A stretch of 48,105 nucleotides of DNA from a virus, in the IMG/VR virus record IMGVR_UViG_3300034073_004578, positions 1 to 48,105 of that record. The stretch is one strand, 5' to 3'. The translations under genes were made by a program, and so were the position numbers. Positions 1 to 48,105 of the stretch are shown here, piece after piece (position 1 is the stretch's first letter; each line of letters opens with the position of its first letter). The notes beneath the pieces are model-generated. The model was not told where the DNA came from and ran no database searches. It saw nothing but the letters and a program-made list of their open reading frames with translations.

Positions 1-2
1 GT

Positions 3-497
3 ACAGGTGTAATTCTTGAGCAATTAGAAAGATGTGGTTTTTGCAAATCTCATAAAATGCCAAGAAGCTATGAATGCGAAATTGATTGCACGAACCCAAA
101 AGATGGTGGTTGTGAAATTTGTATTGTTAAGAAAAGAACTGAAATAATCAAGAAGCACATTTTATCCAAACATTCTTCTATGTTGTTTCAAAAGTTTAAT
201 GAATTATATCCAGATTATCAAACAGTTTCTCCAAGAGCATTAAGTGTTTATATGTCTGAAGAAGATGATAATGAAGATGTTTGTTACTATGACAGTTTGA
301 CTGATGAAAATAAAATAAATAATCTTATGAATTTAAGTTTATCAGATGTAGAAAATAAAATTATTTCAAATATTTTAAATGGTTCATCGAAATTGAAATA
401 TGACTCAAAAACATACAATTGCAGCTTGACAGATTTCAATAAGGCTGTAGAAAATATAAAGACGAAAATGTCTTTGATTGGAATAGAGGAAAATTAA
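3..497 (+). CDS. Cys-rich hypothetical protein, 5'-truncated by the window edge
   Basis: The frame is open from base 3 and reads through residues such as CGFCKSHK before the first ATG at 57. No SD precedes that ATG, so the gene most likely starts outside the window. The first visible 40 residues hold several cysteines (CGFC, then YEC, IDC, GGCEIC), which looks like a small zinc-binding knuckle. A lysine-rich helical stretch (KKRTEIIKKHILSKH) follows. I do not recognise the family. It ends one base before the next gene, so it belongs to the same + strand operon. If it does begin at 57 it is 146 aa. The reading frame is certain; the function is unknown. Confidence 0.7.
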   Translation, partial: TGVILEQLERCGFCKSHKMPRSYECEIDCTNPKDGGCEICIVKKRTEIIKKHILSKHSSMLFQKFNELYPDYQTVSPRALSVYMSEEDDNEDVCYYDSLTDENKINNLMNLSLSDVENKIISNILNGSSKLKYDSKTYNCSLTDFNKAVENIKTKMSLIGIEEN

Positions 498-498
498 A

Positions 499-885
499 AT
501 GGAATTAAATGACGAACCTGTAAGCACAATTGCTACAAAAGAAAAACCAAAGAACCCCACTAATGACCCAAGGATCTTAAAGGCTAGAGGTGGAGATCCT
601 AATGCTGAAGATCCTACTAAACGTCCAACAGATCCAGTAGGTTTGAGTAGAAGTATTTTGCATGTACTTAAAGATCACGAATATGTTAGAATTTTATCTG
701 TTGGCCCTACTGCTTTAAATGCTACAATGACAGCTTTTAGATTAGCTTCTCGAGAAGTTGAAAGCTTAACAAATGGTTCTGTTTTAGTTTGCCGCCAATC
801 AGAATACAATGCTGATGTTGCTGGTAAGAAAACTAAAGGTATTTCGACAAGAATTTTTGCTATTGATATTAAGTTTGCATTATAA
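499..885 (+). CDS. SpoVS-like (stage V sporulation protein S family) protein
   Basis: This 128-residue protein has a disordered, proline-rich N-terminus (about residues 1-45) and then a domain that follows the SpoVS pattern. A serine-rich start of a helix (VGLSRSILHVL) is followed by a strand (VRILSVGPTALNATM), a long helix (AFRLASREVES), a second strand (SVLVCRQ) and a closing strand (STRIFAIDIKF). SpoVS proteins are small, Alba-like dimers, known from sporulating Firmicutes and also found in non-spore-formers. Their biochemical role is poorly defined, and nucleic-acid binding is suspected from the fold. The start has a good SD (GAGG) 10 bases upstream. The extra 45-residue tail is unusual for the family. 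Assignment rests on recognising the pattern. Confidence 0.6.
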   Translation: MELNDEPVSTIATKEKPKNPTNDPRILKARGGDPNAEDPTKRPTDPVGLSRSILHVLKDHEYVRILSVGPTALNATMTAFRLASREVESLTNGSVLVCRQSEYNADVAGKKTKGISTRIFAIDIKFAL

Positions 886-887
886 AG

Positions 888-1325
888 ATGAACAAAACGA
901 GTTGGCTTCAAGAGAAAAAACAATTTTTATCAGATTATTTTTCAAAGAAAAATGATGGAATTATTAAGTTCAAAAGTCAGGAAAATCTCAAAGAAAAAGA
1001 GAATAAAATAATCAGCAAAAAAAATTCTTGGCAAACTTTATTGGACTGCTCAAGGAACTTAAATACATCCCTTGTGTTATCTTCATTGGATGTTAATGTG
1101 TCTGGATTTCGAGCAGATAATCCAGAGGCGCAAGACATAATTGATGCTGCATTTTTAAAAAAAATTAATGAAGTGTTTGATTATGCCGAAAATAATGAAG
1201 ATGATTTAGATTTATTAAAAGAAAAATTATTGGATTATATAATTGCTCAAAGATTATATAAAAAGAGGCTTGAAGATTTAGTAAAAAAGTTGAAAAATTT
1301 AGATCCGATAGAGTTGCTTAATTAG
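888..1325 (+). CDS. Hypothetical helical protein
   Basis: A 145-residue, lysine- and glutamate-rich protein predicted to be mostly helical. It carries a C-terminal amphipathic stretch with heptad-like spacing (residues about 110-142) that could form a coiled coil. No enzymatic motif or known family is recognised. It follows the SpoVS-like gene after two bases, so it is probably co-transcribed with it. The next gene (nrdB) is separated by an 82-base gap containing an inverted repeat and a possible promoter, which makes this the likely last gene of its transcription unit. Confidence 0.65.
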   Translation: MNKTSWLQEKKQFLSDYFSKKNDGIIKFKSQENLKEKENKIISKKNSWQTLLDCSRNLNTSLVLSSLDVNVSGFRADNPEAQDIIDAAFLKKINEVFDYAENNEDDLDLLKEKLLDYIIAQRLYKKRLEDLVKKLKNLDPIELLN

Positions 1326-1328
1326 AAC

Positions 1329-1390
1329 AAATACCTCATACTATTAAAGGAAGGGATAAAAAATATCTGATTGATTTCTTTCAGGTATTT
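1329..1390 (+). promoter_or_regulatory. Inverted repeat in the 5' region of the nrdB-nrdA operon
   Basis: AAATACCT (1329-1336) is matched perfectly by AGGTATTT (1383-1390) across a 46-base interval, and the right arm runs into a T tract. It could be a long-loop terminator for the upstream gene, or a folded leader or operator for the reductase genes. A smaller GATA/TATC pair lies inside the loop. The arms are seen directly; the role is inference. Confidence 0.35.
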
Positions 1391-1398
1391 TTTATTGT
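1371..1398 (+). promoter_or_regulatory. Possible promoter for nrdB-nrdA
   Basis: TTGATT (1371-1376) and TATTGT (1393-1398) are separated by 16 bases, with nine bases left before the ATG of nrdB. The gene has no SD, which fits a very short or absent leader. The -10 box is a weak match (4 of 6). Confidence 0.3.
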
Positions 1399-1407
1399 CA
1401 AAAAATT

Positions 1408-2364
1408 ATGGAAAAAATATTACAAGAGAACAAAAATAGATTTGTTTTATTCCCAATTGAACATCACGATATTTGGGATTATTACAAAAAAGCACAGCAA
1501 GTTTTTTGGACTGCTGAAGAAATTGATTTAGCACAAGACCTTACTGACTGGGCAAAATTAAACGAGGGTGAACAGCATTTTGTAAAGCATGTACTAGCTT
1601 TTTTTGCTGCATCTGATGGAATTGTAAATGAGAATTTAGCAGAAAACTTTGTTGCTGAAGTGCAGTATACAGAAGCTAAATTCTTCTATGGTTTCCAGAT
1701 TATGATGGAGAATATTCACTCCGAGACATACTCCCTTCTTATTGACACTTATATCAAAGACAAAGAAGAGCAAAACCATCTTTTCAACGCCATTGACACA
1801 GTTCCAGCTGTTCAAAAGAAGGCAGAGTGGGCTCTTAAGTGGATTGGCTCTGAATCATTTGTGGAGCGTCTTATTGCTTTTGCTGCTGTAGAGGGAATTT
1901 TCTTTTCTGGTTCATTCTGTAGTATCTTCTGGCTCAAGAAGCGTGGATTGATGCCAGGTCTTTCATTCTCTAATGAATTAATTTCTCGTGATGAAGGATT
2001 GCATACAGACTTTGCAGTTCATCTCTACAAAAATCATATTGAGAATAAGCTTTCTCGTGAGCGCATTCTTGAAATTATTGACTCTGCTCTTGTAATTGAA
2101 AAAGAATTTATCACCGAAGCACTGCCAGTTTCCTTAATTGGTATGAATTCTGAATTGATGAAACAATATCTTGAGTATGTTTCTGATCGCCTTTTGATGG
2201 ACTTAGGCGTAGGAAAAGTATATAATACAGAGAACCCTTTTGACTTTATGGCTAATATTGCTTTGCAGAACAAGACCAACTTCTTTGAGAAGCGTGTTGC
2301 AGATTATGTAAAGAGTGGTGTTGGTGAAGTTCAAGAGCAAATTTCATTCGATGAGGACTTTTAG
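1408..2364 (+). CDS. nrdB: Ribonucleoside-diphosphate reductase class I, small (radical-carrying) subunit
   Basis: This subunit holds the diiron-tyrosyl cofactor that starts reduction of NDPs to dNDPs. By alignment to R2 proteins the metal ligands are all present: D70, E101, H104, E162, E196 and H199. The radical tyrosine is Y108 in the ENIHSETY motif. The C-terminus (ISFDEDF) is the usual tail that docks into the large subunit. The sequence resembles eukaryotic R2 (for example [16 protein letters not shown] and [19 protein letters not shown]) more than E. coli NrdB. At 318 aa it lacks the N-terminal extension of animal R2. It lies two bases upstream of nrdA in one operon, providing dNTPs for phage DNA synthesis. 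No SD precedes the ATG. Confidence 0.96.
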
Positions 2365-2366
2365 TT

Positions 2367-4808
2367 ATGGATATTTTAAAGCGTAATGGTACTACAGAAC
2401 CATTGAAGTTAGAAAAGATTTCCTCACGTATCAAGAAGCTTACATATGGCTTAAATGAACGTGTAGATCCAGACATTGTAAGTACTAAAGTTGTGTCTGG
2501 TCTTTATGATGGTGTTTCAAGTGCTGAATTAGATCAATTGAGTGCTGAAACTGCTGCATCTATGGTCACTGTCCATCCTGACTTTGGAAAACTTGCTGCT
2601 CGTATTGCAATTACAGCTCTTTACAAGAATGTTCCAAAGGATTTTTCAACAGTTGCTAATACACTTTACAATTACATCAATCCAAAGACTGGTGAAAAAG
2701 CTGGAATGATCTCTGATGAAGTATATGCTGTCATCCAGAAGTATTCTAATGAGCTTGATGCAATGATTGTTCACGATCGAGATTTCAATTTTGATTATTT
2801 CGGCTTTATGACATTGCGTAAGTCTTATTTACTTAAGGTTGATGGTGAAGCAGCAGAAACACCTCAACATCTCTATATGCGTGTGTCTGTTGGGATTTGG
2901 CGTGATAATTTAGAGATGGTTCAAAAGACATATGATATGCTTTCTCAAGGTCTTTTTACCCACGCCACTCCAACTCTTTTCAATGCTTCTACCAATCGTC
3001 CTCAATTGTCATCCTGTTTTTTATTAGATATTGATGATGATAGTATTCCAGGAATTTACAAAACACTTTCAGATTGTGCTTTAATTTCTCAATCTGCTGG
3101 TGGAATTGGTATCAACATTCACAAGATTCGTGCAAAAGGCAGCTATATCAAGGGTACTAATGGATATTCTAATGGAATTATTCCAATGCTCAAAGTATTC
3201 AATGAAACAGCTAGGTATGTAGATCAGGGTGGCGGGAAGCGTAAAGGCTCCATTGCTGTTTATCTTGAGCCTTGGCATGGTGATATCTTTGAATTTCTTG
3301 AGCTTCGTAAGAATCAAGGAAAGGAAGAATTACGTGCTAGAGATTTGTTCTTAGCTCTTTGGATTCCAGACCTATTTATGAAGCGTGTTGAATCTGATGG
3401 TAATTGGTCTTTATTCTCACCTGACCAAGTTCCGGGATTAATTGATGCTTATGATTCTCCAGACAAGAAAGTTTTTACTGAACTTTATGAGAAGTATGAA
3501 GCTGAAGGCAAGGCATTAAAAACCATCAAAGCTCGTGAATTGTGGGAAAAAGTCCTTGATTCACAAGTTGAAACAGGCACTCCTTATATGCTTTACAAGG
3601 ATTCATGTAATTATAAGTCAAATCAGAAGAATCTTGGAACAATCAAGTCTTCAAATTTGTGTACAGAAATCCTAGAATATACGGACAAAAACGAGATTGC
3701 TGTATGTAATCTTGCTTCTATTGCATTGCCAAAGTATGTAGTAATCCCATCTGGCAAGGTTCGTGAGAAGGATAAAAAATTACGCAAGTATGACTTTAAA
3801 TTCTTGTTCGATGTAGTTTATCAAGCAACAATCAATTTAAATCAGGTCATTGATGTAAATTACTATCCAACACCAGAAACAAAAGCATCAAATCTTAAGC
3901 ATCGTCCTATTGGTTTAGGTGTTCAAGGTTTGGCAGATACTTTTGTTCTTATGGGTCTTCCATTTGAATCAGATGAAGCACGTAAATTGAATAGGGATAT
4001 CTTTGAAACAATTTATTTTGCTGCTCTTACTGCATCTAAGGATTTGGCAAAGAAATATGGCTCTTATGCGTCTTTTGAAGGATCTCCAGCATCTCAAGGT
4101 TTATTACAATATGACTTATGGGGACTTAACGAGAATGATCTTTCCGGTATGTGGGATTTTGCATCACTCAAAGAAGAAATCAAAGAATTTGGTTTGAGAA
4201 ATTCTTTACTTGTTGCACCAATGCCTACAGCTTCAACCGCACAAATTCTTGGAAATAACGAGTGTTTTGAGCCTTTCACTACCAATCTTTATAAGCGTAA
4301 TACTTTGAGTGGTGAATATGCTGTTATTAATAAGCATCTAGTAGAAGATCTTGTCAATCTTGGTATCTGGAATGACAATGTTAGATTGAAGTTATTCAAT
4401 GAGAATGGTTCAGTTCAAAACATTCCTGAAATTCCTACTGACATCAAAGAAGTTTACAAGACAGTTTGGGAGATGAAGGGTAAGTCAATTCTTGAAATGG
4501 CTCGTGATCGTTCATACTTCATTGACCAATCACAATCATTGAATATGTTTATGGCTGAACCAACTGCATCTAAATTATCTTCTGCTCATATGTATGGTTG
4601 GAAATTAGGGTTGAAGACAGGTATGTATTATCTTCGTGTCAAGCCTAAAGCACAAGCATTGAAGGGACTTGGAATTGATCTTTCAAGTGCATCTATCCAA
4701 GAGGTAGAAAAACCTAAAGAAGTAGAGCAAATGAAACCTTTAGAATTTGCTGATGATGTTCCACAATGCAGACTTGATGATCCGGACTGTCTTGTTTGTG
4801 GCAGTTGA
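2367..4808 (+). CDS. nrdA: Ribonucleoside-diphosphate reductase class I, large (catalytic) subunit
   Basis: This is the catalytic and allosteric subunit that pairs with the upstream R2. An N-terminal ATP-cone (residues about 1-90, starting MDILKRNG) is followed by the ten-stranded barrel. Landmarks are the first redox cysteine in LSSCFLL, the SAGGIG loop, the NLCTEI and AVCNLAS segments around the active-site cysteine, and the PMPTASTAQI loop. The C-terminal CLVCGS supplies the cysteine pair that re-reduces the active site. At 813 aa it is the length of eukaryotic R1 and tracks it closely throughout, like nrdB. The start has a GAGG SD. It ends in TGA, with a strong bidirectional terminator just after. 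Confidence 0.97.
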   Translation: MDILKRNGTTEPLKLEKISSRIKKLTYGLNERVDPDIVSTKVVSGLYDGVSSAELDQLSAETAASMVTVHPDFGKLAARIAITALYKNVPKDFSTVANTLYNYINPKTGEKAGMISDEVYAVIQKYSNELDAMIVHDRDFNFDYFGFMTLRKSYLLKVDGEAAETPQHLYMRVSVGIWRDNLEMVQKTYDMLSQGLFTHATPTLFNASTNRPQLSSCFLLDIDDDSIPGIYKTLSDCALISQSAGGIGINIHKIRAKGSYIKGTNGYSNGIIPMLKVFNETARYVDQGGGKRKGSIAVYLEPWHGDIFEFLELRKNQGKEELRARDLFLALWIPDLFMKRVESDGNWSLFSPDQVPGLIDAYDSPDKKVFTELYEKYEAEGKALKTIKARELWEKVLDSQVETGTPYMLYKDSCNYKSNQKNLGTIKSSNLCTEILEYTDKNEIAVCNLASIALPKYVVIPSGKVREKDKKLRKYDFKFLFDVVYQATINLNQVIDVNYYPTPETKASNLKHRPIGLGVQGLADTFVLMGLPFESDEARKLNRDIFETIYFAALTASKDLAKKYGSYASFEGSPASQGLLQYDLWGLNENDLSGMWDFASLKEEIKEFGLRNSLLVAPMPTASTAQILGNNECFEPFTTNLYKRNTLSGEYAVINKHLVEDLVNLGIWNDNVRLKLFNENGSVQNIPEIPTDIKEVYKTVWEMKGKSILEMARDRSYFIDQSQSLNMFMAEPTASKLSSAHMYGWKLGLKTGMYYLRVKPKAQALKGLGIDLSSASIQEVEKPKEVEQMKPLEFADDVPQCRLDDPDCLVCGS

Positions 4809-4810
4809 AT

Positions 4811-4840
4811 AAAAAAGAGGGGAGAAATCCCCTCTTTTTT
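4811..4840. terminator. Bidirectional intrinsic terminator
   Basis: A perfect 13-bp stem (4811-4823 with 4828-4840) with a GAAA loop is flanked by an A6 run on one side and a T6 run on the other. It can terminate both the nrd operon and the converging MWY genes. Its right end overlaps the last codon of the minus-strand gene. Confidence 0.9.
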
Positions 4841-5306
4841 ATTGGCCCATTAATTGTCTTCTAATTTCTCTCAATTTATTAGCTACTGCTTCCTGAGAAG
4901 CTCTTGGTAATGTTTCACTAATTCCAAGAGGATCTACATCATAATGAAAATCTTTTCCATTTATATGATTTCTTGCTATAGCTGTAATTTGTTCAGGAGT
5001 AGGAGGAGAATGTATATCGACACTCCATTCACCATAATTTGAAACTCTAATTGCGCCAGTTAAAGACATAAAAGGAACAACATAATCAGAATATCTACTT
5101 CCTTTAGATTCTTCTGGCTCATCCATAATATATTCAATGTTTCTATGATCTAATGATCTCTCGTACCCACCTTCAGAATAATCTAGAAATTTTCCAGTGC
5201 TTAGTACATAACCAGCCTTAACAGGATCATCTGTTTCACCATAAAATTCCAATGCTTCTTTTTCTTTTGGATGTATACCAAATATTTGTGCAAATCTATA
5301 CCACAT
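4839..5306 (-). CDS. Hypothetical MWY-type phage protein
   Basis: A 155-residue protein starting MWYRFAQIFG. It belongs to a set of four proteins in this window that begin MWY followed by a basic or polar residue. The body is mixed alpha/beta with no catalytic motif I recognise. The C-terminus is a basic helix (ANKLREIRRQLMGQ). The start overlaps the 3' end of the upstream gene: the bases encoding DDVV-stop also encode the MWY start, so translation is likely coupled. I infer a virion or accessory role only from the shared N-terminus and gene pairing. Confidence 0.7.
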   Translation of the reverse strand: MWYRFAQIFGIHPKEKEALEFYGETDDPVKAGYVLSTGKFLDYSEGGYERSLDHRNIEYIMDEPEESKGSRYSDYVVPFMSLTGAIRVSNYGEWSVDIHSPPTPEQITAIARNHINGKDFHYDVDPLGISETLPRASQEAVANKLREIRRQLMGQ

Positions 5307-6861
5307 CGTCGAATAATCCTTCAGATTGATCTTGGTTGACCTTTTTGGTTGGTAATTTATTTATTTTATGCTTTACATAAAACATACTAGGTGGAATTTC
5401 AGATTCGCCAGAGTTTTGGAATCTAGATGGAAATAATTCATATGAGATTTTTTTTGATAATTCTTCACGTTCTTCAGGAGAATGATCTTGATGAATTCTA
5501 TACCAAGTACTTCCATCTGGATCGTATGCAGAATTAGGCAATCCAAATACTGAATTTCTGCTATTATATGCATCTCTGCTATGAACAGTTCCTTCAACAA
5601 ATTCAACATCTGGTTTATTTTTTTGTAAGAACTTTTTAGCTTCTTCGTAGAGTCTTTTGCCTATGCCCCATTTCAATCTAGTATAGGAATTTTCATCAAC
5701 TTCATATCCAGCCTGTTTTAATTCTTTCATTAAGTCAGGTCTTAATCTATCTTCAGGATTTTTGGGCTTTTCCCATTCCTCTGTTCCTGCACTATTTGGA
5801 TATTCATTTAAGGTAACAAACTCAATCTTTGCTGTGTTCATACCTTCAGGAACTTCCATTGAGATATGTCCTAGATCTCTACCATTTTTCAAGTAAGCAG
5901 TGATGGTATAAGATTTCCAAAATTGATCATATTTTATTTTAAAATCTACATCTTTGTCTATATTGAATGGTTTAGGTCTAATTCCTGGAAAATCCATATT
6001 AATTTGCCCAGAAGGATCAACTTGAGTTATAGCAATCTTGTAATGTTTTTGACTAGCAGCTACATCTAAACTTAATTGATTTGGATCTTGTAGTCTTCTC
6101 TTCGGTCTATCTTCACTTTTAGCAGGAATTCTATGTTTTGTTTCAACACTTGGATAATTATAAAGATTATCTACATAAGTGCCATCTTTAGACCAACTAG
6201 CAGGAACTAAAATATCCATAGACTGTTCGTGTGTAACGGGTACAGATTTTTCTAATTCAAATGTAAGTGTGTTGATTAATTGTAATATTTGATTTTTTCT
6301 AATATAAGTTATATCAGGATCGTAAAGTTCATTTTCTAAATCAATAATTTTATTTCTAATTGCTTGATTATTTTCAGATGTATTAAATTTACTTCTAGCT
6401 TCAAATGGTTTGCCCAATGCATTATTCTTTGCTTTATAAGCTTGCTGTGAATGAACGTCCCCTCTTACAAAATCTGCTTTAGACAATTCTTCATCGTTTT
6501 GAACAACTTCTAAAAACTTTTCATAAAGTTTTTTTCCAATTCCAATTCCAGTTGTTTTTAATTGCACTTGATCATCGTGTTGTTGTTGTAATTTTTCTAG
6601 GGGTATTTTTCCTATTTTTTTAACTAATACACCATCAATATCAATGTAATTTTTGTCTTTATCGTATATAAACTCGAGTGTTCCTATTGAATTTTTGATC
6701 GCAGGAATAAAAGCAAAAATTATAACTCTTTTTGTGTTAATATAATCTTTAACATTAACTTTAAATTTTAAATCATTTAGGTTGAATTTATGCCCACCCA
6801 TATCAGGAAAATTAATTTGTCCTGTTGGGTCGATTGTAGTAAGAGCAGTTTTGTACCACAT
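5296..6861 (-). CDS. Tandem-duplicated GNAT-like protein with MWYK start
   Basis: A 521-residue protein made of two related halves. The first (residues about 1-160) starts MWYKTALTTIDPTGQIN; the second (about 272-445) restarts as HYKIAITQVDPSGQIN. Each half holds a GNAT-like acetyl-CoA-binding signature, GIGIGKKLYEKF (about 105-116) and WGIGKRLYEEA (about 398-408). Each is followed by a matching segment, GDVHSQQAYKAKN and GTVHSRDAYNSRN, where GNAT proteins carry their motif B helix. The duplication is seen directly; acetyltransferase activity is inferred and the substrate is unknown. The gene ends in DDVV-stop overlapping the start of the next MWY gene and faces the divergent gene at 6899. 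Confidence 0.65.
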   Translation of the reverse strand: MWYKTALTTIDPTGQINFPDMGGHKFNLNDLKFKVNVKDYINTKRVIIFAFIPAIKNSIGTLEFIYDKDKNYIDIDGVLVKKIGKIPLEKLQQQHDDQVQLKTTGIGIGKKLYEKFLEVVQNDEELSKADFVRGDVHSQQAYKAKNNALGKPFEARSKFNTSENNQAIRNKIIDLENELYDPDITYIRKNQILQLINTLTFELEKSVPVTHEQSMDILVPASWSKDGTYVDNLYNYPSVETKHRIPAKSEDRPKRRLQDPNQLSLDVAASQKHYKIAITQVDPSGQINMDFPGIRPKPFNIDKDVDFKIKYDQFWKSYTITAYLKNGRDLGHISMEVPEGMNTAKIEFVTLNEYPNSAGTEEWEKPKNPEDRLRPDLMKELKQAGYEVDENSYTRLKWGIGKRLYEEAKKFLQKNKPDVEFVEGTVHSRDAYNSRNSVFGLPNSAYDPDGSTWYRIHQDHSPEEREELSKKISYELFPSRFQNSGESEIPPSMFYVKHKINKLPTKKVNQDQSEGLFDDVV

Positions 6862-6863
6862 AA

Positions 6864-6892
6864 TTTACTTTTACTTTATGTTGTGGTAAAAT
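6864..6892 (+). promoter_or_regulatory. Promoter with leaderless geometry for the dut operon
   Basis: TTTACT (6864-6869), a 17-base spacer and TGG-TAAAAT (TAAAAT at 6887-6892) form a sigma70-type promoter with an extended -10. Exactly six bases separate the -10 box from the ATG at 6899, so transcription should start at or next to the A of the ATG. No SD is present. Confidence 0.65.
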
Positions 6893-6898
6893 CCTTGT

Positions 6899-7216
6899 AT
6901 GAGTAAATCTGTAGTAAGAGAAGTTAAGATATTAGATGCTGTATTGCGAGAAGATGAGGGAACTGAAGATGACCCAAAAATTATTCAATATATTTGGTTA
7001 CAGTTACAAGATACAAAATCTGAAAGAGTATATACTGCAGCATTGTCATTAGACGATATTAAAGATCTTACTAAAATGGATAGGTATCTGGAAGGTCGAG
7101 AATTAATCAATTTTACTGTTGCTCTTAAGAATCGTGAGCATCCATTATCTTTAGTATTCAACCCGGATGCTGAGGAAATTACTTTTGATATGATAAAGAA
7201 TGAGGAAGGTATTTAG
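6899..7216 (+). CDS. Hypothetical phage protein
   Basis: A 105-residue acidic protein that looks like a small beta-rich fold: alternating strands, an SKSVVREVKILDAVLR opening and a C-terminal EEITFDMI strand. No family is recognised. It is the first gene of a plus-strand operon with dut and the HAD phosphatase, and its ATG lies six bases after a -10 box, so its mRNA is probably leaderless. The position beside dut could suggest a nucleotide- or DNA-metabolism role, but nothing in the protein itself shows that. Confidence 0.7.
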   Translation: MSKSVVREVKILDAVLREDEGTEDDPKIIQYIWLQLQDTKSERVYTAALSLDDIKDLTKMDRYLEGRELINFTVALKNREHPLSLVFNPDAEEITFDMIKNEEGI

Positions 7217-7218
7217 TT

Positions 7219-7698
7219 ATGGATATTGTTGCAAAGGTTGAAGTTAAAGCTTTTCGTGAGGGTGCAATTGTTCCCAAGAAAGCTACAGAAAGTGCAGCAG
7301 GTTATGATCTTTGTGCTTGGCTGAAGGATTCTTACGATGAGCAAACTTTGATTGCTCCTCATTCGACTATGATTGTTCCCACTGGTCTAAATGTAAATAT
7401 TCCAAATGGTTACGAAATTCAAATTCGCCCTCGATCTGGTTTGGCTGCTAAGTTTGGTGTTACTGTTCTTAATACTCCAGGCACTATTGATAGTGATTAT
7501 TGTGGTGATGGAGAAGATTTTGAACTTAAGGTAATTTTAATCAATCACAATAAGATTCCATTCTCTATCAAACACGGTGATCGAATTGCTCAAATGGTTG
7601 TGGCAAAGTTAGCTGCTCACGAACTAGTTGAAGTTGAAGAATTTGGTAAGACTGATAAAACCTCTCGTAAGGGTGGTTTAGGTAGTACAGGCAAGTAA
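7219..7698 (+). CDS. dut: dUTP diphosphatase (trimeric dUTPase)
   Basis: The enzyme hydrolyses dUTP to dUMP and diphosphate, which keeps uracil out of DNA and feeds dTMP synthesis. All five trimeric dUTPase motifs are visible in order: AAGYDL (motif 1), RPRSGLA (2), GTIDSDYCGD (3, with the catalytic Asp), GDRIAQMVV (4) and RKGGLGSTG (5, the glycine-rich tail that closes over the substrate). At 159 aa it has normal family length. A GAGGAAGG SD precedes the start. It overlaps the next gene by one base and sits in the same operon, matching the ribonucleotide reductase genes upstream in purpose. Confidence 0.96.
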   Translation: MDIVAKVEVKAFREGAIVPKKATESAAGYDLCAWLKDSYDEQTLIAPHSTMIVPTGLNVNIPNGYEIQIRPRSGLAAKFGVTVLNTPGTIDSDYCGDGEDFELKVILINHNKIPFSIKHGDRIAQMVVAKLAAHELVEVEEFGKTDKTSRKGGLGSTGK

Positions 7699-8075
7699 TG
7701 GAACACAATATTGATCAAGCAACAAAAAATTACACTATTTTTTGTGATCTAGATGGAACACTTTGGGAACAAGGTGATCCAACTGAAATTGCCAAGCCTG
7801 GATATCAACCTAAAATTATTCATGGAACTGTAGATAAGATTCGTGAATGGGATAGTAAAGGCTATAAGATTATTCTCACCACTGGCAGAAAAGAAAGTTT
7901 GCGTGATGTTACAGTCAAGCAGCTTTCTTATGCTGGAATTGTTTATGATCAACTAGTAATGGGCATTGGTGGTGGTTCAAGAGTTCTCATCAATGACTTG
8001 AGAGCAAATGGAGATAAATCTGCTTTTGTTTTCCAACCATCACGTAATGAAGGGATTGCAGGTATAGATTTATGA
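7698..8075 (+). CDS. HAD-superfamily phosphatase
   Basis: A 125-residue protein with the three core HAD motifs. FCDLDGTLW (residues about 12-20) provides the nucleophile and acid Asp pair, ILTTGRKES provides the motif II Thr, and RVLINDLR holds the acidic motif IV region. No sizeable cap domain is present, so the substrate may be large or exposed; short phage HADs can act on nucleotides, sugar phosphates or nucleic-acid ends. Its placement directly after dut would suit a nucleotide phosphatase, but the substrate cannot be read from sequence. It overlaps dut by one base and the next gene by four. Confidence 0.85.
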   Translation: MEHNIDQATKNYTIFCDLDGTLWEQGDPTEIAKPGYQPKIIHGTVDKIREWDSKGYKIILTTGRKESLRDVTVKQLSYAGIVYDQLVMGIGGGSRVLINDLRANGDKSAFVFQPSRNEGIAGIDL

Positions 8076-8407
8076 TGTATTCAGAATTTAAAAAATTTGT
8101 AAATCTAATTGGACACGATATTACAATATCAGGTTATGGAACTTTGCCAAAAGCAGAGAAACCTTGCTTTGTAGAAACCAAACAAAGAATAATTGGTAAA
8201 GTTGCAAATATCCCTATAGCTGAAACACATTTTGAAAAGATTGTAAATTTGCCTGATCCTGAAGAGGGTGTTTATTACATTGTAAGTAGAGTCTCAATGG
8301 ACTTTATTCCATTTGATCGTGAGGATGTATACTGTGTTGATACAGGCCCTTCTGCTGTAAGAAATGAGAATGGTCAAGTAGTTGCAGTGACTCAATTATC
8401 ATTATGA
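8072..8407 (+). CDS. Conserved phage protein of unknown function (LPDPEEGVYYIVS type)
   Basis: A 111-residue protein matching a widespread but uncharacterised phage family. Its members open with an N-[LI]-x-x-H-[DEA] motif (here VNLIGHDITI), have a middle IP-hydroxyl segment (IPIAET), then LPxPxxGxxYIVS (here LPDPEEGVYYIVS), and end with a DTGPSAVRNENGQV-type segment. All four landmarks are present. The biochemical role is not known to me. It overlaps both neighbours by four bases, a tightly coupled position in the operon. Confidence 0.75.
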   Translation: MMYSEFKKFVNLIGHDITISGYGTLPKAEKPCFVETKQRIIGKVANIPIAETHFEKIVNLPDPEEGVYYIVSRVSMDFIPFDREDVYCVDTGPSAVRNENGQVVAVTQLSL

Positions 8408-8883
8408 GTGATCCAGAATTTATTGAATCAACAGAATGTCGTGAATTAGCTGAAAAATTAATATCTAGATATTACCCATTTATTGGATATGTAGATTTAA
8501 ATTTAGTTCATTTTGTTGAGATGGATGGATATAAAGGTAAGAATGCCCCGCCATATATTATGTCGGGGTTGACTCAATCTTGGGCTAGGGGAATTTTACA
8601 ATCCTTAGGGAATGGAAAAATTTATTGTCTTGGTGTTTGGTCTGATCTTTGGGAAGAGCTAGAACAATCTAAAAAAGAATGGATTGTTTTTAGATGCTTG
8701 TATTCAATAAGTCCCGCATTAGATGGTAAAATCAGATCATTCGATGTTCAAGATTATGGGTTTATTGTAGAATACTTTGTTCGTGTTGGTTTGGGACCTT
8801 ATTGGATGCTAAAAGATAATTTACCATCATTATTAGGCCCAGATGTTTTACCGCTTATTTTGCCAATGGAAGATGATGATTAG
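8404..8883 (+). CDS. Putative phage metallopeptidase-fold protein lacking its zinc ligands
   Basis: The layout matches the putative phage metallopeptidase family (Pfam PhageMetallopep). There is an N-terminal helix (ELAEKLISRYY), a strand pair around YVDLNLVHF, a WARGILQSLGNGKIYCLGV segment, then WIVFRCLYSI and IRSFDVQDYGFIVEYFVRVGLGPYW. In active relatives the last two segments read HELxHI and a KHD motif followed by DF. Here the corresponding positions are RCLYS and SFD, so both histidines and the glutamate of HExxH, and the third His, appear lost. It is best read as an inactive homologue, perhaps binding rather than cutting. It overlaps both neighbours and lies before the DnaX-like gene. 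Confidence 0.6.
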   Translation: MSDPEFIESTECRELAEKLISRYYPFIGYVDLNLVHFVEMDGYKGKNAPPYIMSGLTQSWARGILQSLGNGKIYCLGVWSDLWEELEQSKKEWIVFRCLYSISPALDGKIRSFDVQDYGFIVEYFVRVGLGPYWMLKDNLPSLLGPDVLPLILPMEDDD

Positions 8884-9931
8884 TCAAAGTTTTTATAACA
8901 AGTATCGTCCTAAAACTTTCTCAGATATTCTTGGGAGTAAATCTGCAGAAATTCTTGAAATGCAGGTCAAGAATAATAAAACTACTCACGCCTACATTTT
9001 ATCTGGCCCTCCTGGTACTGGTAAAACTACACTTGCTCGTGTTGCATCTGCTCATTTACTTTGTGATGGTGATGAAAATGCAATTGATATGGTATTGAAT
9101 GACAATCATCCTGATGTTTATGAAATAAATTGTGCTGTCAACAATGGTGTTGATCACATCAGGGAAAATGTTGTTCAAATTTCAAGGTTAGCTCCAACTT
9201 TAAGTAAATACAAAATTTTCATTCTTGATGAAGCGCAAATGTTAACTACCCAAGCTCAAACTTCATTAATTAAACTTACGGAAGAACCACCTGAGTTTGT
9301 TAAGTTTTTCTTTTGTACTACTGACCCACATAAAATCTTAAGAGCAATTCACACTCGCTGTCAAACATTTATTATGAAGAAGTTATCCAAAATTAATCTG
9401 GTTAATTTACTTCAATCTGTTTGTCTTAAAGAAAATCTTGTTTTTGAAGACACTGCTCTTGAAATGATTGCTCTTGAAGCAGATGGTAGTGCAAGAACAG
9501 CTTTATCAATTTTAGAACAAGCTTCTTTAGTAGAAATAAGTGAAAATAACATTAGAGAATTACTTGATAAATCTCCAAAGCAGTTGGCTATTGATCTTAG
9601 TTTTTCAATTTGTCAAGAAGATTACAATTTAGCTTTTAGATTAATACAATCTTCTTATTTAGAAGGAAGAAATTTAGGAAATTTATTATTAGAATCTTCT
9701 CAAGTATTCATAACAGCATTTAGATATTGTGTTACTAAGACCAAAAAGGTTGATAGAGATGAGGATATAGAACAAATAGCTAAGTCTGTCGATACAATGT
9801 TGCTTATAGATATCGCAGAACAACTGTATAAGATTTCAAAAGATATAAGGCAAACTGTTTCTGAGGACATTGTTGCAACTACAGGTGTTCTCAAAATTAT
9901 AGAAAGATACGCTAATAGGGAATCAGCGTAA
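8876..9931 (+). CDS. dnaX: DNA polymerase III gamma/tau-like clamp-loader ATPase
   Basis: This AAA+ ATPase would open the sliding clamp and load it on primed DNA. The DnaX hallmarks are FYNKYRPKTFSDILG at the N-terminus, Walker A GPPGTGKTT, Walker B ILDEAQM, an SRC-like motif (HTRCQTF) and sensor 2 GSARTALSILEQ. A C-terminal collar domain follows, with no tau extension. The zinc-binding cysteine cluster of cellular DnaX is missing. I place the start at 8876 because GGAAG (8868-8872) lies just upstream and homology begins there; an adjacent ATG at 8873 is also possible. The gene overlaps its upstream neighbour. Together with the clamp and delta-like genes at 15049-17165 it makes a phage-encoded bacterial-type clamp system. 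Confidence 0.9.
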   Translation: MISQSFYNKYRPKTFSDILGSKSAEILEMQVKNNKTTHAYILSGPPGTGKTTLARVASAHLLCDGDENAIDMVLNDNHPDVYEINCAVNNGVDHIRENVVQISRLAPTLSKYKIFILDEAQMLTTQAQTSLIKLTEEPPEFVKFFFCTTDPHKILRAIHTRCQTFIMKKLSKINLVNLLQSVCLKENLVFEDTALEMIALEADGSARTALSILEQASLVEISENNIRELLDKSPKQLAIDLSFSICQEDYNLAFRLIQSSYLEGRNLGNLLLESSQVFITAFRYCVTKTKKVDRDEDIEQIAKSVDTMLLIDIAEQLYKISKDIRQTVSEDIVATTGVLKIIERYANRESA

Positions 9932-9968
9932 GAAGATTTTTAGATGATTTGTGCCTTCGGGAGTTTTG

Positions 9969-10652
9969 ATGGCAACCGAAGATATTAAGATAGTAAGATT
10001 AGTAAACAAAGCAAAAGCTGGTAACGAAGTAGCATTTAAGAAACTTCTTAAGATGGTAGAACCTGATCTCAAGAAAATTGCACCTCACTTCTTTATTGTT
10101 GGTGGAGACAAAGAAGATGTTATGCAAGAATTGAGATTAGGTGTATTTAAGGCAGTTAATTCCTACGATTGTACTAAAGACACAACATTCAAAAACTTTT
10201 GTGTTAATTTAGTTTGCAAAAGACATCTTGCCACTGCTATCGCTTCTGCTAAAAGAATGAAGAATTCAGCGTTGAATGATTCTATTTCTTTAGATGCTCC
10301 TTTCATATTGAATGATGATGGTAATTTTCATTCTTTAGGAGATTATATTCCTGATAAGAAAAATCCTTATGATGAATCACCTGAAGTTAATTTGGTAGAA
10401 GATATAATTGTTAGAGAAGAATTAGAAATAAATTCTGAAATGCTTTTAGATAGATTAACACCTCTTGAAGCAGATATTTTTGTAGAGTATGGACACAATT
10501 CATCATATAAAGAAATTTCTTACACATTGAATGTTCCAGCAAAATGTGTTGATAATGCTCTCACCAGAATTAGAAAAAAAGCATCCGAAGTTTATGTTCA
10601 ATTCAAAGATGATGAGAAAAAGGATGCCTCTCACAAAATGCCAAAGAAGTAA
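9969..10652 (+). CDS. Sigma-70 family factor resembling SigH
   Basis: A 227-residue RNA polymerase sigma factor. Region 2 runs from NKAKAGNEVAFKKLL through DKEDVMQELRLGVFKAV to TTFKNFCVNLVCKRHL. It is closest in style to the sporulation sigma-H group (IGADREDLIQEG and ITAIKTATRQKH equivalents; here TAIASAKRMKN). Region 4 (EISYTLNVPAKCVDNALTRIRKKA) is a helix-turn-helix for -35 recognition, again with the SigH-type SxDNALxRxRKK ending. I chose ATG 9969 over the GTG at 9951 because GGGAG (9959-9963) sits five bases before it. It probably redirects host polymerase to a class of phage promoters. Confidence 0.85.
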   Translation: MATEDIKIVRLVNKAKAGNEVAFKKLLKMVEPDLKKIAPHFFIVGGDKEDVMQELRLGVFKAVNSYDCTKDTTFKNFCVNLVCKRHLATAIASAKRMKNSALNDSISLDAPFILNDDGNFHSLGDYIPDKKNPYDESPEVNLVEDIIVREELEINSEMLLDRLTPLEADIFVEYGHNSSYKEISYTLNVPAKCVDNALTRIRKKASEVYVQFKDDEKKDASHKMPKK

Positions 10653-10654
10653 GT

Positions 10655-11281
10655 ATGTTTAACTTTCTTCGTACAGCATCTATTTTGGATAATTTAGGAT
10701 GTTTTAGACTAGCAGATAAATTTACCAAAGTAGCTATTGACGCTTCTGATTTAGATTTTGACCAAGTATATAAGAATCCTGAAACATTTTCTGATTTTGC
10801 ATTAACTAGAGCAAGAAAAGAAGGCAAAGATCCTGTCGAAGTTTTAGGTGATGATAAATTTATTTTTGATCCTTCAAAAGATCCTGTTGAACAAATTGCT
10901 GATAAACATAAAGGCACAAGAAAACATTTTGAGCTTTATCCACAAATTTTATTATTTCCTGAAAATGGTGTTTGGAAATTCTTCTTTATGGATCCTTTGT
11001 CATTTAAGGCATTAAGAGCAGGGTCTGACAAAGAAGGCAAATTAATCACAGATCAATTATCTATTCCTGGATTGGAAGAATTATATAGTGATGAAGAAGA
11101 TGCAGAAGAGATTCGTCATCATGTTGTTTTCACCACTAATCTACCACTAGAGGATTATAGCAAAGACGAAGCAATAAGTAAAATAAGACAAAAATTCCCT
11201 GATGCCCACATTGATTATCAAATGAATGGTGTGGATGACAGGGAATTTTATGATGAAGATAAAGATATAGACTTAACCTAA
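10655..11281 (+). CDS. Hypothetical protein with N-terminal ILDN-G-ADK motif
   Basis: A 208-residue acidic protein of unknown function. The N-terminus, LRTASILDNLGCFRLADKF, matches the start of the 149-residue head-module protein at 22477 (VCSILDNSGFVKESDKLF). The two may therefore share a small helical N-terminal module. The rest is a mixed fold with a strand-rich middle (YPQILLFPENGVWKFFF) and a very acidic C-terminus (EFYDEDKDIDLT). It follows the sigma factor directly and overlaps the converging metallopeptidase-like gene by nine bases at its 3' end, with no hairpin terminator between them. Confidence 0.65.
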   Translation: MFNFLRTASILDNLGCFRLADKFTKVAIDASDLDFDQVYKNPETFSDFALTRARKEGKDPVEVLGDDKFIFDPSKDPVEQIADKHKGTRKHFELYPQILLFPENGVWKFFFMDPLSFKALRAGSDKEGKLITDQLSIPGLEELYSDEEDAEEIRHHVVFTTNLPLEDYSKDEAISKIRQKFPDAHIDYQMNGVDDREFYDEDKDIDLT

Positions 11282-13987
11282 ACTTTTTCTCAAATTATAA
11301 ACCTTAGCAGTTTTATCTTCATCTCTCTCTATAGAAAGATCAACTTGTGTTTCATCTTGTTCTGCATCATCAAAACCTGGAAAATTGCCTGGTGGTCTTC
11401 CTGGTCCCTTATATCTTGGAATAATGACATCAATTTTTCTACCACTTGGAATTGGTTCAGTTTGTTGAATTTGAAATCTAGAATGTTGTCTAATATCTTG
11501 AGCTGTTGGAGGTTCTTGCTTTTTAGCTTGTTCTTTTAATTGCTCATTTTCCAATCTTCTATCTTCGCCCTCTGGATTGACAATATCTGTAGTAAGTAAG
11601 CCATTAGCTACAGCTTCTGCAATCTTTGAATAGTAATCAGACATATATCCTTCAACTACAGCTTCAGATACATCTTTCACATCAAAGATTAACATTTTTC
11701 CTGATTCTACCAATTTGATTTCAACATCTTTCAATTCTTCTTCAAGATGTGTTCTTTCTGGAGAATAAATTGGGGTAGATTGTATTTGTTGTTGGAGTTG
11801 ATTTTTCTTACTGATCAAGCCTCTTCTGAAATCTCTTCTGCCCTGAATTTGAAATGTTTCGTGAAAAATCATCTCAAGTCTATTTCTTTGACGCTGTAAT
11901 TTTTTGTTAATTGCTTCAAGTGGGTCTGTTAATTTTATTGTTTGACCAGAATCAGTAGTGAATGTTCCAAATCTTCCAGCTTCCATATCAGCAAGTAATC
12001 TGGTCGCATTAGTACCACCTGACATCAAGTGAATTAATTCATCTTGAATATCTAAAATCCATTGTTCTTTGGCTGCTTGATAAATTTTTCTATCTGACAT
12101 CAAGTTGCCAATATGAGCATCAAATATTTTAGCAAGATAAGGAATATCTCCGTGAATTCTTGCATAAAGTTCTGATGGATTTGAAATATATGCTTCTTCT
12201 GGTGTTAATTCAGGATTTAATGCAATAGAATCTTGCATTGTTATATCACCAGATTGTAAATATTGTAATGCGTGAGCAACTTCGTGTCTTCTTGTAGCTT
12301 CAACATAATGCTGATCACTCATACCAATGTTCTGTGCTAACGCTTGGTGATATGAAAGTTGATTCCATATATCAGTTTTGATCAATATGGCTGGAATTGG
12401 ACCTCTATCTTTTGTTGGAAATCTAGGCACAAACAGCCCACCCCATTTTTCATCAAGCATATCAACAGGACCAATTTTCATTTTTGGTGCGTTGTTTTCT
12501 GCTAAAAAACTTTTTAAGTTGTAAGTACCAAATTCTATGATGACCATTTGATCAGCATATGTTTTAATGTCTTCTTCACTGACACCAGCAAAAGGAGCCT
12601 CTTGCTTCATACGATCTTCATAAGATTGATAAAATTTTTCAAAAACTTCGTCTGATTTGCTTTTTTGTCTCCATTCACTTTCAGACATATTTTCTGGTTT
12701 AAAATCGTTTTTTGGACCTTTTCCATATGCATAATTGAAAGAAGTATCTGTTGCTTTTGTGATTGAAATTATATTTTGTTGTGCAGCTTTTTCTAACAAA
12801 GCTAAACCATCAGATTGAATTTTTGCTTTTGCTGCAGTTCCACGAGCAATAATCTTATTTTTGATTTCATCGCCTAAACTATTTAAGAGATTGATATCAA
12901 ATTTATCAAAATCTTCTGGGTTTTTTTCCAAATATCTAATTATGACTTCAGGTTTTGCAATTCCCTTTATTATATATAAAGGCTCACAATTATCGCCTTT
13001 GGAGTCTACAAATGCTTTAAATTTTTTACTTCTTCTTAATTTTCCAACAAGCAAAGGATTTGTATCTAGTTCATAATCACTTATTTGACCATATAATCTT
13101 TCTGCTAAATATGAAGAAAATGGATCATATTTGGAATGCTGCTCTAAATTATCAAGTACATCAATCAAAGTTGTTATGGGTAAAGGTATTACCATATCGA
13201 CAACATTTTTTTGTTCAATATCTGGTTGATTAAGTAATTGAATAATCATATGCAATACTTGAGGCGGATCAATTCCTGAAAGAAGAAAATCTTTCAACAA
13301 AGGTATGTGATTTTTTATTTCACCACTCCAAATTGTTGTAATTGCAGCATCGTAGCTTTCAAATTTTCTTAAATCAGGCTTCTGTTCTTTCAATTGTTCA
13401 AGTAATAAATCTCTTTGTTCAGAATCAGGTACTCCTAATAATGCTTTGTCATCACCACGGAGCATAAATAAAGCTAAAGAATTACTGATTTCTGTTCCTT
13501 TTCTGACTAATAAATTAAGTGTAGTAAAACCTATGCCGAGAGTAGCATTAACATAAGCTTTAGCCTTTTCAGGGTCAGGAATCGTGTCTCCTAATTTATT
13601 TCCCTTTTGTCCTTGAGATTTTGCAAAACTATTTAATTTGCCTAAAAAATCAAGAACTTTCATCATATCTGTATTGGCAGAACTACCTTGTTTTTTCATT
13701 TCAGCATCAATAAATTTTGATAAACAACCAGCAAAATAAACAATGTCTGCTAAAACACTAGAACTTTGTTTTGCTTCTTCAAAATATTTATCAATTATAG
13801 AATCATTGTTTTTACCTTTTTCTATCTCAGCTATTAATTTAAGCATAGCTGTCATAGTAGGCAAATTGTTTGTGCCATAAAACGAAAAATCTTTGAAAGT
13901 TCTAGAAAAAGAGCCACTCCAAGCAACTTCTTTAGTTGAAAGGACATCCCAGGCTGTTGCTGATTCGATAATTCTTGAGTACCACAT
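11273..13987 (-). CDS. Large MWY-type protein with HEVAH metallopeptidase domain
   Basis: A 904-residue protein beginning MWYSRIIESATAW. The first 430 residues are helical with no known motif. Near residue 568 there is a clear zincin signature, ATRRHEVAHALQYL, and 34 residues after its second His comes NPSELYAR, whose Glu (E606) is a plausible third zinc ligand, as in gluzincins. Helical, glutamine- and arginine-rich regions follow and the tail is basic. Zinc protease activity is inferred from the motif; the target is unknown. The MWY start links it to three other genes here. An injected effector or virion-associated protease is possible. No SD precedes the ATG; a TAAAAT box lies nine bases upstream. 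Confidence 0.7.
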   Translation of the reverse strand: MWYSRIIESATAWDVLSTKEVAWSGSFSRTFKDFSFYGTNNLPTMTAMLKLIAEIEKGKNNDSIIDKYFEEAKQSSSVLADIVYFAGCLSKFIDAEMKKQGSSANTDMMKVLDFLGKLNSFAKSQGQKGNKLGDTIPDPEKAKAYVNATLGIGFTTLNLLVRKGTEISNSLALFMLRGDDKALLGVPDSEQRDLLLEQLKEQKPDLRKFESYDAAITTIWSGEIKNHIPLLKDFLLSGIDPPQVLHMIIQLLNQPDIEQKNVVDMVIPLPITTLIDVLDNLEQHSKYDPFSSYLAERLYGQISDYELDTNPLLVGKLRRSKKFKAFVDSKGDNCEPLYIIKGIAKPEVIIRYLEKNPEDFDKFDINLLNSLGDEIKNKIIARGTAAKAKIQSDGLALLEKAAQQNIISITKATDTSFNYAYGKGPKNDFKPENMSESEWRQKSKSDEVFEKFYQSYEDRMKQEAPFAGVSEEDIKTYADQMVIIEFGTYNLKSFLAENNAPKMKIGPVDMLDEKWGGLFVPRFPTKDRGPIPAILIKTDIWNQLSYHQALAQNIGMSDQHYVEATRRHEVAHALQYLQSGDITMQDSIALNPELTPEEAYISNPSELYARIHGDIPYLAKIFDAHIGNLMSDRKIYQAAKEQWILDIQDELIHLMSGGTNATRLLADMEAGRFGTFTTDSGQTIKLTDPLEAINKKLQRQRNRLEMIFHETFQIQGRRDFRRGLISKKNQLQQQIQSTPIYSPERTHLEEELKDVEIKLVESGKMLIFDVKDVSEAVVEGYMSDYYSKIAEAVANGLLTTDIVNPEGEDRRLENEQLKEQAKKQEPPTAQDIRQHSRFQIQQTEPIPSGRKIDVIIPRYKGPGRPPGNFPGFDDAEQDETQVDLSIERDEDKTAKVYNLRKSLG

Positions 13988-14021
13988 ACAGTTTATATTT
14001 TACATTTATCCCTATTGACCC

Positions 14022-14050
14022 TTGATTTGAGAGACATCTACTGGTAAGAT
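14022..14050 (+). promoter_or_regulatory. Promoter with leaderless geometry for the purA-dnaN-holA operon
   Basis: TTGATT (14022-14027), 17 bases, then TGG-TAAGAT (TAAGAT at 14045-14050). Six bases follow before the ATG at 14057. Spacer, extended -10 and six-base distance to the ATG match the promoter at 6864. No SD precedes the gene. Confidence 0.7.
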
Positions 14051-14056
14051 TATTAT

Positions 14057-15052
14057 ATGGAAACTTCAATTGTTGATGTAGTTATTGGTATGCAGTATGG
14101 AGATGAAGGCAAAGGAAAAATTGCCAATCAAATGGTAAGTACTGGTAATTATGATTATGTCTTCCGCTTTAATGGTGGAGGAAATGCTGGTCATACAATT
14201 TACCTCAATGGAGAGAAAATTGTTACACACCTTGTTCCTTGCGGCATTCTGCATGGTGTTCCTAGTGTCATCGGTAATGGTTGTGTTATCAATACGCAAA
14301 AATTATTTGACGAACTTGAGTATCTTGAAGGATTTGGATTTGACACATCGATTCTAAAGATTGCAGAAAACGCCCATATAATTACCAAAGAACATATTGA
14401 CGAAGATTCCAAAGATACAACTATTGGAACAACTCGCACTGGTAATGGCCCTTGTTATAGAGACAAAGTGGCCCGTACAGGAATTCGTGCCAAAGATGTA
14501 CCTGAGTTAGCACCCTATCTTGTCAATATGCACGATCTAATTCATTCAGAACCGAAGAAGTTTTTAGCTGAAGGTGCTCAAGGATATTGGCTTGATGTTG
14601 ACTTTGGTGATTATCCTTATGTCACTTCTTCAAACACTGGTGTAGGAGCAGTATTAAATAATGGTTTCAATTTTATGCAAGTACGGGATGTTGTCGGGGT
14701 CATCAAGTGTTATTCTACCTATGTTGGAGCTAAAGGATACCAAAAAGATGACGAGCGATTTGAGCAACTCAGAGAAATTGGTCAAGAGTATGGTGCAACA
14801 ACAGGGCGACCAAGACAAATCGACTGGTTAAATCTTAATGAAGTGATTACTGCTTGTCAAATGAATGGTGTCACAAAGCTTATTGTCAACAAAATGGATG
14901 TTCTTCGACAAGTTGACAGTGCTTGGAATTATTATGAAAACAATATGTTGATTTCTTGTGCAAATGAAGATACATTTGTTTCTAATATTTGGAAAGAAGT
15001 TGGAATGGTACTCCCTGGTGTACATATCCAATTCCAAGGGCAACTACATTGA
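14057..15052 (+). CDS. purA: Short adenylosuccinate synthetase family protein (PurA/PurZ family)
   Basis: PurA joins aspartate to IMP using GTP; phage PurZ does the matching step on dGMP to make 2-aminoadenine DNA. The family motifs are here: MQYGDEGKGK (phosphate loop), GGGNAGHT with the catalytic His, TGNGPCYRDKVARTGIR, EGAQGYWLD, YGATTGRPRQIDW, and NKMD as the guanine-reading motif. At 331 aa it is archaeal- or PurZ-sized, not the 430 aa of bacterial PurA. It keeps the Asp (D16) that PurZ enzymes replace, and the GTP-type NKxD. It is therefore either a true PurA or a GTP-using intermediate of the PurZ0 type. It is followed by the sliding-clamp gene with a four-base overlap. Confidence 0.88.
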   Translation: METSIVDVVIGMQYGDEGKGKIANQMVSTGNYDYVFRFNGGGNAGHTIYLNGEKIVTHLVPCGILHGVPSVIGNGCVINTQKLFDELEYLEGFGFDTSILKIAENAHIITKEHIDEDSKDTTIGTTRTGNGPCYRDKVARTGIRAKDVPELAPYLVNMHDLIHSEPKKFLAEGAQGYWLDVDFGDYPYVTSSNTGVGAVLNNGFNFMQVRDVVGVIKCYSTYVGAKGYQKDDERFEQLREIGQEYGATTGRPRQIDWLNLNEVITACQMNGVTKLIVNKMDVLRQVDSAWNYYENNMLISCANEDTFVSNIWKEVGMVLPGVHIQFQGQLH

Positions 15053-16164
15053 AATTTAAGTTAAATAAATCCGATCATCTTCATAAATTTCAATTGTTAG
15101 GAAAGATTGAAAAGCTGAAAATGACAACTCGTGAGAACAAGATTATCAACGATGATAGTCTTGTTTTTTACGCTGAAAATGAAAAATTATTTCTTTTCAG
15201 CTCTAATGGCATATCTTCAGCTAAAATATTTCTTTGTAATATTTCTAATGACTTTATTGATTTTGCCATAGATGGAAGTAATTTCATCAATGCTTTTTCT
15301 AATTTTCCATCTGATGAAGTTCAATTGGTATTTGATCAAGAGAATAATCAATTAATCTTTGGTAATAAGAAAACTCGTGTTTCTTTAAAAACTTTTGCCA
15401 CTGATAATATTTCACAAAAAGTATCCAAAGAATTTTTCACAAATGAAGAAGTTGAATACAATCACTGGGATAAATCATCTTATCTAAAAGCTATCAAATA
15501 CACTTCATTTTCTTGTGCTCCTGATTTTGAAGAACATCCATATTCTTCAATTATGTTCTTTATTGAAAATGATAAATTTAATGCTCAATCTTCAGACAAG
15601 CATAGGATTAGTGTGTATGGCAAAAATTACAAAGATCAAACTTCCTATTTAATCACCAAATTACAAGCAGAACTTTCTTTGAATTTCTTAAATGACCATA
15701 CTATTTTCACAATTCACAAGAATAAATTAATCCTAAAATCAGAGGAAGATTTTTTCTGCACCAATTTGGAAAAGAATACATTTCAAAGCGTGTTTAATAA
15801 TTTCAAAACATTCTTCAAAGAAATTGAACTTATTGGTGGATTTGAAATTAATAAAAATGAATTTATAAAATCCTTAAAATATATTAGTGGAACAACAAGC
15901 TCACATTTTTTTAATATAACCACTCAAGACACAGTGTATGTTTTGTCTGCTTCAAACAATGATAAAGGTATTGTGGCTGATAGAATTGACTTAAGTGAAA
16001 GTGTTCCAGAAATAGAATCATCTTATGTGATAAGTCATTTTCTAAAAGCTCTAGAATTGATTTCTAGTGATGTTGTTACTTTGAATTTTTTCCTATACAA
16101 TAGCTTCACAATTTGTATAGTTCAAGATTCAAGTTTCAACCACTTAATCTTTCCTACGGTTTAA
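15049..16164 (+). CDS. dnaN: DNA polymerase III beta-type sliding clamp
   Basis: A 371-residue protein of the bacterial clamp length (about 366). It shows the repeated beta-strand/helix pattern of three DnaN domains and weak but typical phrases: SFSCAPDFEEHPYSSIMFF in the middle domain, then AQSSDKHRISVYG, close to the ATDSHRLA motif of DnaN. The start is a TTG at 15049 overlapping the purA stop, with AAGGG (15036-15040) eight bases before it. An upstream in-frame ATG at 14989 lies inside purA and has no homology support. It would tether the phage polymerase and works with the delta-like and DnaX-like loader subunits. Confidence 0.75.
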   Translation: MKFKLNKSDHLHKFQLLGKIEKLKMTTRENKIINDDSLVFYAENEKLFLFSSNGISSAKIFLCNISNDFIDFAIDGSNFINAFSNFPSDEVQLVFDQENNQLIFGNKKTRVSLKTFATDNISQKVSKEFFTNEEVEYNHWDKSSYLKAIKYTSFSCAPDFEEHPYSSIMFFIENDKFNAQSSDKHRISVYGKNYKDQTSYLITKLQAELSLNFLNDHTIFTIHKNKLILKSEEDFFCTNLEKNTFQSVFNNFKTFFKEIELIGGFEINKNEFIKSLKYISGTTSSHFFNITTQDTVYVLSASNNDKGIVADRIDLSESVPEIESSYVISHFLKALELISSDVVTLNFFLYNSFTICIVQDSSFNHLIFPTV

Positions 16165-16166
16165 TT

Positions 16167-17165
16167 ATGTTTCCAAGAATATACTTTGGTTCTTTCACTT
16201 TAGCTATGGAAAAAATAAGACAAGAATTTCCAGATAAAATTCTTGTCTTAGATAATAATGTTGAAAAAATCATCAATAATTATTCTGTTTTCTTTGATAA
16301 TAAAAATATTTACATTCACACCAATATATCAAACGAAAACATCAAATTTATATCTGAAAAGTCTAAAGAAACAAAACACATCTTGCTTTTTGAAGATGAT
16401 AGTTTTGATGGAAGACTCTCTTTAGTTTCTAAAGCTAAAAAGAATGATTTGATATTTGACTGCAGCTATCCTTTGCTTGGAGATGATAACAAATTGAGAA
16501 GGCTAGTTAATAACTTTCTCTTTTTGCATAATAGCAACATAGATTCTCAAGCAATTAATTTTCTTATAAATATTTGCCCACTTTATAGAATTAAAAGTAA
16601 ACAAGCAAATAGTAAAAAAGAAATTATTTGTTATGACATTGATTTACTGTTCAAGGAATTAGAAAAGATTTTATCTTATAGGGATAAAATCTTTGTTAGT
16701 GATTTACAAGATTCAGTATTTAATGAAGAAGTTGATATATTCACTTTTATCAATAATCTTTTAGAGCGCAATTTAGAATATTGCTTGGAAAAAATAAATA
16801 TATTAATAAATTCTATGGGTGAACAAGGATTTTTATTAGTATTACTTTCTCAATTGCAATTCCTGTTTGTACTATATGATTGCAAAGAGAAAAACATTAT
16901 TCAACCAGATAAAGTTCAAGAAATTGTTGAATGTAAAGATCTGTTGGGTAAATATTTAAATGAAGATTACATTGTTCCTGAATATACAATAAAAAATCAA
17001 AATCCAGTTAGAATAAAAATCGAACTTTCAAAACCAAATGCAATGAGTTCAAAGCAAATCTTAACAATTATAAAAAATGTTGTTGATACAATTGTAGATC
17101 TGAGAACATCTGGAAATGCATCTACGAGTATTCCTCTATTGATAAGTAAAACTCGCTTTGTATAA
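16167..17165 (+). CDS. holA: DNA polymerase III delta-like clamp-loader subunit
   Basis: A 332-residue protein with the plan of the delta subunit: a degenerate AAA-like N-terminal half without Walker motifs, then a helical C-terminal collar. The phrases IFVSDLQDSVFNEEVDIFTFINNLLERN and GEQGFLLVLLSQLQFLFVLYD match the delta segment in which F-L-dimer residues precede a GE-x-x-x-x-L-x-x-L-x-R-Q helix. Similarity is structural rather than strong. Position supports it: it follows the sliding-clamp gene after two bases. I use the ATG at 16167; the frame extends upstream into the clamp gene without homology. The alternative is an unrelated helical protein. Confidence 0.6.
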   Translation: MFPRIYFGSFTLAMEKIRQEFPDKILVLDNNVEKIINNYSVFFDNKNIYIHTNISNENIKFISEKSKETKHILLFEDDSFDGRLSLVSKAKKNDLIFDCSYPLLGDDNKLRRLVNNFLFLHNSNIDSQAINFLINICPLYRIKSKQANSKKEIICYDIDLLFKELEKILSYRDKIFVSDLQDSVFNEEVDIFTFINNLLERNLEYCLEKINILINSMGEQGFLLVLLSQLQFLFVLYDCKEKNIIQPDKVQEIVECKDLLGKYLNEDYIVPEYTIKNQNPVRIKIELSKPNAMSSKQILTIIKNVVDTIVDLRTSGNASTSIPLLISKTRFV

Positions 17166-17166
17166 C
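17139..17166 (+). promoter_or_regulatory. Promoter with leaderless geometry inside the end of holA
   Basis: TTGATA (17139-17144), 16 bases, TATAAC (17161-17166), then six bases to the ATG at 17173. The holA stop codon TAA lies within the -10 box. It can drive the second sigma factor independently of the clamp operon. Confidence 0.6.
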
Positions 17167-17172
17167 TAGAGT

Positions 17173-17736
17173 ATGTCTTCAGATCAATATCAAGAAATTG
17201 ACAAATTAATACACAAATATAAAGCTGGTAACGAAGAGGCTTTGTTTGATTTATATGAGTTTTATAAGCCACTTTTTTTATCATCAATAAAAAGAATTGT
17301 GGCGAAAGATTTATCTTTTGCATCTCATAAAGAAGATCTATTATCAGACTGCATCTTTGCACTCAAGAAATTAATTGACCAATATGATCCTAAACTCTCA
17401 TATTTTTCTTATTTTTTATCAACAAGAATAGACATCACTTTATTTAGATTAGTAAGTGATAAATATTCGAATAAAGAAGAATATTCTGAAGAAATAAAAT
17501 TTACTGAGCAAAGCTACGATCCATTTAATAAAATTGAAAATGTTATATGTTTACACGATGCAATAAATCAATTAGATGATAATCATAAACAAATAATTCA
17601 AATGTATTTTTTTGATGGAATAGATCAAAAAGAAGCTGCAAAAATATTAAATATTACACAAGGAGCTCTAAGTAAAAGATTATCTAAAGCTCTTGAAAAG
17701 TTAAAAAAACATCTTGGTGATGACTTCTTATTTTAG
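17173..17736 (+). CDS. Sigma-70 family factor (ECF-like)
   Basis: A 187-residue two-domain sigma factor. Region 2 spans DKLIHKYKAGNEEALFDLYEFYKPLF through HKEDLLSDCIFALKKLIDQYDP to YFSYFLSTRIDITLFRL. Region 4 (INQLDDNHKQIIQMYFFDGIDQKEAAKILN to QGALSKRLSKALEKLKKHL) is a complete helix-turn-helix. There is no region 1 or long region 3. It shares the opening KAGNE motif with the SigH-like factor at 9969 but differs elsewhere. It is the last gene before the late structural module, so it is a good candidate for the factor that turns on late genes. Its ATG follows a -10 box by six bases. Confidence 0.88.
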   Translation: MSSDQYQEIDKLIHKYKAGNEEALFDLYEFYKPLFLSSIKRIVAKDLSFASHKEDLLSDCIFALKKLIDQYDPKLSYFSYFLSTRIDITLFRLVSDKYSNKEEYSEEIKFTEQSYDPFNKIENVICLHDAINQLDDNHKQIIQMYFFDGIDQKEAAKILNITQGALSKRLSKALEKLKKHLGDDFLF

Positions 17737-17783
17737 TAGGAATATATTTTAAAGTTTTTTGTATTATATTTATATGTTCCACA

Positions 17784-17825
17784 AAAACTCCTAAGACATT
17801 ATAAGTGTGTCTGGGAGTTTTATTA
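17784..17825 (+). terminator. Intrinsic terminator before the late module
   Basis: AAAACTCC and GGAGTTTT form the base of a hairpin whose upper stem is AGACA/TGTCT, with one bulged A and a G-T pair. A T-rich tract (TTTTATTATTT) follows. The 145-base gap 17737-17881 otherwise holds AT-rich DNA upstream of the hairpin (possible TATATT-type -10 sequences, none convincing) and the SD of the next gene. Confidence 0.75.
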
Positions 17826-17881
17826 TTTAATTAAGCCCTTTCGTTAGTAGGGATCAAAAAAATCTAAGGGGAGAAGAGAAA

Positions 17882-18595
17882 TTGTCTGAAAATAACACAA
17901 ATGACATGATTTACAACTGGCGCAACGAGTTGAAATCACATAATGATGGTGTCGTCGTTGTTGCTCAAAGTCAAGCTACAAAATATAAAAATCAAGGTTT
18001 CGATAAATCTGAAGTTGTAGAATTACTCGCAGCTGATAATTTTGATTTAGAAATTGCTAACAGAGTGGCTTCTAAATTATTTGACAGTGTTGAAAGTTCT
18101 GTTGAAAATACCGCAGTTGAAGTAGCAGTGGTTCCAACAAGATATTCTGATTGTGCTCCTATCATTGAAAAAACATTGACAAAATTATCTTCTAAAGAAT
18201 TTGTGAAGAGATTATGTACAGGACCTCATTCTGTAATCAAGACAGATGAAAAAGGCTTGTCCCAATGGCAAAGATGGGCTGAACTTGCAAAATCTTCAAG
18301 AGTAGGTATGGATAATCTTCACGTAGCTTTAAAGCCATTTATTGAAGAAACTTTACTTAATAATGTATTGATTGCTGAAGCACAAACTGCAGAAATTAAA
18401 ACAGCTTCAAAAAATAAATATGTTGTATCTATGAAAAGAGGAAGTGCTGTAGTAGATTTATCATCAGCTTCTTCTGATAGTGAAAAATATATTCAAGGAA
18501 ATTATGCAGACTTTGGTCTTGCTGACGAATATTTAGTAAAAGCAGCTGATACAGTTTCTCCTTATCAGAGACTTAAAAGAGCTTTGACTGACTAA
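17882..18595 (+). CDS. Hypothetical late protein, first gene of the structural module
   Basis: A 237-residue protein with no recognised family. It starts at a TTG with a very strong SD (AAGGGGAG, 17866-17873) eight bases upstream. The N-terminal half is helical and resembles UBA-like or helix-turn segments (DKSEVVELLAADNFDLEIANRVASKL). Residues about 172-176 carry the KTAS motif that recurs in the head-module proteins. It stands alone between two intrinsic terminators, so it is a single-gene transcript or a read-through point. A role in regulating or assisting packaging is possible, but there is no direct evidence. Confidence 0.7.
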   Translation: MSENNTNDMIYNWRNELKSHNDGVVVVAQSQATKYKNQGFDKSEVVELLAADNFDLEIANRVASKLFDSVESSVENTAVEVAVVPTRYSDCAPIIEKTLTKLSSKEFVKRLCTGPHSVIKTDEKGLSQWQRWAELAKSSRVGMDNLHVALKPFIEETLLNNVLIAEAQTAEIKTASKNKYVVSMKRGSAVVDLSSASSDSEKYIQGNYADFGLADEYLVKAADTVSPYQRLKRALTD

Positions 18596-18609
18596 TTATT
18601 CTATTTTAT

Positions 18610-18649
18610 AATAAACAAGCCGCAATAATATGCGGCTTGTTTATTTTGT
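18610..18649 (+). terminator. Intrinsic terminator
   Basis: A perfect 15-bp stem (18610-18624 with 18631-18645), loop ATAATA, followed by TTG. Symmetric A- and T-rich stem ends make it potentially bidirectional. Confidence 0.85.
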
Positions 18650-18654
18650 ATAAC
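18649..18654 (+). promoter_or_regulatory. Possible -10 box for the terminase operon
   Basis: TATAAC lies seven bases before the ATG at 18662, directly after the terminator. No -35 box is evident because the hairpin occupies that position, so the call rests on spacing shared with the other leaderless sites. Confidence 0.35.
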
Positions 18655-18661
18655 TATAAAA

Positions 18662-19342
18662 ATGGATGACAAAAAAGAAACTGTTGATGCTCTAATTGTT
18701 CCTAATGAAGGTCCTACAAAACCATCAAGATATTTTAGAGATTTAAAAGAAACAGACAAGCCATTAAAGCCTCTTCCTCCTGATAATATGAGTGATATTT
18801 CTTATCCTCAATTTATCGAACCAAGATGTTCCCTATGTATTTCTCCTTTTCGTGATTTATTAGAACACGTATATCTTGAATCAGGTAGAAAAAATCAAGC
18901 TGTAATTAGATTCTTCCACGAGTATTTTGATGCACAACTTAACTGGATGCAAATTAACACTCATATGGAACAACATTGTGATCTTAAGAAAATTTCAACA
19001 TCTGGACTTAAGAACTATGAACAGAGAGAAGAATTAATTGCTCCTTGGATTTTTAGAGAACATCATCTTGCTCTTACTGCATTGCTTGTTGAATTAGATG
19101 ATGTGAGAGGAATTGATTGTTCTAAAAACTCTGATATGAAATTAAGAAGAGCTGCTATGGTTGAAAAATTGATTACCAAAATATTAGCAGTCAAAGATTC
19201 AAGAGACAACCAAGGCATTTTTAATTTAAATATATTTGAAATTTTAGCTAACTTACACGAAAAAATGGTAAGTGAAGCAGATAAAAAAATTATAAGAGAT
19301 GAAATAGTAATACTTCGCAACAAAATTCAACAAGATAACTAA
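18662..19342 (+). CDS. Probable terminase small subunit
   Basis: A 226-residue protein directly upstream of the large terminase, overlapping it by one base (TAATGA), the classic terS position. Small subunits bind the packaging site and start DNA translocation. The sequence has a disordered N-terminus (1-50), then a putative zinc site formed by C56, C59, H101, H105 and C106 around a helical DNA-binding-like segment (NQAVIRFFHEYFDAQLNWMQINTHM). A long helical C-terminal half could oligomerise. I recognise no family signature, so the assignment is positional plus the DNA-binding look. No SD precedes its ATG. Confidence 0.6.
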   Translation: MDDKKETVDALIVPNEGPTKPSRYFRDLKETDKPLKPLPPDNMSDISYPQFIEPRCSLCISPFRDLLEHVYLESGRKNQAVIRFFHEYFDAQLNWMQINTHMEQHCDLKKISTSGLKNYEQREELIAPWIFREHHLALTALLVELDDVRGIDCSKNSDMKLRRAAMVEKLITKILAVKDSRDNQGIFNLNIFEILANLHEKMVSEADKKIIRDEIVILRNKIQQDN

Positions 19343-21453
19343 TGAGAAAACCAGTTCAAGTCAATAAAAGTTCAAATGAGTTAAAAAGTCAATTACTACA
19401 ACAAGCAAACTCAGTAAAAGAGCTTTTCAAGGATACAATTTACGCCAGAGATTTTGATGAAGAAATTGCTCCTGCCACTAGACAAGAAGTTGCTCCACCT
19501 GTAAAACCACCAAAAGATAGATTTAATCCTGATCAAATTGTAGATATTATCACTTTTATTGAACACCCTTTTTTCTGTAATCTTAAGCCTTATCCTTGGC
19601 AAAAACTTATCTTAAAATGTTTTTATATGGGACAAGAAGGAAATACCAATCTTGTAATTGACAATACAGAAAATGAAGTTGATTGCCAAGGTTGTGTTTG
19701 GAACTATATTCAAAAAAATGAAAATGATTTTTTGAAAGCTAGAAAAGAAGAGAGAAATTTCAAAACAATTTTCAATGTAGTTAATTCTCCTTGTTTGCAA
19801 TGTTCTAGACTTAACAATGATGTAAGAAAAGCTAGATATGAATATGCAAGACAAGAAGCTACTAACCCTGATGCTGAAAGACAAGTAGAAAATTTAGAAG
19901 CTAGACCTATAATTGATGGATATCAATCAGAAAATGATTTACTTTATTCTGAAGAGTTTGATCCTAAACTCAGAATGCAAGTAGAACAAAAATCAAAGCA
20001 AAGATTTAAGTTTGAAGAACTTGTTTTAGTACTAGGTAGACGTTCTGGAAAATCATTTCTTGTTTCTGCTATGGCTCTATATGAACTTTACAGATTAATT
20101 TCTATGGGTCATCCTCAAGCAAGATATGGCTTGATGGAATTCGATGAGATTGTTCTATTGAATGTTGCTCGTAATGAAGAACAGGCTAAAAAGGCAATCT
20201 TCTCTAAAATCAAGCAAACAGTTTTAGCCTCTCCATTTTTTGCTCCTTATATTGGCAAAGATACAGAACTTGAAATGAGGTTTTACACAGAACACGATAG
20301 AGAAGAAAATGTAAGAAGATCTGATCAAGGTATTAATTTATTTGCTGGATCTTTAGTATTAAGGTGTGGTTCTAGTAATGCGTCTGGCCTTGTTGGTTTA
20401 ACTTGTTGGTCAATAATTATGGACGAGGTAGCTGCTATGGCTGGTGATAATCCAGATAGTGGTGTGGATTATGCCTTATATGATGAATTAAAACCATCTC
20501 TTGCAACATTTGGTAAAGATGGAAAGATGATGATGCTTTCCAACCCTAAAGGACCTATTGGATTACTTTATGATTTGCATGAAAACAGACAAGAAGATCC
20601 TACCACTCTTGTTATGAGACTTCCCACTTGGCTTACAAATCCTAATATTGATAAAGATTGGCTTGATGGACAAAAGAAAAAAGACCCTCAAGAATTTCAA
20701 ATGCAATATGGAGCTGAATTTGGTGCTTCTTCTTCAGATCCTATCTTCTCTGCAGAAGACATTGAGAGAATGTTTACATCAATGTCTATGGTAAAAAGAA
20801 AAGAATTTGCTGATGGTCATTTTGAATATTTCTGCCATTTAGATCCAGCAAGAACTTCTGATTATTACGCTCTTGTTATAGCTCATACAGAAAATATGTA
20901 TGGTGAAATTGGCCCTGACTTTAAACCATTGAAAAGAGTGGTAATTGATCACATTCATTTTTGGAATCCAAAAACTAAAAATCAACCAGTTCAAGAAAAA
21001 GATATCGAAGATTATGTAATTGATCTTCATCAGAGATTTAAATTCAAACAAGTAAGTATTGATCAATGGAATTCACAATCCTCTTTAATTAAATTGCAAT
21101 CTATGAGGATTCCAATTGTTGAAAGACAATTCAACAAAGAATATAAAGAAAAAATTTACACAGAACTTGCTCAATTGATAAGAGATGACAGGATAGATAT
21201 TTATGATCTTTCAGGTGGATCTTACTATGACTTGAACAATACCTTGCAACCATTAAATGAAATACAAGAAGCTAAAATTCAGTTTTTATTCTTGCAAAAA
21301 AAATGGAAAGGCAAAAGATATTATATCGAAGCTTTGTCTGGCTACAAAGATGATATTTGTGATGCTGTTGCTGCTGTTTCATATGAATGTTTAACATCTA
21401 AAATTGCTGTGAGATTACCTAGAGCAAAAATGGTTAATTTGAATAGAAGGTAA
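19342..21453 (+). CDS. terL: Terminase large subunit (packaging ATPase-nuclease)
   Basis: The motor that pumps DNA into proheads and cuts concatemers. Walker A is LGRRSGKS (residues 231-238). Walker B with the catalytic acid is WSIIMDEVA (DE at 361-362), and the coupling motif follows in MMMLSNPKG. The C-terminal RNase H-like nuclease starts at HLDPARTSDYYALV (D501), with a second acid in VSIDQWNS and a third in YKDDICDAVA. At 703 aa it is long. Between the N-terminal helix and Walker A lies an insertion with two CxxC pairs (C115/C118 and C151/C154), likely a zinc ribbon not typical of terminases. Confidence 0.95.
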   Translation: MRKPVQVNKSSNELKSQLLQQANSVKELFKDTIYARDFDEEIAPATRQEVAPPVKPPKDRFNPDQIVDIITFIEHPFFCNLKPYPWQKLILKCFYMGQEGNTNLVIDNTENEVDCQGCVWNYIQKNENDFLKARKEERNFKTIFNVVNSPCLQCSRLNNDVRKARYEYARQEATNPDAERQVENLEARPIIDGYQSENDLLYSEEFDPKLRMQVEQKSKQRFKFEELVLVLGRRSGKSFLVSAMALYELYRLISMGHPQARYGLMEFDEIVLLNVARNEEQAKKAIFSKIKQTVLASPFFAPYIGKDTELEMRFYTEHDREENVRRSDQGINLFAGSLVLRCGSSNASGLVGLTCWSIIMDEVAAMAGDNPDSGVDYALYDELKPSLATFGKDGKMMMLSNPKGPIGLLYDLHENRQEDPTTLVMRLPTWLTNPNIDKDWLDGQKKKDPQEFQMQYGAEFGASSSDPIFSAEDIERMFTSMSMVKRKEFADGHFEYFCHLDPARTSDYYALVIAHTENMYGEIGPDFKPLKRVVIDHIHFWNPKTKNQPVQEKDIEDYVIDLHQRFKFKQVSIDQWNSQSSLIKLQSMRIPIVERQFNKEYKEKIYTELAQLIRDDRIDIYDLSGGSYYDLNNTLQPLNEIQEAKIQFLFLQKKWKGKRYYIEALSGYKDDICDAVAAVSYECLTSKIAVRLPRAKMVNLNRR

Positions 21454-21487
21454 AGGTAAAAAAATATTTTCTTGAGAACAAATCATT

Positions 21488-22480
21488 ATGTCTAAGAATA
21501 TTCGTACTGCTCAATTTGGTGGCGTTGGAGGCGGAGGTAATGGCTCTCCTTATCAACCAGGTGGTAGTCCTATTGGTAGAGGTGGATCCAATAGAGGCGG
21601 TAATGATATAAATTTATATGTTGATGAAGATGCAAGTTTTGATAAGTTATTAAGAAGAACTCACATCGAGCCAGATACAAGAGATGTAAATATAGAAACA
21701 AGACTTTCTCCTCAACATAAAAATTACGAAGATTTGATTGCTTATGAACTTACTCCTGAAGAGAGAATGAGAGCTAAATTCAGAGCACAACTTCATAATT
21801 ACAAACAATCTTTAGAAAATGCGGTCAGTGATTTAATTAAAAACAGCCCAGAATATATCAAAACTCATTATGCTCCTAAACCAGAACATATTATGACAAT
21901 GGAGCAATCTTTAGAAAATAGACACAAATATAATAAAGAATTTAAATATCCTAGAGAAGATTACAAAGATCCAGATAAACCCTCTAGATTACATTTTGCT
22001 ATTAATGAATCTTCTATTAATCGTATTGCAGAAGATTATGAAGTTGCTAGAAGAAATAGACTTACTAAAGAATATCCTGAAGAAAGAAATGAATTTGATA
22101 AAGCTCAATTTACCAAACCTTCTTTGGGCAAAACTCCAGTATTGACAGAAGGAGAAGAATTTGACACTTATTTACAAGACTTAATGAATGTCAACACTCC
22201 TGATTATGATGGATTTCAAGAATATTTATTAAAAGACACAGTATTGACAGAAGGTAATCCTGATGGAAAATCTAATGTTTATGCTCCTGAAGATATTGCT
22301 CCAAAACCACAATCTTTGAAAGAAATAGATCCTAATTCATCCCTAGAAAAACAAATGCATCCTAATAGAACATTTACTTCTTATTATGATTACATTGATT
22401 CTAATCAAAAAGAAGATAAAGGTGTTGAAGAAGCTTACGATGGATCAACATTTTATGGAATTGGCGGACATTCATTATGA
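21488..22480 (+). CDS. Hypothetical late protein with glycine-rich N-terminus
   Basis: A 330-residue protein. Residues about 10-38 are strongly glycine-rich (FGGVGGGGNGSPYQPGG onwards) and probably disordered. The rest is hydrophilic, rich in charged and aromatic residues, with helical stretches around 80-120 and 165-200 and many short PE, YPE and DP turns. There is a near-repeated TPVLTEGEEFDTYLQ / DTVLTEGNPDGK segment (about 217 and 250). No family is recognised. It lies between the large terminase and the DUF192-associated gene in a closely packed late operon, and overlaps its downstream neighbour by four bases. A structural or assembly role is inferred from context only. Confidence 0.7.
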   Translation: MSKNIRTAQFGGVGGGGNGSPYQPGGSPIGRGGSNRGGNDINLYVDEDASFDKLLRRTHIEPDTRDVNIETRLSPQHKNYEDLIAYELTPEERMRAKFRAQLHNYKQSLENAVSDLIKNSPEYIKTHYAPKPEHIMTMEQSLENRHKYNKEFKYPREDYKDPDKPSRLHFAINESSINRIAEDYEVARRNRLTKEYPEERNEFDKAQFTKPSLGKTPVLTEGEEFDTYLQDLMNVNTPDYDGFQEYLLKDTVLTEGNPDGKSNVYAPEDIAPKPQSLKEIDPNSSLEKQMHPNRTFTSYYDYIDSNQKEDKGVEEAYDGSTFYGIGGHSL

Positions 22481-22926
22481 AACTTAATTCCATAATTAAG
22501 GTGTGTTCTATTTTAGATAATAGTGGATTTGTTAAGGAATCAGATAAATTATTTGAAAAGATTGCTCAATATTATCCGCAAACATCAGTCACTCAAGTTC
22601 CTAATGTTTCTTTAGTTCCTTATGAAGAACTAGAAGAAGAATATGAAAATAATGATTACTGGCGACAAAAAATCAATCCTAGAAAAAGAGTGCCAGAATA
22701 TCGTGATTTAGGTGGAGAGGATGATGGACAAAATATAGAAGGACAATTACATGGTCCCGACAATGTTCCTGGTCCTGCATATGTAGATCCAGGCAATCCA
22801 GCTTCAAGCCCATCAATGGCTATTTCTAAAGGTGAAGATATTGATGATAAGTTTTCTTGGGATGAAACTTATCAAAAGAATGTTGACGAAGGAAATGCTT
22901 GGAAAAATAGATTACCATACAGATAA
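22477..22926 (+). CDS. Hypothetical late protein with N-terminal ILDN-G-SDK motif
   Basis: A 149-residue protein whose first 30 residues (IIKVCSILDNSGFVKESDKLFEKIAQ) resemble the start of the protein at 10655. The rest is acidic and proline/glycine-rich, with little predicted structure (PDNVPGPAYVDPGNPASSP). It overlaps the gene before it by four bases (ATGA) and is translationally coupled. It may be a small virion or adaptor protein with a docking helix at the N-terminus. The function is unknown. Confidence 0.65.
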   Translation: MKLNSIIKVCSILDNSGFVKESDKLFEKIAQYYPQTSVTQVPNVSLVPYEELEEEYENNDYWRQKINPRKRVPEYRDLGGEDDGQNIEGQLHGPDNVPGPAYVDPGNPASSPSMAISKGEDIDDKFSWDETYQKNVDEGNAWKNRLPYR

Positions 22927-22937
22927 GGAAAATTACA

Positions 22938-23429
22938 ATGCCAATACCAATTAAACCAGTTCATTCATTAGATTTACACGCAGAATTATTTGACGGACCT
23001 TCAATGGAGGGTTTAGGACTTTCTGATATTCAAATTCAACTTTTGGGTGTTTCACAAGCTCCTAAGAAAATTGAAGCAGCTAAATTAAGTGATAGATATT
23101 TAGAAATGCTTAAGACTATTGATGCAAATACAGATGCCTTAGTCACAGCTGCAAGTCATTTAGCATTAAATAAAGATGGAAAAATATGTGGAGTTCCTAG
23201 TGATATTTCTGACAATGATTTATTAGCATTAAAAACTGCTGGACTTCTCACAGGTTATGGTAGATCAGTTGAGCTTACTGACAGAGCTAAACTTGCATTG
23301 AGAGATCATTATCTTTCAACTGATAATGTAAATGAATTTAGAAAACAAAGAACAAAAGACAGATTTGATTTGGAAGAAGCAAGAAGTGTAAAAGCCTCTT
23401 CAAATAAATTTAAGAAAGTTGGTTCTTGA
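22938..23429 (+). CDS. Hypothetical head-module protein, ends at an in-frame TGA
   Basis: A 163-residue protein after a good SD (AAGGA). The central part (DNDLLALKTAGLLTGYGRSVELTDRAKLALRDHYL) looks like a winged-helix or helix-turn-helix segment. The C-terminus, SSNKFKKVGS, ends at TGA (23427-23429). The same frame then stays open for 127 more codons and encodes a DUF192-like domain. The protein may therefore be the short product of a gene that is read through, or the front half of one broken by a nonsense mutation or a base error. Neighbouring genes also use TGA as a normal stop. Function unknown. Confidence 0.7.
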   Translation: MPIPIKPVHSLDLHAELFDGPSMEGLGLSDIQIQLLGVSQAPKKIEAAKLSDRYLEMLKTIDANTDALVTAASHLALNKDGKICGVPSDISDNDLLALKTAGLLTGYGRSVELTDRAKLALRDHYLSTDNVNEFRKQRTKDRFDLEEARSVKASSNKFKKVGS

Positions 23430-23504
23430 CTCACTGCATCTAAATTCCGTGATGAATTTGATGTTAGATTTATTGCTGATAATGACAAGCTTAGAGTAAA
23501 AGGA
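23427..23504 (+). other. Candidate stop-codon readthrough site: in-frame TGA with open frame to a DUF192 domain
   Basis: TCT-TGA-CTC sits between two open stretches in one frame. The 25 codons from 23430 to 23504 contain no ATG, GTG or TTG but read as LTASKFRDEFDVRFIADNDK, followed by LRVKG. That includes the first beta strand expected of a DUF192 domain. Codon choice matches the surrounding genes. Either the TGA is read through, or it is a mutation or sequence error. Confidence 0.5.
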
Positions 23505-23810
23505 TTGATGGATGCAGAGCCATTAGATGATTACGAAGTAGCATTTTTTGTTTTTGATTATCCTGATAATTATTCTTTTTGGAATAAAAATGTTTCATTT
23601 GCTTTAACACTTGCATTTCTAAATAAAGATTCGGAAATTGTTGATTTTAAAGATATGGAGGCTGATGATCCAAAATCAGTATCTCCAAAATCAAATGATA
23701 TTGTATTTGTTGTAGAAGCAAATAAGGGATTGTTTGATAAGCTTGGAATTAAGATTGGTGACAAATTGCTCTTGAAGGGCAAAAAACTTATTTTAAGTAA
23801 AAAAACATAA
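23505..23810 (+). CDS. DUF192-family domain, probably the C-terminal part of the preceding gene
   Basis: The encoded sequence follows the DUF192 plan: a GLM motif (GLMDAEPLDD), the FVF strand (AFFVFDYPDNYSFWNKN, where the family has SFWMKN), the LTLAFLNKDSEIVDF strand pair, and the closing GLFDKLGIKIGDKLLL. DUF192 proteins are small beta-rich proteins of unknown chemistry. A start at TTG 23505 or ATG 23508 is possible, with AAAGGA just before it. That start would leave out the domain's first strand, which is encoded upstream in the same frame. I therefore suspect it is normally made as an extension of the gene at 22938. It ends TAA. Confidence 0.6.
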   Translation: MMDAEPLDDYEVAFFVFDYPDNYSFWNKNVSFALTLAFLNKDSEIVDFKDMEADDPKSVSPKSNDIVFVVEANKGLFDKLGIKIGDKLLLKGKKLILSKKT

Positions 23811-23834
23811 ATGGATGCATTAAAGGATTTTAAG

Positions 23835-23866
23835 CATTAAATTTAGAAATTTCTTAATGTATTTTT
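23835..23866 (+). terminator. Weak AT-rich hairpin terminator
   Basis: CATTAAATTT (23835-23844) pairs with AAATTTCTTAATG (23847-23859) with one bulged C, followed by TATTTTTT. All pairs but two are A-T, so it is weak. It lies between the DUF192 segment and the next SD. Confidence 0.4.
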
Positions 23867-23887
23867 TCTTGAGGAGAAAAATTAATT

Positions 23888-24955
23888 ATGGCAGATAGAA
23901 TTTTCCCAAACAGATTTCAAGAAGATCCTCTTGATTCTGACTTGGTTTTCCAAGGAATTGATTGGGACAACTTTAACCAAAGATTAGCTGAAGCAAAAGA
24001 GCCTAAAGAGAATAAAGGCCTCAAAGCTCTTATTGATGCTATTGGCGATGAAGAAGTAGATAGAATGCAAGCAGAAGCAGGCTCTATGGATGATGATATG
24101 GAGCATGAAGCTGGTTCTAGATGGGCTAAAAAGGGTCTTCCAGAAGGTTTGAAAAAGTGGATGGAAGAGAATGGCAAAGGCAAGAAAGCAGAATCTGATG
24201 ACGATGATGACAAGTCAGAAAAATGCCCAGAGTGTGATTGCGATCCTTGCGAATGTGATGAAAAAGGTCCTATGAAGAGAAAAGGTCCTAAGAATAAGTC
24301 TGAAAAGAAGGCATTTCATTTCAATCACCCATCACAATTATCAGCTGAAGCTGTAGAAGCAGCAATTGCATCTGGAGATGAAGATCTCAAGAATGCTATC
24401 CTTGCAGCTCGTCATGAAAGAAGAGTAAGACTTGCAGGTAAGATTGAGCGCCAAGTAAAGGCTCAAGAAGAAGCAAATGTCAAGCTTGCTCAAAGAAAAG
24501 CTTACAGAGAAGCATTAGTTGAAAAAGTTGTTGAAGCAGCTAAAGAAGAGAAAGATGCTTCAATGGACAAAGAATGCAGCAAATGTGCAGGTAAAGGGTG
24601 CGAAGCTTGCAATGCATCTGATGATACAGAGATGAAAGAAGCTAAAGCATTCTCCAATGCTGCTAGAAAAGCATTTGCAGCTAAAGCATTGGCTGAAGGT
24701 TTCCCAATCGAATATATCAATGCAAGATTAGGTGAAACAACTCCAGCTCCTGCAGATAATTTAGTAGAAATCAAAAGCGTTTTAGCTTCTGAATTAGAAT
24801 CAAATGTCAAGATTGCAGCTGCATCTTCAATGATCAAAACCGCAACTCTTTCAGACGCAGATTATTCAAGACTCATTGATTATTGGAAAAATGAACTTGG
24901 ATATGGCGATCAAGAGTGGATTGACAAATTATTCACAAAAGAGTACGACAAGTAG
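23888..24955 (+). CDS. Hypothetical late protein with two cysteine clusters
   Basis: A 355-residue charged protein with a strong SD (GAGGAG). An acidic, low-complexity stretch (about 101-115) leads into CPECDCDPCEC, and a second cluster, CSKCAGKGCEAC, follows around residue 230. That second cluster has the spacing of a DnaJ-type zinc module but is only a half. Long alanine/glutamate-rich helices (150-220 and 250-275) suggest coiled coil. An IKTAT motif (about 321) matches the KTAS motif of other head proteins. It lies among genes of the head module and may be a scaffold, chaperone or inner-head protein. The family is not recognised. Confidence 0.65.
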   Translation: MADRIFPNRFQEDPLDSDLVFQGIDWDNFNQRLAEAKEPKENKGLKALIDAIGDEEVDRMQAEAGSMDDDMEHEAGSRWAKKGLPEGLKKWMEENGKGKKAESDDDDDKSEKCPECDCDPCECDEKGPMKRKGPKNKSEKKAFHFNHPSQLSAEAVEAAIASGDEDLKNAILAARHERRVRLAGKIERQVKAQEEANVKLAQRKAYREALVEKVVEAAKEEKDASMDKECSKCAGKGCEACNASDDTEMKEAKAFSNAARKAFAAKALAEGFPIEYINARLGETTPAPADNLVEIKSVLASELESNVKIAAASSMIKTATLSDADYSRLIDYWKNELGYGDQEWIDKLFTKEYDK

Positions 24956-24981
24956 AACTAATCTAAATCCTCAAGAGAAAT

Positions 24982-25007
24982 TGTCCCAGGGCATAAGCCC
25001 TGGGACA
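24982..25007 (+). other. Strong stem-loop without U tract
   Basis: A perfect 11-bp GC-rich stem (24982-24992 with 24997-25007) around an ATAA loop. An outer pairing TCAAGA/TCTTGA (24971-24976 with 25009-25014) adds a lower stem. No T run follows, so it is not a standard intrinsic terminator. It may be a processing or transcript-stabilising element between two late genes. Confidence 0.6.
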
Positions 25008-25038
25008 TTCTTGAAGAACGATAATAGGAAATTTAATA

Positions 25039-25854
25039 ATGAGCAGATTTAAAAAAGTTTCAGAAACTGAAAATATTCCATCTTTTTTAGAGAAAAAATT
25101 TATTGGTGCTCAAGTAGAAATCGACGAAGACCCTTATGCGGAGTTAAGAAGAAATTCTACAGCTAATAGACAAACTATTTCTAAACAAAATATTGGATTC
25201 ACAAAAGAAGCTAATACATTAAGCAAATCTTGGGAAAAAATTCAAGGAGCTTCATCTTATCAAGATTTAAGAGAATCAAGCTTAGAAGAAAGAATTTTAT
25301 CTCAAGATTTTGGTGCTATCAGACGTGCTGGTAGTAGCTATGACGAAGGTGATAATGCCAGAACAACAACTAGTGGTTTAAAAGCATTTTCTGCCGATGA
25401 ATATATGAACGCAATGCTTTCACGTTCTGCATCTATATTCAATCCAGATATGATTGCTATTTCAGAAGAATTCTTAAATTCTCAAGCAAGTTCAAGTGAG
25501 CAATCTATCGTTGAACAACAAAAATCCAGAGAAGCTAAAGCATCTAGACATCAAACCTGGGAAGAAAAGAAACTTCAAGGTCTTAGACAATCTTCTGTAG
25601 TTTCCTCCAGAGCACATAGCATTCTAAGAACTTCAGCTGATAATGAATTCAATTCGACATTTGGAATGATTGATCCATCTGCTCTGGACGATCGTGAATC
25701 AAGAAGAATTGCTAATCAAGAAAAAATCAGAACTGAAAGACTTGCAATCAAGAAATCAGCACAAGAAGATTTTAACAACAAAGCACAATCAAGAGCTAAA
25801 ACAATTAATGAAATTTATAATAGCATTGATTTAAATTTTGATGATATTGACTAA
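25039..25854 (+). CDS. Hypothetical late protein
   Basis: A 271-residue, serine-, glutamine- and charge-rich protein, mostly helical (around 120-150 and 225-260). It has an SD (AGGA) and overlaps the next gene by one base. The N-terminus (MSRFKKVSETENIPSFLEKKF) is basic-amphipathic. No enzyme motif is present. Its place in the block between terminase and portal suggests a virion or assembly protein. I recognise no family. Confidence 0.65.
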   Translation: MSRFKKVSETENIPSFLEKKFIGAQVEIDEDPYAELRRNSTANRQTISKQNIGFTKEANTLSKSWEKIQGASSYQDLRESSLEERILSQDFGAIRRAGSSYDEGDNARTTTSGLKAFSADEYMNAMLSRSASIFNPDMIAISEEFLNSQASSSEQSIVEQQKSREAKASRHQTWEEKKLQGLRQSSVVSSRAHSILRTSADNEFNSTFGMIDPSALDDRESRRIANQEKIRTERLAIKKSAQEDFNNKAQSRAKTINEIYNSIDLNFDDID

Positions 25855-26720
25855 TGAAAAAATTATCTCAATCAGAACCACCTCTTGCTTCTAATCCTGC
25901 CAATGGGATAAACAATATTCCCCTTAATGGTAATGAAGTTGAAGGTGTCACAAAAGATGAATTGAGACAATTACTTAAAAAATTACAATCAAATTCTTTA
26001 AACTATACAGAATTATCAAATGAAGTTGTAATAATTGCTGACAGAGTACAAGATAGTAATTTAAGGCAAGATTTATATAAATTATCTAAAGCCTTATTAA
26101 TGTCAAATGATGGCAGAACAAGAACTAAAGATCCAATTACTAAAAAATTGGATCCTAGCTATACAGATATAGCAAATAAGATTGAATCAACTTATTTACA
26201 AGAGGCTAAGAACGTGTACAACAATTCAAAAGTAGCACAAGTTAAAAAGAAAAAAAAGACTAGAGGCAATCCATTCCGTGTTTTGATGGGTAAAGTGGGT
26301 AAATTGCTCGATCACGGTGTTGAAAAAAATGACATTGTTAGATACATCTCTAAACTCAAATATTGGAATAAAGAAACAATTGAAAGAGCCATCGATATTG
26401 TAAGAGATTATAACAAAAAACTAGAACAAGATAAACCTGCTAAAGAAAAAGAAGCTGGAGTTTCTGAAAATTCAATCAAAACTGCAGCTATTGATTATGA
26501 TAAGAAACCAGATTTCTTAAAAAGATCCACCCCTGAATTAATTATGAGAGCTTGTTTTTTAATGGATCTTCAAGATTATTCTAAAACAACAAAACAAGGG
26601 GATTTCAAAGATGCTGCTGACAAAAAAGGCGTGTCTGAAGAACTAAAACAAATCAAAGCTGCATTAAAAGATAGAGGCTTTGATAACGAAGAATTATCAA
26701 ATTTAGGATTGGGTAAATAA
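25854..26720 (+). CDS. Hypothetical late protein
   Basis: A 288-residue protein with three apparent parts. The N-terminus is disordered (1-30). A helical domain with repeated leucines follows (DELRQLLKKLQSNSLNYTELSNEV onward). A lysine-rich linker (KKKKKTRGNPF, about 133-143) leads to a conserved-looking helical block (GKVGKLLDHGVEKNDIVRYI) and a C-terminal domain. The linker's basic run might contact DNA. It contains an IKTAA motif (about 209) of the type seen in its neighbours. Translation is coupled to the upstream gene (TAATGA). Function unknown. Confidence 0.65.
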   Translation: MKKLSQSEPPLASNPANGINNIPLNGNEVEGVTKDELRQLLKKLQSNSLNYTELSNEVVIIADRVQDSNLRQDLYKLSKALLMSNDGRTRTKDPITKKLDPSYTDIANKIESTYLQEAKNVYNNSKVAQVKKKKKTRGNPFRVLMGKVGKLLDHGVEKNDIVRYISKLKYWNKETIERAIDIVRDYNKKLEQDKPAKEKEAGVSENSIKTAAIDYDKKPDFLKRSTPELIMRACFLMDLQDYSKTTKQGDFKDAADKKGVSEELKQIKAALKDRGFDNEELSNLGLGK

Positions 26721-26722
26721 CT

Positions 26723-28378
26723 ATGGAAAAAGGATACAAAATAAAATCAACCTACAAGACACACGATCCTGAAAAAATAGAAAAAATTTTAAGCCATCCT
26801 AAAATTGGTGGAGATGGCTTACTAGGAATGTTACAAGATACACTTTCAAATTTTGATGGTGATTCTATGCCACATTCTTCTCCATTTCACGTTTTAAGTA
26901 TGGATGATTTTGGTGATGATCCAATTATTTCTGCTTTCAAAAATATGGGTGGTCTTGACAATGTAGTTAAGATTATGGCACTACCTAAAGATGATTGTCA
27001 CTCAAAACTTCATGAAGCACATAAAACATTAAATAATATCAGATTAGCAGAAGAAAGAAATACATTAAGATATGCCTATATGGCTTTACAAAATTATTTT
27101 GATAAAAATAATTCTGCAGCAAAGTTTGAAAGAGTAGCTTATAAAACTGAAGAAAAATCATCAGGATATTGGCAAATCGAATCAATTAATGCATTAGACA
27201 AATTAAAACAATTTGCAAATACATCTGAAAAATTATCAAAAGTTAATTCAGCTAGAGAAATTATTCTTGCTGATAACAAAAAAACTACATTGAAAGTAGC
27301 CAATTTTATTCATAATTGGTATTCAGAAATTACCCCAAAAGAAAATAGAAGAGTGGCATATACAACTCTTTCTACTCAAATGAATGAACCTTTTTTACTA
27401 TGTCCTAAAGGTAAATTCCAAGGTTATAAAGCTCCAATTCCTATGGAAATTTCAAAATGTAGAGAAAACTGCATTGATTCCAGAGTAGATAAAGAAGGTC
27501 ATGTAACTTGTGCATATCAAGATTGGTTGAAAGTTGCATTCCAATCTCATGATGAAGTTATGGCAAGATTAGATGTACATAAACATCCTGATAATGAAGC
27601 TAATGCACTTGAATTAAAAGAAGGCGAAAGATCCAAAAAACTTACAGATGGTGAAGTTGGATATGAAGCTAGATTTGAAAATTCAGATCGTGGTGCTAAT
27701 AAAGTTCGTGGTAAACAAAATTACGAAGATTCTAGAGAAAAACAATTATCTGATTCTAAACAAGCACAATATGGTCATCAACAAGGTGATAAACCTGTTA
27801 TGAGACCTAAACAAGCACAAACAGATTCTTCTAAAACAATTGATTCACAACTTCCAAGAGAAGGTCAAAAAGGTATGTCTTATCTTGAAGATTTACTTAG
27901 AAGACTTAATAACAAAGAATCTGATACTGATGAAGTAAGAGAAAATCAATTAGATAAAAAAGAACTTTATACTCATCGTGGTGAAATGGAAGAATCTTAT
28001 TCTGAACAATTAAATGAAACTGATGAAGATCCTATCAATTACAGAGATGAATTAAATAAAGATAAAGATGAGCCAAAAGATTCTATTATTCATCAATTAG
28101 ATAAAAACATCACTGCTTCTAAAAAAGAATTAACTAAAGAAGAAATTTTAGATTCCTCAAGAAAAGAAAATGTTGTTGATGTTCCTAAAGATGAACAACT
28201 TGAAGATAGAAGAAAAAATGACAAACATAAAGTCAATATCGAAACCTTATTAGGCGAGGAAGATGAAGATAGTTTTGGACATCAATTTTCTGATGAAGAT
28301 TTGAAGAAATTTGCAGATGAACTTGGCTTAGATTATGTTTTAGAATCTAAAAGAGAAGAATACGACGATGTGGTATAA
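26723..28378 (+). CDS. Hypothetical late protein with repeated E-x-Q-L motifs and DDVV tail
   Basis: A 551-residue protein. The first 220 residues are globular and helical. A cysteine cluster (LLCPKGKFQG, KCRENC, VTCAYQ; about 231-270) could bind metal. The C-terminal half is very hydrophilic and repeats short motifs with the pattern E-x-Q-L or its variants: SREKQLSD, VRENQLDKK, YSEQLNE, IIHQLDKN and KDEQLEDRRK. The same pattern appears in the downstream 175-residue protein (LEEQLRG) and the prohead-protease fusion (REKQLDEVR, KEEQLKSK, LEEQLSNHR). It ends EEYDDVV, and the bases encoding that tail also start the next MWYK gene. Probably a structural or scaffold-associated protein; no known family. 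Confidence 0.65.
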   Translation: MEKGYKIKSTYKTHDPEKIEKILSHPKIGGDGLLGMLQDTLSNFDGDSMPHSSPFHVLSMDDFGDDPIISAFKNMGGLDNVVKIMALPKDDCHSKLHEAHKTLNNIRLAEERNTLRYAYMALQNYFDKNNSAAKFERVAYKTEEKSSGYWQIESINALDKLKQFANTSEKLSKVNSAREIILADNKKTTLKVANFIHNWYSEITPKENRRVAYTTLSTQMNEPFLLCPKGKFQGYKAPIPMEISKCRENCIDSRVDKEGHVTCAYQDWLKVAFQSHDEVMARLDVHKHPDNEANALELKEGERSKKLTDGEVGYEARFENSDRGANKVRGKQNYEDSREKQLSDSKQAQYGHQQGDKPVMRPKQAQTDSSKTIDSQLPREGQKGMSYLEDLLRRLNNKESDTDEVRENQLDKKELYTHRGEMEESYSEQLNETDEDPINYRDELNKDKDEPKDSIIHQLDKNITASKKELTKEEILDSSRKENVVDVPKDEQLEDRRKNDKHKVNIETLLGEEDEDSFGHQFSDEDLKKFADELGLDYVLESKREEYDDVV

Positions 28379-28895
28379 ACAAATTCTTGCTCAATTAGGT
28401 GGTGGAATTAATTGGTCACCAGAAGATTCTGAAGACAATTATTCTGAAATTGATGACATACAGGATGTTGATAATAAACCTGCAGGTTTATATGATGAAC
28501 TAACTGGCATTCTAGATAAAATGGGTAAAACTCTTGATGAATATTATGAAATGAATCAAGAGCAACAAAAAGAAATTTGGAATTTACTAGTAGATCGTCC
28601 TCACAGAATGAATATGGACAATAATGGTCAATTTATTGTTTCTCCTCAATCTGCATCTATTGAAGCACGTAGACATTCTCCTTATCATGAGAATCCAGAA
28701 AATACTACTTTGGAAGAACAACTTAGAGGATCTCAACAAGAAAACAATAACAGAGAGCCTCAAAGTATGGCATCAAGAGAAAAAGGTCAAGGCTTTCAAC
28801 ATTTTAAAAGTGGTGAAGGTTATTATCAAGCTTCTAGTAAAAAACAAGATCCTATCCTTTTTGGAAATAAACCCTCAAATCAAACTTGGTTTTAA
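28368..28895 (+). CDS. Hypothetical MWYK-type late protein
   Basis: A 175-residue protein starting MWYKQILAQL, overlapping the upstream gene by 11 bases. The junction holds the same 14-base sequence as the one at 5297-5310 on the other strand. The sequence is acidic at the N-terminus, helical in the middle (YDELTGILDKMGKTLDEYYEMN) and disordered, glutamine/asparagine-rich at the end. It includes one LEEQLRG motif like those of its neighbour. It lies immediately before the portal gene, so a head or connector role is possible. The function is not known. Confidence 0.65.
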   Translation: MWYKQILAQLGGGINWSPEDSEDNYSEIDDIQDVDNKPAGLYDELTGILDKMGKTLDEYYEMNQEQQKEIWNLLVDRPHRMNMDNNGQFIVSPQSASIEARRHSPYHENPENTTLEEQLRGSQQENNNREPQSMASREKGQGFQHFKSGEGYYQASSKKQDPILFGNKPSNQTWF

Positions 28896-28915
28896 GTTCT
28901 ATTTTTTTAGAACGG

Positions 28916-28921
28916 TATAAT
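28916..28921 (+). promoter_or_regulatory. -10 box for the portal gene
   Basis: A perfect TATAAT lies seven bases before the portal ATG at 28929; no clear -35 is present. Just upstream, GTTCT and AGAAC around a T run (28896-28912) could form a short hairpin. No SD is seen, so a leaderless transcript is plausible. Confidence 0.5.
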
Positions 28922-28928
28922 ATATGTT

Positions 28929-31289
28929 ATGGCAAATAGAACATCTTTGGCTTCTGCAATTAGAACAGCAGCTACACAAGTATCAGGAGCAAGCACCCCT
29001 AATTCACCTGTAGATAAAAATTATGCAAGTAGTAGAATTGGTTTAGGTTTAGGACCTAGCGTAACAAGAACTGCTAGCATCAATACCGTTACTACAGCTC
29101 CAAATTTTTATTCGCCATTCCTCACTCCATCATCTTTTCAAATTCCAAATGCTCGTCGTGAGATTTATCTTTGGGCTAACTGGTGGAGAAATAATGAACC
29201 TAAAATTGCTGCAGCCATAAATTTCTATACCAACTATCCTTTCTCTGGTTGGAAATTAGAATGTTCTTCAGCTTATGTTAAAGATTATTTTGAAAAACTA
29301 GTTGAATCTTTAAACTTTCAAAAGTGGCTTCCAGAAATTTCCAAAACTTACCATTTACTTGGAGATTCATTCGTTTTACTTTCACTTGATTGTCCACATT
29401 GCCACGGTTCAAACTGGGATGATGATAAAAATCAAGAATGTGAGCATGATGGTGCAACTTGGAAATCGATTTCTATCTTAAACCCTGATTCTGTAATCAA
29501 AACTCCAGGAATGATTGATCAACCAGGTAGTTATGCATACAGACCATCTGCAGAAGAAATTAGAATTGTCAACGAAAGACATCCTAAAGAAATCTACGAC
29601 AAGATTCCTGACGATATCAAAAAGATGATTATGCAGGGTAATCCTATCAAATTAAACCCTATTTCTATACATCATTTTAAATATGGATCAAACCCTTGGG
29701 AAGATTATGGAATTTCTATGATCAGACCATTGTTTCCAATTCTTACATATAAAGATAAACTACGCCAAGCTCAATATATGATTGCTGAACGTCTTATTTT
29801 ACCAATCAAGGTAGTTAAGATTGGAAGTGATACTCGTCCAGCATCTCAAGAAGATATTGACAATGTTCAAGATGAATTAGCATCAATTGCTAATGATCCA
29901 AACCTTACTCTTGTTACACACCACAACTTTGATCTTGAATGGTATGGAGCAACAGGTAAGATTCATCCTCTTACTGGTGAATTTGAATTAATTGAACAAG
30001 AGATTTTAGATGGAGTTATGCTTAATAAAGCTCTTCTTAATGGTGAGGGTCCAACTTACGGTAATGCTCAAGTTGGTCTTCTTGCTATGGCTCAAAGATT
30101 AGAGACATTCAGAAGAGAAGTGGCACATTGGATTGAACAATGTGTTTTTATGCCAGTAGCAAAATGGAATGGTTTTGTTATTGAAGGCGAACGTGGACAA
30201 GATGAATTAGTTTATCCAAAAATCAAATTTGATGATTTACAATTAAGAGATGATACTGGAAAACTACAAATGCTTGTTACAGCAAATCAAAATGGTGTTA
30301 TCTCTAATGTTTCTTTAATTGAAGCTTTCGGATTAGATTCTGATCAAGAAATTGAAAGATTGAGATTTGAACAAGGTGCAAATTTTGTAAATGATCAAAA
30401 TTTTGGAACACCTAATATCTCATTAAGTTTTCAAAGTGGTGGTGTTACAGGTCAAGGATTTACTGGTGGAACTGGAGAGGTTTCCGCTGAAAGTGCTCCT
30501 CCTACTCCAGATTTAGGTGTTGGTGGTGCAAGCACTCCTGCTCCTGGTGGTGCTGCTCCTGCTCCAGCTGCGCCAGCCCCAATGCCTACAGCATCAACTA
30601 TGCTTAAAAATTACAAGTTAGCCAGTTCAATTATTAACAATGTTTGGACTGAAAGAATTGATAAAAAGAATTCTAATGTAAAAACAGCAAGTAGAAAAAT
30701 TAAGTCAGCTGCTCACGAAGGCTTTTTGATGTCTCAAACTCCTGTCACTGGAAGAGGTTCCCTTGGACCTTTAGCAGATGAATATGATGGTTTATTTGGT
30801 CCTATACAAACACCATTACTTGGAGGTAATAGTTCTCATCCATTGAATAATTTTGCGCTTAATGAAATATATGTTTTATCTGAAAATGAGAACTTTAAGA
30901 AATTTGCTGCAAAAAAATTAGACAATGCACAGCAACCAAAAATGTTTACAAATCTTGAGAAAAAGCTATATGGATTATTGATGTCATTGAATATGCCATA
31001 CCCACTTTATGCTCAATATTCTGCTGGACCTAGTATGGACTATCAATTAGATGGAGCAATTCCAAATCTTAAGATTGGAATTGAAGCTGATGGTGAAATT
31101 TGGCATAACAATCCAGACAAAATTGCAAAAGATAAAAGAAGAGATTCTGAGTTAGCTGCAAATGGATGGATTATTGTTAGATTCACAGACAAAGAAATCA
31201 ATGACCATCCACAAGATTGTTTAAATGTTTTAATTAATGTTATCAAAAAAAGAACAGGTATGGGAGAAGGTGAATCTGAATATCTTTAA
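28929..31289 (+). CDS. Portal protein fused to a C-terminal DUF559/Vsr-like nuclease domain
   Basis: A 786-residue protein. Residues about 60-500 read as a phage portal, the dodecameric ring through which DNA enters the head. Landmarks are NARREIYLWANWWRNNEPKI, HLLGDSFVLL, a long wing segment, IHHFKYGSNPWEDYGISMIRP, and the clip/crown helices ending in FEQGANFV. A small CPHC-H...C-x-H insertion (155-173) may bind zinc. A proline/alanine linker (about 520-560) and a KTAS motif (about 580) follow. Residues 675-775 match DUF559/Vsr-type PD-(D/E)XK nucleases: LEKKLYGLL with E677, YQLDGAIP with D708, IGIEADGEIWH with E719, KDKRRDSEL, NGWIIVRFTDKEI. The nuclease call is from motif pattern. Such a fusion is unusual for a portal. 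Confidence 0.88.
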   Translation: MANRTSLASAIRTAATQVSGASTPNSPVDKNYASSRIGLGLGPSVTRTASINTVTTAPNFYSPFLTPSSFQIPNARREIYLWANWWRNNEPKIAAAINFYTNYPFSGWKLECSSAYVKDYFEKLVESLNFQKWLPEISKTYHLLGDSFVLLSLDCPHCHGSNWDDDKNQECEHDGATWKSISILNPDSVIKTPGMIDQPGSYAYRPSAEEIRIVNERHPKEIYDKIPDDIKKMIMQGNPIKLNPISIHHFKYGSNPWEDYGISMIRPLFPILTYKDKLRQAQYMIAERLILPIKVVKIGSDTRPASQEDIDNVQDELASIANDPNLTLVTHHNFDLEWYGATGKIHPLTGEFELIEQEILDGVMLNKALLNGEGPTYGNAQVGLLAMAQRLETFRREVAHWIEQCVFMPVAKWNGFVIEGERGQDELVYPKIKFDDLQLRDDTGKLQMLVTANQNGVISNVSLIEAFGLDSDQEIERLRFEQGANFVNDQNFGTPNISLSFQSGGVTGQGFTGGTGEVSAESAPPTPDLGVGGASTPAPGGAAPAPAAPAPMPTASTMLKNYKLASSIINNVWTERIDKKNSNVKTASRKIKSAAHEGFLMSQTPVTGRGSLGPLADEYDGLFGPIQTPLLGGNSSHPLNNFALNEIYVLSENENFKKFAAKKLDNAQQPKMFTNLEKKLYGLLMSLNMPYPLYAQYSAGPSMDYQLDGAIPNLKIGIEADGEIWHNNPDKIAKDKRRDSELAANGWIIVRFTDKEINDHPQDCLNVLINVIKKRTGMGEGESEYL

Positions 31290-31313
31290 AGATAACAACT
31301 TGTCTCTGTACAA

Positions 31314-31347
31314 TAAACCCGTCGATTTCGACGGGTTTAGATTTTTT
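31314..31347 (+). terminator. Intrinsic terminator after the portal gene
   Basis: TAAACCCGTCGA (31314-31325) and TCGACGGGTTTA (31328-31339) form a perfect stem with a tight loop, followed by GATTTTTTT. The rest of the 126-base gap 31290-31415 is AT-rich and holds the SD (AAGGA) of the next gene. Confidence 0.9.
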
Positions 31348-31415
31348 TACAGGTTTAAATCTATTTTAGACAGAAGATTAGGAATTAGAAACTTTAAATT
31401 TTAAGGATTGAATAT

Positions 31416-34400
31416 ATGTACAAGGTTGCCAAAGGAGGAGCTATTACAATAAATAGTTTTCTCAACGAAAATGACCGAAATATAGCAAGAGAATATATTA
31501 TCAAAACTGCTTCCACTAATATGAGAGAAGCTGCTAAAATTGGTCTTCAATCTCTCTATGCTGATCCTAAAGAAGTTCTGGAAAAATATAAAGATTTTGA
31601 CATTGTTAAAGAAATGCAAGCTCGTAAAGGTGCTAAACTTTTATGGGTAAGAGCCAGAGCTATAGATGCAGATGTCGTAAATGCTAATGGTGACTTGTTT
31701 TCAAAAGAAGAATTACTTAAAGAAACAGAAATCAAGGGAGAAAAAATCCCAGTATATAAAACTTTCGAAGGCGTTCCAATCTACACAAACCATAAAAACG
31801 ATGATATTGAACAAGCTAAAGGTATGGTTGTTTATGCAGAGTGGGATGAAAAAGAAAATTGTGTTTACTGTACTTTCTTTGTAGATGAAGAAGCTTACCC
31901 AGATATTGCAAGAAATATTCGCACTGGTGTAATTCATGATGTTTCTATGGGAGCTAGTGTTGAATGGGGTGTTTGTTCTGTTTGCGGTAATAAAGCATAT
32001 ACAGAAAGAGATTATTGTGAACACCTTAAGAAATACAAAGGAAAAATTTATCCAGAAACAGGCAAAAGAGCTTATGAAAAAAACTACGGAGTTAAGTTTA
32101 TTGAACTTAGCTGTGTAGGTGATGGTGCTTTTGAATCTTGCGAAATTCAAGAAATTTATGATGTAGATGATGTTCTAGATGCAGCCACCAATTTAGAAAA
32201 GAAAGCTAATGAAATTTCTTCTAATATTGTTTTAGCATTACAAGATCTACCTAATAACACACAAGATAGATTAGAATATGAAAATTGCTTAAGGGTTGCA
32301 AATTCCACAGCTAAAACAGCAATAAGATTAGCACAACAAGCTGGAACACTTGTTGGAGGTCCTTTATTAGCAGGACAAGGAGCTAATCAAAATTCTACTG
32401 TTCAAGCAGTGTTATCAGCCCTTGGAATTGATCCTGCTTCTGGATTAAATATTCTTGATTTGATTAATTTATCACTTAATTTCTTAGAAGTTGCTGTGAT
32501 GAATATGTTTGCAAGAAAAGACAATGTTGATTTAGGTCACGTTGGAAAAGTTACAAAATCTATGGCTGAATTACAATCAACTATGCAAGATATGATTGAT
32601 GATGGCATAGATGTTGGATCAGGACAAAGACCTCAACAAATTAATCAACCTCAAGCACAACAAGGTCAGCCAGGTCAAGCACAACAAGCTTCTCCTATGG
32701 CAGCTAATGTGGGACTGGCTAATTATTCTCCAACTGATTCTGTTGGAAAAATTATGGATTTATCATTAAATCAAAACCAAGGTCCACAAATAGGAGGAGG
32801 CGTAGCTTTAGCCTCTAGCTATAATAATTTAGTATGGGCATCAAAAGATGGCAAAAGAGAAGTTTTTGCAAGTACCCAAACTAATTCATCTTCTAATAAA
32901 CTTTTAAACTTAACTAAGAGCATTTTAAATTTAAAAGAAAATTTAAATGATCAAAAGCAAGTACAAAAAAGTATTGATAATGTCATTAGAATTGCTAATG
33001 AAAGAAGTAAAAACATAAAAACAAATACGCCTTTCGTGGCGGGGAGCAGAAATCAAATGGATCACTTTGCAAAGATTGCATCAGAGCAAAGAAAAAAACT
33101 TGCTGCTGCAGTTACAATCGATTTCAAAGTCGAAGACAATGCTGGCAATAGAGTTGTTCTTTCTACTGATGGTTCAATTACAGGCTACACAAATGGCAAA
33201 AGAACTGCTTGGGAACCTATCCTTAATGAAAATCAATTAAACTTGATGGAAAATGGACAAGGTACAAGAGTTGCTGCAGAATTACTCAATGATTATTCTA
33301 AATTTGTCAGAACTGCATTGCTTGATGTTAAAGAAAGACTTGATGACAGAGAAAAGCAACTTGATGAAGTTAGAAAAGGTGAATCTTACGACAACTTAGT
33401 TGATGGCGTTAAGAGTAAGAACACTGGAGTTAATGAGAACACTAAAGAAGAACAACTCAAATCTAAGCAAACTGGCGAAGGTCAAGATGCAGTCAAAGAG
33501 ATTCTTCTTGGTGATGCTGGTCTTTATGGCAGAAGAGTCAAGGATGATGCTGTAAGAGAAACATTAACTCAACTTGTTGAAGAAGTTACTCACGGTGTAC
33601 CTACTGGAATTCTTGAAGAGCAATTATCAAATCATAGAGCAGAAGGATCAGCAAGTGCTCATGAAATTATGGCTGCTACAATTAATGCTTTAGGAAGAGC
33701 TGTAGTTTCTTCTTATGAAACTCCTAAAACTATTCTTAGAGTGGCACAAACATTGTCTGATGAACCAATGCTTCCAGAAATGATTGGTACAGCAGCTGCT
33801 GGTTCTGCTATGGAATCTGATAAATCAGAAAGAGCAGATTTCTTCAATCAAGAAATGGAACCTGATAATTCTGTTGCAGCTATTCTTAAGCAATTAGGCG
33901 CTGCTGTTTCTGCAGATATTACAGCTAAAGATCTTTCTGATGCTCTTTCAGTAGCAGTTGAAGAAGGCGAAATTACAAAAGAAGGCATCACAAGAATTGC
34001 TGAATTACTTATGAAAGATGCTGCTGTTCCTGAAGAAGGATTAGATGTTGATGTCACTCCTTCAAAAAATGAAGAACTTAAATCAGCTCTTATGTCTGCA
34101 GTAGATGCTGATGCTGATCTTATCTCTAAAGATGATCTTAAATCTGCAATTTCCGCTATGGCAATGTCCTCGAAAGAAACTGGAACAACTCCTGATGAAG
34201 TAGTAGATTCCGTAGATGCTATGCCAGAAAAGCAATTGATGGCTGCTATTGATAAAGCAAAGACTGCAACTGCTACTGATGGCAGATTAAGAGCAAGAGC
34301 AAGAAGAGAATTCTGGGGTGTTAAAACTGCATCAACAAAGAACATTTCTGATAATGTTGTTGGTTGGTTAGCAGATTATTCAACAAATTTTGGCATTAGC

Positions 34401-35567
34401 ACAAGAAAAATTGCAAAGGCTGCTAAGAGACTTTGTGAAGAATTTGAAGTTGCAGAAAAATTAGTTGCCAAAGCAGTAGTTGCTTCTGAAAGAACTGCTG
34501 GTATGACAATTACTCAAAGCAAATCAGAATGCATTAGATTTATCTGCAGAGCTGAAGATTTAGATGGTGTTCAACCATCAGATAGCAATTTTGATGAAAC
34601 ATTCAAGCAAAAGGCTATTGAAGTATTGCAAGGACACGGTTTCCAAGTAGATCCTGGAACATTCTCTTTTACTGATTTATTTGTATCTGAAAATGGCGAT
34701 GTTACAGCTACTGTTTCAACTGCATCTTCTAAAACATTCAAAACAGACTCAGCAGAATCTGGTGAAGTTGGAGAAGTAATTGAAGGCGGTGAAGATGTTC
34801 CTGTAATTATGACAGAAACTGCAAGAATCGCAAGAAAAGAAAGAAGAGACAGTGTCTTAGCTAAATATGCTCAAGCAATGCCAGGAATGGGTGCTCCAGC
34901 TCCTGCTGGTCCTGCTGCTGGTCCTGTTGATCCAGGCTTAGGTGCTACTGCTCCTGCTGGTGGAGATTTAGGAATTTCTTCATTAACTGGTGGAGCAGAT
35001 ATGAATGAATCTGCTGATATGGATGCAATGACAGAACCAGGTGAAAAGAAACCTTGGGGATCAGTATGTCCTGTTTGTGGTTCTGATGATGTAAATATTT
35101 CAGAGTCTAATGCAGATTGTCAAAGCTGTGGCACTACATACAAAATTATGCAATCAATTGAACTTATTTCTATGGGAGATAAGGGCAAGTCTGATATGGG
35201 TGAAGAACCAATGGGACTTGGACCAGATACTGGTTTAGGAGCAGCTACTGCACCTACTGAAACACCTGCACCTGCTCCAGCTGCTCCTGGTATGGGACCT
35301 GTTGCTTCTGATATTAAAACAATGGTAAGACTTTCTGCTACTGTTGATTCAGATGTTTACTTGAAAACTGCTTTACCTGCATTTGACAGAAAAGCAGAAT
35401 CTATGTTACCAATTGGAATGGTTTGCCCATCTTGCGGTGATAGAGAAGCACATAAAGTAAAAAATAATACATTCTGCTACAAGTGTGGAAATTATTCTAG
35501 AACATCTGTACAAGCTTCTAAGAATGATCCATCAAAGCTTGATGTTACAATCACTTGGATTGACTAA
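31416..35567 (+). CDS. Prohead protease fused to a long head-assembly protein with two zinc ribbons
   Basis: A 1383-residue protein. The N-terminal domain (about 60-250) matches prohead/maturation proteases: TNHKNDDIEQAKGMVV with the likely catalytic His (H126), then IHDVSMGASVEWG with the likely Ser (S177). A zinc-like knuckle (C187, C190, C201, H203) and a conserved YEKNYGVKFIELSCVGDGA block follow. The rest is long, alanine-, glutamate- and serine-rich, and resembles scaffold or core protein. It has repeated E-x-Q-L motifs, KTAS-type sites and two proline/alanine linkers. Two C-terminal zinc ribbons are present (C1218/C1221/C1235/C1238 and C1337/C1340/C1354/C1357). I infer that it processes itself and neighbours during head maturation. 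Confidence 0.8.
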   Translation: MYKVAKGGAITINSFLNENDRNIAREYIIKTASTNMREAAKIGLQSLYADPKEVLEKYKDFDIVKEMQARKGAKLLWVRARAIDADVVNANGDLFSKEELLKETEIKGEKIPVYKTFEGVPIYTNHKNDDIEQAKGMVVYAEWDEKENCVYCTFFVDEEAYPDIARNIRTGVIHDVSMGASVEWGVCSVCGNKAYTERDYCEHLKKYKGKIYPETGKRAYEKNYGVKFIELSCVGDGAFESCEIQEIYDVDDVLDAATNLEKKANEISSNIVLALQDLPNNTQDRLEYENCLRVANSTAKTAIRLAQQAGTLVGGPLLAGQGANQNSTVQAVLSALGIDPASGLNILDLINLSLNFLEVAVMNMFARKDNVDLGHVGKVTKSMAELQSTMQDMIDDGIDVGSGQRPQQINQPQAQQGQPGQAQQASPMAANVGLANYSPTDSVGKIMDLSLNQNQGPQIGGGVALASSYNNLVWASKDGKREVFASTQTNSSSNKLLNLTKSILNLKENLNDQKQVQKSIDNVIRIANERSKNIKTNTPFVAGSRNQMDHFAKIASEQRKKLAAAVTIDFKVEDNAGNRVVLSTDGSITGYTNGKRTAWEPILNENQLNLMENGQGTRVAAELLNDYSKFVRTALLDVKERLDDREKQLDEVRKGESYDNLVDGVKSKNTGVNENTKEEQLKSKQTGEGQDAVKEILLGDAGLYGRRVKDDAVRETLTQLVEEVTHGVPTGILEEQLSNHRAEGSASAHEIMAATINALGRAVVSSYETPKTILRVAQTLSDEPMLPEMIGTAAAGSAMESDKSERADFFNQEMEPDNSVAAILKQLGAAVSADITAKDLSDALSVAVEEGEITKEGITRIAELLMKDAAVPEEGLDVDVTPSKNEELKSALMSAVDADADLISKDDLKSAISAMAMSSKETGTTPDEVVDSVDAMPEKQLMAAIDKAKTATATDGRLRARARREFWGVKTASTKNISDNVVGWLADYSTNFGISTRKIAKAAKRLCEEFEVAEKLVAKAVVASERTAGMTITQSKSECIRFICRAEDLDGVQPSDSNFDETFKQKAIEVLQGHGFQVDPGTFSFTDLFVSENGDVTATVSTASSKTFKTDSAESGEVGEVIEGGEDVPVIMTETARIARKERRDSVLAKYAQAMPGMGAPAPAGPAAGPVDPGLGATAPAGGDLGISSLTGGADMNESADMDAMTEPGEKKPWGSVCPVCGSDDVNISESNADCQSCGTTYKIMQSIELISMGDKGKSDMGEEPMGLGPDTGLGAATAPTETPAPAPAAPGMGPVASDIKTMVRLSATVDSDVYLKTALPAFDRKAESMLPIGMVCPSCGDREAHKVKNNTFCYKCGNYSRTSVQASKNDPSKLDVTITWID

Positions 35568-35577
35568 AAATTGATAG

Positions 35578-35612
35578 ATAAGTGGGGGATAATTCCCTCA
35601 CTTATTTTTCTT
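35578..35612 (+). terminator. Intrinsic terminator
   Basis: ATAAGTGGGGGA (35578-35589) pairs with TTCCCTCACTTAT (35593-35605) with one G-T pair, then TTTTTCTTT. The 156-base gap 35568-35723 otherwise holds AT-rich DNA in which a promoter for the scaffold-capsid genes may lie (several TATAAA-like words, none with a convincing -35), and an SD (AAGGGAAG) for the next gene. Confidence 0.8.
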
Positions 35613-35723
35613 TAAAAAAGGTGTAAAAACAACTTATCTAGAAGTTAAAAAAAAGTTTATAAAACTAATTTATAGATTCTTTGATAAAAGATTTTATTTT
35701 TATTAAGGGAAGCAGCATAAAAA

Positions 35724-37415
35724 ATGAACAAAAATTCGAATAGAGCCAATCAGGGAAGATTTGCAGCAATGAGATTAGCTGAAATCAATGCAACTGATAA
35801 GGAAGATCTTTTGAATTGTGCTTCAGATATGACGAAAACTGCATCATTAAACAATGATGAAGCAATTGTTGTAGCAAAAGCAATTAGAGCAAAATATCTA
35901 CCAAATATTGCAAAACAAGCTGGTCTTGATTTCTCCAATTTGGACCTTGATCATGGCAAAGAGACTGTTGACTTCGCAAAAGATGAATCTGACGATGATG
36001 ATGAAGATTTAGAGTTCCATCACTTTGAGAGTGATGAGGATTCAGATGATGAAAATGAAGAAATGTCTGATGATATGTCAGACGATATGGAAGACGAAGA
36101 CGAAGTAGAAGATAGTGATGATGTCGCCACTTTTGAGATTGAAGTTCCCGCTGATATGGTTGACCAAGCACAAAAAGCTGTGCAAGAGGCGCTAGATAAT
36201 CTTCTTGGCGGAGATGTTGATTCAGAAGATGATGAAGATGAAATTACTCATTTTAATGATGATGATGAAGATTCAATGTCTGATGATGATGAAGATGATG
36301 AAACACAACTTATGAAAACAAGCAACGAGGTTAGATCAATGAATAAACAATCATTGGCTGAGCGCAAAGCACAGAGAGAAGCCCTTATGAGAAGAGCAGA
36401 AAGAGAAGAAATTCTCAAGAAGATTGCATCTGAAGAAGAGACTTATCCTGCGTCAGCCTCTTTTAAATATAACGAAGATTTAGTCAATATGGAAGGTGAA
36501 GTAGATTATCCTTCTATGACTATGCAAAGTAGTGAAGGTAATTCACTCAAGGAACAAAATCCAACTTGGGCTGAACAAAAAGTTCCAACTGTTAATGGTG
36601 ATCATTTGGAATTTCCTTCAGTCACAAAGCCTATGAAATTTGAAGGTTCCGGTGATGGTTCTTTAGAGTATACAGTTGATTGGGATAAATTAGAGAATCC
36701 TTCTGAAGGATTTGAAGATGTTAAACATCCTGAAGTTCCAACTCAAATGCCAGCTATGCCACATAAATCAACAAAATCTGTTAGTGCTTCCAAACATGAT
36801 GTTGAATGCACTGCTTGTGGTACAAGAATGTCTATGACTGAAGCTGAGATGGAAGATGACAACACTCGCTGTGCAAACAAAGAGTGCCCAACAAATAGAA
36901 CTGCTTCTGATAAGTCTGATGAGGAAGAATCAGAAGATATGGAAAGAAAATCTGAGCAAATTCAAGAGCCTGTTCACGAAGAAGGTCTTAAATTGACTGG
37001 TAAAGGTCCTTCAGGCGCTGAATTTCAACTTCCTGGCAAAGCTACAACTGTTACTGAACTTAAAGCTTCTGTTGATACAGCAAGAATCAAGTGTTCTTAT
37101 AGCTGTGCAACAAAATTAGCTTTAGCTGGAATTATCACTTCTGACGAAGTTGATTCATACGCTGAGCAAATGCTCAACGATGGTTTGAAAGCTGATTCTA
37201 TGATCAGACAAACCAAACTTTTACTCAAGTCTGCACAATCATCAACTGAAAGAGTTGCTGCTGCAGCTGCTGAAAGAATGAGTACTAGAACCGCTTCAAC
37301 ATTAGGCGTATCTACATCTCCTGCAATGTCTGGTGGATTTTCCAACAACAGTGCAGCTCTTGACATCCAAAGTGCTCTTAAAGGCACTTGGACAATGCCA
37401 AAAATCGAGGATTAA
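35724..37415 (+). CDS. Acidic scaffold-like head protein
   Basis: A 563-residue protein with an extremely acidic stretch (residues about 85-205, runs of D and E), a helical basic segment (LAERKAQREALMRRAEREEILKKI) and a mid-region with short strands. A cysteine cluster (CTACGTRM ... CANKEC, about 362-390) follows, and an alanine-rich helical C-terminus. A KTASLNND motif occurs near residue 38, with further RTAS sites later. The acidic core, the helices and the position just before the decoration and major capsid genes fit an internal scaffold. A minor structural protein is the alternative. The function is not demonstrated by any specific motif. Confidence 0.6.
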   Translation: MNKNSNRANQGRFAAMRLAEINATDKEDLLNCASDMTKTASLNNDEAIVVAKAIRAKYLPNIAKQAGLDFSNLDLDHGKETVDFAKDESDDDDEDLEFHHFESDEDSDDENEEMSDDMSDDMEDEDEVEDSDDVATFEIEVPADMVDQAQKAVQEALDNLLGGDVDSEDDEDEITHFNDDDEDSMSDDDEDDETQLMKTSNEVRSMNKQSLAERKAQREALMRRAEREEILKKIASEEETYPASASFKYNEDLVNMEGEVDYPSMTMQSSEGNSLKEQNPTWAEQKVPTVNGDHLEFPSVTKPMKFEGSGDGSLEYTVDWDKLENPSEGFEDVKHPEVPTQMPAMPHKSTKSVSASKHDVECTACGTRMSMTEAEMEDDNTRCANKECPTNRTASDKSDEEESEDMERKSEQIQEPVHEEGLKLTGKGPSGAEFQLPGKATTVTELKASVDTARIKCSYSCATKLALAGIITSDEVDSYAEQMLNDGLKADSMIRQTKLLLKSAQSSTERVAAAAAERMSTRTASTLGVSTSPAMSGGFSNNSAALDIQSALKGTWTMPKIED

Positions 37416-37447
37416 TCACCTCACAATAAATTTTAGGAGAAAATATA

Positions 37448-38101
37448 ATGGCTATTCGTGCATTAAACACTCTTGTAGTTGCTAACTACAACACAGCTGC
37501 TTCTGCTTCATGGCTTGCAGGTGACGCACTCTTCCTTCAGAGTGACGGAACTGTTGCTGCTGCTTACAGAGCTGCTACAGGTTTCACAACCCTTCAACAA
37601 CAATTAGGTAAATTTGTTGGATTCTCTGCAGATGATACTGCAAGAACTGGCAACACCATGATTCTTGCTGATCCAGTTGGTTCTTCTTACACCGATTCCA
37701 ATGGTGTTCTTCAAGCTAACAACAATGGTTTCTATGTTGTTTCAAAGAGAGCTATTGGCGACTTCTTGGCTGAAAACGTCAATGGTGTAACAAACCCAAC
37801 TGCTGGTTCTTCAGGATATGAAGGTCCAAGAAGAGGTGTTGGAGTTTTCAATACCCCAGGCGCACAATTTATTACCGATAGATTCGTTGGTGTTGCATCT
37901 ACTTCTGTCACCCAAGATGGTGCTGCTGGTGGTTGGACCCCTGCTGTTGGTGATCTTCTCACAGTTGCTGCTGCTTCTGGCAATGCTGGTAAGCTTTGTA
38001 AATTAGGCACTGTTGGAACCGATGGCGTTATTGTTGGTAGAGTTGATAGTTATGACTCTGCTGCTGGCCTTCTTTACTTCACCCAACTTAGTGGAGTCTA
38101 A
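37448..38101 (+). CDS. Probable capsid decoration protein
   Basis: A 217-residue protein with a strong SD (TAGGAGA), rich in alanine, glycine, threonine and valine, with a clear beta-strand pattern (GDALFLQSDGTVAAAYR, NTMILADPV, GFYVVSKRAIGDFL, VGDLLTVAAASGNAGKLCKLG, DGVIVGRVDSYDSA, LLYFTQL). Such a small, beta-rich protein placed immediately upstream of the major capsid gene is the usual position of head-decoration proteins, which cement the mature shell. The codon choice is C- and G-ending more often than in neighbours, which suggests very high expression. The identity is inferred from context and composition. Confidence 0.65.
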   Translation: MAIRALNTLVVANYNTAASASWLAGDALFLQSDGTVAAAYRAATGFTTLQQQLGKFVGFSADDTARTGNTMILADPVGSSYTDSNGVLQANNNGFYVVSKRAIGDFLAENVNGVTNPTAGSSGYEGPRRGVGVFNTPGAQFITDRFVGVASTSVTQDGAAGGWTPAVGDLLTVAAASGNAGKLCKLGTVGTDGVIVGRVDSYDSAAGLLYFTQLSGV

Positions 38102-38134
38102 TCGGTAAGGAATTTTTAAAGGAGAAAAAATCAA

Positions 38135-38989
38135 ATGTCAATGATTAAGAGAAACACAAATGAGCAGAGAGAGTCCATTATCGCAATGGCTCTTGAAACT
38201 CCAGAGGGACGCACAGCCCTTGCACAAGCAATGGTTGAGCCAATCAAGACTTCCCTCATGTATCAAGCAATTGGCCGCAAACTTTTGATGGTTGATGAGC
38301 TTCCACAAGGCGCACTTGCTCGTTATGAGAGAGACGTTGCTGTAAAGTCATACGTCATTCCTAAGAGAGGTGCTGTTCCTACTGCTGAGGTTGAGGCTGA
38401 AGAGCTTCTCGTTCCTACAGTTGAGTTAGCTGCACACCCACAAATCAGACTCAATGAGATTCGCCAAAGAAGATTCTACATTGTCGATAGAGCTCAAGTT
38501 CGTGCTAAGGACTCCCTCCAAAGACAAGAAGATACTGAAGTCTTCAAGGTCATCAATGCTGGTGTTCCAACTGACCAAGCTATTTCAGTTTCTGGTACTC
38601 TCCAACCTGAGAATGTCAACCTTGCGTTGACCCTCATTGAAGAGCATGAGTTAATTGGTGCTAAGGTTGTTCTTCACCCACAAAGATACAAAGATATCAG
38701 AAACTGGGGTAAGGAATTCTTCGATGAGGCAACTCAAAGAGATATTCTTATGACTGGTCTCTATGGTCATATCTACTCTGCAGACATCCACGTCAGCACA
38801 ATGGTTCCTAAGAACAGTGTTTACGTTCTCGCACCTGCCCAATTCGTTGGTGCAATGCCAGTTCGCCAAGACATCACCGTTCTTCCAGCTGACGATCCAA
38901 AGAGATTGAGATTAGGCTGGGTTGTGTATGAAGAATTAGGATTCGCTTTGATAAATGATTACGCTGTAAGTCGCATCACAGTTTCGTAA
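38135..38989 (+). CDS. Major capsid protein (HK97 fold)
   Basis: A 284-residue protein with the strongest SD in the window (AAAGGAGA). An N-terminal helical arm (EQRESIIAMALETPEGRTALAQAMVEPIKTSL) is followed by the E-loop region (PQGALARYERDVAVKSYVIPKRGAVP). The P-domain helix (DSLQRQEDTEVFKVINAG) and A-domain segments typical of HK97-like capsids come next: ELIGAKVVLHPQRYKDIRNWG, FFDEATQRDILMTGLYGHIYSADIHVSTMVPKNSVYVLAPAQFVGAMPVRQDITV. It assembles the icosahedral shell around the DNA. Codon choice favours C-ending codons (high expression). It is followed by a strong terminator. No cleavage site for the prohead protease is obvious at the short N-terminus. Confidence 0.9.
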   Translation: MSMIKRNTNEQRESIIAMALETPEGRTALAQAMVEPIKTSLMYQAIGRKLLMVDELPQGALARYERDVAVKSYVIPKRGAVPTAEVEAEELLVPTVELAAHPQIRLNEIRQRRFYIVDRAQVRAKDSLQRQEDTEVFKVINAGVPTDQAISVSGTLQPENVNLALTLIEEHELIGAKVVLHPQRYKDIRNWGKEFFDEATQRDILMTGLYGHIYSADIHVSTMVPKNSVYVLAPAQFVGAMPVRQDITVLPADDPKRLRLGWVVYEELGFALINDYAVSRITVS

Positions 38990-39003
38990 AAATTTGAATT
39001 CTT

Positions 39004-39041
39004 AATAATAAGGGAAGAATTATCTTCCCTTATTATTTTGT
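39004..39041 (+). terminator. Intrinsic terminator after the capsid gene
   Basis: A perfect 15-bp stem (39004-39018 with 39023-39037), loop ATTA, then TTTGTTT. It ends the head operon. Confidence 0.92.
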
Positions 39042-39049
39042 TTATGATG

Positions 39050-39055
39050 TATAAT
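39050..39055 (+). promoter_or_regulatory. -10 box for the homing endonuclease gene
   Basis: A perfect TATAAT preceded by TG (TGTATAAT) lies 18 bases before the ATG at 39074. A GGAGA SD (39063-39067) is in between, so this message has a short leader. No clear -35 is present because the terminator occupies that place. Confidence 0.45.
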
Positions 39056-39073
39056 CTAATATGGAGAACCAAA

Positions 39074-40249
39074 ATGGTTGATAAACGAACTTACTCTTTG
39101 AATGATTTTTATTTTTCCAACTTGAATGATAAATCAGCTTATTATTTGGGTTTTATTGCAGCGGATGGTCATATAACCAATTTTGAAAATAAAATGAATT
39201 ATTTGATAATTAACATTATCAAATCAGATGAAGAAATTTTAAATAGATTTAAAAAAGATATTTCTTATAATGGAAAAATTTATTTTACTCCCAAAAAAAA
39301 TGGGCAAGATCAGTCAGCTATCAGAATATGTTCAAATCAAATTAAAAAAGATATAAATAAATATTTTAATACTAATAATAAAACTTATAATTTAAATTGG
39401 TGTAAAGATATTTCAAATGAACTTATGAATAATTTTATTAGAGGATATTTTGATGGTGATGGATGTGTTCATTTCAACCCTTCAAAAGGACAATATTCAG
39501 CATCAATCGTAGGGACTGAAAGTTTTTTATCAGGATTAAAAAAATTCTATAATGAAAACAATAATAATTGTGAAGGCAGTATTAAAAACAATGGTACATA
39601 CACTAACCTTTATTTTAGTGGCAAGTATGTTGCAAAAAAATTTTTAGATTGGCTTTACAAAGATTCGACAGAAGAAACAAGACTTTCAAGAAAATATCAA
39701 AAATATTTAGAATTAGCTGATTATGTTGGTGAAGATCCAAAGCCTCACAATAATCAAAAAATAGATCAGGAAGTTGCCAATACTATTAGAACTTTGCATC
39801 AAACTTTATCAGCTAAGGATATATCTTTAAAACTAGATACACCCCTTTCAACAATTTATGATGTCTTATCAAATCGTACTTGGTTTGACGAAAATTATGT
39901 ATATCAAAAATCCAATCAAGAAACAATTTATCTAACATACAATGATAAAACATTGTCGCTTTCAGATTGGAGCAAAGAAGTTGATATTCCGAAATCTACT
40001 TTAGATAGAAGATACAGACAAGGATTATCTATTGAACAAATTTTCTCTACAGATAAAAGACTTAATTTAGGAAAACAAAAATCTGAAAAAGATTTAGAAA
40101 GTTATAAAATTGCCAAAATTGTTCGTGATAATTATAAGAATGGAATTGTAGGAAAAAGCAATTATGAAAAGCACAATATTCCAAAATCAAGATATTTAGA
40201 CTTGATTGGAAATAGAACCTGCAAAGAAGAAATTGTTTGGTGGAAATAA
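39074..40249 (+). CDS. LAGLIDADG-family homing endonuclease
   Basis: A 391-residue site-specific nuclease that promotes its own spread. Two LAGLIDADG helices are clear: SAYYLGFIAADGHI and NNFIRGYFDGDGCVHF, each ending in the catalytic Asp. The C-terminal half carries short helix-turn-helix-like modules used for DNA recognition (VANTIRTLHQTLSAKDISLKLDTPLSTIYDVL; LSLSDWSKEVDIPKSTLDRRYRQGLSIEQIF). I chose the ATG at 39074 because GGAGA lies six bases before it. It is a free-standing gene inserted after the capsid terminator, more AT-rich than its neighbours. No intron or intein boundary is visible. Confidence 0.88.
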   Translation: MVDKRTYSLNDFYFSNLNDKSAYYLGFIAADGHITNFENKMNYLIINIIKSDEEILNRFKKDISYNGKIYFTPKKNGQDQSAIRICSNQIKKDINKYFNTNNKTYNLNWCKDISNELMNNFIRGYFDGDGCVHFNPSKGQYSASIVGTESFLSGLKKFYNENNNNCEGSIKNNGTYTNLYFSGKYVAKKFLDWLYKDSTEETRLSRKYQKYLELADYVGEDPKPHNNQKIDQEVANTIRTLHQTLSAKDISLKLDTPLSTIYDVLSNRTWFDENYVYQKSNQETIYLTYNDKTLSLSDWSKEVDIPKSTLDRRYRQGLSIEQIFSTDKRLNLGKQKSEKDLESYKIAKIVRDNYKNGIVGKSNYEKHNIPKSRYLDLIGNRTCKEEIVWWK

Positions 40250-40250
40250 T

Positions 40251-40346
40251 TGGTCTCAGGATATCCGTTGTGAGATTAATTACCAGAAGTTGCGTTATAG
40301 GTTATTGAAGTTGGGTATGAAGATTGATGAAGCGTTAAGGAAATAA
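40251..40346 (+). pseudogene. Remnant of a homing-endonuclease C-terminus
   Basis: In the frame beginning at 40251 these bases read WSQDIRCEINYQKLRYRLL then KLGMKIDEALRK and a TAA. That is the repeated C-terminal DNA-binding module of many phage homing endonucleases (helix-turn-helix followed by a LGxSIEEAL-type tail). The frame differs from that of the intact nuclease just before it, and no start codon or SD precedes it. It looks like a leftover of an older insertion or a frameshifted tail of the present gene. The rest of the gap to 40366 holds only the next promoter. Confidence 0.5.
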
Positions 40347-40354
40347 TCTTTATT

Positions 40355-40360
40355 TATAAT
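40355..40360 (+). promoter_or_regulatory. -10 box with leaderless geometry for the sugar operon
   Basis: A perfect TATAAT ends exactly six bases before the ATG at 40367. The -35 region (around 40332) is only a weak match, and no SD is present. Confidence 0.5.
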
Positions 40361-40366
40361 ATATTT

Positions 40367-41734
40367 ATGGCAAAATTAGTTGTGTTTGATCTTGATGGAG
40401 TTTTAGTAGAAGCAAAGGAAATTCATTTTAACTCATTGAATTCAGCTCTTCAAGAAATAGATCTTTCTTTAGTAATTAGTTGGGAAGAACACCTAAGATA
40501 TTATGATGGGTTGAAAACTTATGACAAATTAAATCTTCTTTCCAAAAAACATAAATTGTCAGAAGATACTAAAAAAAATATATTTGATAAAAAACAAGAG
40601 CACACACTTATTGAATTATCTAAGTTGCAAAAAAATTACAAATTTATCGATATTTTTGAAACTTTAAAACTTAATGGATTTCTTATTGCTTGTTGCTCTA
40701 ATTCTGTAAAAAACACAGTAAATTTAGCCTTATCTAACCTTGGTATTTTAGAATATTTTGATTTAGTGCTTTCTAATGAGGATGTTAAATATGCTAAGCC
40801 TCATCCAGAAATATATTGGAAGGCTATGTCATATTTTGGTGTATTGCCAGATTCTACATTGATAGTAGAAGATTCACCTACTGGACTTACTTCTGCATAT
40901 AGATCAGGAGCTAAAGTATTGAGGGTAAACAACACTGATGACTTTGACTATGAAAAAATATATAATGCATTTAGTTGTAATAATAAACACATAGAAAGAT
41001 GGGTTGATAAAAAGATGAATGTATTAATTCCTATGGCTGGTAATGGTAGTAGATTTCTTCAAGCTGGTTATACTTTTCCAAAACCATTGATTGAAGTACA
41101 TAGTAAACCAATGATTCAAGTAGTAGTTGAAAATTTGAATGTTGAAGCTAATTATATTTTTGTAGTTCAGAAAGCTCACAGAGAAAAATACAATTTAGAT
41201 TCTATGTTAAATCTTGTTTCTAATAATTGCAAGATTGTTGAAGTTGATGGAGTTACTGAAGGTGCTGCTTGTACTGTTCTGTTGGCTAAGGAATTTATTG
41301 ATAATGATGAACCTTTAGTTATTGCAAATTCTGATCAGTTTATTGAATGGAATAGTTTAGATTTTTTCTATAAAATGAATGAGCAAAATTTAGATGCTGG
41401 TATTGTTTCTTTTAGAGCTACTCATCCTAAATGGTCTTATGCAAAAATTGATGAAGATGGTTATGTTGTTGAAGTAGCAGAAAAGAATCCTATTTCTGAT
41501 ATTGCCACTGTTGGTGTTTATTATTGGAAGCACGGTTCTGATTTTGTCAAGTATGCTGAAAATATGATTCAAAAGAACATTAGAGTGAATAATGAATTTT
41601 ATGTTTGTCCAGTGTTTAATGAAGCAATTTTAGATAATAAGAAAATTAAAACATTTGACATTTCAGGTATGTGGGGTCTTGGAACTCCTGAAGATTTAGA
41701 ATATTTCTTGAAGAATTATTCTTTGAACGTATAA
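40367..41734 (+). CDS. HAD phosphatase-sugar nucleotidyltransferase fusion
   Basis: A 455-residue two-domain protein. Residues 1-210 are a HAD hydrolase of the phosphoglucomutase-phosphatase type, with FDLDGVLVEAKEIHF (nucleophile Asp), CCSNSVKNT (motif II), KPHPEIY (Lys) and IVEDSPTGLTSAYRSG (acidic motif IV). From about 217 (MNVLIPMAGNGSRFLQAGY, then KPLIEVHSKPMIQ) a sugar-phosphate nucleotidyltransferase begins, with a GxGxRF signature, a metal-binding NSDQF and a VGVYYW strand. The pairing would let one protein remove a phosphate from a sugar intermediate and activate a hexose-1-phosphate as NDP-sugar. The exact sugar and nucleotide are not readable. It opens the plus-strand part of the sugar cassette. 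Confidence 0.85.
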   Translation: MAKLVVFDLDGVLVEAKEIHFNSLNSALQEIDLSLVISWEEHLRYYDGLKTYDKLNLLSKKHKLSEDTKKNIFDKKQEHTLIELSKLQKNYKFIDIFETLKLNGFLIACCSNSVKNTVNLALSNLGILEYFDLVLSNEDVKYAKPHPEIYWKAMSYFGVLPDSTLIVEDSPTGLTSAYRSGAKVLRVNNTDDFDYEKIYNAFSCNNKHIERWVDKKMNVLIPMAGNGSRFLQAGYTFPKPLIEVHSKPMIQVVVENLNVEANYIFVVQKAHREKYNLDSMLNLVSNNCKIVEVDGVTEGAACTVLLAKEFIDNDEPLVIANSDQFIEWNSLDFFYKMNEQNLDAGIVSFRATHPKWSYAKIDEDGYVVEVAEKNPISDIATVGVYYWKHGSDFVKYAENMIQKNIRVNNEFYVCPVFNEAILDNKKIKTFDISGMWGLGTPEDLEYFLKNYSLNV

Positions 41735-41735
41735 T
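41708..41735 (+). promoter_or_regulatory. Promoter with leaderless geometry for the rfbH-like gene
   Basis: TTGAAG (41708-41713), 16 bases, TATAAT (41730-41735), six bases, ATG at 41742. The TAA stop of the upstream gene lies inside the -10 box. Confidence 0.6.
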
Positions 41736-41741
41736 TATTTT

Positions 41742-43052
41742 ATGACAAAAGAAGAATTACTTAAGATTGTTGAAGAGTATGTAAATTCTGAATCTAAGAA
41801 AAAATGGAGGCCTGGTAAAGATTATGTTCATTATGCTGGGCCTTATTTTAATCATGAAGAAATTGTAAGATCTATTTCCACTCTTCTTGATGGTTGGCTT
41901 GTTTTAGGATCAGAGGCATATAAGGCTGAGAAAAAATTATCTTCTTTGTTTGGAAAAAATTATGCATTATTGACTAATTCTGGTAGTTCATCTAATTTAT
42001 TGATGATGTCTTCTTTAAAGTCAAAAAGATACTTAAATTTTCCTGAAGGCACTAAGGTTCTCACTCCTATTGCTGGTTTTCCTACAACAATAAATCCTAT
42101 ATTTCAATGTGGATTCAAGCCTGTTTTTGTTGATATTTCTTTAGATGGTTTGAATTTAAATCTAGATGATGTTGAAGCTACATTGCAAGCAGATCCAGAG
42201 ATTAAAGTAATTACATTTGCTCATGTATTGGGAAATCCTCCTGATATGTATAGGCTTTTAGATATTATTGATCATTATGGATTAATTCTATTAGAAGATT
42301 GCTGTGATGCTTTAGGTTCAACATTTGATGGTAATCCTTTAGGTAGTTTTGGAACAATGTCTTCTTGTTCTTTTTATCCTGCTCATCATATAACTTGTGG
42401 AGAGGGTGGATTAGTTTGTTGTAATGATGAACAATTAGAAAAAGTAATTAGAAGTATTAGAGATTGGGGTCGTGGTTGTTTTTGTATTGGTAAGCAAAAT
42501 ATAACTGAGTGTGGTGCTTGTAATAAGAGATTTTCTGAGTGGTTGCCAAGTATTCCAGGTGAAGTTTTTGATCATAAGTATGTTTATGAGGAAATTGGAT
42601 ATAACTTAAAGCCAATAGAAGTTCAAGCAAGTATGTTATTAGCGCAAATTGAAAAGTTGTCAGAAATAAAAAGATTGCGACAGAATAATTATAAGATGCT
42701 TTTTGATGTTTTTAGTAAGTATGAAGATTATTTTGTATTGCCAATTGCAGAGAAGCATTCTGATGTTAATTGGTTTGCATTTCCTATAACAATCAAAGAT
42801 AATGCGCCTTTTAAGAGGAGTGATATCTGTCAGTATTTTGAATCGAAGAAAATTCAAACTAGACCATATTTTGCTGGTAATATCTTGATGCAACCAGCTT
42901 ATAGTCATTTAGTTGGTGATATGGATCTTAGTGATTTTCCTGTAGCTAAAAAAGTCACTACAGATACATTCTTTTTAGGAACATCTCCAGTGATAACACC
43001 TGAACAAATTCATTATATAGGTGAAGTTTTAGATAGTTTTTTTGATAAATAA
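41742..43052 (+). CDS. rfbH: RfbH-like 4-keto-6-deoxyhexose 3-dehydratase (DegT fold)
   Basis: A 436-residue member of the DegT/DnrJ/EryC1 fold that resembles CDP-4-keto-6-deoxyglucose 3-dehydratase (E1), which makes 3,6-dideoxyhexoses. The Lys that holds PLP in transaminases is replaced by His (CSFYPAHHITCGEGG), the hallmark of the PMP-dependent dehydratases. The iron-sulphur cysteines characteristic of RfbH are visible in WGRGCFCIGKQNITECGACNKRF. Other landmarks are LLTNSGSSSN, FVDISLDGLNLN and ILLEDCCDALGSTF. It would use a reductase partner (E3) that is not seen in this window. Strong family match; the sugar itself is inferred. Confidence 0.88.
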   Translation: MTKEELLKIVEEYVNSESKKKWRPGKDYVHYAGPYFNHEEIVRSISTLLDGWLVLGSEAYKAEKKLSSLFGKNYALLTNSGSSSNLLMMSSLKSKRYLNFPEGTKVLTPIAGFPTTINPIFQCGFKPVFVDISLDGLNLNLDDVEATLQADPEIKVITFAHVLGNPPDMYRLLDIIDHYGLILLEDCCDALGSTFDGNPLGSFGTMSSCSFYPAHHITCGEGGLVCCNDEQLEKVIRSIRDWGRGCFCIGKQNITECGACNKRFSEWLPSIPGEVFDHKYVYEEIGYNLKPIEVQASMLLAQIEKLSEIKRLRQNNYKMLFDVFSKYEDYFVLPIAEKHSDVNWFAFPITIKDNAPFKRSDICQYFESKKIQTRPYFAGNILMQPAYSHLVGDMDLSDFPVAKKVTTDTFFLGTSPVITPEQIHYIGEVLDSFFDK

Positions 43053-43078
43053 AAAAGAGGCCAAATGGCCTCTTTTTT
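43051..43078. terminator. Bidirectional intrinsic terminator
   Basis: AAAAAAGAGGCCA (43051-43063) and TGGCCTCTTTTTT (43066-43078) form a perfect stem with A and T runs on either side, between the two converging halves of the sugar cassette. Its ends overlap the stop codons of both genes. Confidence 0.9.
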
Positions 43079-43368
43079 TAGAATGGAACTTTGCCTCTTA
43101 GTATGTCCCAAAGCATCATCCAATCACTAATTTTTGCTTTCACTGGATCTTTAAATGCAGCTGGTTGATTCTTTTCGAAAAAATAATGTCCAGACCAAGC
43201 AAATGGATAAACAATAAATGGTGTTAAGATAAGAAACCAATAGTAACCAAATTTGATACATAGGGCAACCCATAAAATTGTCATAAATTGTCCAAGTACG
43301 TGTAATCTTCTACATACTTTATTTTGATGTAGTGTTAGATACATTTCATAATATTCTTTCATATTCAT
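43078..43368 (-). CDS. DUF962/Mpo1-like membrane protein
   Basis: A 96-residue protein with the DUF962 (Mpo1/YGL010w) pattern: an N-terminal YLTLHQNKVCRRLHVLGQF with conserved His residues, then two hydrophobic segments (MTILWVALCIKFGYYWFLI and PFIVYPFAWSGHYFF), then EKNQPAAFKDPVKAKISDWMM. Yeast Mpo1 is a membrane dioxygenase that shortens 2-hydroxy fatty acids using Fe(II); the family histidines are H14, H24 and H61 here. In a phage this is unexpected, and its job beside sugar genes is unknown; it might modify host membrane lipid. It is the last gene of the minus-strand run, with an AAAGGA SD before its start. Confidence 0.75.
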   Translation of the reverse strand: MNMKEYYEMYLTLHQNKVCRRLHVLGQFMTILWVALCIKFGYYWFLILTPFIVYPFAWSGHYFFEKNQPAAFKDPVKAKISDWMMLWDILRGKVPF

Positions 43369-43371
43369 ATT

Positions 43372-44367
43372 TTAATCCTTTAAGTTTGAATATCTCATCA
43401 AATTTTCCCACCATATTCTTGGTGTATATTTTTCCATAAATAATTCGTGCATTTTCTTTGCCATCTGAATTCTTTTTTCATTATGATCTAAGTAATATTG
43501 AATTACATATGCAAAATTGTTTTCGTTGATTGATGCAAAATGTTCTCCATCCTTGAACCATTCTCCAGTGTGAAATTTATAAACATCAGGAAGAGTTGCA
43601 ATCATCATATTTCCGCAAGCAGCAATTTCCCATACTCTAGATTTTCTATTACCTATGAAAGCATTGCCATTAAAATTAAGTTCAATTTTAGATTTTCTAT
43701 GAGCTTCTGCCCATTCTTCGTGAGAAAGTCTTTTATCATTAGGTCCTCTTCCTCCTAGCCAATTGATCTTAAGTCCAAGTTTGTCTAAATTGTATTTATA
43801 AAATTGTCTTTCATAATCTTCAGTTGATCCAATGAAAGATACATCATAAATTTTTTCTTCTTCTGGTATTGGATAAAGCACATTTGTATCCATAGGTTCA
43901 AACGTGCTATAAATATTTGGGAACATTTCTCCATAACCAGTATCTATACAAACAATATTGCAGTGCTGAGATAAATCCCACAATGGAATGTCATAATTCA
44001 TTACACCAATATCATTTTTTCTTTTTAAGAAACATCTAAAATTTACATATCTTAATTTTGTATGTAAGCTATGAGTGTCCCAAACAATAATATTTAATTT
44101 TTTACCAAGTTTTTCAGCTGTGGGCATATCAACAAAAACGTGTTTGATTGGGCTTAAGAGAATCAAATCACATTCAGTTTCAAGCATAACTTTACATAAT
44201 TCTTCTCTTGACCAAATTTCTGATGGTGAGATATATTTTACTTCATATTCAACATTAGGGTCATTATTAAATGTTGCTTCCAGGGAATTGACAATATTTT
44301 TGGTATGGCAGGGTGTTCCAACTCTATCTCCGCAAAACCATCTTGAAGTGATAAATAAAATTTTCAT
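43372..44367 (-). CDS. Glycosyltransferase (GT-B fold, CgeB-like)
   Basis: A 331-residue protein starting MKILFITSRWFCGDRVGTP, the usual Rossmann start of GT-B transferases. The C-terminal nucleotide-sugar half holds SFIGSTEDYERQFY, LNFNGNAFIGNRKSRVWEIAACGNMMIATLPDVYKFH and WFKDGEHFASINE, typical of the CgeB/group 1 family where a glutamate contacts the sugar nucleotide. It probably transfers the deoxysugar made by the neighbouring genes, either to DNA, a virion protein or host polysaccharide. The true start is ATG 44367, inside a longer frame; the four bases before it overlap the upstream kinase stop. Confidence 0.8.
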   Translation of the reverse strand: MKILFITSRWFCGDRVGTPCHTKNIVNSLEATFNNDPNVEYEVKYISPSEIWSREELCKVMLETECDLILLSPIKHVFVDMPTAEKLGKKLNIIVWDTHSLHTKLRYVNFRCFLKRKNDIGVMNYDIPLWDLSQHCNIVCIDTGYGEMFPNIYSTFEPMDTNVLYPIPEEEKIYDVSFIGSTEDYERQFYKYNLDKLGLKINWLGGRGPNDKRLSHEEWAEAHRKSKIELNFNGNAFIGNRKSRVWEIAACGNMMIATLPDVYKFHTGEWFKDGEHFASINENNFAYVIQYYLDHNEKRIQMAKKMHELFMEKYTPRIWWENLMRYSNLKD

Positions 44368-44369
44368 AA

Positions 44370-45140
44370 TTATATAGTACACACACCCTTTTTTTGAACA
44401 ACTTTGGTAGCACATTCTTGAGCAAACAATATTGCTTTTTCAATGTTTTTTGTTCTTACATATTCACAAACTAAACCAGATATAAAAGTGTCTCCTGCAC
44501 CAGAAACATCTTTAATGTTTACTTTTTCAACAGGATAAATTTTATGCCAATATTCACAGCCTTCATCAGATCTTGTGATAATCATTTTTTTATAAAGATC
44601 TAAGAAATCTATTGTGTGTTTTGTTCTATCATATTCGGTATGATTGATTTTTATGAAAGATACATTTTCGCACCAATCACCTAAAATTTTCTTTGTATCT
44701 AAAAATACATTATCATTTCTGTAAGCAATTGTTTTGATATCTTCTTCAGATAAAAAACCTTTACAATAATCGCTAATGATTATTGCATCGTATTTGACAT
44801 TTTCATAAATATTATTTTGAATATTGTTTAATAATTCATCAGATATTTGTGTAGCTTTATCATTTGTATCAACACGTAGTAAAAGTGTATTTGTTCTTTC
44901 ATCTACATATCTGGTTTTGATAATTGTTTCATTGTGAGTTATAAGCTTAGCAAAAGCTCCAATTGCTTTAATGTTATCAAATACATTAAGAGCCATACCT
45001 CCATTAGATTTAGTATGTTCTGGATTGAAAATTGGAGCTGGTCCTTCAGGTGCTAATCTAAATACATCACCATATACAAAACTATCCTCACAAGAATCTC
45101 CAATAATTAAAATCTTGATATCTTTATATAAATCTTTCAT
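44370..45140 (-). CDS. PfkB-family sugar kinase (HldE/RfaE kinase-like)
   Basis: A 256-residue ribokinase-fold enzyme. The opening ILIIGDSCEDSFVYGDVFRLAPEGPAPIF matches the N-terminal segment of heptose-7-phosphate kinase HldE (GDxMLDxYxxGxxxRISPEAPVPV). GGMALNVFDNIKAIGA is the PfkB substrate loop. The PfkB signature 2, DVSGAGDTFISGL with catalytic Asp in GAGD, is intact. It likely phosphorylates a sugar phosphate feeding the neighbouring NDP-sugar pathway. It is shorter than HldE kinase domains (about 310 aa) and has no nucleotidyltransferase half, although the gene at 40367 supplies one. Its start overlaps the upstream stop (ATGA), so translation is coupled. Confidence 0.82.
   Translation of the reverse strand: MKDLYKDIKILIIGDSCEDSFVYGDVFRLAPEGPAPIFNPEHTKSNGGMALNVFDNIKAIGAFAKLITHNETIIKTRYVDERTNTLLLRVDTNDKATQISDELLNNIQNNIYENVKYDAIIISDYCKGFLSEEDIKTIAYRNDNVFLDTKKILGDWCENVSFIKINHTEYDRTKHTIDFLDLYKKMIITRSDEGCEYWHKIYPVEKVNIKDVSGAGDTFISGLVCEYVRTKNIEKAILFAQECATKVVQKKGVCTI
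44374..44379 (-). promoter_or_regulatory. Possible -10 box for the glycosyltransferase gene
   Basis: On the minus strand TACTAT is followed by exactly six bases (ATAATT) and the ATG at 44367. The spacing equals that of other leaderless sites here, but the box is a poor match to TATAAT and no SD or -35 is clear. Confidence 0.25.
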
Positions 45141-45646
45141 AATAATGGTGTGTTTTTATCCCTATTAGATAAAATTGGATTTTGGCACATCCAATTTATA
45201 TTCAATTTTGGTTCAGCCCAGTTCACAGATTGTTGCTCATCAATATCTGGATAATTACCTTCATAACTCCATTTATAATGAAAAACAGCAAAATCACTTA
45301 AAACCAAATGACCATTTAAGAATCCTGGAGGAACAAGAATACTTAATTTATCTTGTGAATCTGCATCTACAGTTATATCCATATGATCTAAATATTCATC
45401 ACTATCTGATATGTAATTTGCCACTACTAATTGTATTTTGCCATAAATACAAGTAATGAGTTTCCAAGATTTATCTGTATGTAAACCTCTTAAGACACCT
45501 TTTTTAGATGTAGCAACTTTATCATGATTGAAATTCAGATCTTTAAATTGTTTTTGTTCCCATATGGTATACAATTGACCACGATGATCTTGAAAACTAT
45601 CATAATTTAAAACTATAATATTTTTCAAAACATCTTTTCTAGCCAT
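45137..45646 (-). CDS. RfbC-like NDP-sugar epimerase (cupin)
   Basis: A 169-residue cupin of the dTDP-4-dehydrorhamnose 3,5-epimerase type. DHRGQLYTIWEQKQF is the N-terminal strand. KKGVLRGLHTDKSWKLITCIYGKIQLVV is the RGLHxQ...LV.V..G.I core, with the catalytic His. ILVPPGFLNGHLVLSDFAVFHYKWS matches the PPGFAHGF...YK.S segment. It would act on C3/C5 of a 4-keto-6-deoxy sugar. The sequence diverges from RfbC at several points (for instance NGHL for AHGF), so the exact reaction could differ. It has a GAGG SD and follows the ColD-like gene with an eight-base overlap. Confidence 0.82.
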   Translation of the reverse strand: MARKDVLKNIIVLNYDSFQDHRGQLYTIWEQKQFKDLNFNHDKVATSKKGVLRGLHTDKSWKLITCIYGKIQLVVANYISDSDEYLDHMDITVDADSQDKLSILVPPGFLNGHLVLSDFAVFHYKWSYEGNYPDIDEQQSVNWAEPKLNINWMCQNPILSNRDKNTPLL

Positions 45647-46808
45647 TTAGTACCTCTATAAGCTTGTCGATTTTTTCTCTTTCAAGCCCTGGATAATTTC
45701 CAATATACCAAGAAAAATTGTGAATATGTTCTATGTTTGAGAAATTTTCAAATTCTGTGTAAATTGTTTTGAAGAAAGGTTGTCTCATTTGATTTCCACC
45801 ACCAGACAATCCTCTTCTAAATTCAATCTTATTTTCTTTAAGTTTATTTTCTAAATCATTTCTTTTATCAAAACTAGATTCTTTCAATATTACAATGAAA
45901 GCATAATTACAGTTGCCTTCAATATTGATATTTGTATGATACTTTTCAGAATCTAATTTCGACATAAAATAGTTGAAATTATCTATTCTTTCTTGATTCT
46001 TAATATCAAGTTTAGGTAATTGAGATAGACCAATTACAGCATTGATTTCTGTGCTTCTAAAATTATGAGCTGGTCTTAGAAAAATAAAATCTGGATTAAG
46101 ATCAGGATTTTCATCAATGATTTGCTGCCTCATTGATTCATCAGTCATTTCCCTAGTCATTCCATGAGATCTTAAAGCTCTGCAAACTTGATAGAAATTC
46201 CAATCATTAGTACAGATCATTCCACCTTCGATAGTTGACATATGATGAGCAAAATAAAAACTGAAATTACTTGCAAAACCAAAATTTCCCACTTTTATAC
46301 CTTGAAAAGTAGTTCCATGAGATTCGCAAACATCTTCAATTAATAAAATATTTTGTTCTTTACAAATGCTCAATAGTTCATCTGTAAGACCATTGATTCC
46401 TAATACGTGAGTTAGAAAAATAGCTTTAGTATTAGGAGTTATTGCTTCTTTAAGCTTATCAATATCAAATGATAAATTTTCAAAGTTGACATCTACAAAA
46501 ACTAGTTTATGTCCAGAAAACAATACTGAAGATATATCAGAAATCCAAGTTAGTGGGGGAAGAATTATCTCCCCCTCACCTACTATTTGAGCTAATGCCA
46601 ACATAGTTAATTCATTAGCAGAAGCACCAGAGTTGACAAAAAGATTATATTTAGTTCCTAGCCAATCACCCCAAGCATTTTCAAATTCCTTTACTTTTGG
46701 TCCATTGGTTAGTTTTGGTATAGAATCTTGAGATAAAAAATCTACAACAGCATTAATATCTTGCTTATCAATGTTGTCATTCATAAGTGGTAGGAAAAAA
46801 TTATTCAT
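45639..46808 (-). CDS. DegT-fold 3-dehydratase, ColD-like (His replaces Lys)
   Basis: A 389-residue DegT/DnrJ/EryC1 protein. NSGASANELTMLAL binds the cofactor phosphate, FVDVNFENLSFD and LLIEDVCESHGTTF hold the pyridine Asp, and FYFAHHMSTIEGGMI has His in place of the Schiff-base Lys. This is the motif of GDP-4-keto-6-deoxymannose 3-dehydratase (ColD). No iron-sulphur cysteines are present, unlike the RfbH-like gene at 41742, which also fits ColD. A 3,6-dideoxyhexose such as colitose is therefore a candidate product, though the sugar is inferred. The ATG lies six bases after a TATAAT box that contains the stop codon of the upstream gene. Confidence 0.85.
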   Translation of the reverse strand: MNNFFLPLMNDNIDKQDINAVVDFLSQDSIPKLTNGPKVKEFENAWGDWLGTKYNLFVNSGASANELTMLALAQIVGEGEIILPPLTWISDISSVLFSGHKLVFVDVNFENLSFDIDKLKEAITPNTKAIFLTHVLGINGLTDELLSICKEQNILLIEDVCESHGTTFQGIKVGNFGFASNFSFYFAHHMSTIEGGMICTNDWNFYQVCRALRSHGMTREMTDESMRQQIIDENPDLNPDFIFLRPAHNFRSTEINAVIGLSQLPKLDIKNQERIDNFNYFMSKLDSEKYHTNINIEGNCNYAFIVILKESSFDKRNDLENKLKENKIEFRRGLSGGGNQMRQPFFKTIYTEFENFSNIEHIHNFSWYIGNYPGLEREKIDKLIEVLNG

Positions 46809-46814
46809 ATCTTT

Positions 46815-46820
46815 ATTATA
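46815..46820 (-). promoter_or_regulatory. -10 box with leaderless geometry for the ColD-like gene
   Basis: Minus-strand TATAAT (46820 down to 46815), then six bases (AAAGAT), then ATG at 46808. The TAA stop of the radical SAM gene lies inside the box. A TTCAAA at 15-base spacing is a possible -35. Confidence 0.55.
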
Positions 46821-48105
46821 GGTCTTCTCTTACAATTTGAATTTCTAAAGACTTGAGAATATTCTCTCGAGCAGGTTTTCCAAATTTTGATTCAATCATA
46901 TTCAAGAAGTTTTCATTTGAATGATACTTGATAAATGCTTGATCTCTAAAATCTAAAATTTCTCTTCTAGTCAATTGAGGATTGAACATAGGCAGTGTTC
47001 GTTTAGCATGAAATCCAAATTGATCATAGGTTTTTGGTAATTCATATCCATTATCATAAGAGTCTTTATAAAGTTGACTTCCTGGCAAAGCAATAGCTGG
47101 ATATGCATTCCATCCTGCAGTATTTAGCTCTAATGCAAGATCAAGTGTTTTTTGCATAGTTTCCATATCTTCTCCAGGAAGACCAAAGATATAGTTTGCT
47201 AAAACTTCAATGCCAGCTTCTTCAACTTGTTTAACTACCTTTACAATATCTACATCTTCAAATTTACCTTTAGAAACTTCAAGACGTACTTTCTTTTCAG
47301 AACTTTCAATTCCTAAACAAAGCCATTTAATTCCAGCTTCTCTTACTAATTTCAAGACATCAGGATTAGTTACGGTATCAACTCTGGAATAAGCCCACAT
47401 TCTGACTTTTTCACCATATCCTCTTTCTTTCAACATATTACAAAGAGGTACATAATACTTTTTATTTAGGAGGAACATTTCATCTACAATTCTGATTGTT
47501 TCCACTCCCATTTCAACAAGCTTGTCAAATTCCTGAATAATAAATTCTGGTGACCAAAATCTCATATTGCTATAATTTCCAGCAACACCAATTTCTTCAT
47601 TATCGTTTCTATTTAGGATATTGATCATACAGAAAGAGCATCCAAATCTACATCCTAAAGAAGTTTGTAGTGCTGCATATGGACTTCTTTTATTTTCATC
47701 ATATTCAGCATGCCACAATGGAGATCTATACATATCTAATGGACGTTCTTTATATGGAAGTAAGTCCCAAGCATATCCTGGCAAGTCTATATCCATTCTT
47801 TCAGTAGGGACAACAATTTCAGGATCATTAAATACTACTTCACCATTTTTTCGCCAAGCAATTCCATTGATACTATCCAATGATTCAAGATTGATTTCTT
47901 GTTTCAGTAGATTTCTAAGAGCATACACACCCTCATTCATAAAGACAATATCAATAGATTTTTCATCAATCAAAGTCTTTTTTGGAAGAGCTTGAACATA
48001 TGATCCAACATATGCAATTGGAGATTCTACTCCACTTTCCTTGATAAACTCAGAAAATTGAACAGCGCCAGACATAGAAACTGTTCCTGAATTTACATTT
48101 TGACC
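46816..48105 (-). CDS. B12-binding radical SAM protein, 5'-truncated
   Basis: At least 429 residues are visible and the frame is open to the window edge, so the start lies beyond base 48105. The visible N-terminus (GQNVNSGTVSMSGAVQFSEF) looks like the middle of a cobalamin-binding Rossmann domain. The radical SAM core begins at TSLGCRFGCSFCMI, where three cysteines (CxxxCxxC) hold the 4Fe-4S cluster. IRIVDEMFLLNKKYY, GIESSEKKVR and ANYIFGLPGEDMETMQ are typical later core strands. Such enzymes often methylate or rearrange unactivated carbons. In a sugar cassette, C-methylation of a sugar or natural-product-like chemistry is plausible but the substrate is unknown. Confidence 0.88.
   Translation of the reverse strand, partial: GQNVNSGTVSMSGAVQFSEFIKESGVESPIAYVGSYVQALPKKTLIDEKSIDIVFMNEGVYALRNLLKQEINLESLDSINGIAWRKNGEVVFNDPEIVVPTERMDIDLPGYAWDLLPYKERPLDMYRSPLWHAEYDENKRSPYAALQTSLGCRFGCSFCMINILNRNDNEEIGVAGNYSNMRFWSPEFIIQEFDKLVEMGVETIRIVDEMFLLNKKYYVPLCNMLKERGYGEKVRMWAYSRVDTVTNPDVLKLVREAGIKWLCLGIESSEKKVRLEVSKGKFEDVDIVKVVKQVEEAGIEVLANYIFGLPGEDMETMQKTLDLALELNTAGWNAYPAIALPGSQLYKDSYDNGYELPKTYDQFGFHAKRTLPMFNPQLTRREILDFRDQAFIKYHSNENFLNMIESKFGKPARENILKSLEIQIVREDL

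Follow-up and report, generated by a model that had tools for sequence, protein, structure and literature searches.

Why should a phage portal protein, the ring subunit through which DNA enters the virus head, end in what appears to be a DNA-cutting domain? The question is raised by a single gene in the 48,105-nucleotide viral sequence analyzed here (IMG/VR record IMGVR_UViG_3300034073_004578, positions 1 to 48,105; "the window"). A first-pass annotation, made from the sequence alone, read the ORF at 28929-31289 as a portal followed by a Pro/Ala linker and a C-terminal DUF559/Vsr-like PD-(D/E)XK nuclease domain. It proposed that the nuclease might cut at the portal, help headful cutting, or attack other DNA, or alternatively be a catalytically dead structural module.

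A portal protein with a predicted C-terminal nuclease domain

The observation itself is confirmed, and the coordinates and motifs given in the first-pass annotation are correct. The gene and its parts are as follows.

28929..31289 (+), whole portal-nuclease fusion gene, 786 aa
28929..29099 (+), N-terminal 57 residues, disordered in the model (pLDDT below 50 over most of the segment), with two [KR]-hydrophobic-A-[ST..] motifs (residues 12 and 47)
29100..30392 (+), portal ring domain, residues ~58-488
30393..30941 (+), linker, residues 489-671, comprising a Pro/Ala/Gly-rich disordered part, then short helices and the conserved YRLAS, KSAAHE, and PVTGRG segments
30942..31256 (+), predicted Vsr/DUF559 PD-(D/E)XK nuclease domain, residues 672-776
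30957..30959 (+), E677, invariant Glu of the first helix
31050..31052 (+), D708, predicted catalytic Asp
31083..31091 (+), E719-A720-D721, predicted catalytic Glu/Asp (EADGEIWH motif)
31104..31106 (+), H726, invariant His
31140..31145 (+), R738-D739, invariant

The portal assignment rests on profile matches to phrog_16240 (E 3.4e-32) and Pfam Portal_Mu (33.3 bits against a cutoff of 23.9), and in a Foldseek search with the full-length AlphaFold model, the top 50 listed PDB matches were all portal or portal-neck structures. Its nearest named relative is Bacillus phage G portal protein gp14, with 28% identity over residues 1-486, but gp14 is 648 aa long and has a Pro/Gly-rich tail without a nuclease. 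In the model, residues 483-627 are largely disordered, including the Pro/Ala-rich stretch at 485-560, with short helices at 558-578 and 594-601. For the C-terminal domain, Pfam DUF559 scored 27.8 bits (cutoff, 20.6) at residues 703-771, and up to 49 bits in relatives, and REase_MTES_1575 matched residues 705-771 just under its cutoff. A profile built from 22 homologues hit PDB 3hrl (NGO0050) at E 8.6e-12 and 3r3p at 1.5e-6. The AlphaFold model of residues 670-786 (pLDDT 85) has the element order alpha-beta-beta-beta-alpha-beta-alpha, which includes the alpha-beta-beta-beta-alpha-beta fold of the family, and it matches the catalytic domain of I-Bth0305I (E 7.5e-5, TM 0.79), NGO0050, and Vsr. 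The lack of such a structural match had been set beforehand as a condition that would refute the reading, as had free variation of D708 and E719 among homologues; neither was found.

Distribution, origin, and selection

To determine whether the fusion is general, we scanned viral contigs, which gave 68 loci, and alignment-based scans extended the set to distant jumbo-phage contigs, including records of 296-476 kb. Every complete portal ORF of this clade of uncultured giant phages contains the nuclease domain, giving 65 distinct fused ORF sequences, some of them 5'-truncated. The only exception is contig L061 (the same contig as loci L126, L200, and L277), in which a single in-frame TGA at 7681-7683 separates portal and nuclease, while its near twin L276 is intact; there is no clear ribosome-binding site before the next ATG, and the TGA may represent a sequencing error, a nonsense change, or a true split. 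All finds of the nuclease-alignment scan that were classified individually lie in portal ORFs or in that split copy. In five of seven large records DUF559 occurs once, in the portal, whereas the other two, which look like near-identical records, have a second, free-standing copy. The portals of phage G, L145, L146, Tunturi_5, and Vibrio D69 lack the domain, as does, judged by reading its ORF, the portal of the uncultured 485-kb phage LR745208. The phage-G-like portal of contig L145 (4689-7736; 1016 aa) instead has a different long C-terminal extension with a Cys/His cluster and no Pfam match above cutoff.

A tree of the portal ring places all fused portals in one clade with support of 0.999, indicating one gain and no clear loss. 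No named phage in the phage collection searched showed the fusion, and no relative was found in bacterial or archaeal genomes. Literature searches, confined to an open-licence library, found no report of a portal-DUF559 or portal-nuclease fusion. The component families are thus known, and the architecture is, as far as could be searched, undescribed.

E677, Q696, D708, P712, E719, D721, H726, D735, R738, D739, G746, W747, R751, and F752 are invariant in 22 divergent domains, of which the others are 30-86% identical to that of the window, so that the conserved E...D...ExD...H...RD set is complete. Pairwise NG86 estimates, which are rough because synonymous sites are partly saturated, gave omega values of 0.01-0.06 for the nuclease, similar to 0.02-0.04 for the ring, against 0.07-0.29 for the linker, suggesting relaxed selection on the linker. 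Portal and nuclease distances correlate at r = 0.95, with 0 of 2000 permutations as high. In a relative, L158 (277-5883), an insertion with intein features (it starts with Cys and ends His-Asn followed by Cys, with sub-threshold Intein_splicing and LAGLIDADG hits) interrupts the domain directly after the Glu equivalent to E719. Inteins typically occupy the most conserved functional sites and persist where only exact removal is tolerated, again suggesting that this site matters. The portal gene is more generally an intein hot spot in distant relatives (L158 and also L148, L149, L150, L209, L270, L278, L281, and L282), with insertions at four or more sites of the ring and, in L158, in the predicted nuclease active site. 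Taken together, these data suggest that the domain is very probably an active, required nuclease, although catalytic activity is inferred here from sequence, selection, and predicted fold.

Relationship to the terminase and possible roles

The interpretation offered in the first-pass annotation is only partly supported: it was right about the identity of the domain and the retention of D708 and E719, whose invariance makes a dead module unlikely, but a role in headful cutting is not supported. Two lines of evidence bear on this point, the first of which comes from the surrounding genes.

19342..21453 (+), terminase large subunit with ATPase and nuclease motifs intact
28368..28895, 175-aa gene just upstream of the portal, with weak HEPN/AHH similarity
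31416..35567 (+), downstream gene, head-maturation-protease domain fused to a long scaffold-like region, 1383 aa (phrog_18299, E 5e-21)
35724..37415 (+), acidic scaffold-like head-cluster protein, 563 aa, rich in the same [KR]xA motif
38135..38989 (+), major head protein (phrog_2522, E 3.6e-68)

The portal gene therefore lies between the terminase and the head-protease and major head protein genes, as is expected of a tailed-phage portal. The terminase large subunit keeps its Walker motifs and its RNase H-type HxDP, D, and DD..D nuclease motifs, as do its relatives, including the distant ones, and the portal nuclease is therefore an addition, not a substitute. Furthermore, in solved portals the segment after the long wing helix forms the crown inside the head, and the predicted order of elements here agrees with that, so the domain most likely sits on the capsid-inner side, away from the terminase, which argues against a headful-cut role. 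That the domain attacks other DNA remains possible, but its strict, never-swapped coinheritance with the portal looks more like a core function than like an accessory weapon.

Our preferred explanation, which we hold tentatively, is that the gene makes a portal subunit with a working Vsr/DUF559-type metal-dependent DNase on its C terminus, such that each ring (12 subunits in known phages) would carry about twelve copies. In this view, the domain would serve a core genome-handling step at the portal vertex, on the capsid-inner side, processing DNA during packaging, head completion, or the start of ejection, for example by trimming or cutting entangled, branched, or wrongly ended DNA, and the prohead protease encoded next door may later cut the linker. 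What the analysis itself establishes is the fusion, the fold (by prediction), the invariance of the active-site residues, strong purifying selection, a single origin, and an intact terminase nuclease motif set; metal-dependent DNA cleavage, the inner location, the oligomeric state, and a packaging or head-completion role are inferences. There are precedents in T4, in which endonuclease VII (gp49) is bound to portal gp20 during packaging (PMC9958956) and the head-completion nuclease gp4 is required for packaging (cited in PMC7824862). Both are separate proteins: endonuclease VII belongs to an unrelated family (Endonuclease_7) and acts in trans, and gp4, although a REase-fold DNase, is TnsA-like and not fused to the portal. 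RuvC was not found in 11 records and endonuclease VII was not found in 7 large records, with positive controls responding (T4 for Endonuclease_7), but these records may be incomplete. Several considerations weigh against the explanation: incoming concatemer branches are not met inside the head in the T4 model, a nuclease facing the packaged genome would need some unknown restraint, and phage G relatives manage without the domain. RusA-type resolvases are present above cutoff in 2 of 7 large records and weakly in 2 more, so the domain is not needed as the only resolvase. A Pox_A22 search was uninformative because no control responded.

The main rival, which we consider possible but less likely, is a virion-packaged nuclease that is carried into the head by the portal, possibly freed by the neighboring protease at [KR]xA|S sites in the linker, and enters the host with the DNA to attack host, plasmid, or competitor DNA. 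The expected inner location of the C terminus favors this reading, as does the motif [KR]-hydrophobic-A-[STAGQ], which is strongly enriched in the linker and N terminus (69 against 6.3 and 41 against 6.0 expected over 28 homologues) but not in the nuclease (1 against 3.1), and which is also enriched in the protease-scaffold protein, the acidic head-cluster protein, and the product of 23888-24955. This candidate prohead-protease recognition motif, whose possible cleavage sites include RTA|S (residue 49), KLA|S (565), and KTA|S (587), is only a statistical lead, because charged or Ala-rich helices could also give it. A homologue of the protease gene lies downstream of the portal in nearly all relatives and in phage G. 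MuF polymorphic toxins, over half of them with nuclease domains, are encoded next to portals (PMC5576092) and provide a precedent for a nuclease at the C terminus of a portal-associated head protein; however, the profile search gave no MuF hit in the portal-nuclease protein (P0001), and effector domains of the MuF kind vary between relatives, whereas here the same domain is kept and coinherited with the ring. Nor is there an obligatory neighboring immunity gene, since the 175-aa upstream gene is present in most but not all of the clade. Self-protection through a modified 2-aminoadenine genome also received no support: the shortened adenylosuccinate synthetase at 14057-15052 (331 aa) has GDEGKGK with the Asp that distinguishes PurA from PurZ, and is therefore PurA-like by that residue.

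The remaining readings are less likely still. A portal-mounted junction-resolving nuclease, which would replace T4-type endonuclease VII by releasing branched replication intermediates that jam the motor, is suggested by the ability of portal-bound gp49 to free stalled Y-DNA (PMC9958956) and by the absence of endonuclease VII and RuvC hits in seven large records, but it is unlikely given the RusA-like proteins in some relatives, the expectation that branches jam outside the head while the C terminus should be inside, and the fact that Vsr/DUF559 domains are not known resolvases; the domain itself is DUF559, not Endonuclease_7. Counting this version together with the preferred explanation, a genome-handling role at the portal is somewhat more likely than not. 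A DNA-binding structural module that has lost cleavage and anchors the genome near the portal is similarly unlikely, because the catalytic residues, and not just the fold, are invariant and an intein occupies the predicted active site, although Vsr-like folds without known cleavage do exist (mitoribosomal proteins appear among the Foldseek hits). Least likely is a remnant of a homing endonuclease stuck to the portal gene without benefit to the phage. The nearest fold is indeed that of I-Bth0305I, an EDxHD homing endonuclease, the portal gene is an intein hot spot, and a LAGLIDADG gene lies 8 kb downstream, but homing genes come and go, whereas this domain is fixed in the whole clade, monophyletic, under ring-like purifying selection, and congruent with the ring, and no DNA-recognition region was seen beside it. 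I-Bth0305I and E. coli Vsr, which share the fold and conserved acidic motif, are free-standing mobile-intron or repair enzymes, whereas the domain described here is part of a portal protein and vertically inherited.

Portals are among the most conserved parts of tailed phages and are usually treated as DNA conduits with no enzyme of their own. A clade in which the ring carries an invariant predicted nuclease makes the question of which nuclease acts at the portal, when, and from which side testable in one polypeptide, and it raises the further question of how packaged DNA is protected from a nuclease placed next to it. It is possible, though on present evidence less likely than not, that the ring carries about twelve active nuclease heads inside the capsid, possibly released by the prohead protease, which would make nuclease action an integral, essential step of genome packaging or ejection in a whole clade of giant phages, by a packaging or head-completion mechanism not previously described. 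If the domain is released into the head, this would be a new route for delivering a nuclease with the genome.

Other features of the window and its relatives

In addition to the portal inteins, the terminase large subunit carries an insertion of ~350 aa near the Walker A motif in four relatives (loci L289, L290, L291, L295, L301, and L302), probably also an intein. In the window itself, a LAGLIDADG/HNH endonuclease ORF (39038-40249) directly follows the major head protein gene. Farther downstream lies a sugar/nucleotide-type cluster (40367-41734, 41742-43052, 45639-46808, and 46816-48075) encoding a HAD hydrolase fused to a nucleotidyltransferase, two aminotransferases, and a radical SAM protein.
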